From Halarcobacter ebronensis (lineage in GTDB: Bacteria > Campylobacterota > Campylobacteria > Campylobacterales > Arcobacteraceae): DNA of 64,000 nt. The stretch is taken from the NCBI RefSeq assembly GCF_013201825.1, contig NZ_CP053836.1, forward strand, positions 744,001-808,000, written 5' to 3'. Below, one piece after another: positions 1-64,000 of the stretch. Under the pieces are notes generated by a model. That model was not told the DNA's origin. It was given only the letters and a program-made list of their open reading frames with translations, and did not search any database. Numbering within the stretch: position 1 is the stretch's first letter; each line of letters begins with the position of its first letter. The position numbers and the translations under genes are program-made.

Positions 1-2
1 AT

Positions 3-1013
3 GATATAGTTGAAGCTATTACAATAATTGATCAAATCGCCTTCCAAACAAATATTCTTTCACTTAACGCTGCTGTTGAAGCTGCAACTGCTGGTGAAGC
101 TGGAAAAGGTTTTGCTGTAGTTGCACAAGAGGTAAGAAATCTCGCAGGAAGATCTGCTGAAGCTGCTAAAAAGATAAAAGAGATAGTAACTTTTGCCCAA
201 GAGAAAACAAAAGAGGGGAAAGATACAGCAGATAAAATGGTAGAAAGTTTCAACTTCTTAAACTCAAAAGTATCAGAAGTCGCAAGTTTAGTGACAGAAG
301 TTTCTGAGGCTTCCGGTGAACAAAGACAGGGAATGGGACAAATCAATGATGTTATTAATCAACTTGATAAAGCAACCCAAGAGAATGCAAACTCATCTGA
401 AAGTGTATCGCAAAAAGCTATGGCACTAAGTGAACTCTCATCAAATCTTGTATCAATTGTTGAAAGAACTAAGTTTGATAAAAAAAGAAAAGATTTTGTT
501 TGTGATGTAAATTTAGTTTTTGATACAACAAAACTAAAACTTGACCATATTATTTTCAAAGAGAATAACTTTAGTAAAGTTGGAAATGGTCAAACTTGGA
601 AAGTAAAAACTTGTACAGAGTGTGATTTGGGTAAATGGATAGAAAAACATGCAAATGAACCATATACAAAAAATGCTGACTGGGAAGAACTTCTTAAAGT
701 ACATGAAAATATTCACAAAAATGTGCAAAAATATATTGATGTTGATGCAAATAATAAAAGGGATAAAGAACTTTTAAATATTGCCCATGATATAGAAGAT
801 AATACTTCAAAAGTGTTTTTCTACCTTGATAAAATAAAAGAGCATAAATGTAAAAATGGCAAATTTGTAAGGGCAAGGGATGTTCTTCCAAAAGAGGTAA
901 AAAATGCAAAAACTTACCATGAAAAAATTTTAGAATATAAAAAACAAGAATCAAAAAAAGATAGGGTATATGTCCCACAAAATGACGATTCTGACGAGTG
1001 GGAAAGCTTTTAA
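3..1013 (+). CDS. Methyl-accepting chemotaxis protein, C-terminal part with CZB zinc domain (5' end outside window)
   Basis: The reading frame is open from base 3, before the first internal ATG, so only the C-terminal part is present. It begins inside the cytoplasmic signalling hairpin: the tip region reads [16 protein letters not shown] and is followed by a long coiled-coil return helix. These are the conserved contacts for CheW and CheA. The last ~150 residues carry a chemoreceptor zinc-binding (CZB) domain, with the expected pattern of an early His (LDHIIFK), a Cys in CDLGKW and a later HENIH. In known CZB proteins zinc bound there reports oxidants or zinc level. The ligand-binding part is unseen. 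A strong terminator overlaps the stop codon. Family assignment is secure; the stimulus is unknown. Confidence 0.95.
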
Positions 1014-1029
1014 AGCTTTCCCTTTTTTT
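1000..1029 (+). terminator. Intrinsic terminator of the chemoreceptor gene
   Basis: An 11-bp inverted repeat (GGGAAAGCTTT / AAAGCTTTCCC) at 1000-1022 is followed by seven T at 1023-1029. It spans the stop codon of the chemoreceptor gene. Confidence 0.9.
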
Positions 1030-1092
1030 AACTTCATAGTAACATTAACTCTTGGTTAACTTTTCATTACTCTATTATTAATGCTCATCCTT

Positions 1093-1098
1093 TATAAT
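1093..1098 (+). promoter_or_regulatory. Candidate -10 box of an intergenic transcript
   Basis: A perfect TATAAT lies 60-odd bases after the chemoreceptor terminator and well before the helicase gene. The -35 region is poor, as is common in Campylobacterota. With the terminator at 1192-1220 it would define a transcript of about 115 nt. Confidence 0.4.
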
Positions 1099-1104
1099 TT
1101 CTTT

Positions 1105-1220
1105 ATGGATTAAGAAGTTGTGCGAATTCTTCTTAATAATTTAAAAACTGCGAATTTTTAAATTTTCCAATTTGTTTCCTTGTGTGTGAAGAAGCTCCTT
1201 GAAAAAGGAGCTTTTTTTTT
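1105..1220 (+). ncRNA. Candidate small RNA between promoter-like and terminator signals
   Basis: The 273-bp gap between the chemoreceptor and helicase genes holds a TATAAT at 1093-1098 and an independent strong terminator at 1192-1220. The chemoreceptor already has its own terminator, so the second one needs another transcript. The segment contains a second possible hairpin (AAGAAG near 1111, CTTCTT near 1128) and no convincing reading frame. I do not recognise the sequence as a known RNA family. An alternative is a decayed gene remnant that kept its terminator. Confidence 0.35.
1192..1220 (+). terminator. Second intrinsic terminator in the intergenic gap
   Basis: The stem AAGCTCCTT / AAGGAGCTT with a GAAA loop (1192-1213) runs into a T tract to 1220. 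It lies downstream of a separate TATAAT and so probably ends a distinct short transcript. Confidence 0.8.
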
Positions 1221-1286
1221 ACCCAGATTAAAGAACATTAGTGCTAACATTCGCCATACAAAAACTATCAAAGAGTTATTCTATAT

Positions 1287-3332
1287 ATGCCTTTATCAAA
1301 TCTAAATGAAGATCAGCTAAGTGCTGCAACTTGCCCTACAGGGTATAATCTTATTATTGCTAGCGCAGGAACGGGTAAAACCTCTACTATTGTAGGAAGA
1401 ATTGCAAATTTAATAAACCATGGGGTAAAACCTGAAGAGATATTATTATTAACTTTTACAAATAAAGCAGCAGCAGAGATGGTTGCAAGGGTTGCAAAGT
1501 TTTTTGGAAAAGAGATTGCCCAAAAGATAATGGCAGGTACTTTTCACTCTGTTTCATATAAACTTTTAAAACAACTAAATATTAATATTACACTAAAACA
1601 GCCAAGTGAATTAAAGACACTTTTTAAATCTCTTTATGAAAAGAGAGTTTTTTATGATAGAAGTGATGAAGCAAATCCTTATGATGGGGGATATTTATAC
1701 GATATCTATTCTTTATATTTAAACTCAAATGAGGGTGAAGATTTTGCAACTTGGATAAAAAATAAAAATGAAGCCCATGAGATCTATACAGCAATCTATG
1801 AAGATGTGGTAATAGAGTTTAATGAGCTGAAAATAAAGTATGGTTATGCAAACTTTGATGATTTGTTAACAATTATGCTTGATACTTTAAAAAATACTGA
1901 GTTTGATTTTAAAGAGATTTTAGTTGATGAATATCAAGATACAAACCCTTTGCAAGGAAGATTATTGGATGCCTTTAAGCCAAAATCGCTTTTTTGTGTG
2001 GGAGATTATGACCAAAGTATTTATGCCTTTAATGGTTCTGATATTGGTATTATCTCAACTTTTTCACAAAGATATAAAGATGCACAAGTTTTTACATTAA
2101 GAAAAAACTATAGATCAACAAAACCTATTTTGGATTTGGCTACAAAAGTAATTGAACACAATGAAAGGGTTTATGAAAAACATCTGCAAGTTATGCGTAC
2201 AGATGTTACTATAGCCCCAAAACTTTTAGCTTTTACAGAGCTTTTCCAACAATATCATCATATCTCTGATCTAATCTCTAAAAGTAGCACTTCACACAAT
2301 GAAATTGCAATTATCTTTAGGAACAACTCAAGTGCAGATGGAATAGAAGCAAACTTAAGAGAGTATGGAATTCCAGCAAAGAGAAAAGGTGGAATGTCAT
2401 TTTTTGACTCTGTTGAGATAAAGTTTGTACTTGATATTTTGGTTATGCAATTAAGTCACAATGATATGATGGCTTTTATTCATGTTTTAGAGTATGGAAA
2501 AGGGATTGGAAAAGCAATAGCAAAAGATATTTTTGATGCCCTTAGCAGACTTGGAGATGGAGATATCATGAAAGGTCTTTTTCAACCAAACCAAAGCATT
2601 ACAAACCCTTTTGAGACAAATAGAATCAAAAATATTCAGCTTGGACTTTTTGATGATTTTTTAGAATTGGGTTCAATCTCTAAATTTAAAGATTGTAATT
2701 TTGAAGAGAACTTTTTAAGTAATCCAATTTTAAAACATCCAAAACTAACAGTTGATGGGGCTAAATATATTTATGATTTTTATTTGCTTATTAAACAAGT
2801 AAGAAGAACAAAAGTTCCTGAATCAATGGTTGCTAGTATTGTTGGTTCAATGTTATACTCAAAAATAAAAGATATGCTTGCAACCAAAAGAGCAACTCAA
2901 AAAGATGGGAAAATAAATGATATACAAAAAACAAAAGCTTTGGCAAAAATAAATAGAAAAGTGATGCTTCTAAGAACCCTCTCTAAAAATTTTCAAGATT
3001 TGTCAAAATTTGTTAACTCTATGATTTTAGGTGGCTCTGAAATGAGTGAAGGGGAAGGGGTAAATCTTCTATCTGTTCATGCAAGCAAAGGTTTAGAGTT
3101 TAAAGAGGTTTTTGTAATTGATCTGATGGATGGAAGATTCCCAAATAGAAAACTGATGTCAAAAGGTGGAAGTTTGGAAGAGGAGAGAAGACTCTTTTAT
3201 GTAGCAGTTACAAGGGCAAAAGATATTTTATACCTAAGTTACGCAAAATATGACAAAATCAAAAAAATAGACTTTATTCACTCACCCTTTTTAAAAGAGG
3301 CTGGACTTATTAAAAATGAAGAAGAGAACTAA
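1287..3332 (+). CDS. UvrD/Rep/PcrA-family superfamily 1A DNA helicase
   Basis: A 681-residue 3'-5' DNA helicase of superfamily 1A, using ATP to unwind DNA in repair or replication restart. Motifs occur in order: Walker A ASAGTGKTST (Lys31), LLTFTNKAA (Ia), DEYQDTN near residue 214 (motif II), GDYDQSIYAFNG (III), LRKNYRST (IV), VHASKGLEF (V) and YVAVTRAK (VI). Length suits the UvrD/PcrA/Rep group, and no nuclease domain follows as in RecB or AddA. The upstream Shine-Dalgarno is weak. It sits just before valS on the same strand; I recall a helicase gene near valS in C. jejuni too. Whether it is the functional UvrD, PcrA or Rep cannot be told from sequence alone. Confidence 0.93.
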   Translation: MPLSNLNEDQLSAATCPTGYNLIIASAGTGKTSTIVGRIANLINHGVKPEEILLLTFTNKAAAEMVARVAKFFGKEIAQKIMAGTFHSVSYKLLKQLNINITLKQPSELKTLFKSLYEKRVFYDRSDEANPYDGGYLYDIYSLYLNSNEGEDFATWIKNKNEAHEIYTAIYEDVVIEFNELKIKYGYANFDDLLTIMLDTLKNTEFDFKEILVDEYQDTNPLQGRLLDAFKPKSLFCVGDYDQSIYAFNGSDIGIISTFSQRYKDAQVFTLRKNYRSTKPILDLATKVIEHNERVYEKHLQVMRTDVTIAPKLLAFTELFQQYHHISDLISKSSTSHNEIAIIFRNNSSADGIEANLREYGIPAKRKGGMSFFDSVEIKFVLDILVMQLSHNDMMAFIHVLEYGKGIGKAIAKDIFDALSRLGDGDIMKGLFQPNQSITNPFETNRIKNIQLGLFDDFLELGSISKFKDCNFEENFLSNPILKHPKLTVDGAKYIYDFYLLIKQVRRTKVPESMVASIVGSMLYSKIKDMLATKRATQKDGKINDIQKTKALAKINRKVMLLRTLSKNFQDLSKFVNSMILGGSEMSEGEGVNLLSVHASKGLEFKEVFVIDLMDGRFPNRKLMSKGGSLEEERRLFYVAVTRAKDILYLSYAKYDKIKKIDFIHSPFLKEAGLIKNEEEN

Positions 3333-3380
3333 TTTTTAATAGATAAACTTCACCTTACCAAAGATAAATCAACTTTTCGA

Positions 3381-3386
3381 TATAAT
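3381..3386 (+). promoter_or_regulatory. Candidate -10 box for valS
   Basis: TATAAT about 50 bases upstream of the valS start, in the 103-bp gap after the helicase gene. Confidence 0.5.
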
Positions 3387-3435
3387 CGCGAATATTTTTA
3401 AAAAGAACAGATGATAAATCAAAATAGGATATTAA

Positions 3436-6069
3436 ATGAGTGATAAGTACGAACCATCAAAAGTTGAAGACAAATACTATAAGATTTGGGAAGATAGGGG
3501 ATACTTTGAGGTAGATGGAAACAAATCTATTCAAGAAGCAGATGCAAATGGAAAACAAAAAACTTTTGCTATTATGATGCCTCCTCCAAATGTAACAGGA
3601 AGTTTACATATAGGACATGCTTTAACTTTTACTCTTCAAGATATTATTACAAGATTTAAAAGAATGGATGGGTACAAAACCCTTTGGCAACCAGGAACAG
3701 ACCACGCAGGTATTGCTACACAAAATATTGTTGAAAAACAGTTATTGGCTGAAGGTACAACAAAAGAGGAGTTAGGTAGAGAAAAATTCCTTGAAAGAGC
3801 TTGGCAACAAAAAGAACAATCTGGTGGAAATATTGTTCATCAAATGAGAAAATTAGGGGTAAGTCCAGCTTGGTCTAGGGAGAGATTTACTATGGATGAT
3901 GGACTAAAAGAGGCTGTTAAAGAGGCTTTTGTTCATCTTTATAACGAAGGTATGATTGTACAAAACAACTATATGGTTAACTGGTGTACACACGATGGGG
4001 CACTTTCTGATATTGAGGTTGAACATGATGAGGTAAATGGTAAGTTTTACCATATGAACTATCATTTCTCAGATGGAAGTGGACATGTTACAGTTGCAAC
4101 AACTAGACCTGAAACATACTTTGGGGATACAGCTATTATGGTTCACCCAGAAGATGAGAGATATAAAAATATTGTTGGCAAAGAGGTAACTCTTCCTTTA
4201 ACTAATAGAAAAATTAAAATTATTACAGATGAACATGTTGATATGGCATTTGGAACAGGTGTTGTTAAAGTAACACCAGCCCATGACCAAAATGACTACG
4301 AAGTTGGTAAAAGACATGATTTAGAGTTTATTACCTGTTTTGATGAAAAGGGTATTTTAAATGAATATTGTGGAGAGTTTCAAGGTTTAGAGAGACTTGA
4401 AGCAAGACCTGTTATTGTAAAAAAACTGCAAGAAGAGGGTTTTATTGTAAAAATTGAAGAGCATATTCACCAAGTGGGGCATTGCTATAGATGTAAAAAT
4501 ATTGTTGAACCATATATCTCTAAACAATGGTTTGTAAGAAGTGAAGTTGCTAAAAAGAGTATTGAAAAAACTTACGCTGGTGAAGCAAAATTTCACCCTT
4601 CACATTGGTTAAACTCATATAGAGCTTGGATGGATGAGTTAAGGGATTGGTGTATTAGTAGACAACTTTGGTGGGGACATAGAATTCCTGTATTTACTTG
4701 TGAAAGTTGTGGTCATCAATGGGCAGATAAAGCTGATGAACCAGAATCTTGTCCAAAATGTGCAAGTAAAAAATATACTCAAGACCCAGATGTTCTTGAT
4801 ACTTGGTTTAGTTCTGGTCTTTGGGCATTTTCACCTCTTGGATGGGGAAACAATGGACAAATGGAAGATACTTTTAAAAATAGCGATTTAAAAGATTTTT
4901 ATCCAAATAGTCTTCTTATCACTGGGTTTGATATTATGTTTTTCTGGGTAGCTAGAATGATGATGTTAGGTGAACACTTTATGGGAGAACTTCCATTTAA
5001 AGATATCTATATGCACGCTTTAGTTAGGGATGAAAATGGGCAAAAAATGTCTAAATCAAAGGGAAATGTAATTGATCCACTTGATATGGTTGAAGAGCAT
5101 AGTGCTGATATTATTAGATTTACACTGGCATTTTTAGCAGTTCAAGGAAGAGATATTAAACTTGGAGCAAAAAATTTAGAGCAATTTAGAAACTTTACAA
5201 ATAAACTCTATAATGCTTCAAATTTTCTAAGTCTAAATGTTGATACTTTCCCAGATTTAAAAGATATTGAAGTTAAAACACCACTTGGTCTTTATATGCA
5301 AAGCAGACTATGTGTTGCAGTAAATGAAGTAAGAGAAACTTTAGAATCTTATAAATTTAATGAAGCAGCCTCAATTCTTTATAGATTTGTATGGACTGAG
5401 TTTTGTGACTGGGGAATTGAGTACTCTAAAGCTTCAAAAGAGTCAATTGTGGAACTAGGTGCAGTATTTAAAGAGACTCTTAAAATGATTTCACCATTTA
5501 TGCCATTTATTGCAGATTTCTTATATCACAAATTAAGTGGAACAACTCTTGAAGAGGGAGAATCAGTTATGATTATGAATTTCCCTAAAGATATAAAAAG
5601 AGATGAAAAAAGTGAAGAGATGTTCTCTTTAATTGAAGAGGCAATTACAGCTATTAGAAGAGCAAAAGTTGTAATAGATATGGGTAACTCTAAAATTGCA
5701 AAAGCATATATAAAAATTGATAAAAGTATTGATAATGAAGTTGCAAAACCATTTATTGAAAAACTAGCAAAAGTAGAAAATATTGAGTTTGTTTCTTCAA
5801 AAGTAGAGAACTCAGTAACTGATGTAAGTAATAATTTAGAGGTTTATATTCCAACAGCTGAAATTGATATGAGTGCTATTGTTTCAAAACTTGAAAAACA
5901 AAAAGAGAAAGCACAGAAAGAGTTTGATAAACTAAATGGAATGTTATCAAATGAAAGATTTGTGGCAAACGCTCCACAAAATGTAGTTGAAGAGAATAAA
6001 AAAGCACTAGAAGAGATAAAAACAAGATTAGAAAAAATCACCAATGAATTAAACTCGCTTCAGGCTTAA
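3436..6069 (+). CDS. valS: Valine--tRNA ligase
   Basis: Cytoplasmic class I aminoacyl-tRNA synthetase that attaches valine to tRNA-Val. At 877 residues it is full length. The HIGH signature appears as HIGHALT near residue 57 and KMSKS near 537. Between them is the editing (CP1) domain that clears mischarged threonine. A four-cysteine knuckle (CESC...CPKC, about 422-442) looks like a zinc site. The C-terminal ~65 residues form the Lys/Glu-rich coiled coil typical of ValRS. A TATAAT precedes the gene, and a lipoprotein gene follows 14 bases after the stop, so the two are probably co-transcribed. Confidence 0.98.
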   Translation: MSDKYEPSKVEDKYYKIWEDRGYFEVDGNKSIQEADANGKQKTFAIMMPPPNVTGSLHIGHALTFTLQDIITRFKRMDGYKTLWQPGTDHAGIATQNIVEKQLLAEGTTKEELGREKFLERAWQQKEQSGGNIVHQMRKLGVSPAWSRERFTMDDGLKEAVKEAFVHLYNEGMIVQNNYMVNWCTHDGALSDIEVEHDEVNGKFYHMNYHFSDGSGHVTVATTRPETYFGDTAIMVHPEDERYKNIVGKEVTLPLTNRKIKIITDEHVDMAFGTGVVKVTPAHDQNDYEVGKRHDLEFITCFDEKGILNEYCGEFQGLERLEARPVIVKKLQEEGFIVKIEEHIHQVGHCYRCKNIVEPYISKQWFVRSEVAKKSIEKTYAGEAKFHPSHWLNSYRAWMDELRDWCISRQLWWGHRIPVFTCESCGHQWADKADEPESCPKCASKKYTQDPDVLDTWFSSGLWAFSPLGWGNNGQMEDTFKNSDLKDFYPNSLLITGFDIMFFWVARMMMLGEHFMGELPFKDIYMHALVRDENGQKMSKSKGNVIDPLDMVEEHSADIIRFTLAFLAVQGRDIKLGAKNLEQFRNFTNKLYNASNFLSLNVDTFPDLKDIEVKTPLGLYMQSRLCVAVNEVRETLESYKFNEAASILYRFVWTEFCDWGIEYSKASKESIVELGAVFKETLKMISPFMPFIADFLYHKLSGTTLEEGESVMIMNFPKDIKRDEKSEEMFSLIEEAITAIRRAKVVIDMGNSKIAKAYIKIDKSIDNEVAKPFIEKLAKVENIEFVSSKVENSVTDVSNNLEVYIPTAEIDMSAIVSKLEKQKEKAQKEFDKLNGMLSNERFVANAPQNVVEENKKALEEIKTRLEKITNELNSLQA

Positions 6070-6083
6070 AAGGAGAATAGATA

Positions 6084-6851
6084 GTGATAAAATTTTTTAA
6101 ATATAGTTTTATCCTATCTGCTTTTCTTATTTTTAGTGGTTGTGCCTCAACCCAAGAAGAGCTTACAAGTATTATTCAATCAAATGCAGCAACACTTATA
6201 ACCAAAGATCAAAAACGACTGCAAGAACTATTAGTAAAGTTCAAAAAAAAGTTAGATATTAGAAATCCAAGTGCATATAGTAAAAATGATGAACGTAGAA
6301 TCTACACACTAATTAAAAATACTGATGCAAATTTTTTATTAAAATATAAAGGTAAAATTTTAGAAGATTATAAAGAGTATTTACAAATTGCCTTTAGTAA
6401 AGATAAGATAGAAAATAGAAATGATTATTTAGTTTTAGCAATCTATTATATGATTAGTAATGCCTTTGACTTTAAAGTTGCACATAAATTAACTGCAATG
6501 CAATTTGAAAAAGAGAAATTAAACAAGCTTTATAGAAATTTACAAATTATAAGATGGAAAATAAAAGTTGATAGGGATATAAATGGGGAGTATCTTTTTT
6601 TAACTTGGCAAAATAATTGGCAAATTGAATTGGAACACAGATTAAAGAAGAATTCAAATCTATCTTATGAAGAGATAAAACATCTTTGGCATATTGAAAA
6701 TAGCAAAGAGACCCTTTTGGATCATTCGAATTTTTCTTTTGAAGTTATGTTAACACAAATGATTGATAGTGTTGAAAACTCTCTAAAAGCTTTAGGAGAA
6801 GAACCTAAAGATTTAAGTATTTCAGCCCTTAAAATATTTATATTTTTATAA
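6084..6851 (+). CDS. Predicted lipoprotein of unknown function downstream of valS
   Basis: A 255-residue protein starting at a GTG that has a good AGGAG eight bases upstream. The N-terminus is a lipoprotein signal: basic residues, a hydrophobic stretch and lipobox FSGC with Cys20 as the modified residue. The rest is Lys/Glu-rich and mostly helical, with no family I recognise. It follows valS at once and is likely on the same mRNA. I recall a periplasmic protein gene next to valS in C. jejuni, so the pairing may be conserved. It would sit in the periplasm anchored to a membrane. No function can be given. Confidence 0.8.
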   Translation: MIKFFKYSFILSAFLIFSGCASTQEELTSIIQSNAATLITKDQKRLQELLVKFKKKLDIRNPSAYSKNDERRIYTLIKNTDANFLLKYKGKILEDYKEYLQIAFSKDKIENRNDYLVLAIYYMISNAFDFKVAHKLTAMQFEKEKLNKLYRNLQIIRWKIKVDRDINGEYLFLTWQNNWQIELEHRLKKNSNLSYEEIKHLWHIENSKETLLDHSNFSFEVMLTQMIDSVENSLKALGEEPKDLSISALKIFIFL

Positions 6852-6890
6852 TTTAGCAATATCTGGATTGTGTGATTTTTTTTCTTTGGT

Positions 6891-6896
6891 TATACT
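6891..6896 (+). promoter_or_regulatory. Candidate -10 box for glyA
   Basis: TATACT, 30 bases upstream of the glyA ATG; a GGAG Shine-Dalgarno follows near 6915. Confidence 0.4.
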
Positions 6897-6926
6897 TTTG
6901 AAAAATTTGATATTGGAGTTTGTACC

Positions 6927-8189
6927 ATGAGTTTTATTTCAGATGCAACATTAGAAGAAGCAGATAAAGAGATTTTTGATTTAGTAGAGGCTGAAAAAGA
7001 GAGACAAACAGACCACTTAGAGATGATAGCAAGTGAGAACTTCACAAGCCCAGCAGTAATGCAAACAATGGGATCAGTATTTACAAATAAATATGCAGAA
7101 GGATATCCATATAAAAGATATTATGGTGGATGTGAATTTGCAGATAAAGCTGAACAATTAGCTATTGATAGAGCATGTGAAATATTTGGTTGTAAATATG
7201 CAAATGTTCAACCTCACTCAGGAAGTCAAGCAAATGGTGCAGTTTATGCAGCACTTATTAAAGCAGGAGATAAAATTCTAGGTATGGATCTAAGCCATGG
7301 TGGACACTTAACTCATGGATCAAAACCAAGCTTTTCTGGTAAAAACTATCAAGCATTCTATTATGGAGTTGAATTAGATGGTAGAATCAATTATGATAAA
7401 GTTTTAGAGATTGCTAAAATTGTTCAACCAAAAATTATTGTTTGTGGAGCTTCTGCTTATCCTAGAGAGATAGATTTTAAAAGATTTAGAGAGATAGCTG
7501 ATGAAGTTGGAGCATACCTGTTTGCAGATATAGCACATATTGCAGGATTAGTTGCAGCAAATGAACATCCAAGCCCATTTCCTTATGCACATGTAGTTAC
7601 AACTACAACTCATAAAACATTAAGAGGACCAAGAGGTGGTATGATTCTTTGTGATGATGAAGAGATTGCAAAAAAAATAAACTCTGCAATTTTTCCAGGG
7701 ATTCAAGGTGGACCACTTGTTCATGTAATAGCAGCAAAAGCTGTTGCATTTAAAGAAGTACTTGATCCAAAATGGAAAGAGTATGCAAAACAAGTTAAAG
7801 CAAATGCACAAGTTTTAGCAAAAGTTATGGTTTCAAGAGGTTATGATATAGTTTCAGAAGGAACAGATAATCACCTGATTTTAGTATCATTTTTAAATAA
7901 AGATTTTTCAGGGAAAGATGCAGATGCAGCATTAGGGAATGCAGGGATAACAGTAAATAAAAATACAGTTCCAGGAGAAACAAGAAGTCCATTTATTACT
8001 TCAGGTATTAGAATAGGATCTCCAGCATTAACTGCAAGAGGAATGAAAGAGAAAGAGTTTGAGATTATTGCAAACAAAATTTGTGATGTTTTAGATGATA
8101 TAAACAACACACAATTACAAGAGAATATTAAACAAGAATTAAAAGAGTTAGCTAGAGATTTTGTAATTTACACTAAATCCACTTACTAA
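6927..8189 (+). CDS. glyA: Serine hydroxymethyltransferase
   Basis: PLP enzyme that converts serine and tetrahydrofolate to glycine and methylene-tetrahydrofolate, the main one-carbon source in the cytoplasm. The 420 residues match the family length. The N-terminal ERQ...IASENF segment, the GGCEF.D and HSGSQAN stretches that bind substrate and cofactor, and the PLP lysine in [10 protein letters not shown] (Lys230) are all present. The start is supported by a GGAG about 9 bases upstream. A hairpin follows the stop, then the Ada-like gene on the same strand. Confidence 0.98.
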
Positions 8190-8196
8190 TAAAAAT

Positions 8197-8221
8197 CTAA
8201 AGTGAGTTAATCTCACTTTAG
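8197..8221. repeat. Perfect 10-bp inverted repeat between glyA and the Ada-like gene
   Basis: CTAAAGTGAG, loop TTAAT, CTCACTTTAG. On the plus strand A residues, not T, follow, so it is not a standard terminator. It may stabilise the glyA 3' end or act as an attenuator before the next gene. Confidence 0.6.
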
Positions 8222-8242
8222 AAAAATTCATCAAGGTATTTT

Positions 8243-9076
8243 ATGAAAGATAATTTATCAAAAGAGAACGAAAATTATAAAAAAATTAAAAAAGTTATAA
8301 GATATATTGATGAAAACTTCAAAGAGCAACCAACAATCGATGAAATCTCCCAATATATAGGTATGAGTAAATACCATCTAATAAGAGTATTTAAAGAGTA
8401 TGTAGGAGTTACCCCTATACAGTTTTTGCAATCAGTTACTTTGAATTATGCAAAAGAACATCTAAAAGAATCCAAATCTATCTTAGATAGTTCACTTGAA
8501 ATGGGACTTTCAAGTTCAAGTAGACTTCATGATCTGTTTGTAAATATTATTGGTGTTACTCCAAAAGAGTATAAAGAGTTTGGTAAAAATGTAGATATCA
8601 CCTATGGATATGGTTCTACTCCCTTTGGGGAAGCCTTAATTGGGTTTACTAAAAGAGGGGTTTGTTATTTTGGTTTTGTAGATGACAACAAAGAACAAAT
8701 ATTTAATAGATTTAAAGAGATTTGGGCAAAAGCAAATCTAATAGAAGACTCACAAAAAGCAATAGAGTATTTAGATAAAATCTTTGTAAAAAAAGAGAAG
8801 TTTGATCTATTTGTAAAAGGGACAAATTTTCAAATAAATATTTGGAAAGCTTTGTTAAATATCCCAAGTGGAACAATAACAACCTATCAAGATATAGCAA
8901 ATAGTATAAATAAACCAAAAGCAGTACGTGCAGTTGCAAGTGCTATTGGTTCTAATCATATAGGCTTTTTAATCCCTTGCCATAGAGTTTTAGCAAAATC
9001 AGGAGCTATGAGTGGTTATAGATGGGGAATTGAAAGAAAAAAAATCTTAGTTGCCTATGAAGCTATAAAAAAGTAG
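8243..9076 (+). CDS. Ada-like fusion: AraC-type DNA-binding domain plus O6-methylguanine-DNA methyltransferase
   Basis: A 277-residue fusion. Residues ~15-112 are an AraC/XylS double helix-turn-helix domain (IDEISQYIGMSKYHLIRVFK). Residues ~120-277 are an O6-alkylguanine-DNA alkyltransferase with the active-site PCHR motif, acceptor Cys246, followed by the conserved GYRWG. The enzyme removes methyl from O6-methylguanine by a one-time transfer to its own cysteine. Compared with E. coli Ada it lacks the N-terminal zinc domain with the phosphotriester-accepting cysteine that switches Ada into an activator, so any regulation must work differently. Shine-Dalgarno AAGGT precedes the ATG. Its relation to glyA next door is probably positional only. 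Confidence 0.93.
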   Translation: MKDNLSKENENYKKIKKVIRYIDENFKEQPTIDEISQYIGMSKYHLIRVFKEYVGVTPIQFLQSVTLNYAKEHLKESKSILDSSLEMGLSSSSRLHDLFVNIIGVTPKEYKEFGKNVDITYGYGSTPFGEALIGFTKRGVCYFGFVDDNKEQIFNRFKEIWAKANLIEDSQKAIEYLDKIFVKKEKFDLFVKGTNFQINIWKALLNIPSGTITTYQDIANSINKPKAVRAVASAIGSNHIGFLIPCHRVLAKSGAMSGYRWGIERKKILVAYEAIKK

Positions 9077-9100
9077 GCTATTAAAAAATAGCCCTTTATT
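9070..9100. terminator. Bidirectional terminator between convergent genes
   Basis: GGCTATT / AATAGCC with an A4 loop (9076-9093), flanked by an A-rich run on the left and a broken T run on the right. It serves the Ada-like gene on plus and the RND gene on minus. Confidence 0.6.
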
Positions 9101-12100
9101 TATCCCCTTTTAGTCTATGGGAAATTGAGTAGATAACAGGTAGATAAAGAAGATTTAAAATTGTTCCCCAAAGAAGACCAAATCCCAATGCAATTGCAAT
9201 AGGCTGGAAGATTACAGCTTGTCCTGTTGGGAAAAATATAAGTGAACACATTCCCATTAGTGTTGTGACAGTTGTAAGTACTATTGGTCTAAACCTTTTT
9301 GTTGCCCTATAAAATACATCACTTAATGCTTTAGCTTTTTTAAGATAGGTCATCATAATAATTCCATCATTAATTACAACTCCAGCAAGACCAAGGGCAC
9401 CAATAAGTGAAGGCATAGAGAGATTTAATCCCATTACTTTATGTCCTATTAAAACCCCAAGTAGAGAAAAAGGAATTACACTCATTAAAATAAATGTTTC
9501 CCTAAAAGAGTTAAATAGATATAACATTGAAAGCATAATTAGAATAACAGTAAGTCCCAAAGCTAAAAGCATATCATGTTTTAAACTTTGTTGTTTTTCT
9601 GCTTCCCCTTTTAAAATGATTTTGATTCCACTTTGTTTAATTTTATCTAGGGTTGGTTGAATCTCATCAAGAAGTTCAGTTGCAGTTATAATATCAGGAT
9701 TTACATTGGCAAATACATAGAAATTTCTCTCTGCATTATCTTTTATAAGTTGTTCAAAGCCTTTAATAACTTGGAATTGCGCAACTTGACTTAAAGAGAC
9801 AAAAGTTCCATCACCAAGTGGAATTTCAACATTTTTTAAAGTCTCATAATCATCTTTGTTTAAACTCTCTATTTTTATATCCAACATATCTGTATCATCA
9901 AAAGATACAGCTTTTTTCTTTGATAAAAACATATTAGATAAAAAAGAACCTATAAAAGCTTCATCAATTCCAAGTTGTTCCCCATAGTTATTTACTTTTA
10001 ATTTTATCTCATCAACTCCAAATTTAAGTGAATTTGAAAGAGATTTTACACCTTTTATAGACTCAATATGTTTTTGTAACATATTAATTCCAGCTATAAT
10101 TTTTTCATTATCATTTGAAACAAGTCCAATTTTTATATCTGCTTTTACTGGACCTACTCTTCTTTCAAGAACCACTATTTCACTTAGATTATATCTCTTC
10201 TTGAAATCCATTTCATCAATAAAATCTTTTAAGTCAGACGAAATTTCTCTTGAGTTTTTTGTTCTTGTTCTTCCCTCATTGTCATAATATAAACTTAAAT
10301 AAGGGGTTACATATTTATCCAAAAAGTTTGCAGCTTTTAGTTTTTGAAGCTCAACTGTCATATACATAACATAAGGGTAATCTTCTCTATTATCCCCTGT
10401 ATCTTTTCTATATCCTGCAACTGAATCTATACTTCTTACAAAAAATCTATCTTTTTGTTTCATTATATCTTGCTCAATTGCTTGAACTATTTTAAAAGCA
10501 TCTTCTAGTTTTGTATTCTCATTTGCTTTGATTGAGATTTTTACATCTGTTGCATCAAACTTTGGAAACATCTGAAACTTTGAAGATTTTATTGCCATAA
10601 AAGTAAGAAGAGGAACAAAAATTATAAAAGTGATTAAGAAGCTCTTTTTCCAAGCCATAAAAAAATGAAGTATTTTATTGTAAATCTCATTTGCTTTTTC
10701 CCAAGAAGTAACTTTTGCATTTGCTTTTAGTGTGTGAGCTGCATGGATTGGAAGGAAAATAAATGATTCAATAAGTGAAGCAATTATTAGTGCAGAAATA
10801 GCAATAGGGATTAGCTTCATAACCTCTCCCATTGTTCCACTTATCATAAGTATTGGAAGAAAAGAGAAGAGTGTAGTAATTGAAGCCATAGTTACAGGTT
10901 TAACCATCTCTTTTGCACCCAAAATAGCTGCCTCTTTTGGTTCATATCCCTCTTCAATATGTTGCTGTATATTTTCACTTACAACAATTGCATCATCAAC
11001 AACTATACCAATTGCAATCAAAACACCAACAAGTGAAATCATATTTATTGTGTATCCAGATAGATAGATATAAAGCGCTGCTAAAACAAAAGAGGTTGGA
11101 ATACCTATTACAATAATAAAAGACATTCTAAAATTAATAAGGAGCATTACTAAGATTGTAATAAGAATAATTCCTAAAATAATATTTGATAAAACAATAT
11201 TCAATCTGTCTAAGATTCTTTCACTATTGTCATCTGCAATTGAAATTTTTACATCAGGATTTGACTTATTTATTTCAGGAAGAAGTTTTTTTATCTTTTG
11301 TACAATTTTTATTGCATCCGCTGCTTCACTCTGCTCAACTGCTAAAGAGATAGCACTTTGTCCATTAAAAGAGTAAAGGGTTGAAGAGTCTTCATATTTT
11401 TTGTAAATTGAAGCTATATCTTTTAGATAGATATTTTTATTTTGAACTCTTATTAAAGTGCTTTCAAAAGCTTTTGCAGTTTTTGCACCATTGAAAGTTG
11501 AGAGGTAGTAGTGTTTATCTCCCTCAATTTTACCTATTGGAAAGATATATGAAATTGTAGAGATTGCATCAAAAACTGCACTTTTGCTAATTCCTAAAGC
11601 TTCTATTTTTTTATCATCAAGCAAGATTTGGTAATATTTATCAGAATCCCCAAAGATTGTTATATCTTTTACTCCCTCAACTCCTAAAAGTTTGCTTTCC
11701 AATCTATCTGCGAAAGGTTTAAGTTCATCAGTAGAGTATTTTTGTGAAGTTAAAGTAATATCAATTAAAGATCTCTTCCTCTCCATTACATTTACTATTG
11801 GTTCATCCATATCAGAAGGTAAATTTGATTTAACTAAAGTTATGGCATCTTTAACTTTGTTTGATTCATTATATTTATTTACGCCCTTTTTAAGCTCCAA
11901 TATTATTGTAAAACTACCAGGGCTGATAACTGTAGTAATAGTATCAATACTATCAAGATTTTTAATGTTGTCCTCTATCTCTGATACAGCCATTCTATCT
12001 AAAATATCAACAGAAGCTCCACTATATGATCCTTTTACTGAAATCATATCAAGCTCAAAACTAGGGAAAATCTCTTTTGGAGTGTTATTATATGACCAAA

Positions 12101-12182
12101 TTCCAACAGCAAATACTAACACAAACAGAGTATAGTTCATTCTTGAATTTTCAACAAAGAACCGTAGCATCCTCTCAAACAT
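9096..12182 (-). CDS. RND-superfamily efflux permease (HAE/AcrB-like)
   Basis: A 1028-residue inner-membrane proton antiporter with the two-fold RND plan: one N-terminal membrane segment, a large periplasmic loop, a bundle of membrane helices, then a second copy. The paired aspartates of the proton relay are present in transmembrane helix 4 (VVDDAIVVSENI, about residues 396-397). Such permeases export drugs, bile salts or lipids through a tripartite complex. It stands alone: neither a membrane-fusion adaptor nor a TolC-type outer-membrane gene adjoins it, so it must borrow partners or act alone. Family is certain; substrate is unknown. Confidence 0.93.
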   Translation of the reverse strand: MFERMLRFFVENSRMNYTLFVLVFAVGIWSYNNTPKEIFPSFELDMISVKGSYSGASVDILDRMAVSEIEDNIKNLDSIDTITTVISPGSFTIILELKKGVNKYNESNKVKDAITLVKSNLPSDMDEPIVNVMERKRSLIDITLTSQKYSTDELKPFADRLESKLLGVEGVKDITIFGDSDKYYQILLDDKKIEALGISKSAVFDAISTISYIFPIGKIEGDKHYYLSTFNGAKTAKAFESTLIRVQNKNIYLKDIASIYKKYEDSSTLYSFNGQSAISLAVEQSEAADAIKIVQKIKKLLPEINKSNPDVKISIADDNSERILDRLNIVLSNIILGIILITILVMLLINFRMSFIIVIGIPTSFVLAALYIYLSGYTINMISLVGVLIAIGIVVDDAIVVSENIQQHIEEGYEPKEAAILGAKEMVKPVTMASITTLFSFLPILMISGTMGEVMKLIPIAISALIIASLIESFIFLPIHAAHTLKANAKVTSWEKANEIYNKILHFFMAWKKSFLITFIIFVPLLTFMAIKSSKFQMFPKFDATDVKISIKANENTKLEDAFKIVQAIEQDIMKQKDRFFVRSIDSVAGYRKDTGDNREDYPYVMYMTVELQKLKAANFLDKYVTPYLSLYYDNEGRTRTKNSREISSDLKDFIDEMDFKKRYNLSEIVVLERRVGPVKADIKIGLVSNDNEKIIAGINMLQKHIESIKGVKSLSNSLKFGVDEIKLKVNNYGEQLGIDEAFIGSFLSNMFLSKKKAVSFDDTDMLDIKIESLNKDDYETLKNVEIPLGDGTFVSLSQVAQFQVIKGFEQLIKDNAERNFYVFANVNPDIITATELLDEIQPTLDKIKQSGIKIILKGEAEKQQSLKHDMLLALGLTVILIMLSMLYLFNSFRETFILMSVIPFSLLGVLIGHKVMGLNLSMPSLIGALGLAGVVINDGIIMMTYLKKAKALSDVFYRATKRFRPIVLTTVTTLMGMCSLIFFPTGQAVIFQPIAIALGFGLLWGTILNLLYLPVIYSISHRLKGDK

Positions 12183-12279
12183 TAAAATCCTTTTTTATTT
12201 AAAAGAAAATTATATTACATGATTATTAATTATAGTTTAACATTAAAAAAATAATTAGTTTTGAGCTTTCAAGCCCTCT

Positions 12280-12285
12280 TATAAT
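12280..12285 (+). promoter_or_regulatory. -10 box for the 166-aa gene
   Basis: TATAAT whose expected transcription start is near 12292. This rules against an upstream start codon at 12291 and supports the ATG at 12321. Confidence 0.55.
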
Positions 12286-12320
12286 TTATAGTGTTAAGAT
12301 TAAAAACAAGAGGAGTTACT

Positions 12321-12821
12321 ATGAAAATTGAAGAAAAAATTGTTTCTGATTTAGCATACGACTTAAATCATAAGATTGTATCAATTGTTATAGAAGAGCT
12401 GAAAGCTGATACAAAAGTTTATGCTCTTGATGAAAGAAGAGAGTGTTTGGAAAATCTTTGGGAAGAGTATTGTGTTGTAATTCAAGATAAGACTCAAGAA
12501 AAAGAGATAAAAAACTCTATAAAAAGAGAGGTGCTTACTCACTTATCCAAAAAGTTTGAAACTTTGTCTTATTATAAAAAAATTGCAATCTGGCTTAAAA
12601 CAAAAGAGGGAGTTGCTTGGTTATATGAGAAAAAAGATGAGTCATGCAGCTTAGATGATGTTCCTTTCTCTTTTAATGATTGTAAAGATGAACTTTATAC
12701 TATGATAGAAAAAATTGCTTCAACATATGAAAGTGATACCATTTATAGATTTTTAAATCTAGAATGCAAAGATTATAAAGATGATTTTGATGAAGATGAA
12801 AAAGATATTGTTTATGAGTAA
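12321..12821 (+). CDS. Conserved-looking hypothetical protein, acidic, 166 aa
   Basis: I chose the ATG at 12321 because AGGAG lies five bases upstream and the TATAAT at 12280 would start the mRNA only ~30 bases before it. The product (MKIEEKIVSD...) has no signal peptide or membrane helix, is mostly helical, and ends in a very acidic tail (DDFDEDEKDI). Its several cysteines show no metal-site pattern. It stands alone between divergent and convergent neighbours. No family recognised; probably a cytoplasmic protein. Confidence 0.75.
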   Translation: MKIEEKIVSDLAYDLNHKIVSIVIEELKADTKVYALDERRECLENLWEEYCVVIQDKTQEKEIKNSIKREVLTHLSKKFETLSYYKKIAIWLKTKEGVAWLYEKKDESCSLDDVPFSFNDCKDELYTMIEKIASTYESDTIYRFLNLECKDYKDDFDEDEKDIVYE

Positions 12822-12881
12822 AAAATGATTTGATAATAAATATCTATAATATTATTTTTTGCTGCTATCTTTGTCTTTCTT

Positions 12882-14408
12882 TTATTTAAAAACTGTTACT
12901 TTATTTCTTCCATTTTGTTTAGATTGATATAAAGCTTTATCAGCATTATCATATAACACATCTATTTTAATATTATGGGAAATATATTTTGTTACTAATC
13001 CTATTGAGACTGTAATTACATCAAAATTTTCATTAAATTTATGCTCTAAGTTTTTATCTTGTATTTTTTTGCACAAAATCTCTGCCATCTCTTTGCCATT
13101 TTCTTCGTCTTTACTTGCACTAACAATCAAAAATTCTTCTCCACCAACTCTAAAACAATATTCTGTATCCCTTTTAAAAATATCTTTTATAATTTTAGAA
13201 ACTTGAATAAGGATATCATCTCCTTTTAAATGTCCATAATTGTCATTATACTTCTTAAAATTATCAACATCTATTAAAATAAAACTCACATAGGAATTAA
13301 ATCTTGAAAAATTTTGAATTAGTTTTAAGACATTATCTATATAGTATTGTTTATTATAAAGCTTTGTAAGACCATCTTTTGCAGATAATTGTTGAACATA
13401 TTTATATGCATGATTTAATTCACTTTCTGTCTTTTTTATATGTCTAAAATAATACCAGATGGTTATAAGAAATATAATAAAAGTTATAATTGTTGTATCT
13501 AAAATTGAACTGTATAAAGTTTTATATTGATTTGTTATATCTTTTAAAATAAAAAGCTTCCCTAACTCTTTTTTATTAGTATCCAAAAAACTTTGACTAT
13601 GAATTATATATTTTTTACCCTCATTTTCTACAAACTGACTATTAAAGTTTAAATGATTATTTAAATCCTCTTCTAATGCTCTATCAATTTTTGGAATACT
13701 TGAATCTAATATGTAATAGTTTTCTAAAGCATCAAAAGACCTTTCTTTGTCGTTTTTGTCTAACCATTTAATAAAATCTTTTTGTGTTATATGTTTTTTA
13801 TTTATTGTAAAAATAATATATGCATTCGAATCTTTAGTATATTCTTTTATTATTTTTTCTATTTTTTTACCTAATTCAATATAAAATAAAACTTTCCCAT
13901 CTTTTATGACAGGAGAAACAACTCTAAGAGTCAAATGATGTCTCATATCAAATTCAATACCACTAACTGTTTTTGATGAATTTATTGCTTCATCTAAAGT
14001 AACTTTTGTAGTTAAATGTTTATATTTATTTGTATTATGTATTGATAAATATTTATATTGATCTTTTTTATGTAAATAGAAATGAGTTATATTATGATTT
14101 ATATGATAGTGTTCAAATAAAACGGATAAAGATTTAAAAAGTCCTTCTTTATTATTATTTTCAAATTCTTTCATTATTGTCTTATTTTTTGTTATTTGAA
14201 AAGTAAGAGTTTTCATCAAATCAATATTTTTTTCTAATATATAATCAATTGTAATTGAAGTATTGTGAAAATAGCTTTTTGCTTCAGATTTTATACTTCT
14301 TTCCAGATTGAAAAAATCTGAACCAATAGAAATAATAGAGATAAGAAATAAACCTATAATCATAGGAAACAATAGTTTTATTAAGATATTAAACTGTTTT
14401 AACTGCAA
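12882..14408 (-). CDS. Membrane-bound diguanylate cyclase with periplasmic sensor region
   Basis: A 508-residue protein starting at TTG with AAAGGA eight bases upstream. A membrane helix (about 12-32), a ~270-residue extracytoplasmic region resembling a CACHE-type sensor, a second helix near 300-320 and a C-terminal GGDEF domain (~340-508) are visible. The active-site signature is GGEEF near residue 421, so it should make cyclic di-GMP from two GTP. The inhibitory site reads RDTE where RxxD is usual, so product inhibition may be weakened. It lies next to lapD, a c-di-GMP receptor, and could feed it. The signal it senses is unknown. Confidence 0.92.
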   Translation of the reverse strand: MQLKQFNILIKLLFPMIIGLFLISIISIGSDFFNLERSIKSEAKSYFHNTSITIDYILEKNIDLMKTLTFQITKNKTIMKEFENNNKEGLFKSLSVLFEHYHINHNITHFYLHKKDQYKYLSIHNTNKYKHLTTKVTLDEAINSSKTVSGIEFDMRHHLTLRVVSPVIKDGKVLFYIELGKKIEKIIKEYTKDSNAYIIFTINKKHITQKDFIKWLDKNDKERSFDALENYYILDSSIPKIDRALEEDLNNHLNFNSQFVENEGKKYIIHSQSFLDTNKKELGKLFILKDITNQYKTLYSSILDTTIITFIIFLITIWYYFRHIKKTESELNHAYKYVQQLSAKDGLTKLYNKQYYIDNVLKLIQNFSRFNSYVSFILIDVDNFKKYNDNYGHLKGDDILIQVSKIIKDIFKRDTEYCFRVGGEEFLIVSASKDEENGKEMAEILCKKIQDKNLEHKFNENFDVITVSIGLVTKYISHNIKIDVLYDNADKALYQSKQNGRNKVTVFK

Positions 14409-14469
14409 GATTTATATCCTTTATATATATTCTAATATTCTATCATAAAACTATTTATATTTAAGGAGT

Positions 14470-14492
14470 AAAGGGGGATAGGCACCTTTTTT
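14470..14492. repeat. REP-like short element
   Basis: The 222-bp gap between lapD and the diguanylate cyclase contains a GC-rich core, GGGGGATAGGCACC, framed by AAA and TTTTTT. It resembles the widespread GGGGACAGGCACC-type short interspersed element of many bacterial genomes (from memory). Only one copy was noticed here. The rest of the gap is AT-rich and holds the cyclase Shine-Dalgarno. Confidence 0.35.
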
Positions 14493-14630
14493 AAATAGAG
14501 TTTTTTATTGGTCTAAGTGTTGATTCAAGAGCATATTTTACTAATAAAGTTAGAGAATAACAAACTATTAAATATTATTGTTATCCTCTTTTTTATATTA
14601 TTAATTGGCTGAAGCTTAAAATCTAGTTTT

Positions 14631-16832
14631 TTAACTTGAAGCAAAAAGCTTAAGCTCTTTGATTGTCTCATAATCTTTATCAGATTTTACGCCCTCTGCA
14701 CAAACTTTGATATTAAGAAGGTTTGCAAGTTCATTAATTGACTCAACAAAATCTATTTTTGATTTCTCTTTATGAATCTCATCAGTGTAATCCCTTGCAA
14801 GTCTTATATAATCTAGGTTAAACTCTTTTAAATCCTCAGTTGAGATAAATTTGCTCTCAAATCTTTTTATAATAACTTTTGAGTTACAACTATGAATAAA
14901 GTTGCAGAACTCTTTTACTTTTTCTGTATCTTTTGCCACACTATAAGCAGAAAGTGAGAATATAAGTTTAGATGCAATAGTAGCATTTTTTTGAATTTCA
15001 ACCTCTAACCATTTGATAAAATCACTATCATTTATTGAGTCCAAAGATAGGTTTATGCAAATATCATGGCTTACATTATTGATTTGTATAAAATGAATAA
15101 TTTTTGCAATAACTGCCTTATCAAAATCAACTATTTTCTCATATTTTTCTGCTATTGAGACAAATGAACCAATTGCAATTGGATTTCCCTCTTTATCTTT
15201 TACGTTTGTAAAGGCTTCTTGCATAATTAGTTTTTCACTATCTTCTAAACTGTAAGTATCATTGATAAAATCTATATCAAACTGTTTATGTTCAATAATA
15301 TCAATGATTAAATCTCTCCAAGTATTCATATCTCTTGAAAGGCTACTTTTATCATTTACAAAAAATTCATTTGGACCAATTAGTTTGGCTTTTTCATACG
15401 CTTCATTTGCTGAATGTCTCATCTCATTTATTGTTCCAAGCTCATTAAAAGGAGTTCCACCTATATGTGCAACCTCTTTTAGATTTAGAGATTCTCCCAA
15501 TAAATCAAAATCCATTTTTAGTTTTGAAGCAAGTTTTTTTGCCTTTTCATAATCACAATTTTTGGCAATAAGTAAAAACTCAGAACCAAATATTCTATAT
15601 GCTTTAGACTCTTTTCCTGATTTTTTTAAAATTGAGGCAAAACTTCTAATATACTCATCAACTTCATCATTCGTGTGTGTTTTTACATACCCAAAGAGAT
15701 TATCTATTTTTATATCAAAAACATAACCATTCTCTTTTTTTATAAACATCTGTTTTATATCAGTCTCTAAAGTCTGCTTTAGGCTAAGTCCTGTTAAGTC
15801 ATCTTCTGAGAGTTTTTTAGATAGATTTGCAAGATTATTTGTAAGTTTATTTATCATTGCTTCTATTTTTCTTGACATATCATTCATTGCAATTGAGACA
15901 TTTTTTATTTCAATTGTCCAAGGTAGGGGATCAATAACTCCAAACTGTCCTTTTGCAATATTTTTTGCAAGTTTTTCAATTGTTTTAAGAGGTCTAAGAA
16001 GGAATTGTACAAAAACCAAAAGAAGTAGCATTGAGAGTATAAAAGCAATTACTGCATAGATTATAGAGTTTCTTGCTTGTTCAAAAAGTTTTGCATAAGC
16101 TTCCCCAGGGTTTGGACTTACATAGATAATAGCTGAGGTATTCCAGCCATTTGAAATTTCACTAAACTTCTCTTCAAGGGTAATAGGTATTAATTTAATA
16201 AACCACTCAGGAACATAGTCAAACTTAACTTCTCTATTCTCTTTTATCAAAATTTTATCAAGGGAGATATTTGCAAAGGTATCGATTCTTTTATTTTCAC
16301 CCTTTGTAGCAGTGAAATCAAAAGTTATAACACCACCTTTTTTATAGGTTTCACTTGGAATATATCTAAATCTTTGGCTATTGTCACTCTCAACTAAACC
16401 AATATCTTCTTTATCATTTTCAAGTTTTAAAAGCTGTTCATTTAAAACTTCATCCGATTCTATTTTTTCAACACGACCAAATTTTGGATCAAGGGATACT
16501 TTTTTTATATTCCAATTTAGGTCATCCAAATCAGTTGAAGCTTTCATCAAGTCATTACTTGAAATTGTAAAATCTGCATCTTCAAGTCTAATCTCTTTAT
16601 AAAAACCGCTATTTGAGATAGCTTTTATAATAGACTCTATTTCTGAGTCATGTTTATCTTTTATTAAAGGTCTTAAACTCATTCCAATAGAAGTAGCAGT
16701 ATCTTGAGCTTTTGTTGTTGCTTCAAGCTCCAAATACTCTTTCATATTTTTTACACTAATTAAAAAATTACCGCTAAATATTATAAAAAATATAAAAGCA
16801 ATAATTAAATACAGCTGTTTTGATAAAGACAT
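14631..16832 (-). CDS. lapD: LapD-like c-di-GMP receptor (degenerate GGDEF-EAL)
   Basis: A 733-residue inner-membrane protein with the LapD plan: N-terminal helix (~7-28), periplasmic domain starting YLELEATTKAQDTATSIG, second helix (~255-277), HAMP (~280-332), then GGDEF and EAL domains that both look inactive. The GGDEF signature is replaced (FGSEF, about residue 417), and the EAL position reads QEAF. LapD binds c-di-GMP through its EAL domain and then holds the periplasmic protease LapG away from its adhesin. lapG lies 12 bases upstream in the same operon, which supports the call. The C-terminus stops soon after AEGV, before the QGY-type strand that usually ends an EAL domain. Confidence 0.9.
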   Translation of the reverse strand: MSLSKQLYLIIAFIFFIIFSGNFLISVKNMKEYLELEATTKAQDTATSIGMSLRPLIKDKHDSEIESIIKAISNSGFYKEIRLEDADFTISSNDLMKASTDLDDLNWNIKKVSLDPKFGRVEKIESDEVLNEQLLKLENDKEDIGLVESDNSQRFRYIPSETYKKGGVITFDFTATKGENKRIDTFANISLDKILIKENREVKFDYVPEWFIKLIPITLEEKFSEISNGWNTSAIIYVSPNPGEAYAKLFEQARNSIIYAVIAFILSMLLLLVFVQFLLRPLKTIEKLAKNIAKGQFGVIDPLPWTIEIKNVSIAMNDMSRKIEAMINKLTNNLANLSKKLSEDDLTGLSLKQTLETDIKQMFIKKENGYVFDIKIDNLFGYVKTHTNDEVDEYIRSFASILKKSGKESKAYRIFGSEFLLIAKNCDYEKAKKLASKLKMDFDLLGESLNLKEVAHIGGTPFNELGTINEMRHSANEAYEKAKLIGPNEFFVNDKSSLSRDMNTWRDLIIDIIEHKQFDIDFINDTYSLEDSEKLIMQEAFTNVKDKEGNPIAIGSFVSIAEKYEKIVDFDKAVIAKIIHFIQINNVSHDICINLSLDSINDSDFIKWLEVEIQKNATIASKLIFSLSAYSVAKDTEKVKEFCNFIHSCNSKVIIKRFESKFISTEDLKEFNLDYIRLARDYTDEIHKEKSKIDFVESINELANLLNIKVCAEGVKSDKDYETIKELKLFASS

Positions 16833-16844
16833 AAATACCCCTTT

Positions 16845-17492
16845 TTAAATTCTACTCATCATTGATTTCCAGTTTCTAAGGTTGTTCTCTCCAACTCTAA
16901 CTGATGTCTGTCCCTTATTTTTTGCTTGCCAAAGTCCATTTGCATTAAAACTGTAAATTGGTCTTAAATCTTTTCTTTTTGTTGCAAGTTTTAGTTTTCT
17001 ATCTACATTATCAAGTACAATAGGTGTTGACTCTGGACTATGGTAATAAGTTAAAACCATATGTGCTTCTTCATATTTTGTACCTGCTTTGATTAGCTTA
17101 ACATAAGTAATTCTAAGTTTTTCATCAGGTACACCAAGTTTTCTAAGACTAAAATATTTTGCAATTGCATAATCTTCACAGTCTCCAGCGCCAACACTTA
17201 AAAACTCAAAAGGTGCAGCCCAGTAGTCGTTTTTTTTCCAAACTACCATATCTCTTTTATATTGAACTTTATTCCAAAAGTCATTGACCTCTTTTAGTTT
17301 ATGAAGTATATCTTTATTTTTTGCACCTTCAATTACACTATCCCAAAGCTCAACTCTTTTTCTGGCTTTTTGGCCATATTTAAGTGCGATTTGTTCTAGT
17401 TTCTCTTCTGAAATATTGTAAGTTTTATTTGCAATTATTATAGACAGGGGAAGCAAAATAATGAAAAAAGATACAAGAATGATTTTTTTCAT
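16845..17492 (-). CDS. lapG: LapG-like periplasmic cysteine protease (bacterial transglutaminase-like)
   Basis: A 215-residue secreted protein with an N-terminal signal or anchor helix. The BTLCP catalytic triad is intact: Cys105 in GAGDCEDYA, His144 in EEAHMVL and Asp161 in VLDNVD. The spacing matches known LapG proteins as I recall them. LapG cleaves the N-terminal region of giant LapA-type adhesins to release biofilm cells, and LapD sequesters it when c-di-GMP is high. A good AAGGAAG Shine-Dalgarno supports the ATG. The adhesin and its type I secretion genes are not in the window. Confidence 0.93.
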   Translation of the reverse strand: MKKIILVSFFIILLPLSIIIANKTYNISEEKLEQIALKYGQKARKRVELWDSVIEGAKNKDILHKLKEVNDFWNKVQYKRDMVVWKKNDYWAAPFEFLSVGAGDCEDYAIAKYFSLRKLGVPDEKLRITYVKLIKAGTKYEEAHMVLTYYHSPESTPIVLDNVDRKLKLATKRKDLRPIYSFNANGLWQAKNKGQTSVRVGENNLRNWKSMMSRI

Positions 17493-17523
17493 ACTTTTAC
17501 TTCCTTTTGAGTAATTTTTTAGA

Positions 17524-17529
17524 TTATAA
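17524..17529 (-). promoter_or_regulatory. Candidate -10 box for lapG-lapD
   Basis: TATAAT on the minus strand, in the 41-bp gap after the MFS gene and about 32 bases upstream of lapG. Confidence 0.45.
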
Positions 17530-17533
17530 TATA

Positions 17534-18850
17534 TTACTGTTTAAGTGTATTTAAAATAGTATCCTCATCCAAGATATTATTATCATACTTGATTACAATA
17601 ACATTTTCAGTCTCATTGATATACCATTCATGTAGATTTAACTCTTTGTCCAATCTCCCAGTATTTCTTTTTGTTCCTTCATTTAGAGGAACATATAGTT
17701 GTTTGTTTTTACCTGGATTTCTCATTGTTAAAATAAGAATTATCCAAACTACACAAATAATTGTAATTGTAATAGCTAAAGTTGATAAAGATACTTTACC
17801 AAAGAAAATACCTCCAAAAACTCCTCCAAGAAAAGTTCCTAAATATCCAAATGAGTTAAAAATACCTAAAACTAGACCTCTTTGGTGTACTTTTGCATAT
17901 TTTGAAGTTTGTGATTGCATAATTGGTTCATGCATATTAAATCCAATAAAGAAGATAACTACACCAATTACAAACATAATTGAGCTTGAACTAAATCCCA
18001 TTAAAAGATATGAAACAGCAAAAAAGACAATACCTAAAGAGAGTATCTCTCTGAATTTGCTCTTTTTCTCAGCAAATATTGCCGCTGGTCCCATTGCTAA
18101 AATACCAAAAATCATTGAAGGTAGGTAAACCATCCAAAGTTCACTCATTTGCCATCCAAAGTTTTTTGTTAATATCATTGGAATAATCATAAATGCAAAA
18201 GTCATTAAACCTTTTTGTAAAAAGTTTGTGGTATTCATTTTGATTAGGTTGATATTTGTTAACACTTGAAGTAGTTGTTTATCATCAGGATATGAGTGAG
18301 TTATCTTAGGTGGATCTGGAACAAATTTAATAAGTACAAAAATTGAACCAAATGCAATAACTGCTGTTAGGTAAAATAGAGTTTGAACTCCAGCTAATGC
18401 ACCAATTGTAGGTCCTAAAACCATTGCTGCAGCGAAACTAATACCAATTGACATTCCCATGATTGCCATTGCTTTTGAACGTTCTTCCTCTTTTACAAGG
18501 TCACTAATTGTTGCACTTACCACTGCACCAATTGCACCAGCTCCTTGTAAAAATCTTCCTAGCATAAGTAGTAAAATATCATTTGCAATTGCACAAAAGA
18601 TTGAACCAATACCAAAAAGAACAAGACCTGTTATGATTGTTCCTTTCCTTCCAAGTTTGTCACTCATTACTCCAAAAGGAACTTGAAAAATCATTTGAGT
18701 AAGGGCATAGCCACCTATTACTATACCAACTAAAGTTGTTGTTGCACCATAAAGATTGATTGCATAAACAGATAAAACTGGAAGAACTAAAAAAAGTCCG
18801 AAAAATCTTAGAGCTATAATAGAACTAAGTGGTAAAATAGATTTAATCAT
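17534..18850 (-). CDS. MFS transporter, YajR-like with C-terminal soluble domain
   Basis: A 438-residue major facilitator with twelve predicted membrane helices. The loop 2-3 signature is GVMSDKLGRKG and helix 4 carries GRFLQGAGAIGAV, as in drug:proton antiporters. After the last helix (~residue 375) a ~60-residue soluble tail (HEWYINETENVIVIKYD...) resembles the ferredoxin-like YAM domain of E. coli YajR. It probably exports small molecules from the cytoplasm; the substrate is unknown. lapG and lapD follow on the same strand, though a separate promoter is likely for them. It diverges from rdgB. Confidence 0.88.
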   Translation of the reverse strand: MIKSILPLSSIIALRFFGLFLVLPVLSVYAINLYGATTTLVGIVIGGYALTQMIFQVPFGVMSDKLGRKGTIITGLVLFGIGSIFCAIANDILLLMLGRFLQGAGAIGAVVSATISDLVKEEERSKAMAIMGMSIGISFAAAMVLGPTIGALAGVQTLFYLTAVIAFGSIFVLIKFVPDPPKITHSYPDDKQLLQVLTNINLIKMNTTNFLQKGLMTFAFMIIPMILTKNFGWQMSELWMVYLPSMIFGILAMGPAAIFAEKKSKFREILSLGIVFFAVSYLLMGFSSSSIMFVIGVVIFFIGFNMHEPIMQSQTSKYAKVHQRGLVLGIFNSFGYLGTFLGGVFGGIFFGKVSLSTLAITITIICVVWIILILTMRNPGKNKQLYVPLNEGTKRNTGRLDKELNLHEWYINETENVIVIKYDNNILDEDTILNTLKQ

Positions 18851-18924
18851 ATATAATTTCCATTAGTTAAGATAAAGGACGATTATATAGAATAATTGTT
18901 GATAATTGTGTTAAAAGGAAAATT

Positions 18925-19515
18925 GTGAAAATAGTTTTAGCTACAGCTAATAAAGGAAAGCTTGAAGAGTTTAGAAAATTGTTATCAAATATAGAAGTTA
19001 TTGCATATAAAGAGTTAATTGGTGAGTATGAAGTAATTGAAGACAGAGATAGTTTTCAAGGAAATGCAATAAAAAAAGCTCAAGAGATATATGAAAAAAT
19101 AAACGATGAAAATGTTATTGTTATCTCTGATGATAGTGGAATAAGTGTTCCAGCACTTAATAATGAACCAGGGATCTACTCAGCTAGATATGCAGGAGAA
19201 AATGCTACAGATAAACAAAATAATGCAAAATTGATATCAAAATTAAAAGAGAAAAACTTGGATAAAACTCCAGCTTATTATACAGCTTGTATAGCTATTG
19301 TCTATAAAAAACAAACCTACAGTGTTCATGGGTGGATGTATGGAGAAGTTCTGTCTTGTGAAAAAGGTGAGGGTGGTTTTGGTTATGATCCCATGTTTAT
19401 TCCAAAAGGTTTTGATAAAACTTTAGGAGAACTTCCCTATGAAGTTAAAAAAGAGTTTTCCCATAGAAGCAAAGCTTTACATCTAGCAAAAAAAGTGTTA
19501 GATGTTATTTTATAA
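18925..19515 (+). CDS. rdgB: XTP/dITP diphosphatase (RdgB/HAM1 family)
   Basis: A 196-residue house-cleaning enzyme that hydrolyses dITP, XTP and dUTP-like non-canonical nucleotides to the monophosphate, keeping them out of DNA. Diagnostic motifs are LATANKGKLEEF at the N-terminus, ISDDSGI with the catalytic Asp, PGIYSARYAG, GYDPMFIP and FSHRSKAL. The start is GTG at 18925 with AAAAGGAA five bases upstream. It converges on the pseudopilin genes across a shared terminator. Confidence 0.97.
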   Translation: MKIVLATANKGKLEEFRKLLSNIEVIAYKELIGEYEVIEDRDSFQGNAIKKAQEIYEKINDENVIVISDDSGISVPALNNEPGIYSARYAGENATDKQNNAKLISKLKEKNLDKTPAYYTACIAIVYKKQTYSVHGWMYGEVLSCEKGEGGFGYDPMFIPKGFDKTLGELPYEVKKEFSHRSKALHLAKKVLDVIL

Positions 19516-19541
19516 AAAGATTATTTGATAATCTTTTTATA
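19511..19541. terminator. Bidirectional terminator rdgB / pseudopilin operon
   Basis: A stem of up to 14 bp (core AAAAAGATTAT / ATAATCTTTTT, loop TTG) overlaps the ends of both convergent genes. A and T runs form the arms, so it can serve both strands. Confidence 0.8.
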
Positions 19542-19847
19542 GACTCGTATATCTGAATCTAAATTTTTTACAATCATCTCTATTTCATACTTTTTATCAA
19601 CTCTTTTTATATTTGCACTTATATTAAAACTCTCGTCTGGAATCTCTATTTTATTTATACTCTCTAATGTTGGCAAATATAAAATATACTCCTCTAGAAA
19701 TTTAAGATGATTTTTTGCTTGAATATATTTATGTTGATTTATGATGTTTGTTGAGGCAATCGCTTTTGTCTCAAAAATATTAGTGCAAAGCAGTGAAAAT
19801 ATAAAAATTAAAATAAGAGTAAAAAGAAGTACAAAAGAGTTTTTCAT
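19521..19847 (-). CDS. Small membrane-anchored protein, third pseudopilin-like gene after proC
   Basis: A 108-residue protein with one N-terminal hydrophobic helix (NSFVLLFTLILIFIFSLL) that looks like the start of a minor pseudopilin. It has no Glu at position 5 of the mature form, as seen in GspK/PilX-type tip proteins. The rest is a short soluble region rich in Lys and Ile. It overlaps the preceding gene by 4 bases (ATGA type) and is the last gene of the proC operon. It may take part in a competence or type II-like pseudopilus. Function is inferred from position and N-terminus only. Confidence 0.7.
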   Translation of the reverse strand: MKNSFVLLFTLILIFIFSLLCTNIFETKAIASTNIINQHKYIQAKNHLKFLEEYILYLPTLESINKIEIPDESFNISANIKRVDKKYEIEMIVKNLDSDIRVYKKIIK

Positions 19848-20194
19848 AGTTTAAAACTCCAATTTTGTGAAATTTTATTATCAAGTTCTATATGAATATT
19901 TAATATATTTGTGCCGTTTTGCATATTAAACTTTGTAACATTGTCTAATAAAACAGCATTACCAAAATATAGTGTTTTATTAGAATAGTTTAGAGTGTTT
20001 ATAATTTGAGGTAAATTCTTTTCAATAATAATTTTTGTACTTAACATATCTGTTTTTAAAATTGCAAGATTTTGATTCTCTATTTGGGTTAGGTTTATCT
20101 CTTTTATAAATTTTAGAGTCAAAATTAGAGTAATTGAAGATATAAAGATTACTAAAATAAGTTCAAAGAGTGAAAAAGCTTTAGTTAATCTCAT
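19844..20194 (-). CDS. Pseudopilin-like protein, second gene after proC
   Basis: A short basic leader (MRLTKA) precedes the prepilin peptidase signature FSLFELILV, with Glu at mature position 5 and a long hydrophobic helix. The remaining ~90 residues form a small soluble domain. I prefer the ATG at 20194 because it gives a normal leader; an in-frame ATG at 20218 would add eight residues. It overlaps both neighbours and so is translationally coupled. Likely a minor pseudopilin used for DNA uptake, in line with the competence genes near proC in C. jejuni. Confidence 0.75.
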   Translation of the reverse strand: MRLTKAFSLFELILVIFISSITLILTLKFIKEINLTQIENQNLAILKTDMLSTKIIIEKNLPQIINTLNYSNKTLYFGNAVLLDNVTKFNMQNGTNILNIHIELDNKISQNWSFKL

Positions 20195-20471
20195 ATTTAA
20201 ACAATCCCACTTTGTCATCTTTATAAGATATTTTTTCTACTTTTTGTTTTTTTAGTTCACTGTCATTTATTATAATAGTGATTTTTTTACTCTCTTTAAT
20301 AAAACTAGAACTATAACTATTTGTTGTAAAAGAGTTTTCTAGATTATTTAGAAGCATAAAGTGTTCATCAAAGTTTTCGTAGTAGGAGTATTTAGAAAAT
20401 CCCACTACGATAACACTTAGTAAAAGTAGGCTTATTAGCGTCTCTAAAAGAGTAAAACTATTTTTTTCCAA
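20181..20471 (-). CDS. Pseudopilin-like protein directly after proC (CtsT-like)
   Basis: A 96-residue protein starting MEKNSFTLLETLISLLLLS: a short leader and the classical class III (prepilin) cleavage site before FTLLE. The rest is a short soluble domain. Its gene overlaps proC by 14 bases. I recall ctsT, a small gene needed for natural transformation in C. jejuni, lying right after proC (Cj1076-Cj1077), so this may be its counterpart. The whole block proC-pseudopilins, bamD, lon seems to follow that order. No pseudopilus ATPase or secretin is in the window. Confidence 0.78.
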   Translation of the reverse strand: MEKNSFTLLETLISLLLLSVIVVGFSKYSYYENFDEHFMLLNNLENSFTTNSYSSSFIKESKKITIIINDSELKKQKVEKISYKDDKVGLFKYEIN

Positions 20472-21222
20472 TCTCTATAGCTTTATTGTGTGCTGCTTCC
20501 ACAGCTTTAATAAAGTTGCTTCTAATTGCTCCCTCTTCTAAAACTGCAACACCAGCCGCTGTTGTTCCCCCTGGACTCATAACTGAATCTTTGATAATTG
20601 CAGGATGGCTGCTTTTTAAAAGCTCTGAAAAACCTTCAAAAAGTCCATGAACAAGTTCACTACTTGTTTTTCTATCAAGTCCAGCTTTAACAGCCCCATC
20701 AGTCATTGATTCAGCAATTAAAGCTAAAAATGCTGGACCACTACCTGCAACAGCTGTAGCAATATCAAGCTGTTTTTCAGTATCAACCCAAATTGCTTTA
20801 CCTATTAAAGAGAAGATATCAAGGGCTACTTTTGCAGCCTCTTTATCTCCTGTTATTGTAGTTGCAGATTTTTTAACCGAAGCCGCTACATTTGGCATTG
20901 TTCTTATATAATATTTAGCTTTTATCTGTTTTTTTAGACTCTCTAAAGTTGTTCCTGCAAGTATAGAAAAAAGAATATTTGCATTTCCTTCTAGTCTTGC
21001 TGCTACACTTTGAAGAGCATAAGGTTTTACACAAAAGATTATATTTTTATTTGTAATATCTTCTATATCTGATAACTCTTTTATTTCAATTTTTGGAATA
21101 TATTGTTTAAGTTTTTCTAACTTGTTAATATCTCTTCCTATAACTTCAACCTCAAAATTATTTACTAATCCTTTAGCCAAAGCTTGCGCCATAAAGCCAT
21201 TTCCAATAAGTGTTAACTTCAT
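20458..21222 (-). CDS. proC: Pyrroline-5-carboxylate reductase
   Basis: The last step of proline synthesis: NAD(P)H reduction of pyrroline-5-carboxylate. The 254-residue product has the Rossmann motif (IGNGFMAQALAKGL) at the N-terminus and the C-terminal dimer/active-site signature AGSGPAFLALIAESM...DGAVKAGL, then MSPGGTTAAG. A TATAAT on the minus strand (21258-21253) and AAGAGG precede the ATG. It heads an operon of overlapping pseudopilin-like genes, an arrangement unrelated to proline and likely kept for transcription. Confidence 0.96.
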   Translation of the reverse strand: MKLTLIGNGFMAQALAKGLVNNFEVEVIGRDINKLEKLKQYIPKIEIKELSDIEDITNKNIIFCVKPYALQSVAARLEGNANILFSILAGTTLESLKKQIKAKYYIRTMPNVAASVKKSATTITGDKEAAKVALDIFSLIGKAIWVDTEKQLDIATAVAGSGPAFLALIAESMTDGAVKAGLDRKTSSELVHGLFEGFSELLKSSHPAIIKDSVMSPGGTTAAGVAVLEEGAIRSNFIKAVEAAHNKAIEIGKK

Positions 21223-21252
21223 AGATTACCTCTTAATTTAATTAATTTTTAT

Positions 21253-21258
21253 ATTATA
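21253..21258 (-). promoter_or_regulatory. -10 box for the proC operon
   Basis: TATAAT on the minus strand about 30 bases upstream of the proC ATG, in the divergent gap to bamD. Confidence 0.5.
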
Positions 21259-21350
21259 ACCAATAAAGAAAATAAGGTCAAAAAAAGTAAGAAAATAGCA
21301 AGGTTTTATTGGATAGAATACTTCTTTTAAGATGAAAAAGGATTAGTTAA

Positions 21351-22022
21351 ATGGATAAATATTTTAAGCTTAGTAGTCTATTTTTAGCTGCAGGATTGGT
21401 TTTTGCCCTCTCTGCTTGTTCACAAAAATCAGATAAAGTGCAAGAGTTTAATAAACCTGCATTGTATTGGTACAATCAGATGATGGATGAGATAAGTACA
21501 GGATTTTTAGAAGATGCTGATGATACTTATATCTCTTTAGAGAGTGAACATAGAAACTCACCACTTCTTTCAACTGCTTTACTTGTGTTAGCTGATGCGC
21601 ATATGAGTGAAGAGGAGTATGAACTAGCAAATTTCTATTTAGATGAGTATATTAAAAGATTTGCTTATAGTAAAAATATAGATTATGTAAGATACTTAAA
21701 AATTAAAGCAAACTTTATGGGATTTGTTTATGATTTAAGAGACCAACAATTAGTAGAAGATACTATAACACAAATTGATGAGTTTAGAAAAACTTTTCCT
21801 AGATCTCCATATACGCCACTTGTAAATACAATGAGTGCAAGACTTTATATGGCAAAAGCAACACTTGATAAAGAGATTGCTGATTTATATGAAAGAATTG
21901 ATAAACCAAAGGCATCTGAATACTATAATGAAAAAGTTAAAAAATCTTGGGTTGATCCAAAAGAGATTGAACCAGTAGACACTCCTTTTTATAGATATCC
22001 ATTTGAAAAAAATTTATTTTAA
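21351..22022 (+). CDS. bamD: Outer-membrane assembly lipoprotein BamD
   Basis: A 223-residue lipoprotein with lipobox LSAC (Cys23). The mature part is made of TPR-like helical pairs in which ALYWYNQMM, FLEDADDTYISLE and SPLLSTALL match the YfiO/BamD family. BamD works with BamA to insert beta-barrel proteins into the outer membrane. A TAGAAT -10-like box (21314) and AAAAGGA lie upstream. lon starts 21 bases after the stop, so the two are likely co-transcribed; I recall a similar pairing in C. jejuni. Confidence 0.93.
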   Translation: MDKYFKLSSLFLAAGLVFALSACSQKSDKVQEFNKPALYWYNQMMDEISTGFLEDADDTYISLESEHRNSPLLSTALLVLADAHMSEEEYELANFYLDEYIKRFAYSKNIDYVRYLKIKANFMGFVYDLRDQQLVEDTITQIDEFRKTFPRSPYTPLVNTMSARLYMAKATLDKEIADLYERIDKPKASEYYNEKVKKSWVDPKEIEPVDTPFYRYPFEKNLF

Positions 22023-22043
22023 TAAAAATATTTAGGAGAGTAG

Positions 22044-24461
22044 ATGGAATTAGAGAATTATGATTCTTTCCCTCAGGAAATACCATTAATTATTGAAGAT
22101 GATATATTCTTATATCCCTTTATGATAGCGCCACTTTTTTTATCAAATGAACAGAATATAAAAGCAGTAGAAGAGGCGATAGAACAGAATAAATTAGTAA
22201 TAGTTTCTGTTAGTAAACCAGGATTTGAAGGGAAAAGAGAGAGCGGTAGTTTCTATGACGTGGGTGTTGTAGGAAATATTATGAGAAAAGTAAGTCTCCC
22301 TGATGGAAAAATAAAAGTTTTATTTCAAGGGCTAATAAAAGGTAAAATAGAGAAATTTGATGAAAATCGTCCTGTTGTTGCCTATGTAGACAAACTTGTT
22401 GATGAAGAGTCATCTAAAGAGAGTATTGCTTCAATTATAGATGTTTTAAGAGAACAAGTAAAAAAACTATCAAGAATTAATTCAAAATTTCCAGTTGATT
22501 TAATAAAAACAATAGAAGAGAATGATGACGCAACTAGAATTGCAGATTTGATATCTTCTGTTTTAAGAGTTAAAAAAGATGAAGCTTATAGTCTTTTTTC
22601 ACAAACAAATGTTGAGCAAAGACTTCTTGATATAATTGAAACTATAAAAAAAGAGATTGAGAGTTTTAAAATTCAAAAAGAGATTACTCAAAAAGTAAAC
22701 TCAAAAATTGAAAAAACTCATAAAGACTACTTTTTAAAAGAGCAAATTAAAGCTATTCAAAAAGAGCTTGGAACTGATAACCAAAAAGACGTGGAGATAA
22801 AAGCTTATAAGAAAAAACTTAAAAAGTTAAAATCTTCAATGCCAAAAGATGGTTATAAAGAGACTAAAAAACAGATTGATAAATTAAGTAGAATGCACCA
22901 AGATTCTCCTGATAGTGCTTTACTTCAAACATATATTGAAAATGTGCTTGAGATACCTTTTGGAGTATATTCAAATGAAAAAATCTCTGTAAAAAATGTT
23001 GAAGATCAATTAAATGATGATCACTACTCTTTAGAAAAACCTAAAGAGAGAATTGCAGAATATTTTGCAGTTAAAGAGATGCTTGAAGAGAGAAATATTC
23101 AAAACCTAAAATCAAAAGGTACTGTTTTATGTTTTGTAGGACCTCCAGGTGTTGGTAAAACTTCACTTGCAAACTCTATCTCAAAAGCATTAAAAAGACC
23201 ACTTGTTAGAGTTGCTCTTGGTGGAATGGAAGATGTAAACGAGTTAAGAGGTCATAGAAGAACTTATGTTGGAGCAATGCCAGGAAGAATTGTAAAAGGT
23301 TTAACTGACGCAAAAAGTATGAATCCTGTTATGGTTTTAGATGAGATTGATAAACTTGGTGCAAATCATAGAGGCGATCCAACTGCTGTTATGTTGGAAG
23401 TTCTAGACCCAGAACAAAACAATGAGTTTAGAGATCTTTATTTAAATTTTGCTATTGATTTATCACAGGTTATTTTTGTTGCAACTGCTAATGATGCAAG
23501 AAAAATTCCAGCTCCTTTAAGAGACAGAATGGAGTTTATTGAGATGTCTTCATATACTCCAAATGAGAAATTTCATATTGCAAAAGACTATTTGATTCCT
23601 CAAGAGCTTGAAAAACATGGGCTTAAAAAGAGTGAAGTCTCTTTATCTGATACAACAATTGAAGCGATAATCTCTAAATATACAAGGGAAGCTGGAGTTA
23701 GAAATCTAAGAAGAGTTTTTGCAAAACTATTTAGAAAAGCAGTAAAACAACTACTTCAAAACAAAGAGCTAAAAAAAGTTTCTATTAATACAAAAAATCT
23801 TGTTGAGTTGTTAGATAATCCTATCTTTGAGATTGATCCAGCAGACAAAAAGAACTCTATTGGGCTAACAAATGGTTTGGCTTGGACAGCTGTTGGTGGA
23901 GATGTTTTAAAAATTGAAGCAGTTAAATTAAAAGGAAAAGGTAGTTTAAGTGTAACAGGAAATATGGGTGATGTAATGAAAGAGTCATCTAAAATCTCAT
24001 ACTCTGTTGTTAAACTTCTAATTGATAATAAAAAATTAAAAATAAATAAAAATATCATTCCTAAAACTCCTACTGAAGAAGCAGAAAAAATTGCTTTAGA
24101 TCCAAGTGAAGTTTATAAAAGATATGATATTCATCTTCATATTCCAGAAGGTGCAACTCCAAAAGATGGACCTAGTGCTGGTATAACTATGGCAACAACT
24201 ATTGCTTCAATTTTAAGTGAAAGAGAAGTTAAATCTGATCTTGCAATGACAGGTGAATTAACTCTTACAGGAAAAGTTCTTCCAATTGGAGGATTAAAAG
24301 AGAAACTAATTGCTGCACATAAAGCAAAAATGAAACTTGCGCTTATTCCAAGAAAAAATTACCAAAGGGATTTAGATGAAATTCCTGATGAAGTAAAAGA
24401 GACTATGGTAATAAAAGCAGTTGATACAATTGAGGATGTTTTAAAAGAGGCATTGGTTTAA
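22044..24461 (+). CDS. lon: Lon ATP-dependent protease
   Basis: An 805-residue cytoplasmic AAA+ serine protease for damaged and regulatory proteins. In order: N-terminal substrate-binding domain (~10-210), coiled-coil region, AAA+ module with Walker A GPPGVGKTS (about 366-374) and Walker B VMVLDEIDK, and the C-terminal protease domain with Ser711 in DGPSAGI and Lys754 in GGLKEKL. The Ser-Lys spacing of 43 equals that in E. coli Lon. AGGAG precedes the ATG. It is followed four bases later by a small membrane-protein gene. Confidence 0.98.
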   Translation: MELENYDSFPQEIPLIIEDDIFLYPFMIAPLFLSNEQNIKAVEEAIEQNKLVIVSVSKPGFEGKRESGSFYDVGVVGNIMRKVSLPDGKIKVLFQGLIKGKIEKFDENRPVVAYVDKLVDEESSKESIASIIDVLREQVKKLSRINSKFPVDLIKTIEENDDATRIADLISSVLRVKKDEAYSLFSQTNVEQRLLDIIETIKKEIESFKIQKEITQKVNSKIEKTHKDYFLKEQIKAIQKELGTDNQKDVEIKAYKKKLKKLKSSMPKDGYKETKKQIDKLSRMHQDSPDSALLQTYIENVLEIPFGVYSNEKISVKNVEDQLNDDHYSLEKPKERIAEYFAVKEMLEERNIQNLKSKGTVLCFVGPPGVGKTSLANSISKALKRPLVRVALGGMEDVNELRGHRRTYVGAMPGRIVKGLTDAKSMNPVMVLDEIDKLGANHRGDPTAVMLEVLDPEQNNEFRDLYLNFAIDLSQVIFVATANDARKIPAPLRDRMEFIEMSSYTPNEKFHIAKDYLIPQELEKHGLKKSEVSLSDTTIEAIISKYTREAGVRNLRRVFAKLFRKAVKQLLQNKELKKVSINTKNLVELLDNPIFEIDPADKKNSIGLTNGLAWTAVGGDVLKIEAVKLKGKGSLSVTGNMGDVMKESSKISYSVVKLLIDNKKLKINKNIIPKTPTEEAEKIALDPSEVYKRYDIHLHIPEGATPKDGPSAGITMATTIASILSEREVKSDLAMTGELTLTGKVLPIGGLKEKLIAAHKAKMKLALIPRKNYQRDLDEIPDEVKETMVIKAVDTIEDVLKEALV

Positions 24462-24465
24462 CTTT

Positions 24466-25023
24466 ATGCGAAGAGAAAACAGAAGGGATAGTCAAGTTGT
24501 TAACAACTTCTTTACCTTCGCCTCAATTGCTATAATCTCTATTACAATTACAATCTATACAAACTATATAACAGAAGAAAAACCTAAAGTCTTAGAAAAG
24601 TTGCAGTGTGAAAAAGAGACTCCAACAAGAGTAGTTGTAACAGATAGAAAACTTCTAAAAAAATCCGTAAAAGCTTTGGATAAAGGCTATTACAAAATAG
24701 AGAGTTCTTTTTTAAAGAGCCAAGATGATAAATCAACAGTAGAAAAAGCTATCTCTTTAAAAGAGCTTGAACAATATTATGTAGATAATATAAAAAATCC
24801 TGCTAAAAAAGAGTTGGAAAAATATCTAAAAATAAGAGTTGAATTAATTGAAAATGAAAAAAAAGATGAAAATTTATATGCAGGAAAACTTATAAGCTCT
24901 TTTCGTATAAACTCAAATGAGTTATTAAGATTTGAGAGTGATATTAAGTTTATGTATAAAAATGCAATCAAAGATAGGGTAGATTGCTCTATGAAGGTAT
25001 ATAAAAATTATGTTGAAAACTAA
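24466..25023 (+). CDS. Single-pass membrane protein of unknown function
   Basis: A 185-residue protein with one N-terminal membrane helix (~16-35, FTFASIAIISITITIYTNYI) after a basic start, then a charged, mostly helical soluble part predicted to lie in the periplasm. No family recognised. It starts four bases after lon and overlaps the rhomboid gene by 14 bases, so the three are one transcript. It might be a substrate or partner of the membrane protease, but nothing in the sequence shows that. Confidence 0.75.
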   Translation: MRRENRRDSQVVNNFFTFASIAIISITITIYTNYITEEKPKVLEKLQCEKETPTRVVVTDRKLLKKSVKALDKGYYKIESSFLKSQDDKSTVEKAISLKELEQYYVDNIKNPAKKELEKYLKIRVELIENEKKDENLYAGKLISSFRINSNELLRFESDIKFMYKNAIKDRVDCSMKVYKNYVEN

Positions 25024-25549
25024 AGATTTAACAGCAACAAACATTGTAATTGCAATTACAGTTATAGTATATTTAATACAGATAAATATGAACTACGGAG
25101 GTCTTTTTTTAGGGCTTAATCTATATTTTACCCAGGGTGGCTTTTTTTGGCAGCCTCTTAGTTCTATGTTTGCCCATGGTGGTTTTGGACATATTGCCAT
25201 GAATATGTTTGTACTTTATCAATTTGGAAATCTAATAGAGAGATATAGAGGCAAAAAAGAGTTTCTAACAATATATTTTGTTGGTGGAATTTTAACTTCA
25301 CTAATTAGTTATTTGTATATCTACTATTTGGACAATGGGGTAAATCTTGTTGGAGCCTCTGGGGCTATTTGTGTTCTTATGGGATATATTGCTTTTTTTG
25401 ATAAGTTTCAAAGAAATGGGATAATTACTTGGATTTTAATAATCTCAGTTGCACCAATACTAATAGGACTTCCAATTGCTTGGTACTCTCACTTTATAGG
25501 ACTTGGTTTGGGATTTCTATTTGGAATGATTAGAAAAGCTACTTTATAG
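25010..25549 (+). CDS. Rhomboid-family intramembrane serine protease
   Basis: A 179-residue protein with about six membrane helices that cleaves membrane proteins inside the bilayer. The catalytic dyad is Ser117 in VGASGA (GxSG) and His161 in WYSHFIGL. The upstream FAHGGFGHIAMNMF stretch carries the HxxxN oxyanion-loop residues. It is small, without extra N- or C-terminal domains. Its start lies inside the preceding gene. A tiny zinc-ribbon gene converges on it two bases away. Confidence 0.93.
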   Translation: MLKTKDLTATNIVIAITVIVYLIQINMNYGGLFLGLNLYFTQGGFFWQPLSSMFAHGGFGHIAMNMFVLYQFGNLIERYRGKKEFLTIYFVGGILTSLISYLYIYYLDNGVNLVGASGAICVLMGYIAFFDKFQRNGIITWILIISVAPILIGLPIAWYSHFIGLGLGFLFGMIRKATL

Positions 25550-25550
25550 T

Positions 25551-25724
25551 CTATTGTGCTGGTATAAAGTAGGTAATTATAGACATTACTATAAGTATAA
25601 ATGCAATTGTAATAAATATCTCTTTTAGCTTTACTGTGGGGTTTAAAATTCCGCAGTAGGGGCAACGTCTAAGTTTTGGTTGAATTTCACTTTTACAGTT
25701 TCTACAAGGTTCTAGTTTTATTAT
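25551..25724 (-). CDS. Small zinc-ribbon membrane protein without a standard start codon
   Basis: On the minus strand a frame encodes about 57 residues: a four-cysteine zinc ribbon (PCRNCK ... RCPYCG), a short basic linker, then one membrane helix (IFITIAFILIVMSIITYFI) and the stop TAG. This is a coherent protein architecture. A good Shine-Dalgarno (AAAGGA, 25733-25728) sits just upstream, yet the only codons in position are two ATA (25724, 25721), preceded in frame by a stop. Either initiation uses ATA, or the start has been lost. The 288-bp gap before the hybrid kinase otherwise holds only AT-rich sequence. Confidence 0.6.
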   Translation of the reverse strand: MIKLEPCRNCKSEIQPKLRRCPYCGILNPTVKLKEIFITIAFILIVMSIITYFIPAQ

Positions 25725-25837
25725 TTATCCTTTATAATAAGTTTTGAATTATACCAAAATATAGTTCATAAAACTCTTCCTTTGATTTAAGTTTCTAAAT
25801 ACTAAAATACTATATAGTCCTTCATATAAGGTGTGTT

Positions 25838-28813
25838 ATGAAATTAAGAAAGATTTTTTTCCCAATATTAAATCCGTACATAGGACCTATTTTTGCAATC
25901 TCTATATTTCTCTCTTTTGTAGTTTTTTATCTGGTACCAAAACATTCCTATGAAAATAAAACTGAACATATGAGCAAAGAGGCTTTAAAAACATTAAACT
26001 ATCTTAAAAAAATAAGAGTTTATTATACAAGTAGTGTCCTTGACAAGATTGATAAAAATTCTGTAAATGTAGATTATAATTATAAGGAGAATTATCACAC
26101 CATACCACTTGCAGAGACTTTAGTACATGATTTAGCTTTAATTCTCCCATCAAATGATATGGAAATAAAGATGTATAGCTCTTATCCTTTTCCAAATAGA
26201 GCAAATAGAAAATTAAATAGTATTGAAAAGCAGTCTTTAGCTTTTCTCTTAAATAATCCAGATGAAATCTATAAAAAAGATGTATTAATAAATGGTAAAC
26301 GCTCTTTAAGGGTGGCTGTTGCTGATATTATGTTGGATAATAGTTGCGTAGATTGTCACAACAGTAGAGCAGATAGTCCAAAAAGAGATTGGAAAATAAA
26401 TGATGTAAGAGGTGCGATAGAGATTATTTTGCCTTTTGAAGATGGTGTTTTATTAACTCCAGAAGAGTTAAATGCTCTTATGTATATCTTTATCTTTGTA
26501 CTTGTCTCTTTAGGTGCACACTATATAGTAATAGCAATTATTAGATCAAAAGATTACAAAATAGTAAAACAGGAGTTAGAAAAAGAGGTAGCAGAGAGAA
26601 CAGAATCTTTAAATAGTACAGTTAAACTTTTAAATCAGTATAAAAAAGCGGTAGATTTTAGTGCAATTGTCTCTAAAACAGATCCAAACGGTAAGATTAC
26701 TTATGTAAATGAAGAGTTTATAAAAATCTCTCAATACCAAAAAGAGGAACTATTAGGAAAAAACCATAATATTGTAAGACATAGTGATATGCCAAAGAGC
26801 ATTTTCAAAGAGTTGTGGGAGACAATTAATAGTAAAAAAATTTGGAAAGGTCAGATAAAAAACAGGGCAAAAGATGGTTCAGCTTATTATGTTGTAACAA
26901 CAATTGTTCCACTACTTGATTTAAATGATGAGATAGAAGAGTTTTTGGCAATAAGATTTAATGTAACAGATATTGTGGAATCTGAGATGAAAGCACAAAG
27001 TGCAGATGCAACAAAATCTATATTTTTGGCAAATATGAGCCATGAAGTAAGAACTCCATTAAATGCAATAATAGGTTTTTCTGAGGTTTTAAGCAACTCT
27101 GAAAAACTTGATGCAAAAGAGAAAAAACAAGCAACAATTATTCAAACAAGTGCAAACTCTTTACTTGCAATTATAAATGATATTTTAGATATCTCAAAAA
27201 TAGAGAGTGGTAATTTTGAAGTTTTATTGGATGAAAGTGATATCTATTCTATTGGTGAACATGTAGTAGAACTGTTCTCTAAAAAAGCAGCTCAAAAAGA
27301 TATAAAACTTATTTTTAGTATTGATCCAAAGATTCCACTTTGTATTATGACTGACTCAATTAGAATAAGACAAGTATTATCAAACTTTTTAAGTAATGCA
27401 ATTAAATTTACCCATGAAAAAGGTGTAGTTACTTTAAATATCTCATTGGTAGATATTAGTTCAAATAGCGCTAAAATCAAATTTGAAGTAAGTGATAGTG
27501 GAATAGGAATACCAAAAGATAAGTTAGAGACTATTTTTGATCCTTTTATTCAAGTTGATAATAAAACAAATAGAAAATTTGAAGGAACTGGCTTAGGACT
27601 TAGTATTTGTAAACATATAATTGAAGCTTTGGGCTCTAGTGTTAAAATTGAAAGTGTTGAAAACAAAGGTACAAAATTCTACTTTACTTTAGATACAAAA
27701 ATCTGTACAAAAAAGCTAAATGACAAAGAAGAGTTTTCAAGCAAAATCAATTTCAAAATCAGTGATGAAAATAGTGAACTTTTCCATAATATTAAAAGAT
27801 ACTTGACTCTATTTGGAGAGATAAATAGTACAAAAAAAGATCTTGATGTTATAGTTTGTGATAAAAGTGAGATTGAGAGTTTTAGAAAAGAGTATAAAGA
27901 GATACCAAAACTAACAATTTTTGAGTACGAGAGTGACTTAAATAGCTTTAAATTTGATTCAAATGAGATAGGTTTGGCGCTTCCTTTTTATGCTTCAAAA
28001 ATTAATGATACTTTAGAAGAGTTATTAAAAAAATCCCAAAAAAGAGTTTTTAATATTGATGAGACAAAAGAATTAAAAGAGAAAGAGTTTAAAGGAAGAG
28101 TTCTAATAGCAGAAGATAATAGTGCAAATCAAGAGTTGATTGGATATATCTTAACTGATTTACAAATAGAGTTTGATATAAAAAGTAATGGTTTAGAGAC
28201 TCTCGAAGCTTATAAAAATGCTAAATATGATTTGGTTTTAATGGATATTAATATGCCAATAATGGATGGAGTAGAGGCTTTTAGAAAGATTAGAAACTAT
28301 GAAGAGAATCATAAAATAGAGAATACACCAATAGTTGCATTAACTGCAAATGCAATAAAAGGGGACAAAGAGAAATTTTTAAGTTTGGGGATGGATGGTT
28401 ATTTAAGTAAGCCAATAAACACAATGGAATTAAAAGAGTTATTAAGACTCTATTTAAGTTATGAAATTGATGAAAAGAAACAAAATGAAGAGGAGACTGT
28501 AGCCTCAAAAGAGGGGATTGATGTAACAAAGATAGTTCAAAAACTAGGTGTTAGTGAAAATGTTGTTAATCTGATTATCAATAAGTTTAAAAGTGAAATA
28601 GAGGAGCATGTAAAAGAGTTAGAAACTGCAATAAATAAAGATGATTCTCAGGAAGTTTCACAAAAAGCACACTATATTAAAAACTCTTGTTTGAATGTAT
28701 GTTTAGAAAAGCTTTGTGATATTCTACAAAAATTGGAAAATAAGAAATTAGAACAAAGTGAGAGAAAAGAGCTTTTTGAAGAGTTTCAAAAAGAGTTAAA
28801 AAAATATTTATAA
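25838..28813 (+). CDS. Hybrid sensor histidine kinase with haem-type (Tll0287/DUF3365-like) sensor, REC and HPt domains
   Basis: A 991-residue membrane kinase. After a first helix (~14-33) comes an extracytoplasmic domain of the DUF3365/Tll0287 type holding a c-type haem motif, C170-VD-C173-H174. A second helix (~210-230) leads to a PAS domain (~265-385), a HisKA domain with His402 (MSHEVRTPLNA) and an ATPase domain with DSGIGIPKD and GTGLGLSI. A receiver with Asp803 (LVLMDINMP) and a C-terminal HPt domain with His945 (AHYIKNSC) follow. The full phosphorelay is thus in one chain. Haem suggests redox, oxygen or NO sensing. No partner regulator is adjacent. Confidence 0.92.
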   Translation: MKLRKIFFPILNPYIGPIFAISIFLSFVVFYLVPKHSYENKTEHMSKEALKTLNYLKKIRVYYTSSVLDKIDKNSVNVDYNYKENYHTIPLAETLVHDLALILPSNDMEIKMYSSYPFPNRANRKLNSIEKQSLAFLLNNPDEIYKKDVLINGKRSLRVAVADIMLDNSCVDCHNSRADSPKRDWKINDVRGAIEIILPFEDGVLLTPEELNALMYIFIFVLVSLGAHYIVIAIIRSKDYKIVKQELEKEVAERTESLNSTVKLLNQYKKAVDFSAIVSKTDPNGKITYVNEEFIKISQYQKEELLGKNHNIVRHSDMPKSIFKELWETINSKKIWKGQIKNRAKDGSAYYVVTTIVPLLDLNDEIEEFLAIRFNVTDIVESEMKAQSADATKSIFLANMSHEVRTPLNAIIGFSEVLSNSEKLDAKEKKQATIIQTSANSLLAIINDILDISKIESGNFEVLLDESDIYSIGEHVVELFSKKAAQKDIKLIFSIDPKIPLCIMTDSIRIRQVLSNFLSNAIKFTHEKGVVTLNISLVDISSNSAKIKFEVSDSGIGIPKDKLETIFDPFIQVDNKTNRKFEGTGLGLSICKHIIEALGSSVKIESVENKGTKFYFTLDTKICTKKLNDKEEFSSKINFKISDENSELFHNIKRYLTLFGEINSTKKDLDVIVCDKSEIESFRKEYKEIPKLTIFEYESDLNSFKFDSNEIGLALPFYASKINDTLEELLKKSQKRVFNIDETKELKEKEFKGRVLIAEDNSANQELIGYILTDLQIEFDIKSNGLETLEAYKNAKYDLVLMDINMPIMDGVEAFRKIRNYEENHKIENTPIVALTANAIKGDKEKFLSLGMDGYLSKPINTMELKELLRLYLSYEIDEKKQNEEETVASKEGIDVTKIVQKLGVSENVVNLIINKFKSEIEEHVKELETAINKDDSQEVSQKAHYIKNSCLNVCLEKLCDILQKLENKKLEQSERKELFEEFQKELKKYL

Positions 28814-28814
28814 T

Positions 28815-28847
28815 ATTTCATATTGTAATTTTATTACAATATGAAAT
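28815..28847. repeat. Perfect 15-bp inverted repeat over the polymerase promoter
   Basis: Two 15-base arms (left arm begins ATTTCATATTG) flank a TTT centre without mismatch. No T tract follows on plus. The right arm contains TTACAA (28834-28839), the apparent -35 box of the next gene, so it is well placed to be an operator. It could also be a 3'-stabilising hairpin for the kinase mRNA. Confidence 0.7.
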
Positions 28848-28862
28848 AAAAAATGGTATAAT
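28834..28862 (+). promoter_or_regulatory. Promoter of the Y-family polymerase gene, predicting a leaderless mRNA
   Basis: TTACAA (28834-28839), a 17-base spacer and TATAAT (28857-28862). A start six to seven bases further on falls at the A of the ATG at 28869, and no Shine-Dalgarno is present. Confidence 0.6.
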
Positions 28863-28868
28863 AATTTT

Positions 28869-30158
28869 ATGTTTATACACCTAGATTTAGACTGTTTTTT
28901 TGTATCTGCCCATAGAACTATAGATGAGAGCCTAAAAAATATCCCTGTTGCAGTTGGAGGAAGAAGCAACTTGAATATTTTTTCAACCCAAAAGGAGGTT
29001 CGAAGAGTTAGTGAAAATAGTGGTGCTTTTGTAAGTACTATTTTAACAAATGAGGGACAAAAGAGTTTCCAAGATTATTTTGTAGATGAAAATGGAAAAA
29101 TAAGAGGTATTATCACAACCTCTTCTTATGAAGCCAGAGGCTTTGGAGTTAAAACAGCTATGAGTGTAAATGAGGCTTTGAAACTCTGCCCAAATCTTAA
29201 GATGATCCCTCCAAATTATCCTTTGTATCATGAACTTTCACAAAAACTTTTTAAAATCTTGGAGTATGAAATACCTTTGGTTGAACAGTACTCTATTGAT
29301 GAATTTTTTGGAGATGTTAGAGGTTATTTAAAAGAGGATGAGGTAGTTGATTTTGCCTATTATTTAAAAAAGAAGATATATGAGGAACTAAAACTTCCTA
29401 TCTCAATTGGTATTGCCTCTTCTAAATATTTGGCAAAACTTATTACTGAGTATGCAAAACCAGATGGAATAAAATATATAAAAGATGAACATATGGACAG
29501 CTTTATAAAAAATATTCCAATAGGGGAGTTTCCTGGAATAGGGAAAGGATATCAAGAGAGATTAAAAGGGTATGGAATAAAAACCTTAGGGGATATAAAA
29601 GCAAAAAAAAATCTTTTTTACTCTTGGAAAAAACCTGGTATTGAACTTTATAATAGAATTTGTGGAATAAATGACACTAAACTTCAACAACATAGGGATA
29701 AAAAATCAATTGGTATAGGGAGATCTTTTGATGCAATTTATGATAGGCAAGAGCTTATTAGAAGAGTGATTATTCTAAGTAGATATTTATGCTTTATAGT
29801 TAAAAAGTCAAATGTAAATCCACTAACTTACGCCATTTATATAAAATATGAATCAAAAATAAAAACAAAAGATCATATAAATGTAAATAGGATATTTAAC
29901 GAAAGTGATTTTAAGACAAAAATGAGAGAGCTCTTTTTAAAAAATGATACCCATAAGAGTCATGGAGTAATCCAACTTAATCTTACTGTTTCAAACTTTT
30001 CAGATGAGAAGTCATTTACATACAATATTTTTGAGTATGAAGAGGATATCAAAAAAAGAGAACTAAGCAATAAAATACAGCAACTTCGCTCTAAATATGG
30101 AATAGATATTATAAAAACAGCCTCAGAGTTAAAAGAAAATCTGTTAAGAAAAGAGTGA
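28869..30158 (+). CDS. dinB: Y-family translesion DNA polymerase (DinB/UmuC-like)
   Basis: A 429-residue error-prone polymerase that copies past damaged bases. Catalytic carboxylates are Asp6 in HLDLDCFF and Asp144-Glu145 in YSIDEFFG; the aromatic pair in DCFF supplies the steric gate. EYAKPDG and FPGIGKG mark the thumb and helix-hairpin-helix region, and the C-terminal ~130 residues fit the little finger. Compared with E. coli Pol IV the early fingers region has an extra ~30 residues (NEGQKSF...). No umuD-like gene is adjacent. dinB is the best label, though UmuC-like activity is possible. The promoter is overlapped by a palindrome. Confidence 0.88.
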   Translation: MFIHLDLDCFFVSAHRTIDESLKNIPVAVGGRSNLNIFSTQKEVRRVSENSGAFVSTILTNEGQKSFQDYFVDENGKIRGIITTSSYEARGFGVKTAMSVNEALKLCPNLKMIPPNYPLYHELSQKLFKILEYEIPLVEQYSIDEFFGDVRGYLKEDEVVDFAYYLKKKIYEELKLPISIGIASSKYLAKLITEYAKPDGIKYIKDEHMDSFIKNIPIGEFPGIGKGYQERLKGYGIKTLGDIKAKKNLFYSWKKPGIELYNRICGINDTKLQQHRDKKSIGIGRSFDAIYDRQELIRRVIILSRYLCFIVKKSNVNPLTYAIYIKYESKIKTKDHINVNRIFNESDFKTKMRELFLKNDTHKSHGVIQLNLTVSNFSDEKSFTYNIFEYEEDIKKRELSNKIQQLRSKYGIDIIKTASELKENLLRKE

Positions 30159-30187
30159 TATAATAAACAAAACTAAATGGAAAGCTA

Positions 30188-30502
30188 ATGGGAATAAAAA
30201 ATAGAATAAAAACCAGCTCAGGCAAACTTCTAAGTGTTGCTTCTGAAAATATTACAAAAGCTTTTGACTACCCTTCTATAAAAGGTAAAGAGTTAAAACA
30301 AGCAGTAAAAAAGAAGATTAGAGAAAAGGCTGTTTTAAGTACAAAAGCTAGACTTGCAGAACACCATAAAAGTTTTGATGATTACAGTGATGAAGAGCTT
30401 GAAATAATAATATTGGATGAAGAGAGAAAAATAAAAGATGATTTAAAAACTAAATCTTTGGTTGCAGCCCTTGCAATTTTGGGTTTAGATTTTTTGATAT
30501 AG
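30188..30502 (+). CDS. Hypothetical protein, 104 aa
   Basis: A basic, helical protein (MGIKNRIKTSSGKLL...) with a DYSDEELE acidic stretch and a weakly hydrophobic C-terminus (LVAALAILGLDFLI) that could be a short membrane or peripheral helix. No family recognised. It begins 30 bases after the polymerase gene and is followed eight bases later by another small gene, so it belongs to the same run of plus-strand genes. Confidence 0.65.
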   Translation: MGIKNRIKTSSGKLLSVASENITKAFDYPSIKGKELKQAVKKKIREKAVLSTKARLAEHHKSFDDYSDEELEIIILDEERKIKDDLKTKSLVAALAILGLDFLI

Positions 30503-30509
30503 GATAGAT

Positions 30510-30902
30510 ATGTTTAAACAGGTAAAATCTGCACTATTTTGGTACTACTTATATAAGTTTAGAAGAAAAGTAATAAGCATAATTTTTTTACTGCTTATAG
30601 CTCTTTTTGCAAACTCAATTTATTCTGATGTTGTAGAGTATTTAACTCTAAAAAATAGATTAGAGTATTTGGAAATTGCACTGCTTACAAAGTGGAGTGT
30701 TATAATATTTAATATTCTTTTTTCAATCTATCTCTTTTTAGGTTTATTTAGAAATAGCAAAACAGAAGAAGAGAATAAAAGAGAAATAATAAAAAATAAA
30801 GATATAATAAAAAATAATAAAAATAAAAAATTTACAAAAAGAGAAGAAGAGTTTTTACAAAAAGAACTCAAAAGCAAAGCAGATCTTTTAGTGGAGAGAT
30901 AA
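30510..30902 (+). CDS. Small two-helix membrane protein of unknown function
   Basis: 130 residues with two predicted membrane helices (~20-38 and ~60-80), joined by a short loop, then a long Lys/Asn/Glu-rich cytoplasmic tail. Not recognised. It sits nine bases upstream of a PAS histidine kinase that lacks membrane segments, so it might anchor or inform that kinase; this is only a guess from position. Confidence 0.65.
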   Translation: MFKQVKSALFWYYLYKFRRKVISIIFLLLIALFANSIYSDVVEYLTLKNRLEYLEIALLTKWSVIIFNILFSIYLFLGLFRNSKTEEENKREIIKNKDIIKNNKNKKFTKREEEFLQKELKSKADLLVER

Positions 30903-30910
30903 AAGCATAG

Positions 30911-32431
30911 ATGAACTCTAAAAACAAAATATTAAACGACTACAACTATCTATTTGAACATGCAAAAGTAGGAATTATCTACTTAGATTCTAATGGTAAA
31001 TTTGAAAAAGTCAATAATAAATTTTGTGAAATCTTAGGCTATGAAGAAGAGGAACTTCTAAAACTTGATTTTTCTGAAATCACATATGATGATGATAAAG
31101 ACAGAAGCCTTTTAATATATAATCAATCAAAAAATAAAAAAGTAAAAAACTATAATATAGAGAAAAGATACCTAAAAAAAGATGGGAGAATAGTCTGGGT
31201 AGAGGTTTTTATTAATCATATTATAGATGATAATGGAGAGTTTTTATATACCCTTGGATTTATTACTGATATCTCAAAAAGAAAAGGGATTCAAGATACA
31301 ATTTTAGAGCAAACAAAAAGAATGCAACTCTATTTAGATATTGTTGATGTGGCAATAGTTGTTTTAAATAGACAAGGTAATATCACTTTAGTAAATAGAA
31401 AAACTTCTGAGATTTTAAATTTAGAAGAGTTTTTGCTTTTAGGAAAAAATTGGTTTAAAAACTTTGTAAGTCAAAAAGATAGGGATGAACAAATAGAACA
31501 CTTCCTTGATGCCATGGAAAAAGAGACAAATATTTTTGAGAAGATTCAATATGATGTTATTTGTTCAAATGGTAGTGATAGAACAATCCTTTGGAGAAGA
31601 AGATATATATATGATGAGAATAAAAGACCTTCAGGAATGATTTGTTCAGGGGAAGATATGACAGATTATCTAAAACTTGAAGAGGAAAAAAGAAGGAATG
31701 AAGAGATTCTTTTCAATCAGTCAAAACTGGCATCAATGGGAGAGATGTTAAAAAATATTGCTCACCAATGGAGACAACCTTTAAGTACAATCTCAACAGC
31801 TGCTTCTGGAATGAAACTACAAAAAGATATGAATATTCTAACTGATAAAGATTTTGATATGGGAATGACTGCAATAGTAGAGACCTCTCAATATCTATCA
31901 CAAACAATAAATGAACTTCAAAACTTTTTTAAAGTTGATAATAAGATTGTAAAATTTACAAATACCAACCTTTTCTCAAAAGTTGAAAATTTTGTATTAA
32001 AAAACTTTTCAACTTATGGAATTGATTTAAAAATAGTAAACAGTCAAGAGTTTGAGATAAAAGCACCTTTTAATGAATTGATTCAAACTATTATCAATTT
32101 GTTGAATAATTCAAAAGATGCATTTATAGAGAAAAAACTTGAGAATAAAGTTGTAATTATTGAAAACTATCTTGAGAGGGATAATTTTATTTTTTTAATA
32201 AAAGATAATGCAGGTGGTATTGATAAAAAAGTTATGGATAGAATTTTTGAGCCATATTTTACTACCAAACATCAAAAGCTTGGAACTGGAATTGGTCTAT
32301 TTATGGTAAGAGATATTATTATAAATAGATTAAAAGGAAGAATTGAAGTCTATAATGAAACCATTGAGTATAAAGATACAAAAAGAGATGGTGCTGTATT
32401 TAAAATTATAGTTCCTAAGAACTATAATTAA
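30911..32431 (+). CDS. Cytoplasmic PAS-PAS sensor histidine kinase
   Basis: A 506-residue kinase without membrane helices. Two PAS domains (~12-125 and ~140-255; the first carries FEKVNNKFCEILGY) precede the phospho-acceptor helix with the H box IAHQWRQPLSTIS (His285), a variant common in Campylobacterota and other proteobacteria. The ATPase domain (~375-506) has DNAGGI and GTGIGLFM. No response regulator gene adjoins, so it is an orphan kinase. PAS domains suggest redox or energy sensing, but no cofactor residue can be named. Confidence 0.9.
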   Translation: MNSKNKILNDYNYLFEHAKVGIIYLDSNGKFEKVNNKFCEILGYEEEELLKLDFSEITYDDDKDRSLLIYNQSKNKKVKNYNIEKRYLKKDGRIVWVEVFINHIIDDNGEFLYTLGFITDISKRKGIQDTILEQTKRMQLYLDIVDVAIVVLNRQGNITLVNRKTSEILNLEEFLLLGKNWFKNFVSQKDRDEQIEHFLDAMEKETNIFEKIQYDVICSNGSDRTILWRRRYIYDENKRPSGMICSGEDMTDYLKLEEEKRRNEEILFNQSKLASMGEMLKNIAHQWRQPLSTISTAASGMKLQKDMNILTDKDFDMGMTAIVETSQYLSQTINELQNFFKVDNKIVKFTNTNLFSKVENFVLKNFSTYGIDLKIVNSQEFEIKAPFNELIQTIINLLNNSKDAFIEKKLENKVVIIENYLERDNFIFLIKDNAGGIDKKVMDRIFEPYFTTKHQKLGTGIGLFMVRDIIINRLKGRIEVYNETIEYKDTKRDGAVFKIIVPKNYN

Positions 32432-32432
32432 C

Positions 32433-34274
32433 TTAGTTTTTTACAAATAGTGTTTGTGTAGGATATGCAAAATCACAATTGTTTTTCTTCACAAGTTGAT
32501 TTATTTTCATAATAACATCTTCTTTTACGCCAAGCCACTCTTCCCAATCTGTTGTTCTGGCAAAACAATATATTAAAATATTGATTGAACTTCCACCGTA
32601 TTCATCAATATAAACCATAAGATTTCTTTTTACTCCATGTAAATCTTCTCTTTTTATGGCTTCAAATTTTCTGCTTCTACTCTCTTTTATTGTTCTTTCA
32701 CTGGCAATTCCAGTATGGTTTTGTAACATATCTAAAATATCATTTTTTAGATTGTAGATATCATTCATAGAACTCTCATAGGTAATATTTAGTGTCATCT
32801 TAATTCTTCTACCAATTCTTCTTTTTGAGAAGTTTTTAATATGTGTATTTGCAAGTTCTGAATTTGGTACTGTAATCATTGCATTATCAAAAGTTCTTAT
32901 TCTTGTTGTTCTCATTCTAATATCAACAACTGTTCCTTCAACATCGTTTGCAATTATCCAATCTCCTTGGGAAAATGAGTTATCGCTCATAATATTTAAA
33001 GAGCCAAAGAAGTTTGCTAAAGTATCTTTTGCAGCAAGAGCGATAGCGATACCCCCAACCCCAAGTGAAGCTGCTATTGCTTTTATATCAATGCCCAATT
33101 GGGTAAAGAGAAAAAGTATTACAAAAAAGACAAGTAGTATTTTTGTGATCCTTAGTAGAAAAACAATCATCTCTCTTCTTACATTTGGATACTTTTCAAC
33201 TAAATGCTGTGCAAAATTTGTAATACTATTTGAGATTAAAGAGTAGATTGCCCAAGTAAATAGTCCCATATAAAAAGTATTTATCCAAGGAATGACTTTA
33301 TTTAAAAGCTCTGCATCTTTTACTAAAATATGTAAAGACAGATGAATAGATAAAGTATAAAGACCTATAATTAATGGCTTTTCAATAGAGTTTTCAATAT
33401 ATTCTTGAACCTCTTGTTCCTCTTCATCACTATCAGCATATTTGCTTTTTTTAGGTTTTATAAAAATTTTATTTAATATGGCAATAAATATATCTATAAA
33501 TTTTGTAATAAAAAGTTTGAAAAAAAGCAAGATTAACAATACAACAACAATATCACCTATTGAAAAGTTAAAGTGGTAAGATGTAAATTTAGAGATAGAA
33601 GAGATAAAAGAGGTATTATCAATCAAAGTAATAAGGTATTGAACATTAAAATTGTCAATAAAAAAGTTTGATTTTCTAAATTTGTTTATATTGTCTTTTA
33701 AATAAGTTAAGATAAAAATCTGTTGATTTGTCTGTTCTACAAGTTTTTTGTAGTTTTCAACTAAATCAATTGATACAGGATTTACATTATTCTTCTCTTG
33801 GTCAAAATAAGGTTTATATTTATTTATATCACTCTTCTCTAGAAAGTTTAAATTCTTTTCAATTACATTTAAAAAATATTTTTTATCTTTAAAGGTGTGT
33901 TTTGCATCAATAAGCTCTTTTAGAGTCTCATCATACTTTTTTTGTTCATTTAAATATATAAGTTCAATCTCATCTCTTTTTACTGCTATATCATTGTTTT
34001 CTCTTTGGTTTATATTTATTCTATTTTCTAAATAGTTTATTCTTGTATTGTAATCTTTATTATTAAACTCTTTTAGAAGATAGACTTCACTATTAATATT
34101 ATCAATCACTTTTTGAGCAACATCAAACTGCTCTTTTAGCCTATCATCAACACTTTTTTTCTCTTTTGTTTGCTCTTCAGTAGTATTTGATTGTAAAAGT
34201 GACATTTGAGCATTTAAAGTTGATGCCAAAAGTAGGGCAATAAAAAAGAGGGTTCTTAGAATAGTTGAATACAT
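32433..34274 (-). CDS. MscS-family mechanosensitive channel with long periplasmic N-terminus
   Basis: A 613-residue channel that opens under membrane tension to release solutes. A signal peptide is followed by a ~200-residue coiled-coil periplasmic region, several membrane helices, and the conserved MscS core at ~400-560. The pore helix is rich in Ala/Gly (ASLGVGGIAIALAAKDTLANF), and the beta-domain has GDWI, VEGTVVDI and TVPNSELA. It is larger than MscS (286 aa) and smaller than MscK. It converges tail to tail with the PAS kinase with only one base between them. Confidence 0.92.
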   Translation of the reverse strand: MYSTILRTLFFIALLLASTLNAQMSLLQSNTTEEQTKEKKSVDDRLKEQFDVAQKVIDNINSEVYLLKEFNNKDYNTRINYLENRININQRENNDIAVKRDEIELIYLNEQKKYDETLKELIDAKHTFKDKKYFLNVIEKNLNFLEKSDINKYKPYFDQEKNNVNPVSIDLVENYKKLVEQTNQQIFILTYLKDNINKFRKSNFFIDNFNVQYLITLIDNTSFISSISKFTSYHFNFSIGDIVVVLLILLFFKLFITKFIDIFIAILNKIFIKPKKSKYADSDEEEQEVQEYIENSIEKPLIIGLYTLSIHLSLHILVKDAELLNKVIPWINTFYMGLFTWAIYSLISNSITNFAQHLVEKYPNVRREMIVFLLRITKILLVFFVILFLFTQLGIDIKAIAASLGVGGIAIALAAKDTLANFFGSLNIMSDNSFSQGDWIIANDVEGTVVDIRMRTTRIRTFDNAMITVPNSELANTHIKNFSKRRIGRRIKMTLNITYESSMNDIYNLKNDILDMLQNHTGIASERTIKESRSRKFEAIKREDLHGVKRNLMVYIDEYGGSSINILIYCFARTTDWEEWLGVKEDVIMKINQLVKKNNCDFAYPTQTLFVKN

Positions 34275-34390
34275 ATTATCTCCATAAATTTAAAATGACA
34301 TTATATAAAAAATTGACTTATTTGATTAATTAAATTTTATTGATAACAATTCTCAAAATTATAAAACTTTAAGGTTTGAAAGTGTAATAT

Positions 34391-34409
34391 TTTGATAACT
34401 ATTATCAAA
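34391..34409. promoter_or_regulatory. Fur-type box before the flavodoxin operon
   Basis: A 19-bp perfect dyad, TTTGATAA-CTA-TTATCAAA, 15 bases upstream of the ATG at 34425. It matches the GATAAT/ATTATC pattern of Fur boxes. Confidence 0.75.
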
Positions 34410-34424
34410 AAAGAGGAGAAAAAG

Positions 34425-34727
34425 ATGTCAGTACTTATAATTGGAGGAGATAAAATCGATACTATAAAGGGTATCTTAGATCAATTTGGAGATTTTTCAG
34501 TAACCCATTGGGACACAAGAAAAAAATCAAGTGCTTGTAGAAAAGAGATACCTCAAAATACAGATTATATTTTGATGCTAACAGATTTTTTAAATCACAA
34601 TGCAATGTACAAATATAGAAAAGAGGCAAAAAAGAAAAATATACCTCTAATTTGTACAAAAAGAAGTGCAAGTTCAATTCACTGTGAAGTTTGCAAATTT
34701 TTAAAAATGAATAATTGCGAGGAGTAA
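34425..34727 (+). CDS. DUF2325-like small protein, first gene of the Fur-box operon
   Basis: About 100 residues starting MSVLIIGGDKI. The ATG at 34425 has GAGGAG nine bases upstream and lies after the Fur-like box; an earlier in-frame ATG at 34392 lies inside that box and is rejected. The N-terminus looks like a nucleotide-fold strand-turn, with HWDTRKKS, then a conserved YILMLTDFLNHNAM region and a C-terminal Cys-rich end (ICTKR...CEVCKF...NCEE). This matches DUF2325 proteins, whose role is unknown. The cysteines could bind a metal. Iron-repressed expression is expected. Confidence 0.8.
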   Translation: MSVLIIGGDKIDTIKGILDQFGDFSVTHWDTRKKSSACRKEIPQNTDYILMLTDFLNHNAMYKYRKEAKKKNIPLICTKRSASSIHCEVCKFLKMNNCEE

Positions 34728-34730
34728 GCC

Positions 34731-34931
34731 ATGAGTGAAGGGGTAGTTGTAAAGTTAAATAGCTTCAAAAACTATAGATATGAGGCTACAACAAATAGAA
34801 TTGTTAACTTAAAAGGTGTTAATAACGCAGATATGGATGAGTTTTTGGCAATTGCACATATATTAGACTCAAACTATATTAAATATAAGTTTTCAACAAA
34901 TATAGATATTAGAATAATAGGAAAAAGATAA
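34731..34931 (+). CDS. Small hypothetical protein, 66 aa, in the Fur-box operon
   Basis: A 66-residue soluble protein (MSEGVVVKLNSFKNYRYEA...) with no cysteines, signal or membrane helix. It starts three bases after the DUF2325-like gene and its stop shares one base with the next start, which points to translational coupling. No family recognised. Confidence 0.7.
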   Translation: MSEGVVVKLNSFKNYRYEATTNRIVNLKGVNNADMDEFLAIAHILDSNYIKYKFSTNIDIRIIGKR

Positions 34932-35683
34932 TGAGTAAAATAGGTTTTGATGCAAAAAATGAATTTCTTCCCTCTTTTGATATGTTTCACTCTAATGTGA
35001 ACAAAAGAGTAATGTTTCTAAAACTCTTCAATCAAGATGTTCCTTCAAGTATGAAGTTCTCAAAAGAGGAGTTAAAAGAGTGTAAAAAATTTACCCTTAT
35101 TGATATGTTTATAAATAAGATATTGAAAAATCTTCAACAAACTGCTTATATAAAATCTCCTCTTGTAAGTGTTGATGCAAAATTGACAAATAAAATCAAT
35201 AGCTTTTTAAAAGAGAATAATCTAAATTCAATAAAAGCTAGGTTTACTTTAAAAAACTCTTTAGAAGAGACCTCTATTGAGACAGCAAAAAAACTTATAT
35301 CTCTACTGGAAAATTGTAATTACTCTTTTTTCTTAGATGGGGAGAAAACTTTTAAAAGTTTTGTTGTAGGAAAAATTCTACGTTCAAAGCAACAAAGAGA
35401 AGTATTTATAAATAGCGACTCAATTGATATAAAAAGCAGTGAGTTTGCAAGCACTAAAATATTTACTTTTTGGGAGTTGATTAATTCGAAAAAATTAAAT
35501 ATTGAAGAGCACATTGATAAAGCTGTCAAGTGCATTAAAACCTTAGAGTTTAAACAAGTATATTTAGTCTATCCCAAAAATGAAAATTTTAACAGACACA
35601 TACAAATAAAGTGTGAAGAATTAGCAGGTAGTGAATATATGATCAAACTAATACCATATTCAATGCGTTCAACATTAAGATAA
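34931..35683 (+). CDS. Hypothetical protein, 250 aa, in the Fur-box operon
   Basis: A soluble, helical 250-residue protein starting MSKIGFDAKNEF, one base overlapping the preceding gene. Segments such as LKLFNQDVPSSM and the C-terminal YMIKLIPYSMRSTLR show no motif I know. There is no signal peptide, membrane helix or cysteine cluster. Position in an iron-responsive operon, ten bases before a flavodoxin gene, suggests a part in iron-limited metabolism, perhaps with flavodoxin, but this is inference. Confidence 0.7.
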   Translation: MSKIGFDAKNEFLPSFDMFHSNVNKRVMFLKLFNQDVPSSMKFSKEELKECKKFTLIDMFINKILKNLQQTAYIKSPLVSVDAKLTNKINSFLKENNLNSIKARFTLKNSLEETSIETAKKLISLLENCNYSFFLDGEKTFKSFVVGKILRSKQQREVFINSDSIDIKSSEFASTKIFTFWELINSKKLNIEEHIDKAVKCIKTLEFKQVYLVYPKNENFNRHIQIKCEELAGSEYMIKLIPYSMRSTLR

Positions 35684-35692
35684 AGGAAAAAA

Positions 35693-36184
35693 ATGAAATC
35701 AATATTCTACGCAAGTAGTACAGGAAATACAGAACAAGTTGCAAAAACAATCAAAAAAAATTTAGAGGGTTTTGAGTTAGTTGATATTGCAAGTAGTGGT
35801 ATATCAAAAATGAATGAGTGTGACTCTATTATTATTGGTGCTTCAACTTGGGGTGAGGGTGATTTACAAGATGATTGGGAAGATTGTTTTGAAGAACTCA
35901 AAGAGATGGATTTTTCTGGAAAAACAGTAGCTCTTTTTGGTTTAGGTGATCAGGATAACTATTATGATGAGTTTGTAAATGCATTAGGAACTTTATATGA
36001 AGTTGTAAAAAATAATGGAGCAAATATTATTGGATTTACATCAACAGATGGTTATGAATTTGAAGAGTCAACAGCTGTAGTAGATAGTCAGTTTGTGGGA
36101 CTTGTAATTGATGAAGATAATCAATCAGAACTAACAAAACAAAGAGTAGAAGATTGGTGTAATCAAATATCAAATAAGCTATAA
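35693..36184 (+). CDS. fldA: Flavodoxin
   Basis: A 163-residue FMN electron carrier. The phosphate-binding loop SSTGNTEQ (residues ~8-15) is at the N-terminus; STWGEGDLQDDWEDC and GLGDQDNYYDEF supply the two FMN-ring loops, as in long-chain flavodoxins such as FldA of E. coli and H. pylori. It replaces ferredoxin when iron is short. Placement as the last gene behind a Fur-type box agrees with iron-starvation induction. In Campylobacterota flavodoxin also serves pyruvate and 2-oxoglutarate oxidoreductases. Confidence 0.95.
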   Translation: MKSIFYASSTGNTEQVAKTIKKNLEGFELVDIASSGISKMNECDSIIIGASTWGEGDLQDDWEDCFEELKEMDFSGKTVALFGLGDQDNYYDEFVNALGTLYEVVKNNGANIIGFTSTDGYEFEESTAVVDSQFVGLVIDEDNQSELTKQRVEDWCNQISNKL

Positions 36185-36252
36185 AAGGAGGGAAAGAAAA
36201 AAAAGCTTATATATTAAAAATTTATTTATACACACAAAAAAGGAATATTTTA

Positions 36253-37368
36253 ATGAAAAAAATTAGTTTAGCTATGGCGGCATCTTTATTACTTGCAGGT
36301 AATGCAGTTGCAGAAAACAGTTTTGAAAAGGCATTTAAAGATGGTACTGTAAGTGGAGATATAACTCTACATGCAGAGAGACAAAATAACAGTGGAAGTA
36401 ACAAAGATGCAGGTTTTTCTATGGGATCTGTTAATCTTGGATTTGAAACTGCCCAATTAAATGGTTTTAAATTAACATTTGGATTTAGAGGAAATCATGA
36501 TTTCTCAGAAGTTGAAGATGGAGATTTTGAGAGTTTAGGTGAAGTATCAGAACAAACTGATGCTCTACTTCATACTGCTACGATCTCTTATACTAATCAA
36601 TACTTTAATCTATCTGTAGGTAGACAAGAAGTCGATTTAGAGTGGTTAAGCGATTATCATGAAGCTGCTGTTTTAGGAATTACAGCTATTCCTGATACAA
36701 CTGTTGTATTTGGTGTTACAAGAAGAATTGCAATTGCAGATGAAGATGCGGCACTTGATAACTTTCATGATTTTGGAAAAAATGATAGTGGTGAAGATAT
36801 AGATTTTGCAGCTGTTTTAGATGTAAAATATGAAGGAATTGAAGGTTTAGTTTTAAATCCATATTTTTATGATGCAGATAATTTAGCTAAATGGTATGGT
36901 TTAAAAGTTGATTATGATACAGATCTTTTTGGTGTTACTTTACATGGTGCACAAAGTGATATTGAAAATCTATCAGAAGATGGAGAAATTTACCATTTAG
37001 AGGGTAGATTAAATCTTGCTAATGTAGGATTAAAACTAGGTTATATCTCAACTGATAAAGATCAAGGTGCAGGATATATGGACTCATTAGGAGATAATAT
37101 AAGTCCTTTTGAAGATGGAAACCAAGTATATGAAGCAGATGCAGATACTACATATTTCTCTCTTGGATATGAGATTGCTGGAGTTGAGTTAGGGGCACTT
37201 TATGGAAAAACTGAATATGGTTCAAATGAAGAGAAAGAGCTAAACCTAACTGTAGATTATAATATAACTGAGTCTATTTCTCTTGGGGCATTATATGTGG
37301 ATGTAAATGCGCAAGATAGTGATGATGATTACAATAGATTTGGTTTAACTTTACAATATACATTTTAA
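36253..37368 (+). CDS. Outer-membrane porin
   Basis: A 371-residue beta-barrel protein with a clean signal peptide (MKKISLAMAASLLLAGNAVA). The mature chain alternates short amphipathic strands with Asp/Glu-rich loops and ends in a terminal Phe (FGLTLQYTF), the usual BAM signal. It resembles the OprD/Opr-like major porins of Campylobacterota. No plug domain is present, so it is a passive channel. AAAAGGAA precedes the start and a terminator follows. It is probably transcribed separately from the flavodoxin operon. Confidence 0.88.
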   Translation: MKKISLAMAASLLLAGNAVAENSFEKAFKDGTVSGDITLHAERQNNSGSNKDAGFSMGSVNLGFETAQLNGFKLTFGFRGNHDFSEVEDGDFESLGEVSEQTDALLHTATISYTNQYFNLSVGRQEVDLEWLSDYHEAAVLGITAIPDTTVVFGVTRRIAIADEDAALDNFHDFGKNDSGEDIDFAAVLDVKYEGIEGLVLNPYFYDADNLAKWYGLKVDYDTDLFGVTLHGAQSDIENLSEDGEIYHLEGRLNLANVGLKLGYISTDKDQGAGYMDSLGDNISPFEDGNQVYEADADTTYFSLGYEIAGVELGALYGKTEYGSNEEKELNLTVDYNITESISLGALYVDVNAQDSDDDYNRFGLTLQYTF

Positions 37369-37398
37369 AATACAAAAGTCGCGAATTTGTCATTTGAT

Positions 37399-37420
37399 AA
37401 AAAGAGATAATCTCTTTTTT
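37399..37420 (+). terminator. Terminator of the porin gene
   Basis: A stem of 9 bp (AAAAAGAGA / TCTCTTTTT, loop TAA) ends in a T run. Confidence 0.75.
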
Positions 37421-37450
37421 CTTTCAAAAAAAATAGTAAGTAGTAAAACT

Positions 37451-37477
37451 AATAAAAGGAGATTTTCTCCTTTTATT
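37451..37477 (-). terminator. Terminator of the GGDEF-EAL gene
   Basis: A 12-bp stem (AATAAAAGGAGA / TCTCCTTTTATT, loop TTT) directly follows the minus-strand stop codon; a T-rich stretch comes after it on minus. Confidence 0.65.
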
Positions 37478-39384
37478 TATCTCTTTAATTTGCTAAACTC
37501 TTCTGGAATATGAAAATAGAACCCTTGTGAATATTCAATCCCTAACTCACGAATCTTTTCATATATTTTTTCATCACTTACATACTCTGCAATAACTTTT
37601 ATTTTTGCCTCTTTTGCAAAGCTTACAATACTTTTTACAACTAAAAATGAGATATCATCTTCTAATATTTTTTTGATAATATTCCCATCTATTTTGATAA
37701 AGTCTGTTTTAATCTCAGTTAAGTAGATAAAGTTTGAGTAACCACTTCCAAAATCATCAATATAGATTTTATAACCCAACTCTTTTAGTATTAGAAGATT
37801 TGTTTTTGCATCTTTATAATTTACAATATCTTCACTCTCAACTATCTCAATTCCAAGCCTAGTTGAAATATTTTTATCTTTTCCATAATCTTTTAGAATT
37901 GATAATATAGAGTCATTGATAATATCTTGTGGATTTAAGTTTACATTTAAAGCCAAATCAGGATTTGTTTTAAGTTTTTCATAGCAAATTTTCAAAACAC
38001 GTTTAGTTATGTTTCGTGAGATAAAAGTACCTTTTATTACTGGAAGAATTTTATCAGGGGTAATTATTGTTCCCTCTTTTGAAATAATTCTAAGAAGAGC
38101 TTCATAATGTGATAATTTGTCTGTATCATTATCAATTATTTTTTGATAAAAACAAGTTACTCTATTCTCTTCTATTGCATCTTTTATCTCATTTATTGTC
38201 ATATAAAAATCATCTTTTTGCTCATTTGAGTAGATTTCTATTTTATTTCGTCCTTTATTTTTTGCATTATATAAAGCTATATCAGCAAGTTTAAAAGCAT
38301 CTTGAAAAGTTCTTGATTTACCAGGTACTAAATTTACACCAATTGAGACAGTCACATTTATAGTCTCAGTATTTGAAATTCTAAACTTATACTCTTGGAT
38401 ATTGCTAAAGACTCTCTCTAAAGTATCAAGAGGAAGAACATTGTTTTTTCTTTTATTTTTTATTAATATAAGAAACTCTTCTCCTCCATATCTTATAACA
38501 ATATCATCATTTTGCCTTGTTGCATGTTTAATTACATCAGCAATTTGTCTTAGAATCCTATCTCCAACTGTATGTCCGTAGGAGTCATTTATCTGCTTGA
38601 AGTGGTCAATATCCAAAGCAGCTAATATAAAGTCTGAAAGATTTATAAAGTCTTTTGATTCTTGCAGATAGTTCCTATTGTAAACATTTGTTAAACTATC
38701 CACAAAAGCAGTGTGTTTTACTGAAATATATTTTGCAGTTTGGATAATAAGAGCAATAATTATAGAAAGAATAATAAATATAATTCCCGCAATAATATAT
38801 TTTATTACGGTTATGATTTTATTAATATCTTCAATCTTTTTTACAGAAAAATCAATAGCCAAAATCAGTTCAACTCTGTTTTCATAGATAATAGGAATTA
38901 AGTAAGTAATTGAGAGTTGGTGTAATAGGGGTTGTTTTATTAGTTGGGGATTTTTAGTTTCATATATCTCTAACCATTTTGGGTTATCAACATCAAATTT
39001 TTGGTTTATAAAAGCCTTCTCTTCACCTTTTGTTCCATCTACTAGAAATCTAAATATTCCATTTTTATCCCTATAAACAAGATAGGAGTATTTTATATTT
39101 TTTGTAAGTAAAATTGTTAAAAATCTTTCAATCTTAGTGTGTAACTCAACATTTTCTTTTATATCTTTAACATAGTTTTTACTATCTTTTAGAAGCCAAT
39201 ATATAGCCTCTGAACTATTTTGAGAGATTGAAATTACATCAGAGATTGATATCTCAAGCATTTTACTTGAGAGTTTTTTTTCTAATTTAATTGTGCCATA
39301 GAGCAATAAACCCATACAAAGGGACATAAAAAGTGAAAAAAGGATTAAATATTTTGGATTTTTGGTAATAGATTTAGTTTTCAT
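37477..39384 (-). CDS. Membrane GGDEF-EAL protein (cyclic di-GMP synthesis and breakdown)
   Basis: A 635-residue protein with two membrane helices (~13-33 and ~195-215) around a ~160-residue periplasmic sensor. A GGDEF domain with intact GGEEF (~299) and an EAL domain (EALLR near 427, DDFGSGYSN, VIAEYV, QGFYF) follow. Both active sites look complete, so the balance of c-di-GMP synthesis and hydrolysis is likely set by the sensor. It is the third gene of a coupled trio: TonB-type receptor, periplasmic protein, this enzyme. That order suggests a signal relay from the outer membrane to c-di-GMP. Confidence 0.93.
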   Translation of the reverse strand: MKTKSITKNPKYLILFSLFMSLCMGLLLYGTIKLEKKLSSKMLEISISDVISISQNSSEAIYWLLKDSKNYVKDIKENVELHTKIERFLTILLTKNIKYSYLVYRDKNGIFRFLVDGTKGEEKAFINQKFDVDNPKWLEIYETKNPQLIKQPLLHQLSITYLIPIIYENRVELILAIDFSVKKIEDINKIITVIKYIIAGIIFIILSIIIALIIQTAKYISVKHTAFVDSLTNVYNRNYLQESKDFINLSDFILAALDIDHFKQINDSYGHTVGDRILRQIADVIKHATRQNDDIVIRYGGEEFLILIKNKRKNNVLPLDTLERVFSNIQEYKFRISNTETINVTVSIGVNLVPGKSRTFQDAFKLADIALYNAKNKGRNKIEIYSNEQKDDFYMTINEIKDAIEENRVTCFYQKIIDNDTDKLSHYEALLRIISKEGTIITPDKILPVIKGTFISRNITKRVLKICYEKLKTNPDLALNVNLNPQDIINDSILSILKDYGKDKNISTRLGIEIVESEDIVNYKDAKTNLLILKELGYKIYIDDFGSGYSNFIYLTEIKTDFIKIDGNIIKKILEDDISFLVVKSIVSFAKEAKIKVIAEYVSDEKIYEKIRELGIEYSQGFYFHIPEEFSKLKR

Positions 39385-39844
39385 TATAATCTTCTACAAA
39401 CTGTTTATACTCATCTGATAATATAATATTATTTTTAGAGAGTCTATCTTTTATAAATATAATATTTGGTCTACTTTTACTCCAAAAAAATGCACCAACA
39501 TATTGATGATTATGTAAAAGTCTTTTGTAATTATTTGTAAAAAGATGTTTCTCATTTATCTTGTAACAATTTCCTAAATTGCTTGTATATTTAACAAATA
39601 TAAAGTTTGCTTTATCACAACTATCAACAATATGTACTTTTTTTGAATAGACTTTTTTATCAATATCTTTTATATCAGGTATAAATAGATTTATCTCTTT
39701 ATCTTTTAATATATCTTTTGCAATTTTGCTTATGATTTTAGCTTCTAGTTCTATTACTTTGTCATATTCATCAATCAAATAAGTGTAGTGTTGTTGGGCA
39801 TTTATACTAAGAGATAGTAGGAGGATTAATAATATCTTTTTCAT
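39374..39844 (-). CDS. Periplasmic protein linking TonB-type receptor and GGDEF-EAL genes
   Basis: The start at 39844 is set by TAATG coupling to the upstream receptor stop. It gives 156 residues with a signal peptide (MKKILLILLLSLSINA). The mature protein has two cysteines (VDSCDKAN and GNCYKI), which could form a disulfide, and strands like NFIFVKY and IIFIKD. It overlaps the GGDEF-EAL gene by 11 bases. By position it recalls YfiR, the periplasmic controller of the YfiN cyclase. I see only weak sequence likeness to that family, so the role as signal carrier is a guess. Confidence 0.75.
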   Translation of the reverse strand: MKKILLILLLSLSINAQQHYTYLIDEYDKVIELEAKIISKIAKDILKDKEINLFIPDIKDIDKKVYSKKVHIVDSCDKANFIFVKYTSNLGNCYKINEKHLFTNNYKRLLHNHQYVGAFFWSKSRPNIIFIKDRLSKNNIILSDEYKQFVEDYNEN

Positions 39845-41748
39845 TAGAATTTCCACTCCATACTAAATGAAATAGTTCTATCATTATCATCAATTAAATA
39901 GATCTTAGGATTTGTATAGCTTGTTGTATAATCCCTTAAAGCTGATTGGGTTGATTTATTTAATAGATTTGTCCCTTTTACACTAAATGTTAAGTTTTTA
40001 TTAATAGTGTAACTTGCTCCTAAACTTAGCTCATAACTATCCCTAAAATCTACATTAGTATATTCAAAACCTTTTCTATAAATAACAGAAGCAAAATAAC
40101 TAAAATTACCAAGATCTTGCATATATTTTAGATATCCACCATCTGTGTAGTTATTTTTTATTTCAGTTAGTTGACTTACAAAATAGTTAAATTGGATTTT
40201 ACTATTTCTATCAAGATTATATATATATTCAAAAATGAAACCATTTATTTTAATTGTATGATCAACATTTATAAAACCTATAGGGTCAGCATAATAGATA
40301 TAGTCATCAATATGTACATTAAAATAGTCTAAAGCAAATTTTGATTTATTTAAAGTATATGTACCCTCAACGGTGAAATATTTATACTCTTGCGATGCTA
40401 ATTTTGGATTACTTCTGTAGGCATAATCAACATCATAAAAACTTGGAGGTACATGGCTTATTGTATAAAATGTTTTAAATCCTAAATCTTTTGTTGGTAA
40501 ATAAATAGCTCCAATTCTATATAACTTTTCATTACTATCATCCATATTACCATTTCTTAAATATTTTTCAAATTTAAAGTTTCCTACTAAAACAAGATTA
40601 TCTAAGATTTTATAGTCATCTTGGAAAGCAATAGAGTAAGAGGTTTCTTCATCAAAACTACTTAATGCTCCAATCTCTGTTGCGTTATTTATTGTTCTAT
40701 TTTTTACTTTATATCTACTATTTTTAACATTGATAGCGGTAAAAAGGTTATTGTTCTTATAGTTAAAATTTTTTGATAAAGAAGCACTCTTTTCTATTAG
40801 TTGCGTATTTTCATTATATGATTTTATAAATCTTCCAAGGTATCCTGTAACACCAACAATTGCTAAACCATCACTATTACTCTCTTCATATTTACTATTT
40901 ATTATATCTGTTGAAAGTTGCAATTTTAAAGATTTGTCTTTTAAAAAAAATTTTGAATAGTTAATATAAAAGTTTTCTGAGTTGATTTTCCCATCATCAC
41001 TATTTGAATCAAAAGAGAGACCTTGATAGCTATCTTGTTTTGTTGAGTTATAACCTATATTAATTTTGTCAGTAGAGTTTGAAAAATCCATAAAAAAGTA
41101 TTGTCTTTTGCTATTTGCATCTAAATCGTCATTTTTATTATATCTTTCAAAAGAGTCTTTTTGATTTGCAAAATAGGCAAAATATGACCAATCATTTTCC
41201 AAAAAGTCAGAGTAACTCATCTCTTGTGAGTTTGAATTCCTATTTGTAAATGTTGTTTTTAAATTTCCACCATTTTGTTTTGTACCTTTTTTTGTATAGA
41301 CTCTAATAAACTTCATTCCAGTTTCATTACCTAAAGTAAAAGAGCCCTCACCATAATATACTTCAATATGATCAACAAGGCTTATTGGTAAGTCATACCA
41401 GTTTAAAAAAGGACTTTGGGTATATGTTGAACTTACTTCATGGTCATTTATAAAAAGTCTAAAATATCCACTTGTTTCTGCTTTACTTCCAACAAGAGAT
41501 AAATTATTTGCTCCATGTTTACTTCTGTTAAGTGTTAGAATTGGAAGTTCTTTTAAAATATCACTTAATCTATTATATTGCATAAGTTTTAACTCTTTTT
41601 GAGAGTAAACTATTGCATATCCCATCTTTTCATTAAGTGTTTCTAAAGACTCTTTTGAAGTGTCTTCATACTCTTTTAACAAGGATTCTAAGGTTGAGGC
41701 AAAAGTAATATTAAAAAAAAGCAGTATTAAAAAAAAGTATTTAACCAC
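39844..41748 (-). CDS. TonB-dependent receptor-like outer-membrane protein tied to c-di-GMP enzyme
   Basis: About 634 residues: a signal peptide, a plug domain (~25-150, QYNRLSDILKELP, DHIEVYYGEGSF, IRVYTKKGT) and a beta barrel ending in Phe (FSMEWKF). The plug matches TonB receptors, but I see no clear TonB box. I prefer GTG at 41748, because a -10-like TACAAT at 41780-41775 leaves almost no leader for the ATG at 41760 and GGGATG precedes the GTG. It could import iron complexes, or mainly sense them for the coupled periplasmic protein and GGDEF-EAL enzyme. It lies next to a large iron-linked operon on the same strand. Confidence 0.85.
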   Translation of the reverse strand: MVKYFFLILLFFNITFASTLESLLKEYEDTSKESLETLNEKMGYAIVYSQKELKLMQYNRLSDILKELPILTLNRSKHGANNLSLVGSKAETSGYFRLFINDHEVSSTYTQSPFLNWYDLPISLVDHIEVYYGEGSFTLGNETGMKFIRVYTKKGTKQNGGNLKTTFTNRNSNSQEMSYSDFLENDWSYFAYFANQKDSFERYNKNDDLDANSKRQYFFMDFSNSTDKINIGYNSTKQDSYQGLSFDSNSDDGKINSENFYINYSKFFLKDKSLKLQLSTDIINSKYEESNSDGLAIVGVTGYLGRFIKSYNENTQLIEKSASLSKNFNYKNNNLFTAINVKNSRYKVKNRTINNATEIGALSSFDEETSYSIAFQDDYKILDNLVLVGNFKFEKYLRNGNMDDSNEKLYRIGAIYLPTKDLGFKTFYTISHVPPSFYDVDYAYRSNPKLASQEYKYFTVEGTYTLNKSKFALDYFNVHIDDYIYYADPIGFINVDHTIKINGFIFEYIYNLDRNSKIQFNYFVSQLTEIKNNYTDGGYLKYMQDLGNFSYFASVIYRKGFEYTNVDFRDSYELSLGASYTINKNLTFSVKGTNLLNKSTQSALRDYTTSYTNPKIYLIDDNDRTISFSMEWKF

Positions 41749-41774
41749 TAAACATCCCATCTGTGTTTAATAAT

Positions 41775-41780
41775 ATTGTA
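41775..41780 (-). promoter_or_regulatory. Candidate -10 box of the receptor/GGDEF-EAL operon
   Basis: TACAAT on the minus strand. With the hairpin after the upstream peroxidase gene it suggests that the trio is transcribed separately. Confidence 0.35.
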
Positions 41781-41823
41781 GTAAATCTTAGGTTAAAAAA
41801 TAGTAAATATTTCTTTATAATAT

Positions 41824-41846
41824 TAAGAGGTCAAAAAGACCTCTTA
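41824..41846 (-). terminator. Stem-loop at the end of the iron-linked operon
   Basis: TAAGAGGTC / GACCTCTTA around a five-base loop (A5 on plus), beginning at the peroxidase stop codon. The following minus-strand sequence is AT-rich but not a clean T run. Confidence 0.5.
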
Positions 41847-42998
41847 TTTTTTGAGTAAGTGCTCGTATCTCTCATCTGTTAGTAGTTTCATAAAAGCAAC
41901 TAAAGCGTCAATTTTTCTATCATTTTGCTTTTTAGCTTTTAGCTCTTCTAAAGAGATTGTTTCTTCAACTTCAGGTTTATCCCAAGGTTTTCCTGTTTCA
42001 GGATTGATTGTTCTGTCTTTATTGTTATATTTATCATAAAACTCCACAACTGTTCTTAAATCTTTAAAGACACCATTATGCATATATGGAGCAGTTACAG
42101 CTACATTTCTTAAACTAGGTACTTTATATTTTCCCCTTTGATTTTCATCATTTACATTTGGGTTTGCTAATAATCCATCATCTTTAACTTTTACACCATT
42201 TTTAGCTCTTAAAGCTTTGTTCTCTGGAACTCCAATATTATGGTATTCATAATTTGTAAAAGTTTCACCCTTTTTATCTTCACCTTTTAACACATGGCAA
42301 GTTGCACAAGAGTTATTATTGTTTGAGAAAAAGATTGATCTTCCTAAATCCTCTAAAGGAGTTAAATCATATTCACCCCTTAAAAACTTATCATATTTTG
42401 AATCAAAAGGAGCAAACTCCTTTGTCATTTCAAATTTTTCAATAGAATCAGTCATTGCAAAATATGCTTTATCCACTGATTTAAAGATATCTTCTCCATA
42501 AATCTTCTTTAGACTCTCTACATAATAAGCATTCTCTTTTAATCTATCAACAACAGCTTTTTTATCAGGCATTCCCATCTCAATTGGGTTTAATGGAGGA
42601 CCACCAGCTTGTCCTGCTAAAGTTGCTTCTCTTCCATCCCAAAATTGTCCACCAATATATTTTTTCTTTTTTTCGTCATAATGAAATTTTGGACTAAACA
42701 TTGCATAAGCTGCCATTGGAGCTTTTCTATCTCCTAAAGATTTACCATCATCTCCTAAAGACGCCATTGAATCAACTCCGTTATCTCTGTTGTCTGTGAA
42801 TGCAGCCTCTGGATTGTGGCAAGTTGCACAAGCCATAGTTCTATTTTTTGATAGATTTTTATCAAAAAATAGAGCCTGCCCCAAACTCTCTTTCATTTTT
42901 ACTTTTTTTGCTAAGTCCTCTTTTGAAACATTAGCACTATTGCAGGCACTAAAAAGCATAGTAGCAGTTATTAGAGTACCTAATTTTAAATATTTCAT
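41844..42998 (-). CDS. Di-haem cytochrome c peroxidase / MauG-family lipoprotein
   Basis: A 384-residue protein with lipobox FSAC (Cys19) and two c-haem motifs, CATCH at 57-61 and CATCH at 231-235. GQFWDGREATL, NPIEMGMP and the C-terminal PYMHNGVFKDLRTVVEFYDKY are typical of bacterial di-haem peroxidases. It reduces peroxide or oxidises a protein partner in the periplasm. It is coupled by TAATG to the fatty-acid-hydroxylase-family gene, with GAAGGAG before its start. In this operon it may act with the DUF1111 protein in iron or haem-linked redox work. Confidence 0.92.
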   Translation of the reverse strand: MKYLKLGTLITATMLFSACNSANVSKEDLAKKVKMKESLGQALFFDKNLSKNRTMACATCHNPEAAFTDNRDNGVDSMASLGDDGKSLGDRKAPMAAYAMFSPKFHYDEKKKKYIGGQFWDGREATLAGQAGGPPLNPIEMGMPDKKAVVDRLKENAYYVESLKKIYGEDIFKSVDKAYFAMTDSIEKFEMTKEFAPFDSKYDKFLRGEYDLTPLEDLGRSIFFSNNNNSCATCHVLKGEDKKGETFTNYEYHNIGVPENKALRAKNGVKVKDDGLLANPNVNDENQRGKYKVPSLRNVAVTAPYMHNGVFKDLRTVVEFYDKYNNKDRTINPETGKPWDKPEVEETISLEELKAKKQNDRKIDALVAFMKLLTDERYEHLLKK

Positions 42999-43900
42999 TA
43001 ATTTCTCCTTCTTAAAATATTTACAAATGGATAAAATATGATGTTGCTAAGTGAATTATAGTTATTCATTTGCTCTTTTTTTAATCCAAATTTTAAAGTT
43101 TTGACTTCACAAGAGAGTTTTAAACTTCCAAAAATTCTGTCCCAAACGGCTAAATAACTTCCATAGTTTTTATCAAAATGTTTTTTGCTATGGTGAATTT
43201 GGTGTTGCTTTGGTGAGATAAACCACTTTTCCAAAGGTTTAAAGTAAGCAAAAGGGATATGCGAATGTCTTAAATTTGAACCCAAAAGAGAGAAAACAAA
43301 AACAAAAATATTTGCTCCTAAAACTTCATGCACTCCTATTCTTGAACCAAAAAAGTATATGAAAACACCTGTAACAACTCCAATTCCAAGTGAATATCTA
43401 AATCCAAAAAGAATATTTTCAACTGGATGAACTCTATAAAAAGTTAAAGGGTTTAATACTTTTGCACTATGGTGTACTTTGTGAAACTCCCAAAGTATAG
43501 GAATAGTGTGAAGAAATCTATGTAACCAATATCTTGTAAAATCACTTACAACAAATAGTGTAATAGTATATAGAACAAGTGTTGTCTCGTAAGAGATATG
43601 CTGAATATGATTATAACCAAAGTTATAATATAACTGCTTATTTACAAAAAAAGCAACACTCTTTGCACTAATTACTATTGGAATAATTAATAGCATTTTT
43701 ATAAAGTAAGATAAAATAAAATAGTAATAATCAAGCTTTGCACTAGGGTGTAACCACAGTTTTGAGCTAAAATTCACTCTTTTGTATCTACTATTTGCTG
43801 CAATATATATCATACCAATAGCAATTGATGAAAATAAATAGACCCAGTATGTTCTTCTATCTGGGTCTATTAGGTACTCTAAGATTAATAAATCATGCAT
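42998..43900 (-). CDS. Sterol desaturase / fatty acid hydroxylase family membrane protein
   Basis: A 300-residue integral membrane di-iron enzyme family member with the eight-histidine pattern: HRFLH, HKVHH and HQIHH near residues 125-235, between four to five membrane helices. Bacterial members hydroxylate lipids or other hydrophobic substrates. The start at 43900 is 11 bases after the imelysin stop, and the stop overlaps the peroxidase start. Its presence in an iron-linked operon with imelysins is unusual enough to note. The substrate is unknown. Confidence 0.9.
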   Translation of the reverse strand: MHDLLILEYLIDPDRRTYWVYLFSSIAIGMIYIAANSRYKRVNFSSKLWLHPSAKLDYYYFILSYFIKMLLIIPIVISAKSVAFFVNKQLYYNFGYNHIQHISYETTLVLYTITLFVVSDFTRYWLHRFLHTIPILWEFHKVHHSAKVLNPLTFYRVHPVENILFGFRYSLGIGVVTGVFIYFFGSRIGVHEVLGANIFVFVFSLLGSNLRHSHIPFAYFKPLEKWFISPKQHQIHHSKKHFDKNYGSYLAVWDRIFGSLKLSCEVKTLKFGLKKEQMNNYNSLSNIIFYPFVNILRRRN

Positions 43901-43911
43901 ATAAAATCCTA

Positions 43912-44898
43912 TTAATCACCATCTGCTTCAATAATTTTTGCATTTATTGATAACTCTTCAATTATCTCTAAAAACAAAATAACATGAATTTCACTAATCT
44001 CTTCATACAAATCATCTGCTTTTAAAAGATCATCATTCTCTATTTTTTTAACTAATTCAAGGGATTTGTTTATTGACTCTCTTAATCTTTGTATTTGTTC
44101 GCCATTTGTGATTTTTAGTAGATAATCTCCATAATCTTCATAGCTCTTATTATCAAAAATATTTTTGTATGTTTTTAATATAGCTTCAATTGCATTTGCA
44201 CTATTTTTACTAATATAGTATTCAGCTCTACTATTATCAGGTTTCCCTTCATATTTTTTAGTAGCACCCATAATATCACCAATTCTCCACTCTTTTAACT
44301 TGTAAGTACTTTGAATAATGGCATTTATGGTAATTGAGTTAGCTTTTTTTAAATCTTTTAAAAAATTCTCTTTTTGTGCTAAATACTCCTCATTTATATC
44401 ATTAAGATATGAGCCAATTTTATTAACTATTGTTAAAGCTATCTCATTTACTCTTTTATCTTTTATATCTTTTTTATAAAGAATATACTCTAAAGCACTT
44501 ATTGATTTAAGTGAGTTTTTAAATAGTGCAACTCTTACTTCATCACTACTTTTTATTGCTCTATCAAGTTGGGCAGTTATATCTTCACTTAAATTATGAA
44601 AAGTGTCAATATATCTTGGAGTATCAATAAAATCATCATTTAAATCACCTAAAATATAAAAAGTTTCTACACTTTTCCATGTTTGTACAAGTTTTGTAAA
44701 CCCTTCTTTACTCTTTTTTACATCACTTTTTTTTATTGCCTCTTTTAACTCATCTATACTTTTAAGTGAACTATTTAGATCTTTTAAGATAACTTTTTCA
44801 TATAAAGAGTTTAAAACACTTTTATTCTCTTGTGTATCATCTGCAAAACAAAGAATTGATGTAATTGCAATGATTAACAAACCTTTAATTAATCTCAT
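43912..44898 (-). CDS. Imelysin-family periplasmic protein (second copy)
   Basis: A 328-residue secreted protein with signal peptide MRLIKGLLIIAITSILCFA. The helical mature chain carries WKSVETFYILGD and SALEYILY, matching the imelysin (EfeO/IrpA-like) fold; the usual GxHxxE is reduced here to the SALEY form. Such proteins bind iron or haem complexes in the periplasm. It follows the DUF1111 gene by two bases. The layout imelysin-DUF1111-imelysin resembles the Fur-regulated PA4370-PA4372 genes of Pseudomonas aeruginosa as I recall them. Confidence 0.85.
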   Translation of the reverse strand: MRLIKGLLIIAITSILCFADDTQENKSVLNSLYEKVILKDLNSSLKSIDELKEAIKKSDVKKSKEGFTKLVQTWKSVETFYILGDLNDDFIDTPRYIDTFHNLSEDITAQLDRAIKSSDEVRVALFKNSLKSISALEYILYKKDIKDKRVNEIALTIVNKIGSYLNDINEEYLAQKENFLKDLKKANSITINAIIQSTYKLKEWRIGDIMGATKKYEGKPDNSRAEYYISKNSANAIEAILKTYKNIFDNKSYEDYGDYLLKITNGEQIQRLRESINKSLELVKKIENDDLLKADDLYEEISEIHVILFLEIIEELSINAKIIEADGD

Positions 44899-44900
44899 CT

Positions 44901-46301
44901 CTATACCTCTTCTAAAAATTTAATTAGTTTTTCTCTTTTTTTCTTTTCAAGATTCATATATGTTTTTTTAATATTTTCAGCCTCTCCACCATGCCAAAGA
45001 ATAGCCTCTTGAAAATCTCTTGCTCTACCATCATGTAAGAGTCTAGGGGTTTTTTTATTTATTTTTTCATGAAGAGCAAGTCCCCATAAAGGTGCAGTTC
45101 TCCACTCATTTCCCGTTGCTTTAAATTCACTTCTTCCATCTGCTAAACCTTCACCCATATCATGAAGCAATAGATCTGTAAAAGGTGAAATTTTTATTCC
45201 AGCTTTTGTAGTAAAAGAGTCCACATGACATTTATTGCAACCTATTTGTTTAAATAGTGCTAAACCCTCTTTATACTCTTTAGTCTCTTTTGCACTATAG
45301 GTTTTTCTATGGGTTATATAATATGTCATTGCATCAAGTCTTAACTCTGGTAAATCAATAGCATCTCTTGCTTTTGGAGATTTTTTGCACCCAACTTGAG
45401 TATCTGTACAAGTATCATTTGGATAATAGATGGTTGTAAGTCCCATATCATTATTTGCTGCATCTGCTGCTTGGTGTTTTATTGAAGTTGTGGTTGCTTT
45501 CCAGCTAAATTTTCCAAGTTGAATTTTTTTTGTAATAGGAGAGTAAACATAGTTTGCTTTTCCTGAAATGCCATCACCATCTTTGTCAAACTCATCTTCA
45601 TTTTTTAATATTTGTTCATTTGGAATATCATCTAAAAGTCCCATTCCATTTAGAGTTGGTGCAAGTCTAAAAGTAAGAGTGGTATCCTTATGAAGTTCTC
45701 CATACTGCAAATCTTTTAAAGCATAGTGTGGTTTTAAAATAGTATCAACTTCCCCATCAGGAAATCTAACTTCTATTTCACTAAAAGTAATATTTGCTTT
45801 TGCTTCAAATTTTACACCATGGATTCCATTTATTGAGATTTGATTACCATAATTAGGCTCTTTTACAAGACCATAAAGTTCAAGTTGTTTTTTATGCTCT
45901 TTTGAACCATCACTTTTAATTGACAATTTTGGAATTAAACTTCTTGAAAAATCATCATTTGTATTATATAGAGTTCCTTTCCCATTTGATGGGTGACAAC
46001 TAATACAGGTATTAGCATTAAAAAGTGGTCCTAAACCATCCCTTGCAGTTGTTGCACTTGGTGCTTCAACCCAAGGAATTCTAAAAAAACTCTTTCCTAA
46101 CATAAATTTGTCATACTCTTCATCATTTAAACCATCAATAGGTTTTAGTAAAAGTGACTCATTTTTTTCACTTGATAAATCTTTGCCCAAACCATTAACG
46201 GCAAAAAGCCCTATAGCAAGTGTTGCTATAAGGCTTTTTACTAAAATAGTTTTTGATACAAATGATTTATAGTTTTGTTTCTTCTGGATCTGTAACATCA
46301 T
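44901..46301 (-). CDS. DUF1111 di-haem oxidoreductase-like protein
   Basis: 466 residues with an N-terminal membrane or signal helix (~18-37) and two c-haem motifs: CISCH (99-103) and CNKCH near residue 350. RIPWVEAPS, TRDGLGPLFNA-type sequence and the C-terminal LLHDGRARDFQEAILWHGGEA are the landmarks of the di-haem DUF1111 family, related to MauG peroxidases. It overlaps the imelysin gene by 35 bases; no other in-frame start was seen. Probably a periplasmic electron carrier acting with the imelysins. Confidence 0.9.
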   Translation of the reverse strand: MMLQIQKKQNYKSFVSKTILVKSLIATLAIGLFAVNGLGKDLSSEKNESLLLKPIDGLNDEEYDKFMLGKSFFRIPWVEAPSATTARDGLGPLFNANTCISCHPSNGKGTLYNTNDDFSRSLIPKLSIKSDGSKEHKKQLELYGLVKEPNYGNQISINGIHGVKFEAKANITFSEIEVRFPDGEVDTILKPHYALKDLQYGELHKDTTLTFRLAPTLNGMGLLDDIPNEQILKNEDEFDKDGDGISGKANYVYSPITKKIQLGKFSWKATTTSIKHQAADAANNDMGLTTIYYPNDTCTDTQVGCKKSPKARDAIDLPELRLDAMTYYITHRKTYSAKETKEYKEGLALFKQIGCNKCHVDSFTTKAGIKISPFTDLLLHDMGEGLADGRSEFKATGNEWRTAPLWGLALHEKINKKTPRLLHDGRARDFQEAILWHGGEAENIKKTYMNLEKKKREKLIKFLEEV

Positions 46302-47607
46302 CTGTACTTAAAGAGATACCATTTGCTATAGCAACATCAACCATTGCATCACCAAGTTTTCTCATCTCATTTTTAAGTTTTACAATAACTTTTGCTTGAG
46401 GATTATCTGGTTGTATTTGATAATCAAAATGCTCTTTTGTTTTCGCAACTTCATCTATACTTTTAATTTTTGATTCAATTGAAGACATTAATGTTTCAAT
46501 TTTTGCTTTTTGCTCACTAGGAACTGCATCAAGTAAAGAAACTCCATATGATTTACCCATATATGAAGCAGTTAAAGCATTTTTAAAACCTTGATAGTTT
46601 TGTACAATATCTCTGTGTGTATTATCAGAGAAACAAGAGTGTTCATCCTCTTCTGACGGAGTTAATACAGCAACTGCAATTCTTTCATTAGCTAGTTCTG
46701 ATTTAATAAATACACCCATTCCAGCAATTATTTGTTTTAAAGCAGTTTGGCTAGGAATATTTTTAGAAGAATTTTCCCCTGATAATTTTCCTAAAAATGC
46801 ATCTTTATATAATCCACCATCATTCCAAGCACCTGCAACTATTTCTAAATCTGAAACAATTTTATCTGTTGCAGCTTTTAAGTAGTTTAATCTTCTTTGT
46901 GCATTTTTGTCTGTAGTAAAATCAGATAGAGGTCTTTGTCCAGCTGTTAATGGCCCGTGAGTAATTGCATCTTTTACAAAGTTAGAGTAATCTTGATCTT
47001 GTCCCCAAAGTAAAAATTCAATTGCATGGTATCCTGTTGCAACGTTTGCTTCTCCACCATTTTCATTTAAAGCAGTAATTGCATCAACTGTAATTTTTGA
47101 AACATCTACAGAAGTAGAATCTTCTCCACCTGGATTAAAGTTTCCTGCTGTGTCAATAATATTTCCTGATGTTCTTTTCCCCTCTGCATCAATAGTATAA
47201 TCAATCATGTTTTCATCTAAAGGCCAAGCATTAATTTGTCCCTCAAGTGCTCCATATGTTTCAGCAACCCATCCCTCTTCAGCATCAATTGGACCATTAG
47301 ATAGTCTGAATATCTCTGTTTGTCCATAAGATTCTCTAGAAGCAACCCAAGCATTTTTTGCCTCTTCTAATGTTTTTTCACTTGGAGAAGTTACAAATTT
47401 ATCAACAGCAATTTGAAGTTTTTTTGCATCTTCAAGGGCATCATTATAATTAGTTTGTGCAATTTTTGCATAAGAAGCTAATATTTTCTCTGCTTTATTT
47501 TCAACTTTTACAGTTGGTTCTGTAGTTTGAGAGTTAGTAGTACAACCACTAAATGCCAACGCTGCTGCAACACTAATAGAAGCTGCAATTAATCTTGTTT
47601 TCTTCAT
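46267..47607 (-). CDS. Imelysin-family lipoprotein, first gene of the iron-linked operon
   Basis: A 446-residue lipoprotein with lipobox FSGC (Cys22). It carries the imelysin signature GYHAIEFLLWGQD (GxHxxE), twin helical repeats and conserved NGPIDAEEGW, as in IrpA and insulin-cleaving-type proteins. These proteins bind iron or an iron complex in the periplasm; a peptidase role is disputed. Fur-type boxes lie 35 and 98 bases upstream of the ATG, so iron repression is likely. It heads a five-gene run down to the di-haem peroxidase. Confidence 0.9.
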   Translation of the reverse strand: MKKTRLIAASISVAAALAFSGCTTNSQTTEPTVKVENKAEKILASYAKIAQTNYNDALEDAKKLQIAVDKFVTSPSEKTLEEAKNAWVASRESYGQTEIFRLSNGPIDAEEGWVAETYGALEGQINAWPLDENMIDYTIDAEGKRTSGNIIDTAGNFNPGGEDSTSVDVSKITVDAITALNENGGEANVATGYHAIEFLLWGQDQDYSNFVKDAITHGPLTAGQRPLSDFTTDKNAQRRLNYLKAATDKIVSDLEIVAGAWNDGGLYKDAFLGKLSGENSSKNIPSQTALKQIIAGMGVFIKSELANERIAVAVLTPSEEDEHSCFSDNTHRDIVQNYQGFKNALTASYMGKSYGVSLLDAVPSEQKAKIETLMSSIESKIKSIDEVAKTKEHFDYQIQPDNPQAKVIVKLKNEMRKLGDAMVDVAIANGISLSTDDVTDPEETKL

Positions 47608-47641
47608 TTATCTTCCTTTACCTTAATTTCATAAATAGTAT

Positions 47642-47660
47642 TTTAATAATTGTTATCAAA
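47642..47660. promoter_or_regulatory. Fur-type box 1 of the imelysin promoter
   Basis: TTTAATAA-TTG-TTATCAAA differs at one position from the 19-bp dyad before the flavodoxin operon. It lies 35 bases upstream of the imelysin start. Confidence 0.7.
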
Positions 47661-47704
47661 ATTTGAAAGAATTGTAGTATCTAGTTCCTTAACAGTAACT
47701 TAAT

Positions 47705-47723
47705 ATTAATAATGGTTATCAAT
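47705..47723. promoter_or_regulatory. Fur-type box 2 of the imelysin promoter
   Basis: ATTAATAA-TGG-TTATCAAT, one mismatch from a perfect 8-3-8 dyad. It lies between the divergent imelysin gene and the 54-aa gene. Confidence 0.65.
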
Positions 47724-47821
47724 AAATAATTGGAGAAATTTATTAATTCTTAAATATCTGTTTTTTAGAAAAATAAAAATAGTTAATGATTTATGAAAAA
47801 TTAAGTTACCAACTTGTATTA

Positions 47822-47840
47822 TTTGATATTGATTATCAAA
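47822..47840. promoter_or_regulatory. Fur-type box before the 54-aa gene
   Basis: TTTGATA-TTGAT-TATCAAA is a 19-bp element with the same outer arms as the flavodoxin-operon box, 16 bases upstream of the ATG at 47857. Confidence 0.7.
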
Positions 47841-47856
47841 ATGATGGGAGAAGAAG

Positions 47857-48021
47857 ATGTCAGATTATAGATTAAGAACAGAAGTAAACAGAGTAATACA
47901 AGAGGCTAATATAAGCCAACCAAAGAGTTGTGTGTGCTCGATTATTAGAATAATGAAAATGAGACATAAACAAGTTGAAATGGATAGGATTATTAAAATC
48001 ACTAAAGAGGTAGTTGCATAA
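47857..48021 (+). CDS. Small Fur-box-associated protein, 54 aa
   Basis: A short frame starting MSDYRLRTEVNRVIQEA with GGGAGAAGA just upstream and a Fur-type box before that. The protein is basic and helical and has two cysteines (SCVCS) in the middle. A perfect 12-bp stem-loop follows directly, so it looks like a complete one-gene unit. It could be a small iron-starvation protein. Some such loci encode a dual RNA/peptide, but nothing here tells which product matters. I do not recognise the family. Confidence 0.65.
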   Translation: MSDYRLRTEVNRVIQEANISQPKSCVCSIIRIMKMRHKQVEMDRIIKITKEVVA

Positions 48022-48024
48022 ATT

Positions 48025-48053
48025 TTAGCTTGAATCAAAAAGATTCAAGCTAA
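48025..48053 (+). terminator. Stem-loop after the 54-aa gene
   Basis: TTAGCTTGAATC / GATTCAAGCTAA, 12 bp without mismatch, loop A5. The T tract is short (TTT), so termination may be partial. The next ~185 bases hold AT-rich sequence and the cluster promoter, with no gene seen. Confidence 0.7.
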
Positions 48054-48238
48054 TTTAAATAGCAATTTTTTGAACTAAATCTTTTGTTTAATGATTCTTT
48101 ATGATACTAATTATTAAAATTATACAATAGAATCATAAAATAGTTTATACTCAATATACTCTTCAAGAATAGTAATTGCACTATATACATAGATTAAATT
48201 TAAGCATAATCCTATTATGATAAAACAAGGATACTAAT

Positions 48239-50392
48239 ATGACCAATGAAATTATAATAAAAAGTATTGCCAGCAATAGAGTACGTCTAAAATCAGATAT
48301 TTTCTCTACAAAAACAAATATCCAGCTAATAGAAAAAGAGTTTGAAGATCTTTTTACCTCTTTTAGGGATAATATTGCCTGTAAATCAATTGTATTTACC
48401 TACTCTTTAAATGTAACTTTTGATGAGATATTTGAGAAATTAAACAGACTTTTTAATATAAGCGTTTCAATACCTGCAAGTAATGCCTTATGTGAGCAGA
48501 GCAGTTGTAGTAATTGTAATTTGAAAAAACATGATGAAAAGAGTTGGAAACGTAAGATTTTTGAGTTTGTTTTATTAAGTGGTTATGCAATATATATTTT
48601 TGTTAGTGAAAATATATTAGGTTTAACAATCGCTGCAACTCCTTTTAGTTTGGTTGGAATTATCTCTTTAATAGCAGCAATTCCACTATTAAAAGAGTCT
48701 TATGAAGATATAAAACAGAAAAAATTCACACTTCATACTTTTATGAGTAGCACTCTTCTTCTTGCAGTATTTTTTGGTGAAGCAACTGCAGCTTTTGAGA
48801 TAATTTATATCTTAAGAGGTGGAATGCTTTTAGAAGAGTATATTGCCAATAAATCAAGGGAAGAGATACAAAATCTAGTTGAGTTAGATGTAAAAAAAGT
48901 CTATATATTAAATGATGGTGTAGAGATTGAAATAGATATAGAAGAGTTAAAACAAAATGATACTTTAGTTTGCAGAAGTGGAGAAAAAATACCAGTTGAT
49001 GGAGTAATAATTGATGGAAGCGCAGAGATAAATGAAGCAATAATAAATGGAAGAAGTGAACCTGATTTTAAACAAAAAGATGATGAAGTTTTTGCCGGAA
49101 CTGTTTGTGAAAGAGGAAGAATATTTATAAATGTTATTGCTTTAGGAAATGAAACTTATATCTCAAGAACAATGAGAGAGGTTGAATTCTCTTTAATGCA
49201 AAAATCTCCAAGTGAGTTAGAAGCAGATAGACTTGCTAATAAATTACTCAAATTAGGAACACTTTTAACTGTAGGAACATTTTTCCTAACAGGTTCTTTT
49301 ACAGCAGCATTTTCAACAATGATTGTTATGTCTTGCCCTTGTGCAACTGTATTAGCTGCTTCAACTGCCATTAGTGGTGGTATTGCAAATGGTGCAAAAC
49401 AAGGAATTTTGATAAAAGGTGGAGAGGCTTTAGAGAGTGTTGGCAAAAGTGAAGTGTTTTGTTTTGATAAAACAGGAACTTTAACCACAGGAAAACCAGT
49501 AATAAATGATATTCTAACCTTTGATGATATTGATGAAAAGACTCTTCTCTCTTATGCCGCAATGGCAGAGTATAGAAACTCTCATCCAATCGCAAACTCT
49601 ATAGTAAAATATGCAAAAGAGAAAAATATAGAGATAAGACAAGATGTTTTAAGTGAGATAATTCCAGGCTTTGGAGTTAAATCAAATATAGATGGAAAAA
49701 GGGTTTTAATAGGAAATAAAGCTTTATTAACTAGATTTAAAGTATCAATAAAAGAGCATAAACATGAAGTTACTACCCTCTTAAATAGTGGGAAAACTGT
49801 AGTTCTTGTTGCTTTAGAAGATAAATTATTAGGGCTTTTAAGTTTTAGTCATGAAGTTAGACCTGGAACTAAAGAGATGATTGAAGATTTAAGAAGTAGG
49901 GGAGTTAAACATATTGCACTATTAACAGGAGATGAGGTAAAAGTTGCTAATGCTTTTGCCCTTGATTTTGGTTTTGATTCAGTTTTTGCAAATCAAACAC
50001 CACAAGGTAAAGCAGATGCAATAAATGAGTTAAAAAACAGATACAATGGTGTTGTAATGGTAGGAGATGGAGTAAATGATACTTATGCAATGAGTAAAGC
50101 TGATGTTGCAATATCATTTGCAGCAGGGGGAAGTGAAGCTGCTATTGCTGTTTCTGATATTGCAATTACACACTCTCATCCTGAAGATGTTGTAAATCTT
50201 TATGATTTAAGTAAAAAAAGTCTTAATGTTGTAAATCAAAACTACTATATAGGTACAGGAACAAATCTAATAGGTGTTGCCCTTTCAGCTTTAGGACGAT
50301 TAACGCCAGTTGGAGCAGGACTTATACATATAGGACATACTGTTGGAATTATGGCAAACTCTTCAAGGCTTGCAATTGATAATAATTCTTAA
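48239..50392 (+). CDS. Atypical P1B-type ATPase with altered actuator motif (first gene of the ferrosome-like cluster)
   Basis: A 717-residue P-type ATPase. The phosphorylation motif is DKTGT (Asp410), the membrane metal motif SCPCATV (C366-P-C368), with SHP in the nucleotide domain and GDGVND in the hinge. The N-terminus starts with SNRVRLK and an HMA-like fold without CxxC; a CEQSSCSNC cluster lies near residue 85. The actuator loop, normally TGES, reads N270-G-R272-S, so the glutamate that drives dephosphorylation is missing. It may be regulatory or structural, not a full pump. It differs from ordinary Cu or Zn exporters in both the N-terminal domain and this loop. Confidence 0.88.
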   Translation: MTNEIIIKSIASNRVRLKSDIFSTKTNIQLIEKEFEDLFTSFRDNIACKSIVFTYSLNVTFDEIFEKLNRLFNISVSIPASNALCEQSSCSNCNLKKHDEKSWKRKIFEFVLLSGYAIYIFVSENILGLTIAATPFSLVGIISLIAAIPLLKESYEDIKQKKFTLHTFMSSTLLLAVFFGEATAAFEIIYILRGGMLLEEYIANKSREEIQNLVELDVKKVYILNDGVEIEIDIEELKQNDTLVCRSGEKIPVDGVIIDGSAEINEAIINGRSEPDFKQKDDEVFAGTVCERGRIFINVIALGNETYISRTMREVEFSLMQKSPSELEADRLANKLLKLGTLLTVGTFFLTGSFTAAFSTMIVMSCPCATVLAASTAISGGIANGAKQGILIKGGEALESVGKSEVFCFDKTGTLTTGKPVINDILTFDDIDEKTLLSYAAMAEYRNSHPIANSIVKYAKEKNIEIRQDVLSEIIPGFGVKSNIDGKRVLIGNKALLTRFKVSIKEHKHEVTTLLNSGKTVVLVALEDKLLGLLSFSHEVRPGTKEMIEDLRSRGVKHIALLTGDEVKVANAFALDFGFDSVFANQTPQGKADAINELKNRYNGVVMVGDGVNDTYAMSKADVAISFAAGGSEAAIAVSDIAITHSHPEDVVNLYDLSKKSLNVVNQNYYIGTGTNLIGVALSALGRLTPVGAGLIHIGHTVGIMANSSRLAIDNNS

Positions 50393-50421
50393 AAATTTTT
50401 AAGGTTAGATTTATTTTAATA

Positions 50422-50427
50422 TATAAT
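50422..50427 (+). promoter_or_regulatory. Candidate internal promoter of the cluster
   Basis: TATAAT in the 64-bp gap between the first ATPase and the HMA-like gene, 30 bases before the TTG start at 50457. Confidence 0.4.
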
Positions 50428-50456
50428 AATTTTGAACATAAAAAGGAAAGAAAAGT

Positions 50457-50771
50457 TTGGTAACAGTTGATAAATTAATAGAAATAAGCTCTTATCTAAC
50501 CCTTATTCACCATATTAAAGGTAGAATTAGAGTTAGGGTTAATCCAAAAATTAAAGAGCAAAGTAATAAAATTACTTTAGAAGATATTGAGGATATTCCA
50601 AATAGAATAGAGGGTATAAAAAAAATCAAGATTAATAAAATTGTTGGTTCTATAACAATTGAGTATGATAATGGCATTTTTCCTGATAATTTGTGGATAG
50701 ATTTAATAAATCAAAAAAATCTAGAAGAGATAGTAGAGATTTTAAACAAACTTTCAAAAGAGGTAAACTAG
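50457..50771 (+). CDS. Stand-alone HMA-like protein with Arg-rich strand (FezC-like)
   Basis: A 104-residue protein starting at TTG with AAGGAAAG nine bases upstream. The order of strands and helices (HHIKGRIRVRV ... IEGIKKIKINKIVGSITIEYD) fits the heavy-metal-associated ferredoxin-like fold, but the CxxC loop is absent and an Arg-Ile-Arg-Val-Arg strand is in its place. The same kind of motif heads both ATPases of the cluster. I recall Arg-rich HMA-like segments in ferrosome FezB/FezC proteins. It may bind polyphosphate, lipid or a partner ATPase rather than a metal ion. Its stop adjoins the next ATG directly. Confidence 0.75.
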   Translation: MVTVDKLIEISSYLTLIHHIKGRIRVRVNPKIKEQSNKITLEDIEDIPNRIEGIKKIKINKIVGSITIEYDNGIFPDNLWIDLINQKNLEEIVEILNKLSKEVN

Positions 50772-51539
50772 ATGCAAAAAAATAGTAAGACTCAAACAGC
50801 AATAGAAGAATTAGAAGTTCCAACAAATTTAGATGCTGAGATATTAGCACAAATGAGAGTTGATCCAAATTTTGATGAACCCATTCTTCATCAAGTTCTA
50901 AGAATTGCTGTATATGATGAGTATCATGCCTATGAAACATATAAAAAAGTAATAGAAAAATTTGGAGAGATAACTCCTTTTTCTAATATTTTAGAAGCAG
51001 AGATAAGACACTATGAAGAGCTTACCACACTACTAAATAAATATCAAGTTCCAGCTCCTATAAATGATTGGGAAGAGAAAGTTGATGAACCAAATTCAAT
51101 ACTAGAAGCTTCTGAGATTGCTGTTGCCGAAGAGATAGACAATATTAAAATGTATGATAATTTAATCTCTTACTCAAAAGAGTATCCAGATGTTTTAGAT
51201 ACTTTGTATAGACTTCAAGCAGCTTCATACAACAATCATCTTCCCGCTCTAAGACAAAATGTAGCAAAACATCTAAATGTTACAGCGGAAAAAGTAGATG
51301 TAAATAATATTTATCAACAATATTCTAATCATAATATTGAAGAAGCACTAGGAAAACTAGATGAATTTAGTGTTATGGCTTCAAAATTTGCGTCAGGAGA
51401 TGTTAGTCAAGAGGATATTCTAAAGCTTTTAAGTAACTCAAATATCTCTTTTATTGGTGGAGCTTTAGTTGGTGCAGTAGGTGCAACAATGTTTTCTCAG
51501 ATCTCTAAAGAGAGAAAAAACAGCGAAGAAGAGGAGTGA
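50772..51539 (+). CDS. Ferritin-like (DUF2202-like) protein with C-terminal membrane anchor
   Basis: 255 residues. A four-helix bundle (~40-180) has di-iron-type ligands: DEYHAYETY in helix 1, EAEIRHYEEL (ExxH) in helix 2, EEIDNIKMYD in helix 3 and NNHLPAL in helix 4, as in DUF2202 ferritin-like proteins. The C-terminus has a glycine-rich hydrophobic segment (FIGGALVGAVGATMF) followed by a basic tail, so the protein is probably tied to a membrane. A ferroxidase at the surface of an iron-storing vesicle would explain this. The next gene begins two bases after its stop. Confidence 0.82.
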   Translation: MQKNSKTQTAIEELEVPTNLDAEILAQMRVDPNFDEPILHQVLRIAVYDEYHAYETYKKVIEKFGEITPFSNILEAEIRHYEELTTLLNKYQVPAPINDWEEKVDEPNSILEASEIAVAEEIDNIKMYDNLISYSKEYPDVLDTLYRLQAASYNNHLPALRQNVAKHLNVTAEKVDVNNIYQQYSNHNIEEALGKLDEFSVMASKFASGDVSQEDILKLLSNSNISFIGGALVGAVGATMFSQISKERKNSEEEE

Positions 51540-51541
51540 AA

Positions 51542-51634
51542 ATGCCAATTATACCATTTGCTTTAGGTGCACTTTTAGGTGGTGCTACAGTAGTTTTGTT
51601 TAAAAAAGTAAAAACAAATAAAAAGGAGAAGTAA
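51542..51634 (+). CDS. Thirty-residue glycine-rich membrane peptide
   Basis: A very short gene between the ferritin-like and the 82-aa genes. It encodes MPIIPFALGALLGGATVVLF followed by a basic tail KKVKTNKKEK. GAGGAG overlaps the preceding stop as a Shine-Dalgarno, and AAGGAG for the next gene lies inside its 3' end, which shows tight packing. The GxLLGG helix resembles the anchors of its neighbours. Likely a single-span structural peptide of the same membrane. Confidence 0.8.
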   Translation: MPIIPFALGALLGGATVVLFKKVKTNKKEK

Positions 51635-51635
51635 A

Positions 51636-51884
51636 ATGTTACCATTTATTGCAGGTGTAGCAGCTGGTGCTGTTGCTGTTGTTGCTTATAACAACAATAA
51701 AAAAATCAGAAAAAGTGTCGATGAAGGTGCAAAAAAAGCTAAAAAAATTGCAGAAGATGGTCTTGAAAAAACTAAAGAACTTGCCAAAGATATAAAGGCT
51801 ACTATTGAAGACAAAGTAGATAGTCTAAAATCTAAAAAAACAGAAAAAATTCAGAAGAAAGAGGAAGTAGCTAATGGCAAATAA
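51636..51884 (+). CDS. Membrane protein with glycine-rich anchor and amphipathic helix, 82 aa
   Basis: Begins MLPFIAGVAAGAVAVVAY, a glycine/alanine-rich membrane helix, then a long charged helix with 11-residue-like periodicity (EGAKKAKKIAEDGLEKTKEL), similar to YtxH or apolipoprotein-type helices that lie on membranes. It overlaps the next gene by 11 bases. Proteins of this form could shape or coat a vesicle. No enzyme motif is present. Confidence 0.8.
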   Translation: MLPFIAGVAAGAVAVVAYNNNKKIRKSVDEGAKKAKKIAEDGLEKTKELAKDIKATIEDKVDSLKSKKTEKIQKKEEVANGK

Positions 51885-52212
51885 TTTATCAATAAATACA
51901 GGTGCTCCAAGAAATGTAACTGGACATGTAGTAAGCGGAGCTTTAGCAGCAGGAGCACTTGCAGCAGCTGTAAATTATAATAAATACAAAAAGGGTGAAG
52001 CTACAAAAAATGAGGCTATAAACAACTCAATTAAGCTTTCAGCTCAAGGTGGAATTGCTACAGGAAGTGCTATTGCTGCGGCAAACTATCTTGGAAATGG
52101 TAGTGTAGTAAAAATGTTAACAGCAGTTTCAGTTGGTGCAATGGGTATTTATGCTGTTGAAAAACTAAGTGAGAAACTAAGTAAAAAAGAGTTAATTGAA
52201 GAGGAAAAATAA
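51874..52212 (+). CDS. Glycine/alanine-rich two-helix membrane protein, 112 aa
   Basis: Contains two low-complexity hydrophobic segments (VSGALAAGALAAAVNY and GGIATGSAIAAANYLG), perhaps with a third near MLTAVSVGAMGIYAV, joined by short charged loops. The GxxxG and small-residue pattern favours helix packing, as in magnetosome and ferrosome membrane proteins. Its stop overlaps the next ATG by one base (TAATG). No known family is recognised. Confidence 0.8.
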   Translation: MANNLSINTGAPRNVTGHVVSGALAAGALAAAVNYNKYKKGEATKNEAINNSIKLSAQGGIATGSAIAAANYLGNGSVVKMLTAVSVGAMGIYAVEKLSEKLSKKELIEEEK

Positions 52213-52523
52213 TGCAAGAAAAAAGTTCATTAGGTACAAATCCATACATCAACAAAGCAGAAGATGTTAATATAGTAAATCAAAATCCATACATAAATAG
52301 TGATACAACTGCTTCAAATCTTTTAAGTAGTTTTGATACAAATAAATTTTTGATAGGTGCAGTTGTGGGTGCAGTTGGTGCATATCTTTTAACAAATGAA
52401 AATGCACAAAAAGCTATTTTTAAAACTATTGCAAAGGGAAGTGCTCTTTTTAGTGCTGGAATTGAAGAGATGAAAGAGCGATTCGAAGATGCAAAAGCTG
52501 AGATGGAAGCTGAGCAAGAGTAA
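52212..52523 (+). CDS. Membrane protein with duplicated NPYIN motif, 103 aa
   Basis: An N-terminal soluble stretch carries the motif NPYIN twice (GTNPYINKAED and QNPYINSDT). A glycine-rich membrane helix follows (FLIGAVVGAVGAYLLTN), nearly the same as the anchor of the ferritin-like protein, and then an amphipathic Lys/Glu-rich helix. It may recruit partners through the repeated motif. It is translationally coupled to the preceding gene and eight bases from the second ATPase. Confidence 0.8.
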   Translation: MQEKSSLGTNPYINKAEDVNIVNQNPYINSDTTASNLLSSFDTNKFLIGAVVGAVGAYLLTNENAQKAIFKTIAKGSALFSAGIEEMKERFEDAKAEMEAEQE

Positions 52524-52531
52524 GAGAGAGT

Positions 52532-54640
52532 ATGAGTAACAACATAAAACTTTTACATAAGACCACAAAACGTGTAAGATTTTATTGTGATGAATTAAAA
52601 AGTAGTGATTTTAATAACTCCTCTTTAATTCAATATTTAGAGTCTATTGATGGAATCAATAGAGTAAGAATAAACAAAAAAATTGGTTCAATTGTTTTTG
52701 AACATGATGGAAAAGCTTTAAGTACAATAGAGGATTTATTAGCTAATCTAGATATAAATAGATACAAAGTTTGTGAAACTTTTTTAAGTAGTTGTTTCCC
52801 TTGCATAAAAGATGAAGAACCAAGCTTAAATGGTGTAATCAGAGCAGGTACAGCTTTGGGAACTGAGCGTTTTATCTCAAATGATACAGCTAAATTTTTA
52901 ATAACACTTTTTGCCGCAAAACCACTTTTATTTGAAGGAACAAAGGAGCTTTTTACTGAAGGTCTAACTTCAAAGGTTTTAGAAGCAATGGCAGTTGGTG
53001 TAAGTTTGGCAAGAAAAGATTATTTAGCAGCAAATAGTACAAATACTATGCTTGAACTTGGTGAATATATTGAAGAAACAACTGTACATAAAAGTGATGA
53101 TTTAATCAAAGAGTTAGCAAAACCAAATGTTACAAAAGCTTGGATTGAAGTTGAGGAAAAAGGAAAATTTACTCAAAAATTAGTTGATACGGCAACTATA
53201 AAAGTTGGCGATATTGTAATTGTTGGTGCTGGTGATACAATTGCAATTGATGGACATATTATTTCTGGAAATGCTTCTGTTAATCAAGTCTCAATGACAG
53301 GAGAGAGTGAACCTGTATCAAAACAAAGAGGTGATAGGGTTATCTCTGGAACGGTTGTAGAAGATGGAAGATTAAAAATCTGGGCTGAATATGTTGGAGA
53401 AGATACGGCAACAGCTAGAATAAAAAACTATATAGCTAGTTCTTTAAATGAGAAATCAGCAATTGGATTAAAAGCTACAAAATTAGCTGATAAATTAGTT
53501 CCTGTCACTTTAGGCCTTGCAGGTGTCTCTTATCTAATAAATAGAAATTTTGAGAGTGTGGCAGCAGTTTTACAAGCAGATTACTCTTGTGCACTTAAAT
53601 TAGCTACTCCTGTTGCTTTTAAATCATCTATTTCAAAAGCTGGAAAAGATGGTGTAATGATTAAAGGTGCAAAATCTATTGAATCTTTAAGTAGCGCAGA
53701 CACTTTTGTTTTTGATAAAACAGGAACACTAACTTATGGAGAGCTTGAAGTAGAGTCAATAACCTCTTTTGATGATAAATGGAAAGAGGATGATATTTTG
53801 AACTTAACTGCAAGTGCAGAAGAGCACTATTTTCATCCTGTAGCAGAAGCTGTTGTAAAAGCAGCAAGAGAGAAAGGTTTTGTTCATATGCACCATGAAG
53901 AGGTTGAGTTTATAGTTGCCCATGGTGTTAAAACTATAGTAAAAGACAAAGAGGTTGTAATAGGGAGCAGACACTTTTTAGAGGATGATGAAAAGATAGA
54001 TTTCTCTAAATATGAAGATAAGATTGAAAAAGCTTTGTTAGATGGTAAAACAATGCTTTATGTTGGATATGATAAAGAGCTTCTTGGAACAATTGGTATG
54101 CGAGACAAAGTAAGAGAAAATGCCAAAGATACAATTAAAAGATTAAGAGACCTTGGTGTCAAAGAGATTGTAATGCTAACAGGAGATATCCAAGAGAAAG
54201 CTGATGTTTTAGCAAAAGAGCTTGGTGTTGATACAGTTTTTGCAAATATGAGACCAACAGATAAAGCTGAGATTGTAAATAAGTTAAAAGAAAAAGGTGC
54301 TAATGTTGCCTTTGTTGGGGACGGAATAAATGATGCTCCAGCACTTATGAGTGCTAATGTTGGTATTAGTATGAGTAAAGGTGCGGATATAGCAAAAGCA
54401 ACAGCTGATATTGGGCTTTTAAAAGATGATTTGGATTCAGTTGCCCAAGTAAAAGAGTTGGCAAATAAGACAATGAAACTAATAAACTACAATTTTAATA
54501 CAACAGTTGGAATAAACTCTATTATTCTAGCAGGTGCAACAATAGGATTGTTTAATCCTATCACAACAGCTGTTTTGCATAATGGAACTACCATAGGATT
54601 ACTTATTAATTCTATGAAGGGCATAAGCTTAAAAAAATAG
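52532..54640 (+). CDS. P1B-type ATPase, FezB-like, with Arg-motif N-terminus and non-CPx metal motif
   Basis: A 702-residue P-type ATPase with all catalytic motifs: TGES (Thr256), DKTGT (Asp395), HP in HYFHPVAEA and GDGIND. The membrane metal motif usually written CPCALGLATP is YSCALKLATP here (Cys353), so the first Cys and Pro are lost. The N-terminal ~85 residues form an HMA-like fold with TKRVRFYC in place of CxxC. An atypical ion motif and Arg-rich N-terminus are the features I recall for FezB (P1B-6), the pump of ferrosomes. It would move iron into a vesicle. Cu or Zn export is less likely given the motif. Confidence 0.88.
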   Translation: MSNNIKLLHKTTKRVRFYCDELKSSDFNNSSLIQYLESIDGINRVRINKKIGSIVFEHDGKALSTIEDLLANLDINRYKVCETFLSSCFPCIKDEEPSLNGVIRAGTALGTERFISNDTAKFLITLFAAKPLLFEGTKELFTEGLTSKVLEAMAVGVSLARKDYLAANSTNTMLELGEYIEETTVHKSDDLIKELAKPNVTKAWIEVEEKGKFTQKLVDTATIKVGDIVIVGAGDTIAIDGHIISGNASVNQVSMTGESEPVSKQRGDRVISGTVVEDGRLKIWAEYVGEDTATARIKNYIASSLNEKSAIGLKATKLADKLVPVTLGLAGVSYLINRNFESVAAVLQADYSCALKLATPVAFKSSISKAGKDGVMIKGAKSIESLSSADTFVFDKTGTLTYGELEVESITSFDDKWKEDDILNLTASAEEHYFHPVAEAVVKAAREKGFVHMHHEEVEFIVAHGVKTIVKDKEVVIGSRHFLEDDEKIDFSKYEDKIEKALLDGKTMLYVGYDKELLGTIGMRDKVRENAKDTIKRLRDLGVKEIVMLTGDIQEKADVLAKELGVDTVFANMRPTDKAEIVNKLKEKGANVAFVGDGINDAPALMSANVGISMSKGADIAKATADIGLLKDDLDSVAQVKELANKTMKLINYNFNTTVGINSIILAGATIGLFNPITTAVLHNGTTIGLLINSMKGISLKK

Positions 54641-54647
54641 AGGTAAT

Positions 54648-55301
54648 ATGGAAAAGCAAGAGATAATTGAAAAAAAGAGTTTAAATCTATTAAAAGATAT
54701 TGATTTAGATACAAAAAAAGAGATTGCTAAAATTGGTATGACAGCAACAATGGGAATTACTGTTGCAACTTCTATGTATATGAAAAATAAATTTATGAAA
54801 AGACTACATGTGGTTGCAGGGGTTGCCCTTGTAGGATTTTCATACTGGCATCACACTTTATATCAACCTGCAAAGAAAAAAGAGAGTAAAAAAGCATTGC
54901 CAGAGAAGATTAACTCTAAAGAGAGTGAAACAATTGTTGAAGAGAATCAAAATGTTGCAATATCTTTAAATAGCTTTTTTGCAGAGATGGCAATAACAGG
55001 AAAGTTGACCCACAATGAGTTCAAATCTTTTGAAGAGAAAATAGAGACTTTACTTTCAAGTTATGAAGTCCCTTCTATGAATATTTTAATAGATATTACA
55101 AAGTTAGAGGGAGTTGAGTTCAAAGTATTGTGGGATGATATTCTTTTTACTCTAAAACATATAAAAGAGATGAAAAAAGTTGCAATTGTTGGTAACAGTA
55201 AAGCTGAAGAGTACTCAACAAGTTTTGCAAATAGAGTATTCCCTTTCTCTTTAGAGTATTTTGAAGAGTATTCAAAAGCTAAAGAGTGGTTAAAAGCATA
55301 A
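54648..55301 (+). CDS. Membrane-anchored SpoIIAA-like (STAS-fold) protein
   Basis: 217 residues. One or two membrane helices lie at ~27-70 (GMTATMGITVATSMYM and VVAGVALVGFSYWHH), followed by a charged linker. The C-terminal ~120-residue domain has the alternating strands and helices of SpoIIAA-like proteins (MNILIDITKLEGVEFKVLWD, KKVAIVGNSKAEEY), a fold thought to bind lipids or small hydrophobic ligands. It ends the ferrosome-like cluster and is followed by a terminator. Role unknown; it may recruit soluble proteins to the membrane. Confidence 0.8.
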   Translation: MEKQEIIEKKSLNLLKDIDLDTKKEIAKIGMTATMGITVATSMYMKNKFMKRLHVVAGVALVGFSYWHHTLYQPAKKKESKKALPEKINSKESETIVEENQNVAISLNSFFAEMAITGKLTHNEFKSFEEKIETLLSSYEVPSMNILIDITKLEGVEFKVLWDDILFTLKHIKEMKKVAIVGNSKAEEYSTSFANRVFPFSLEYFEEYSKAKEWLKA

Positions 55302-55310
55302 TATACTTTA

Positions 55311-55336
55311 GGGAATAAATCTTTTATTCCCCTTTT
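55311..55336 (+). terminator. Terminator of the ferrosome-like cluster
   Basis: A 9-bp stem GGGAATAAA / TTTATTCCC with loop TCT, followed by CTTTT. Confidence 0.75.
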
Positions 55337-55342
55337 GTTAAG

Positions 55343-55642
55343 TTACTCAGCTATATCTGAACCACTAACAAATACTTGATGTCCCTCTCCCGCATCAAAA
55401 ACTGCACTATAAGTTCCAGCTGGTTTTTTAAATGAGATTTCACTATCTTCGCTTATTTTTGCTTCAAATACTTTTTTATCATTTTGTAGAAGATAAAAAT
55501 TTACTCCACTTGCACTACTTCCATCACTAAATCCAGCTTCACAAGTAATAGTGTCATCTCCATTGTCAAAACAATTCATAATAGCAGTATGGGCAAACAT
55601 TGAACTAGCTAAAAGAGCTACACCTATAAAAATTTTTTTCAT
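55343..55642 (-). CDS. Small periplasmic protein downstream of feoB
   Basis: I start at the ATG at 55642, which has AAAAGGAGAG in front and a clean signal peptide (MKKIFIGVALLASSMFAHT). A longer frame would run back into feoB. The 99-residue product has a pair of cysteines (MNCFDNGDDTITCEAGF), likely a disulfide, and strand-rich sequence like a small beta-sandwich. It is probably in the feo operon. I do not know its role; a periplasmic iron or nickel-type binding protein is one possibility. Confidence 0.8.
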   Translation of the reverse strand: MKKIFIGVALLASSMFAHTAIMNCFDNGDDTITCEAGFSDGSSASGVNFYLLQNDKKVFEAKISEDSEISFKKPAGTYSAVFDAGEGHQVFVSGSDIAE

Positions 55643-55668
55643 ATTCTCTCCTTTTTTAAATTTATTTT

Positions 55669-58149
55669 TTATTTCGTTGAAATTTTTGGTTTTATTCCAC
55701 CTTCCCAATTTATATTTTTATTAGGGAAAAGTGCCACTATAAGAGCAATAAAAACAATGGCAAAATAGAAATATGTCATTGCTTCAACTCCTGTGTAGTT
55801 ATTATATGAACCAATTGAAAATACAATTGAGGATAAAACTATCCCAAGTGTAACTGGGAAAAATATTGCAAAAAGCATCCACTTATAACTATTTGTTTGC
55901 ATTTTTACTACAATCATTGTAGCTATACAAGGTGGAGTTAAAAGCATAAAAATAATAATTGCAGCTGCATGTAAAGGTGTATATCCACTATTTAATGACA
56001 TAGCTTCTTCTGCTCTCATGCTATCAGCTTTATTATTTTCATAAATTGAACCTAAAGTTGCAACAGCACTCTCTCTTGCTGCAAAAGAACTTAAGAAAGC
56101 TACATTTATTCTCCAATCAAAACCTGCATATTTTGTTATTGGCTCAATTGCTCGACCTGCCATTCCAAGAAGAGAGTTTTCAATTTTTTCATTTTTTATA
56201 CTTCTTAAAACTCTTTTTCTATCTGTTGATAATTTTCTTAATGCTGCATTTATTTTTTTTGCTTCTGCATCCCTTAGAGGTTTTACAAATTTAAAAAATA
56301 TGCTGTTTTTTTGAAGGAAATCTTCATCAACTTTTTTAGACTCTTCAGGTGATGAAAGAGTCATCTTTTTTGCTCTATAACTATCATAATAGTTTAGTAG
56401 TTGTGATACTTTTTGTTTTGAATCAACTTCACTATAGTAACTGCTACTTTGTGTTGCCCTATCAAATTTAGTTAATGCTACTTCAATATCATTTTCAAAA
56501 TTTGCTTTTGAAGTTTCATCTATTCCTGGAAATTGCAATAGGGCAAAAAGAACTATGGCAACTGCTAATACAATTGTTACTACTTTTTTTATATATATCC
56601 AAACCCTTTGAACAGCTCTTATTACAACACCTTTTACTGTTGGAAGATGATATGGTGGCAACTCCATTAAAAAAGGAGCAGTTTCCCTTGTTTTTAAAAT
56701 TGTAGAGGTTAGAAGTTTTGCCACAATTAATGCAACAAAAAGGGTAACTGTAGAGATAAAAAACATCATTATTGCCATCTGTGCTTTAAAAAAAGCACCA
56801 AGAAGTAGGGTATAAAAAGGCACTTTTGCAAGGCAGTTCATATAAGGAACTGAAAAGATTGTTGCCATTCTTGCTCTATCATCTGCTATTCCTTTTGTTG
56901 CCATAACTCCAGGAACTGCACAACCTCCAACCATTGCACCACCTAAAACCAAAGGTAGAGTTGATTGTCCGTGAAGTCCAAATCTTTTAAATACTTTATC
57001 AAGAATAAAAGCCATTCTTGGCATATATCCCACATCTTCCATTATTGCAATCAGCGCAAAGAGAATAAAAAATATTGGAATATAGTTCATTAAAGCATTT
57101 GCACTATTTACCATCCAAACACCCAAATCTGTTATCATAGGAACATCGATTAAATCTGCTTGGGGAAGAATATCAATAACAAAATTTTTAAAGCTTGCTA
57201 AAATCGGCCAAGTATAATCTGTAAGTTTATATCCCCATACAATTGAGATTTGATAAACCAAAAACATAAGTAAAATCAAAATAGGAAGGGCTAAAAATCT
57301 ATTTAGGATGATTTTATCAACTTTATCTGTTAGAGTTTCGATTCCACTTTTTTTGTCTTCAATTGCATTATGGTAGATAATATCAGCAGAGTCATATCTA
57401 ATAGAAGCTAAAAATGAAGGAAAATCTTTATCATACTTTTCATGGAAAATTTTAGACTCTTTTTCTATCTCTTCTTCAATCTTAGGATAATCTTTTTTTA
57501 AATACTCAATTATAGTTGTATCACCTTCAAGTAGTTTAATACAAAGCCATCTTTTATTAAGATGAAAAGTATTCTCTTGGATTTTCTTTTCAATTGAGTT
57601 TATGTGAGGTTCTAACTCTTCGTAATTGATTTTGAAATCTTCATAGCTTTTTTTATTTGTTGCTACATCAACAATACTTTTCATAATCTCTTTGCTTCCA
57701 ACTCCCTTTGCTCCTGTTGCTTCAATAACGGGACAATTAAGCATTTCAGAGATTTTTTTTGAGTCTATCTCTATTTCTCTTCTTTTTGCCACATCCATCA
57801 TATTTAATACAACTACAACTGGAATTCCAATTTCAAGTAACTGAAAAGTCAAATATAGATTTCTTTTTATATTCGAAGCATCAATAACATTTACAATAAC
57901 TTCTGGAGTTTCATTTAATATAAACTCTTTTGCAACTCTCTCCTCAAGGGAATATGAACTAAAAGAGTAGGTTCCAGGAAGATCAACCATCTCAATTTTA
58001 TAGTTTCCATATTTAAAAAATCCAGTTTTTTTATCAACTGTTACACCTGGATAGTTTGCAATATGTTGTTCTATCCCACTAACCATATTAAAAATTGTAG
58101 ATTTACCACAATTTGGTTGTCCTGCAAGGGCAACTTTTATATTATTCAT
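55669..58149 (-). CDS. feoB: Ferrous iron transporter FeoB
   Basis: 826 residues. The N-terminal GTPase domain has G1 GQPNCGKST (~10-18), G3 DLPGTYS and G4 NMMD, and is followed by a helical GDI-like region. The membrane part carries two gate repeats (VGGCAVPGVMATKGI and the C-terminal TPPCIATM segment). FeoB brings Fe(II) across the inner membrane. Compared with E. coli FeoB there is a ~130-residue charged insert before the last gate (~560-690, DRATQSSSYYSEV...), predicted outside the bilayer. It overlaps feoA by four bases. Confidence 0.97.
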   Translation of the reverse strand: MNNIKVALAGQPNCGKSTIFNMVSGIEQHIANYPGVTVDKKTGFFKYGNYKIEMVDLPGTYSFSSYSLEERVAKEFILNETPEVIVNVIDASNIKRNLYLTFQLLEIGIPVVVVLNMMDVAKRREIEIDSKKISEMLNCPVIEATGAKGVGSKEIMKSIVDVATNKKSYEDFKINYEELEPHINSIEKKIQENTFHLNKRWLCIKLLEGDTTIIEYLKKDYPKIEEEIEKESKIFHEKYDKDFPSFLASIRYDSADIIYHNAIEDKKSGIETLTDKVDKIILNRFLALPILILLMFLVYQISIVWGYKLTDYTWPILASFKNFVIDILPQADLIDVPMITDLGVWMVNSANALMNYIPIFFILFALIAIMEDVGYMPRMAFILDKVFKRFGLHGQSTLPLVLGGAMVGGCAVPGVMATKGIADDRARMATIFSVPYMNCLAKVPFYTLLLGAFFKAQMAIMMFFISTVTLFVALIVAKLLTSTILKTRETAPFLMELPPYHLPTVKGVVIRAVQRVWIYIKKVVTIVLAVAIVLFALLQFPGIDETSKANFENDIEVALTKFDRATQSSSYYSEVDSKQKVSQLLNYYDSYRAKKMTLSSPEESKKVDEDFLQKNSIFFKFVKPLRDAEAKKINAALRKLSTDRKRVLRSIKNEKIENSLLGMAGRAIEPITKYAGFDWRINVAFLSSFAARESAVATLGSIYENNKADSMRAEEAMSLNSGYTPLHAAAIIIFMLLTPPCIATMIVVKMQTNSYKWMLFAIFFPVTLGIVLSSIVFSIGSYNNYTGVEAMTYFYFAIVFIALIVALFPNKNINWEGGIKPKISTK

Positions 58150-58391
58150 TTACAATCCTCAATCTCTACTAACATTGCTTCACTTTTTCTGACACTTAGA
58201 TGATAGTTGTGTAGTTTTAACTGCATGGGATCATATAAAGGAGCCTCTCTTATCACTTCAATTTCAACACGGTTTACAAATCCCATATCTAAAAGTTTGT
58301 GTAGAAGTTTTCCTTTTGCATGGATTTTCTTAACCCTTGCTTTTTCACCTTTTTTTAGTAGGTTTAGTGTTTTTGTCTCATTTGTATTCAT
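58146..58391 (-). CDS. feoA: Ferrous iron transport protein FeoA
   Basis: An 81-residue SH3-like cytoplasmic protein that assists FeoB. Motifs: HKLLDMGFV (the LxxMG loop of FeoA/DtxR-type SH3 domains), EIEVIREAPLYDPM and the closing LSVRKSEAMLVEIE. TAAGGA lies upstream of the ATG. The last codons overlap the feoB start, so the two are translationally coupled. Confidence 0.96.
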   Translation of the reverse strand: MNTNETKTLNLLKKGEKARVKKIHAKGKLLHKLLDMGFVNRVEIEVIREAPLYDPMQLKLHNYHLSVRKSEAMLVEIEDCK

Positions 58392-58534
58392 TCTAATCCT
58401 TAAAGATTTTTCATAAAAAATAGTTAAGGCTTTTTATAGTTTATATCCTTCTTTTTAATATAATGATATTTAGGAATTGGAACTATTTGAAGTATTATAG
58501 TTTTTAATCGAAATCTCTATTTTTTAATTTTCTT

Positions 58535-58651
58535 CTATTTTTTTGATGAACAATTTTTGCTTCCACAATTGCAACTACCACTTTTAAAAAGTTTTTTATA
58601 GATATAAAATAGTGCTAGTAGGGCAATTATTAATAAAATAAAATCTTCCAT
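58535..58651 (-). CDS. FeoB-associated Cys-rich membrane protein
   Basis: A 38-residue gene upstream of feoA on the same strand, with AAAGGA before the ATG. It has one membrane helix (ILLIIALLALFYIY), then a basic linker and a cysteine-rich tail (SGSCNCGSKNCSS). This is the form of the FeoB-associated Cys-rich membrane protein family (small FeoC-like proteins), usually found next to feoB. A Fur-like dyad lies upstream. It probably binds iron or an Fe-S cluster at the FeoB channel. Confidence 0.85.
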   Translation of the reverse strand: MEDFILLIIALLALFYIYKKLFKSGSCNCGSKNCSSKK

Positions 58652-58676
58652 TTTTGTCCTTTGATAAATTATGATT

Positions 58677-58693
58677 TTAATAATAATTATTAA
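58677..58693. promoter_or_regulatory. Fur-like dyad before the feo genes
   Basis: TTAATAAT-A-ATTATTAA is a perfect 17-bp palindrome of the GATAAT/ATTATC type with the G/C positions changed to A/T. The remaining ~200 bases up to 58893 are AT-rich and show no other signal. Confidence 0.45.
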
Positions 58694-58893
58694 TTAGTGT
58701 ATTGTATTGGATAATCTCTTTAAAAAATCTTAAAAATTAGTGACTCATGGCGTGATAAAAATCTATATTTTAAAAAAAATATTTGATTTGAAAAGATTAA
58801 TTTTTAGTAAAAATACTTTTCCAATATCATCTTTATGTATAATTCAAAGAATTATTCAATATAATAAAAAAACATATAATAGTAGGTTTATAA

Positions 58894-61362
58894 ATGGCAA
58901 ACAAATTTCTCCAACAAGTCTTGTCTTCGCATTTTATTAAATTTTCTCTAATCCCAATTTTGGTTGTGGAAGTTGCATTATTGATTCTATATTTTTCAAT
59001 TAATGCTTTTATCTCATCAAAAAATACAGACTTACTTTTAAGTGAAGCACAATCACATGCAAAAGAGATTCTTCAAAATGAAGCTGAAATGATTGAAGAT
59101 AAGTTAAACGAAGTCTCTATGTTGGCAAAACTTCTACAAAATGAACATGAAACACTATTTAAAAATTCAAATAATTTTTCTCTTCCAAATGGTGAACCAA
59201 CTTTTGAAGTTGCACCCAATGGAGTATTTTATAAAACAAACAAAGTTGGATCAAGTCTATATTATTCTTCACAAACTAAAATGGATGAAAAGGCAAAAGA
59301 CAAAGCCAGATTTACAGAGAGTATGGATACAACTTTTAAAAGTGTGACCCAGATAAACCCGATAATTGTTGCTGTTTATTTTAATAGTTGGGACAATATG
59401 AATAGACTCTACCCTTTTATTGATGAAGTTTATGAGCAGTATGGAAACCATATCCAAATGGAAGATTATAACTTTTACTATTTGGCTGATTTAAAACACA
59501 ATCCTGAAAAAAAACCTGTGTGGACAGGTGCATATCTGGATCCAGCTGGAAATGGTTGGATGCTTTCATGTATTGTTCCAATATATAATAAAGAGTTTTT
59601 GGAAGGTGTTACAGGTCTTGATATAACAATAGATAGTTTTATAAAAAATATTTTAAATACAAAATTAGCATACAATGCAAATCTTTTTATGGTAAGTGAC
59701 GATGGTATGATAATAGCAATGCCAGAAAAGATTGAAGCTTTACTTGGTTTAAAAGAGTTAAAAGAGCACCTTTATACAGATAAAATATTAAAAACAATTG
59801 AAAAACCAGAAGAGTTTAATATTCTTAAAAACAGTTCTCCTTTTGCGGAACATTTCAAAAAACTTATGAGAGAAAATATCTCTTCATCCTCTTTAGATAT
59901 TGCAAATGCTGAGTATTTGACACTACAACAAACGGTAAAATCTACAAACTGGAAGTTAATGGTTTTAATAGATAAAAAAGAGATTTTTAGTTCAATTGAA
60001 TATTTAAGAAATCTATCAAATCAGATTGGATATTTGGCAATTGGCTTCTTGCTTCTTTTTTATATTGTATTTTTCTATATGCTTTTAAAAAGAATCAATA
60101 AGTTTTCACATGTTATTACTGAACCTTTAATCAAACTCTCTAATCAAACTTCAGAGATTAAATCTACAGATTCAAAAATAGAATTTATCAAGACAGATAT
60201 TAAAGAGATTTCCCAACTAAACCACAACTTTATTAGTATGATGAATGAACTAAATGAGAGTACTCAAAAACTTTATGAAGCAAAAGTTGAAGCAGAAGAA
60301 TTATCAAAAGCAAAAGATGATTTTTTGGCAAATATGAGCCATGAGTTAAAAACTCCTTTAAACTCAATAAACGTTATTAGCGAACTAATGAAAAATAATA
60401 GCACTAAAAATTTAGATGAAAAACAGATAAAGAGTTTGGAAATTATAAACAAATGTGGTAAAGATTTATTATTTTTAATAAATGATGTTTTAGATTTATC
60501 AAAACTTGAAGCAGGACAGATAGAGCTTGATAACTCTAAGATAAATTTAAAAGAGCTAATGGGAAATATCTATGATATGTTTAGTACTCAAACAGAAGAG
60601 AAAAATATAGATTTTACTTATCATATAGATGAGAGTTTAGATTTTATATATAGTGATGAGACTAGAATTAAACAAATTATAAAAAATCTTCTCTCAAATG
60701 CCTTGAAATTTACTCCTAAAGGTAAAAAGATTTCTTTTGATATAAAAGATGATAATAAAAATATAAAAATAGTAGTTAAAGATGAAGGTATAGGAATAGC
60801 TTCTGATAAGTTAGAACATATTTTTGATAGATTTAAACAAGCAGATTCAAGTACAACAAGGAAATATGGTGGTACAGGTTTAGGTCTTGCTATTTGTAAA
60901 GATCTTATAAAACTTTTAAATGGTGAAATTAGTGTAAAAAGTGAGGTTGACAAAGGAAGTACCTTTGAAGCTGTAATTCCTAAAAATAGTGAAGAAAATA
61001 GTGAAGAAAATAGTTTAATAAAGAGTAATGAAAAAAATACTCAATCAAAAAAAGAGAAAATAATTCTTTATAATAGTGATCCAATAGGTTTTTTAAATAT
61101 TGCCCAAGAGATTAAAAAATATTTTGATTTTAAATTGACTTCAAATCTAAATGAGATAGTAACAGAGTATAAAAATAGTAAAGTTAAAGCTAAAGTTATT
61201 ATTGATGAAGAGAAATTAAGTGATGCACAGATATCTTTTGTTAATGAAAATATCCAAAAAGATGATTTGATTGTATTATGTGAAAACAGTGATGAAAATG
61301 GGGCTTTTGACAAAGTATATAAAAGAATTAAAAAACCTCTAAAAATTGAAGATTTATTGTAA
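58894..61362 (+). CDS. Sensor histidine kinase with CACHE-type sensor and degenerate receiver, upstream of potABC
   Basis: 822 residues. Membrane helix (~16-37), a ~330-residue extracytoplasmic domain of the dCACHE/PDC type (WTGAYLDPAGNGWMLS and GVTGLDITID are typical), a second helix near 380-400, HisKA with His483 (MSHELKTPLNS) and an ATPase domain (DEGIGIASD, GTGLGLAI). The last ~110 residues look like a receiver fold, but no phosphorylatable aspartate motif is evident. A 66-bp gap separates it from potA. A role in sensing polyamines or amino acids for the transporter is plausible but unproven. Confidence 0.9.
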   Translation: MANKFLQQVLSSHFIKFSLIPILVVEVALLILYFSINAFISSKNTDLLLSEAQSHAKEILQNEAEMIEDKLNEVSMLAKLLQNEHETLFKNSNNFSLPNGEPTFEVAPNGVFYKTNKVGSSLYYSSQTKMDEKAKDKARFTESMDTTFKSVTQINPIIVAVYFNSWDNMNRLYPFIDEVYEQYGNHIQMEDYNFYYLADLKHNPEKKPVWTGAYLDPAGNGWMLSCIVPIYNKEFLEGVTGLDITIDSFIKNILNTKLAYNANLFMVSDDGMIIAMPEKIEALLGLKELKEHLYTDKILKTIEKPEEFNILKNSSPFAEHFKKLMRENISSSSLDIANAEYLTLQQTVKSTNWKLMVLIDKKEIFSSIEYLRNLSNQIGYLAIGFLLLFYIVFFYMLLKRINKFSHVITEPLIKLSNQTSEIKSTDSKIEFIKTDIKEISQLNHNFISMMNELNESTQKLYEAKVEAEELSKAKDDFLANMSHELKTPLNSINVISELMKNNSTKNLDEKQIKSLEIINKCGKDLLFLINDVLDLSKLEAGQIELDNSKINLKELMGNIYDMFSTQTEEKNIDFTYHIDESLDFIYSDETRIKQIIKNLLSNALKFTPKGKKISFDIKDDNKNIKIVVKDEGIGIASDKLEHIFDRFKQADSSTTRKYGGTGLGLAICKDLIKLLNGEISVKSEVDKGSTFEAVIPKNSEENSEENSLIKSNEKNTQSKKEKIILYNSDPIGFLNIAQEIKKYFDFKLTSNLNEIVTEYKNSKVKAKVIIDEEKLSDAQISFVNENIQKDDLIVLCENSDENGAFDKVYKRIKKPLKIEDLL

Positions 61363-61427
61363 TCATAAAAAGATAAAATTAATTGTAGATGTGATAATCT
61401 TTCGAGATTTTATTTTTAGGATGTAAG

Positions 61428-62516
61428 ATGGCAAAAGAGTTATTTATACTAAAAGATTTGTGTAAAGATTACGATAATAACACAATATTAAAGAGTATAA
61501 ATTTAGATATTTATGAAGGAGAATTTCTTACACTTTTAGGTCCAAGTGGTTGTGGAAAAACTACTATTTTAAGACTTTTAGCTGGTTTTGAAGAGCCAAG
61601 CAGTGGAGAGATTATTTTAAATGGAAAAAATATAAACTCCCTTCCTCCTGAACAAAGAGCCATAAATACAGTATTTCAAAGTTATGCACTTTTCCCTCAT
61701 ATGAGTGTTTTTGATAATGTTGCTTTTGGATTAAAGATGAAAAAAATTCCAAAAGAGCAGATAAAAAAAGAGGTTGAGACAGCTCTATTGATGGTAAAAC
61801 TCTCAAAATTTATGAATAAAAAACCCCATGAATTAAGTGGAGGACAACAACAAAGGGTAGCAATTGCAAGAGCTGTTGTAAATAAACCTTTGATTTTACT
61901 TCTTGATGAGTCTTTAAGTGCTTTAGATTATAAGCTTAGAAAAGCGATGCAAATTGAACTTAAAATGCTTCAAAGACAGCTTGGTATCACCTTTTTATTT
62001 GTTACCCATGACCAAGAAGAAGCATTATCAATGTCTGATAGAATTGTTGTTATGAATAAAGGTAAAATTGAACAAATAGGGACACCAAAAGAGATATATG
62101 AGGAGCCAAAAAATCTCTTTGTTGCACAATTTATTGGACAAGCAAATTGTTTTGAATCAAAAGTTTTGCAAGAGAGTGATAACAGTGTTTCTTTGGCTTA
62201 TGGTGATAAAACTTTTAGCCTTAAATCAAAAAAATCATTTAAAACAGAATATTGCACTATTTTAATAAGACCAGAAGATTTTAGAGTTGAAAAAAATCTT
62301 GAAGATGTAAAGAGTAATAACTTTTTTATAGGAGAGTTAGAGAATATTATCTACAAAGGAACTACTATTGATCTTTTAGTTAAATTAGAAGATGGTAAAG
62401 AGGTTATTGCAAGTGAGTTTTACAACGAGGATAGTGATGCTTTAGGTTATGAAGTTGGAATTAAACTATTCTTGTATTGGGTAGAGGGTTGGGAGGTTTT
62501 ATTGCCTCATGAATAG
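61428..62516 (+). CDS. potA: Spermidine/putrescine ABC transporter ATP-binding protein
   Basis: 362 residues. The ATPase domain has Walker A GPSGCGKTT (~38-46), a Q-loop at VFQSYALFPH, signature LSGGQQQRVAIARA and Walker B LLLDESLSALD (Ser in place of the usual Pro after DE). The C-terminal ~120 residues are the TOBE domain of the PotA/MalK group. It powers polyamine uptake through PotB and PotC. It overlaps potB by eight bases. Confidence 0.93.
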   Translation: MAKELFILKDLCKDYDNNTILKSINLDIYEGEFLTLLGPSGCGKTTILRLLAGFEEPSSGEIILNGKNINSLPPEQRAINTVFQSYALFPHMSVFDNVAFGLKMKKIPKEQIKKEVETALLMVKLSKFMNKKPHELSGGQQQRVAIARAVVNKPLILLLDESLSALDYKLRKAMQIELKMLQRQLGITFLFVTHDQEEALSMSDRIVVMNKGKIEQIGTPKEIYEEPKNLFVAQFIGQANCFESKVLQESDNSVSLAYGDKTFSLKSKKSFKTEYCTILIRPEDFRVEKNLEDVKSNNFFIGELENIIYKGTTIDLLVKLEDGKEVIASEFYNEDSDALGYEVGIKLFLYWVEGWEVLLPHE

Positions 62517-63363
62517 ACTCTCATTGTTTGCTAAACTCTCAATCTCTTTGGTTGTTTTTTGGTTAATACTTTTTGCACTTTTCCCTAATCTTCTTGTAAT
62601 AGGAATTAGTTTTTTAACAAAAAGCGAAAGTGATTTTTTTACCTTTGCTTTTTCAACTGAGAGTTATACAAAACTTTTAAATCCAGTCTATTTGTCTGTA
62701 TTTTTAGACTCTTTATATTTGGCTTTTATTACAACAGTTATGACTTTGATTTTAGCTTATCCTTTTGCATATATAATAGCAACTGTTCCAAAAAAGTATA
62801 AGTTTTTACTACTACTTCTTGTAATAATTCCTTTTTGGACAAGTTCATTAGTTAGAACCTATGCTTTAATTGCAATACTAAAAACAAAAGGTCTTTTAAA
62901 CGCTTTTTTACTTAGCCTTGGACTTATAAATGAACCCTTACAGATAATGTACACAGAAGTTGCAGTTTTTATTGGTATGGTATATACTCTTTTACCTTTT
63001 ATGATACTTCCACTTTATGTTTCAATAGAAAAAATAGATTTTAAACTTGTAGAAGCAGCAAAAGATTTGGGAGCTTCAAAACTAAATATTTTTAAAACAA
63101 TTATTATTCCTCTTTCACTTCCTGGAATTATAGCAGGAAGTACTTTGGTCTTTTTACCAGCACTTGGAATGTTCTTTATTCCTGATATTTTAGGTGGTGC
63201 AAAAGAGCTTATAGTTGGAAGTTTTATCAGAAATCAATTTTTACTATTTAGGGATTGGCCGTTTGGTTCAGCAGCATCAGTTATTTTGCTTATTATTATG
63301 TTTATAATGTTGGCATTTTTAGCAAAATCACAAAAAATAGAGTCTTCAAGGGATAAAGCATGA
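62509..63363 (+). CDS. potB: Spermidine/putrescine ABC transporter permease
   Basis: A 284-residue inner-membrane permease with six predicted helices and the EAA coupling loop (EAAKDLGASKLNIFKTIIIPLSLPG-type, near residue 185) that docks to PotA. Length and the FFIPDILGGA segment fit PotB. It overlaps potA and potC (ATGA), so all are one operon. Confidence 0.92.
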   Translation: MNRLSLFAKLSISLVVFWLILFALFPNLLVIGISFLTKSESDFFTFAFSTESYTKLLNPVYLSVFLDSLYLAFITTVMTLILAYPFAYIIATVPKKYKFLLLLLVIIPFWTSSLVRTYALIAILKTKGLLNAFLLSLGLINEPLQIMYTEVAVFIGMVYTLLPFMILPLYVSIEKIDFKLVEAAKDLGASKLNIFKTIIIPLSLPGIIAGSTLVFLPALGMFFIPDILGGAKELIVGSFIRNQFLLFRDWPFGSAASVILLIIMFIMLAFLAKSQKIESSRDKA

Positions 63364-64000
63364 GAAAATTTTATGCAAGTTTTATCTATACTCTTTTATA
63401 TTTGCCAATAGCAGTACTTATTGTTTACTCTTTTAATGCTTCAAAATATACAATAGGATGGAAAGGTTTCTCATTTATGTGGTATGAGAAATTATTGGAA
63501 CACGGCTCTTTACTTGATGCTGCTTGGCACTCAGTTAGTGTAGCTTTTTCATCGGCTGTTTTAGCAACAACTTTGGGAACTTTGGGAGCTTTGGCTCTTT
63601 TTAGATATGACTTTTTTGGGAAAAAGATTTTTAATACTTTAGTTTACGTTCTTATAATGTCCCCTGAGATTGTAATGGGTATCTCTTTACTTATGCTTTT
63701 TGTTTTTATTTCTCTTCCTTTGGGATTTACTACTTTGCTTATTGCTCATATTACTTTTTGTATGCCTTTTGTAATTGTTACAGTTTTAGCAAGATTAAAT
63801 GGTTTTGACAAAAATATAATAGAGGCTGCCAAAGATTTGGGAGCTAGTGAATTTAAAACTTTTGTTAATATTATTTTGCCAAATATTATTCCTGCTATTG
63901 TTGCGGGATTTTTGCTTAGTTTAACTCTATCATTTGATGATGTGATTATAAGCTTTTTTGTAACAGGTCCTGATTATGAAATTTTACCTTTGAAAATATA
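63360..64000 (+). CDS. potC: Spermidine/putrescine ABC transporter permease, 3' end cut by window
   Basis: The frame starts at the ATG that overlaps the potB stop and stays open to the window end (213 codons). It begins MRKFYASFIYTLLYLPIAVL, has several membrane helices and the EAAKDLGASEF coupling loop, and FDDVIISFFVTGP near the cut end matches PotC. PotD, the binding protein, would be expected beyond the edge. Confidence 0.92.
   Translation, partial: MRKFYASFIYTLLYLPIAVLIVYSFNASKYTIGWKGFSFMWYEKLLEHGSLLDAAWHSVSVAFSSAVLATTLGTLGALALFRYDFFGKKIFNTLVYVLIMSPEIVMGISLLMLFVFISLPLGFTTLLIAHITFCMPFVIVTVLARLNGFDKNIIEAAKDLGASEFKTFVNIILPNIIPAIVAGFLLSLTLSFDDVIISFFVTGPDYEILPLKI

Follow-up and report, generated by a model that had tools for sequence, protein, structure and literature searches.

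Nine adjacent plus-strand genes of Halarcobacter ebronensis, at positions 48239-55301 of the window (the whole 64,000-nucleotide stretch of DNA analysed here), very probably form a fez (ferrosome) cluster, of a subtype found across the Campylobacterota. We read the locus in this way because its second ATPase, ATP2, falls in the FezB clade by tree and motifs, and because a FezC-like profile finds the FezC of Desulfovibrio magneticus, whose HMA_2 domain is matched here by a separate gene. The FezA-like match of the small protein G1, the conservation of gene order and the iron-uptake genes on both flanks point the same way, as do published data on FezC and on the P1B-6 substrate. Against this reading speak the weak FezA homology, the lack of a DUF6110 match and the lack of a clear Fur site before the host cluster. 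Vesicle formation, iron as the substrate, the topology and the division of labour at the locus are what we infer from it.

Gene content of the locus

Most of the nine genes are preceded by a Shine-Dalgarno-like stretch (Table 1). Eight of them exceed 80 codons, and the ninth, with 30 codons, falls below the 50-residue cut-off of the open reading frame list. A GAGG-type stretch precedes it, and four other loci (L039, L040, L041 and L275) encode a peptide that is similar or nearly identical, so the count of nine given in an earlier note on this DNA was correct. That note had also described a cysteine-free HMA-like protein, four small glycine-rich membrane proteins and a SpoIIAA-like membrane protein. 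All can be recognized here: the HMA_2 protein contains no cysteine, the small proteins are the micropeptide, G1, the MamC-like protein and G3, and PF11964 is matched in the last gene (E=2.5e-21), behind a two-TM module.

Table 1. Features of the fez-type locus and of the adjoining feo genes (window coordinates).
Feature	Position	Strand	Evidence
ATP1, P1B ATPase, CPC motif (CPCATVLAASTA), 717 aa	48239..50392	+	ORF, NCBIfam, motif, tree
Cys-free HMA_2 protein, 104 aa, H-x3-GRxR motif	50457..50771	+	PF19991 E=1e-9
FTN, DUF2202/MJ0754-type ferritin-like four-helix domain and C-terminal Gly-rich membrane anchor, 255 aa	50772..51539	+	profile, AlphaFold, Foldseek
Micropeptide MPIIPFALGALLGGATVVLFKKVKTNKKEK, 30 aa, one TM, Gly-rich	51542..51634	+	conservation in other loci
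G1, YtxH-like, one TM and charged helix, FezA-like, 82 aa	51636..51884	+	profile to D. magneticus FezA-like, E=5.7e-4
MamC-like, two TM, 112 aa	51874..52212	+	NF038051 E=3e-9, 37 bits, cut-off 100
G3, YtxH-like, one TM, NPYIN-type disordered N-terminus, 103 aa	52212..52523	+	conserved beside fezB
ATP2, assigned as FezB, 702 aa, N-terminal HMA_2 with H-x4-RxR, TM4 DYSCALKLATP	52532..54640	+	PF19991, motifs, trees
FezC-like two-TM module (two conserved His, DUF4405-like) fused to SpoIIAA-like/STAS, 217 aa	54648..55301	+	PF11964, sub-threshold DUF4405, FezC profile
feoB, Fe(II) importer	55669..58149	-	PF02421 E=5e-64; convergent with cluster
feoA	58146..58391	-	PF04023 E=4e-19

ATP2 groups with FezB

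Both ATPases of the cluster are of the P1B type according to NCBIfam. ATP2 carries an HMA_2 domain at its N-terminus (PF19991, E=2e-8), with an H-x4-R-x-R motif that is found alike in D. magneticus FezB and in Clostridioides-like sequences. In TM4, ATP2 has instead of CPC the motif D[YF]SCAxK, common to the FezB of D. magneticus and to the Clostridioides-like FezB. The reference FezB sequences are a gene at 3.19 Mb in a genome from the Desulfovibrionaceae search, which we take to be that of D. magneticus RS-1, and L240 and L247, which we infer to be of Clostridioides-like source.

Two ATPase trees were computed, a quick tree of 89 sequences and a mixture-model tree of 62. In both, ATP2 lies inside the FezB clade (100/99 in the mixture-model tree) with the D. 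magneticus RS-1 and Clostridioides-like FezB, while the generic P1B exporters, including three other ATPases of the host genome, form a distinct clade (100/99). The FezB/P1B-6 tree had been set beforehand as the test on which the ferrosome reading could fail: ATP2 grouped with FezB and away from the exporters. Nor does ATP2 have the marks of a Cu/Zn/Co exporter, since its motif reads DYSCALKL, with no CPC, CPH or SPC, and it lies outside the exporter clade. By sequence, we assign ATP2 as the FezB of this locus. Fe(II) is listed as a substrate of P1B-6 ATPases (PMC7558416).

ATP1 falls on the side of FezB, in a separate clade (100/100) that it shares with CPC-type ATPases from Desulfovibrionaceae fez clusters. 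It has a Cys-rich stretch behind its N-terminal domain. The atypical ion motif earlier ascribed to the ATPases is thus present in ATP2 but not in ATP1, which has an ordinary CPC. Both trees ruled out a position of either ATPase among the generic exporters.

In three Firmicute operons (L083, L255 and L258), an ATPase whose TM4 differs (DFICGIKLST in Priestia) is set among genes for several HMA_2 proteins. These operons represent a class that is related yet distinct.

FezC-like and FezA-like partners

Beyond the closest relatives of the host, the last gene of the cluster usually encodes a two-TM protein of 70-95 residues with conserved His. The best Pfam match of this two-TM module is DUF4405, below cut-off (E=0.013-0.08), which is likewise the best, sub-threshold match of D. 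magneticus FezC; the ferrosome cytochrome FezC has been related to DUF4405 (PMC10979944). A FezC-like profile built from Arcobacteraceae sequences only finds the protein directly after D. magneticus fezB (E=3e-6) and matches the Desulfovibrionaceae equivalents with E=1e-5 to 1e-18. By these matches, the locus contains a DUF4405-like membrane protein of the FezC type, and the module is presumably a heme protein. D. magneticus FezC combines HMA_2 and the two-TM module in one protein, whereas in the host HMA_2 is a separate gene and the two-TM module is fused to STAS. The standalone HMA_2 gene is the counterpart of the domain with which D. magneticus FezC begins.

The G1 profile weakly matches the FezA-like protein that precedes fezB in D. 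magneticus, and a Pfam search with G1 gave no match to DUF6110, to which the Clostridioides protein belongs. The equivalence of G1 and FezA is suggestive only. G3 is kept beside fezB in most proteobacterial fez clusters.

A membrane-anchored ferritin-like protein

The cluster had been noted earlier to encode a membrane-anchored ferritin-like protein, and profile comparison and structure prediction agree with this. In the PDB, the FTN family profile matched MJ0754 (3q4n, E=3.9e-8). The AlphaFold model of the host protein shows four helices with a pLDDT of about 90, and a Foldseek search with this model gave MJ0754 as the best solved match, followed by ferritins and bacterioferritins (E=1.1e-3, probability 1.0). 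The orthologue L092 matches DUF2202 (PF09968) above cut-off; host FTN alone stays below. FTN can be placed, from these comparisons, with the DUF2202/MJ0754 ferritin-like proteins, with which it has in common the four-helix fold and the residues E, ExxH, E and a helix-4 His. Unlike them, it is membrane-anchored and lies inside a fez cluster.

Residues E50, E77xxH80, E121, Q149 and H156 are conserved in 52 of 61 FTN orthologues. The classical di-iron set (E, ExxH, E and ExxH on four helices) is incomplete, as helix 4 has Q149 and H156 and lacks the Glu of the second ExxH, which makes catalysis uncertain. In the Campylobacter-like orthologues (L271-L273 and L277) most of the metal ligands are gone, but the cluster is retained. 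Of the ferroxidase-like component proposed earlier, the ferritin-like part is thus real; since the fourth carboxylate is absent and the ligands are lost in one lineage, the term ferroxidase-like is still a guess.

The C-terminal anchor of FTN resembles the C-terminus of Pro/Gly-rich proteins (E from about 1e-8 to 5e-4), which take the place of FTN in the fez clusters of Desulfovibrionaceae, Desulfarculaceae and Cereibacter. The ferritin-like domain is thus found where these proteins have their disordered tail. Outside the Campylobacterota, full-length FTN was found only in the Gammaproteobacterium L092 and in Pseudothauera (L085).

Distribution and gene order

An ATP2 orthologue (at least about 60% identity) is present in 64 of 104 Arcobacteraceae genomes. 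We compared gene order in 41 Arcobacteraceae loci, that of the host and 40 from relatives. The order HMA_2, FTN, G1, MamC-like, G3, FezB is intact wherever the contig allows, with ATP1 ahead of the cluster in 7 loci and a FezC-like gene downstream in 36; the survey of Arcobacter-group genomes called for in the earlier note thus recovered the same gene order in the 40 further loci. The FTN profile matches 107 of 397 Campylobacterota genomes, about 40 of them weakly (near E=1e-16). Twenty regions from other Campylobacterota, around strong and weak matches, all have the same cluster order, most with a FezC-like gene and with ATP1 again as an optional first gene. Such agreement across 40 Arcobacteraceae and 20 other Campylobacterota loci is more than chance. 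Of the 20 regions, we take one each to be from Sulfurospirillum barnesii, S. multivorans and Wolinella succinogenes; the smaller genomes of families f2 and f3 are presumably Helicobacter- and Campylobacter-like. The order is partly kept in fez-type clusters of Desulfovibrionaceae, Azospirillum, Vibrio and Cereibacter, and ATP1 also occurs in several Desulfovibrionaceae fez clusters.

The core cluster is also carried by an Arcobacter plasmid, p133_DSM_115972 (L082). A whole cluster of Campylobacterota type, including FTN and the FezC-SpoIIAA fusion, lies in a Gammaproteobacterium metagenome-assembled genome (L092:5460-11015), where horizontal transfer is its probable origin.

This conservation as a unit bears on the alternative that fares best, a vesicle-free efflux complex of the plasma membrane for iron (or Mn/Co), in which FezB exports to the periplasm while FTN and HMA_2 buffer cytosolic metal. 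P1B pumps are mostly exporters, buffering would suit proteins with ferritin-like and metal domains, and none of the computed results shows a vesicle. We nevertheless consider such a complex unlikely: the gene order is conserved as a unit, the members of the FezB clade in D. magneticus and C. difficile function in ferrosomes, and four small Gly-rich membrane proteins and a FezC-like module would have no role in simple efflux.

Iron context and regulation

The cluster that we read as encoding a ferrosome is flanked by an iron-uptake group (TonB receptor, MauG-like protein, two imelysins and DHOR) and by feoBA, the feoAB genes that had been reported nearby. Positions 35693-47607 hold a flavodoxin and an outer-membrane protein as well as the TonB receptor, the MauG-like peroxidase, the two imelysins and DHOR. 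A FeoB homologue lies inside the fetched stretch in 12 of the 41 Arcobacteraceae loci, where about one or fewer would be expected by chance (an estimate from 1-2 feoB per genome, for genomes that are related to one another). More distant fez-type clusters likewise adjoin iron genes.

With iron genes on its flanks, the cluster is very unlikely to serve a different metal (Cu, Zn, Mn or Co), ATP1 with its CPC motif then being the main pump and ATP2 a diverged paralogue. The CPC motif and the Cys-rich stretch of ATP1 would fit such a function, but most loci are without ATP1, and in the tree it stands apart from the exporters.

The Fur-type boxes claimed for this neighbourhood could not be confirmed: before ATP1 the best match to the Fur consensus was 13/19 (p=0.49 versus shuffles), and the stretch before feoA reaches a raw score of 14/19. 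Many relatives that lack ATP1 (L047-L076) carry, about 75 bp before HMA_2, the block TTGATAATGAnTnTnAnTTTA and, behind it, a pair of TTAAG repeats at a distance of 11 bp. This arrangement combines a Fur-like half site with a direct repeat like those of the OmpR family. This block was not seen before the host ATP1.

A relative of MamC in the cluster

The 112-residue protein matches the NCBI model of the magnetosome protein MamC, NF038051, over about 85 residues, with a score that does not reach the equivalog cut-off of 100 bits (Table 1). Nine of ten MamC-like members from fez clusters match the same model, up to 57 bits (E=1.6e-15), and the Gly-rich proteins encoded beside it, which are similar in composition, gave no MamC match with NCBIfam. 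Chance similarity is disfavoured by this pattern, and the protein is a homologue of MamC rather than a MamC. Both have two TM helices, the protein described here lying outside any magnetosome cluster.

The MamC-family match might suggest that the locus is the remnant or the forerunner of one for magnetosomes, which form a magnetic mineral; this we regard as barely credible with a match below the equivalog cut-off, FezB as the pump and no other magnetosome family among the cluster proteins.

Desulfovibrionaceae have, next to the fez cluster, a second and divergent mini-set made up of MamC-like and HMA_2 genes (L243:2372-3110, L244:13711-14899 and L245:5766-7109). Two of these three mini-sets include a YtxH-like gene, and one member gives one of the best MamC matches (E=1.6e-15).

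A proposed ferrosome mechanism and its significance

In a ferrosome built by this locus, FezB would move Fe(II) from the cytosol into vesicles derived from the inner membrane. The Gly-zipper proteins (the FezA-like YtxH-like proteins, the micropeptide and the MamC-like protein) may shape the vesicle membrane and possibly contact the mineral, while the FezC-like module would keep the redox state of iron balanced between the two sides of the membrane. As FTN lacks a signal peptide and its ferritin-like domain is N-terminal to the anchor, the domain is probably on the cytosolic face, where it could collect or oxidize iron beside FezB. The Cys-free HMA_2 domains, with their Arg motifs, may contact proteins or anions rather than act as Cu chaperones, and ATP1 could be an accessory pump.

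To our knowledge, ferrosomes have been demonstrated in a few bacteria only. If the reading is right, they would occur in much of the phylum, including Helicobacter- and Campylobacter-like genomes, with a tethered ferritin-like protein and a MamC relative. As a tentative suggestion, the MamC family may be an ancestral mineral-contacting protein common to ferrosomes and magnetosomes, and the ferrosome surface of Campylobacterota may have gained a tethered ferritin-like domain that feeds iron to FezB. Protein-based and organelle-based iron storage would then be joined in one machine. Both the coupling of ferritin chemistry to iron organelles and the common descent of ferrosome and magnetosome parts become testable. 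The earlier note had made no mention of the homology to MamC, of the FezC module or of the wide distribution among the Campylobacterota. A search of the literature other than the founding papers (Grant 2022; Pi 2023) for ferrosomes together with Campylobacter or ferritin-like proteins found no such paper; the novelty of the Campylobacterota clusters and of the MamC link is conditional on the content of those two.

Comparison with known fez clusters

The clusters of D. magneticus RS-1 (L239) and of the Clostridioides-like sequences (L240 and L247) agree with that of the host in the FezB clade, in the TM4 and N-terminal motifs, and perhaps in a FezA-like small Gly-rich protein beside FezB; L239 also has the FezC-like module. 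Compared with these three, the host adds FTN, the MamC-like protein, G3, the micropeptide and ATP1. In R. palustris, a cluster of six fez genes has been reported (PMC12016538). A second set of fez-type clusters comes from Desulfovibrionaceae (L243-L245, L249 and L250) and from Azospirillum, Vibrio, Cereibacter and Rhizobiales (L079-L081, L292 and L293); in these, HMA_2, MamC-like, G3 and FezB are consecutive as in the host, often with a host-type anchor protein. The Desulfovibrionaceae clusters, like the host, have ATP1 and a FezC-like gene. In this second set the anchor protein bears a Pro/Gly-rich disordered tail, whereas that of the host bears a ferritin-like domain.
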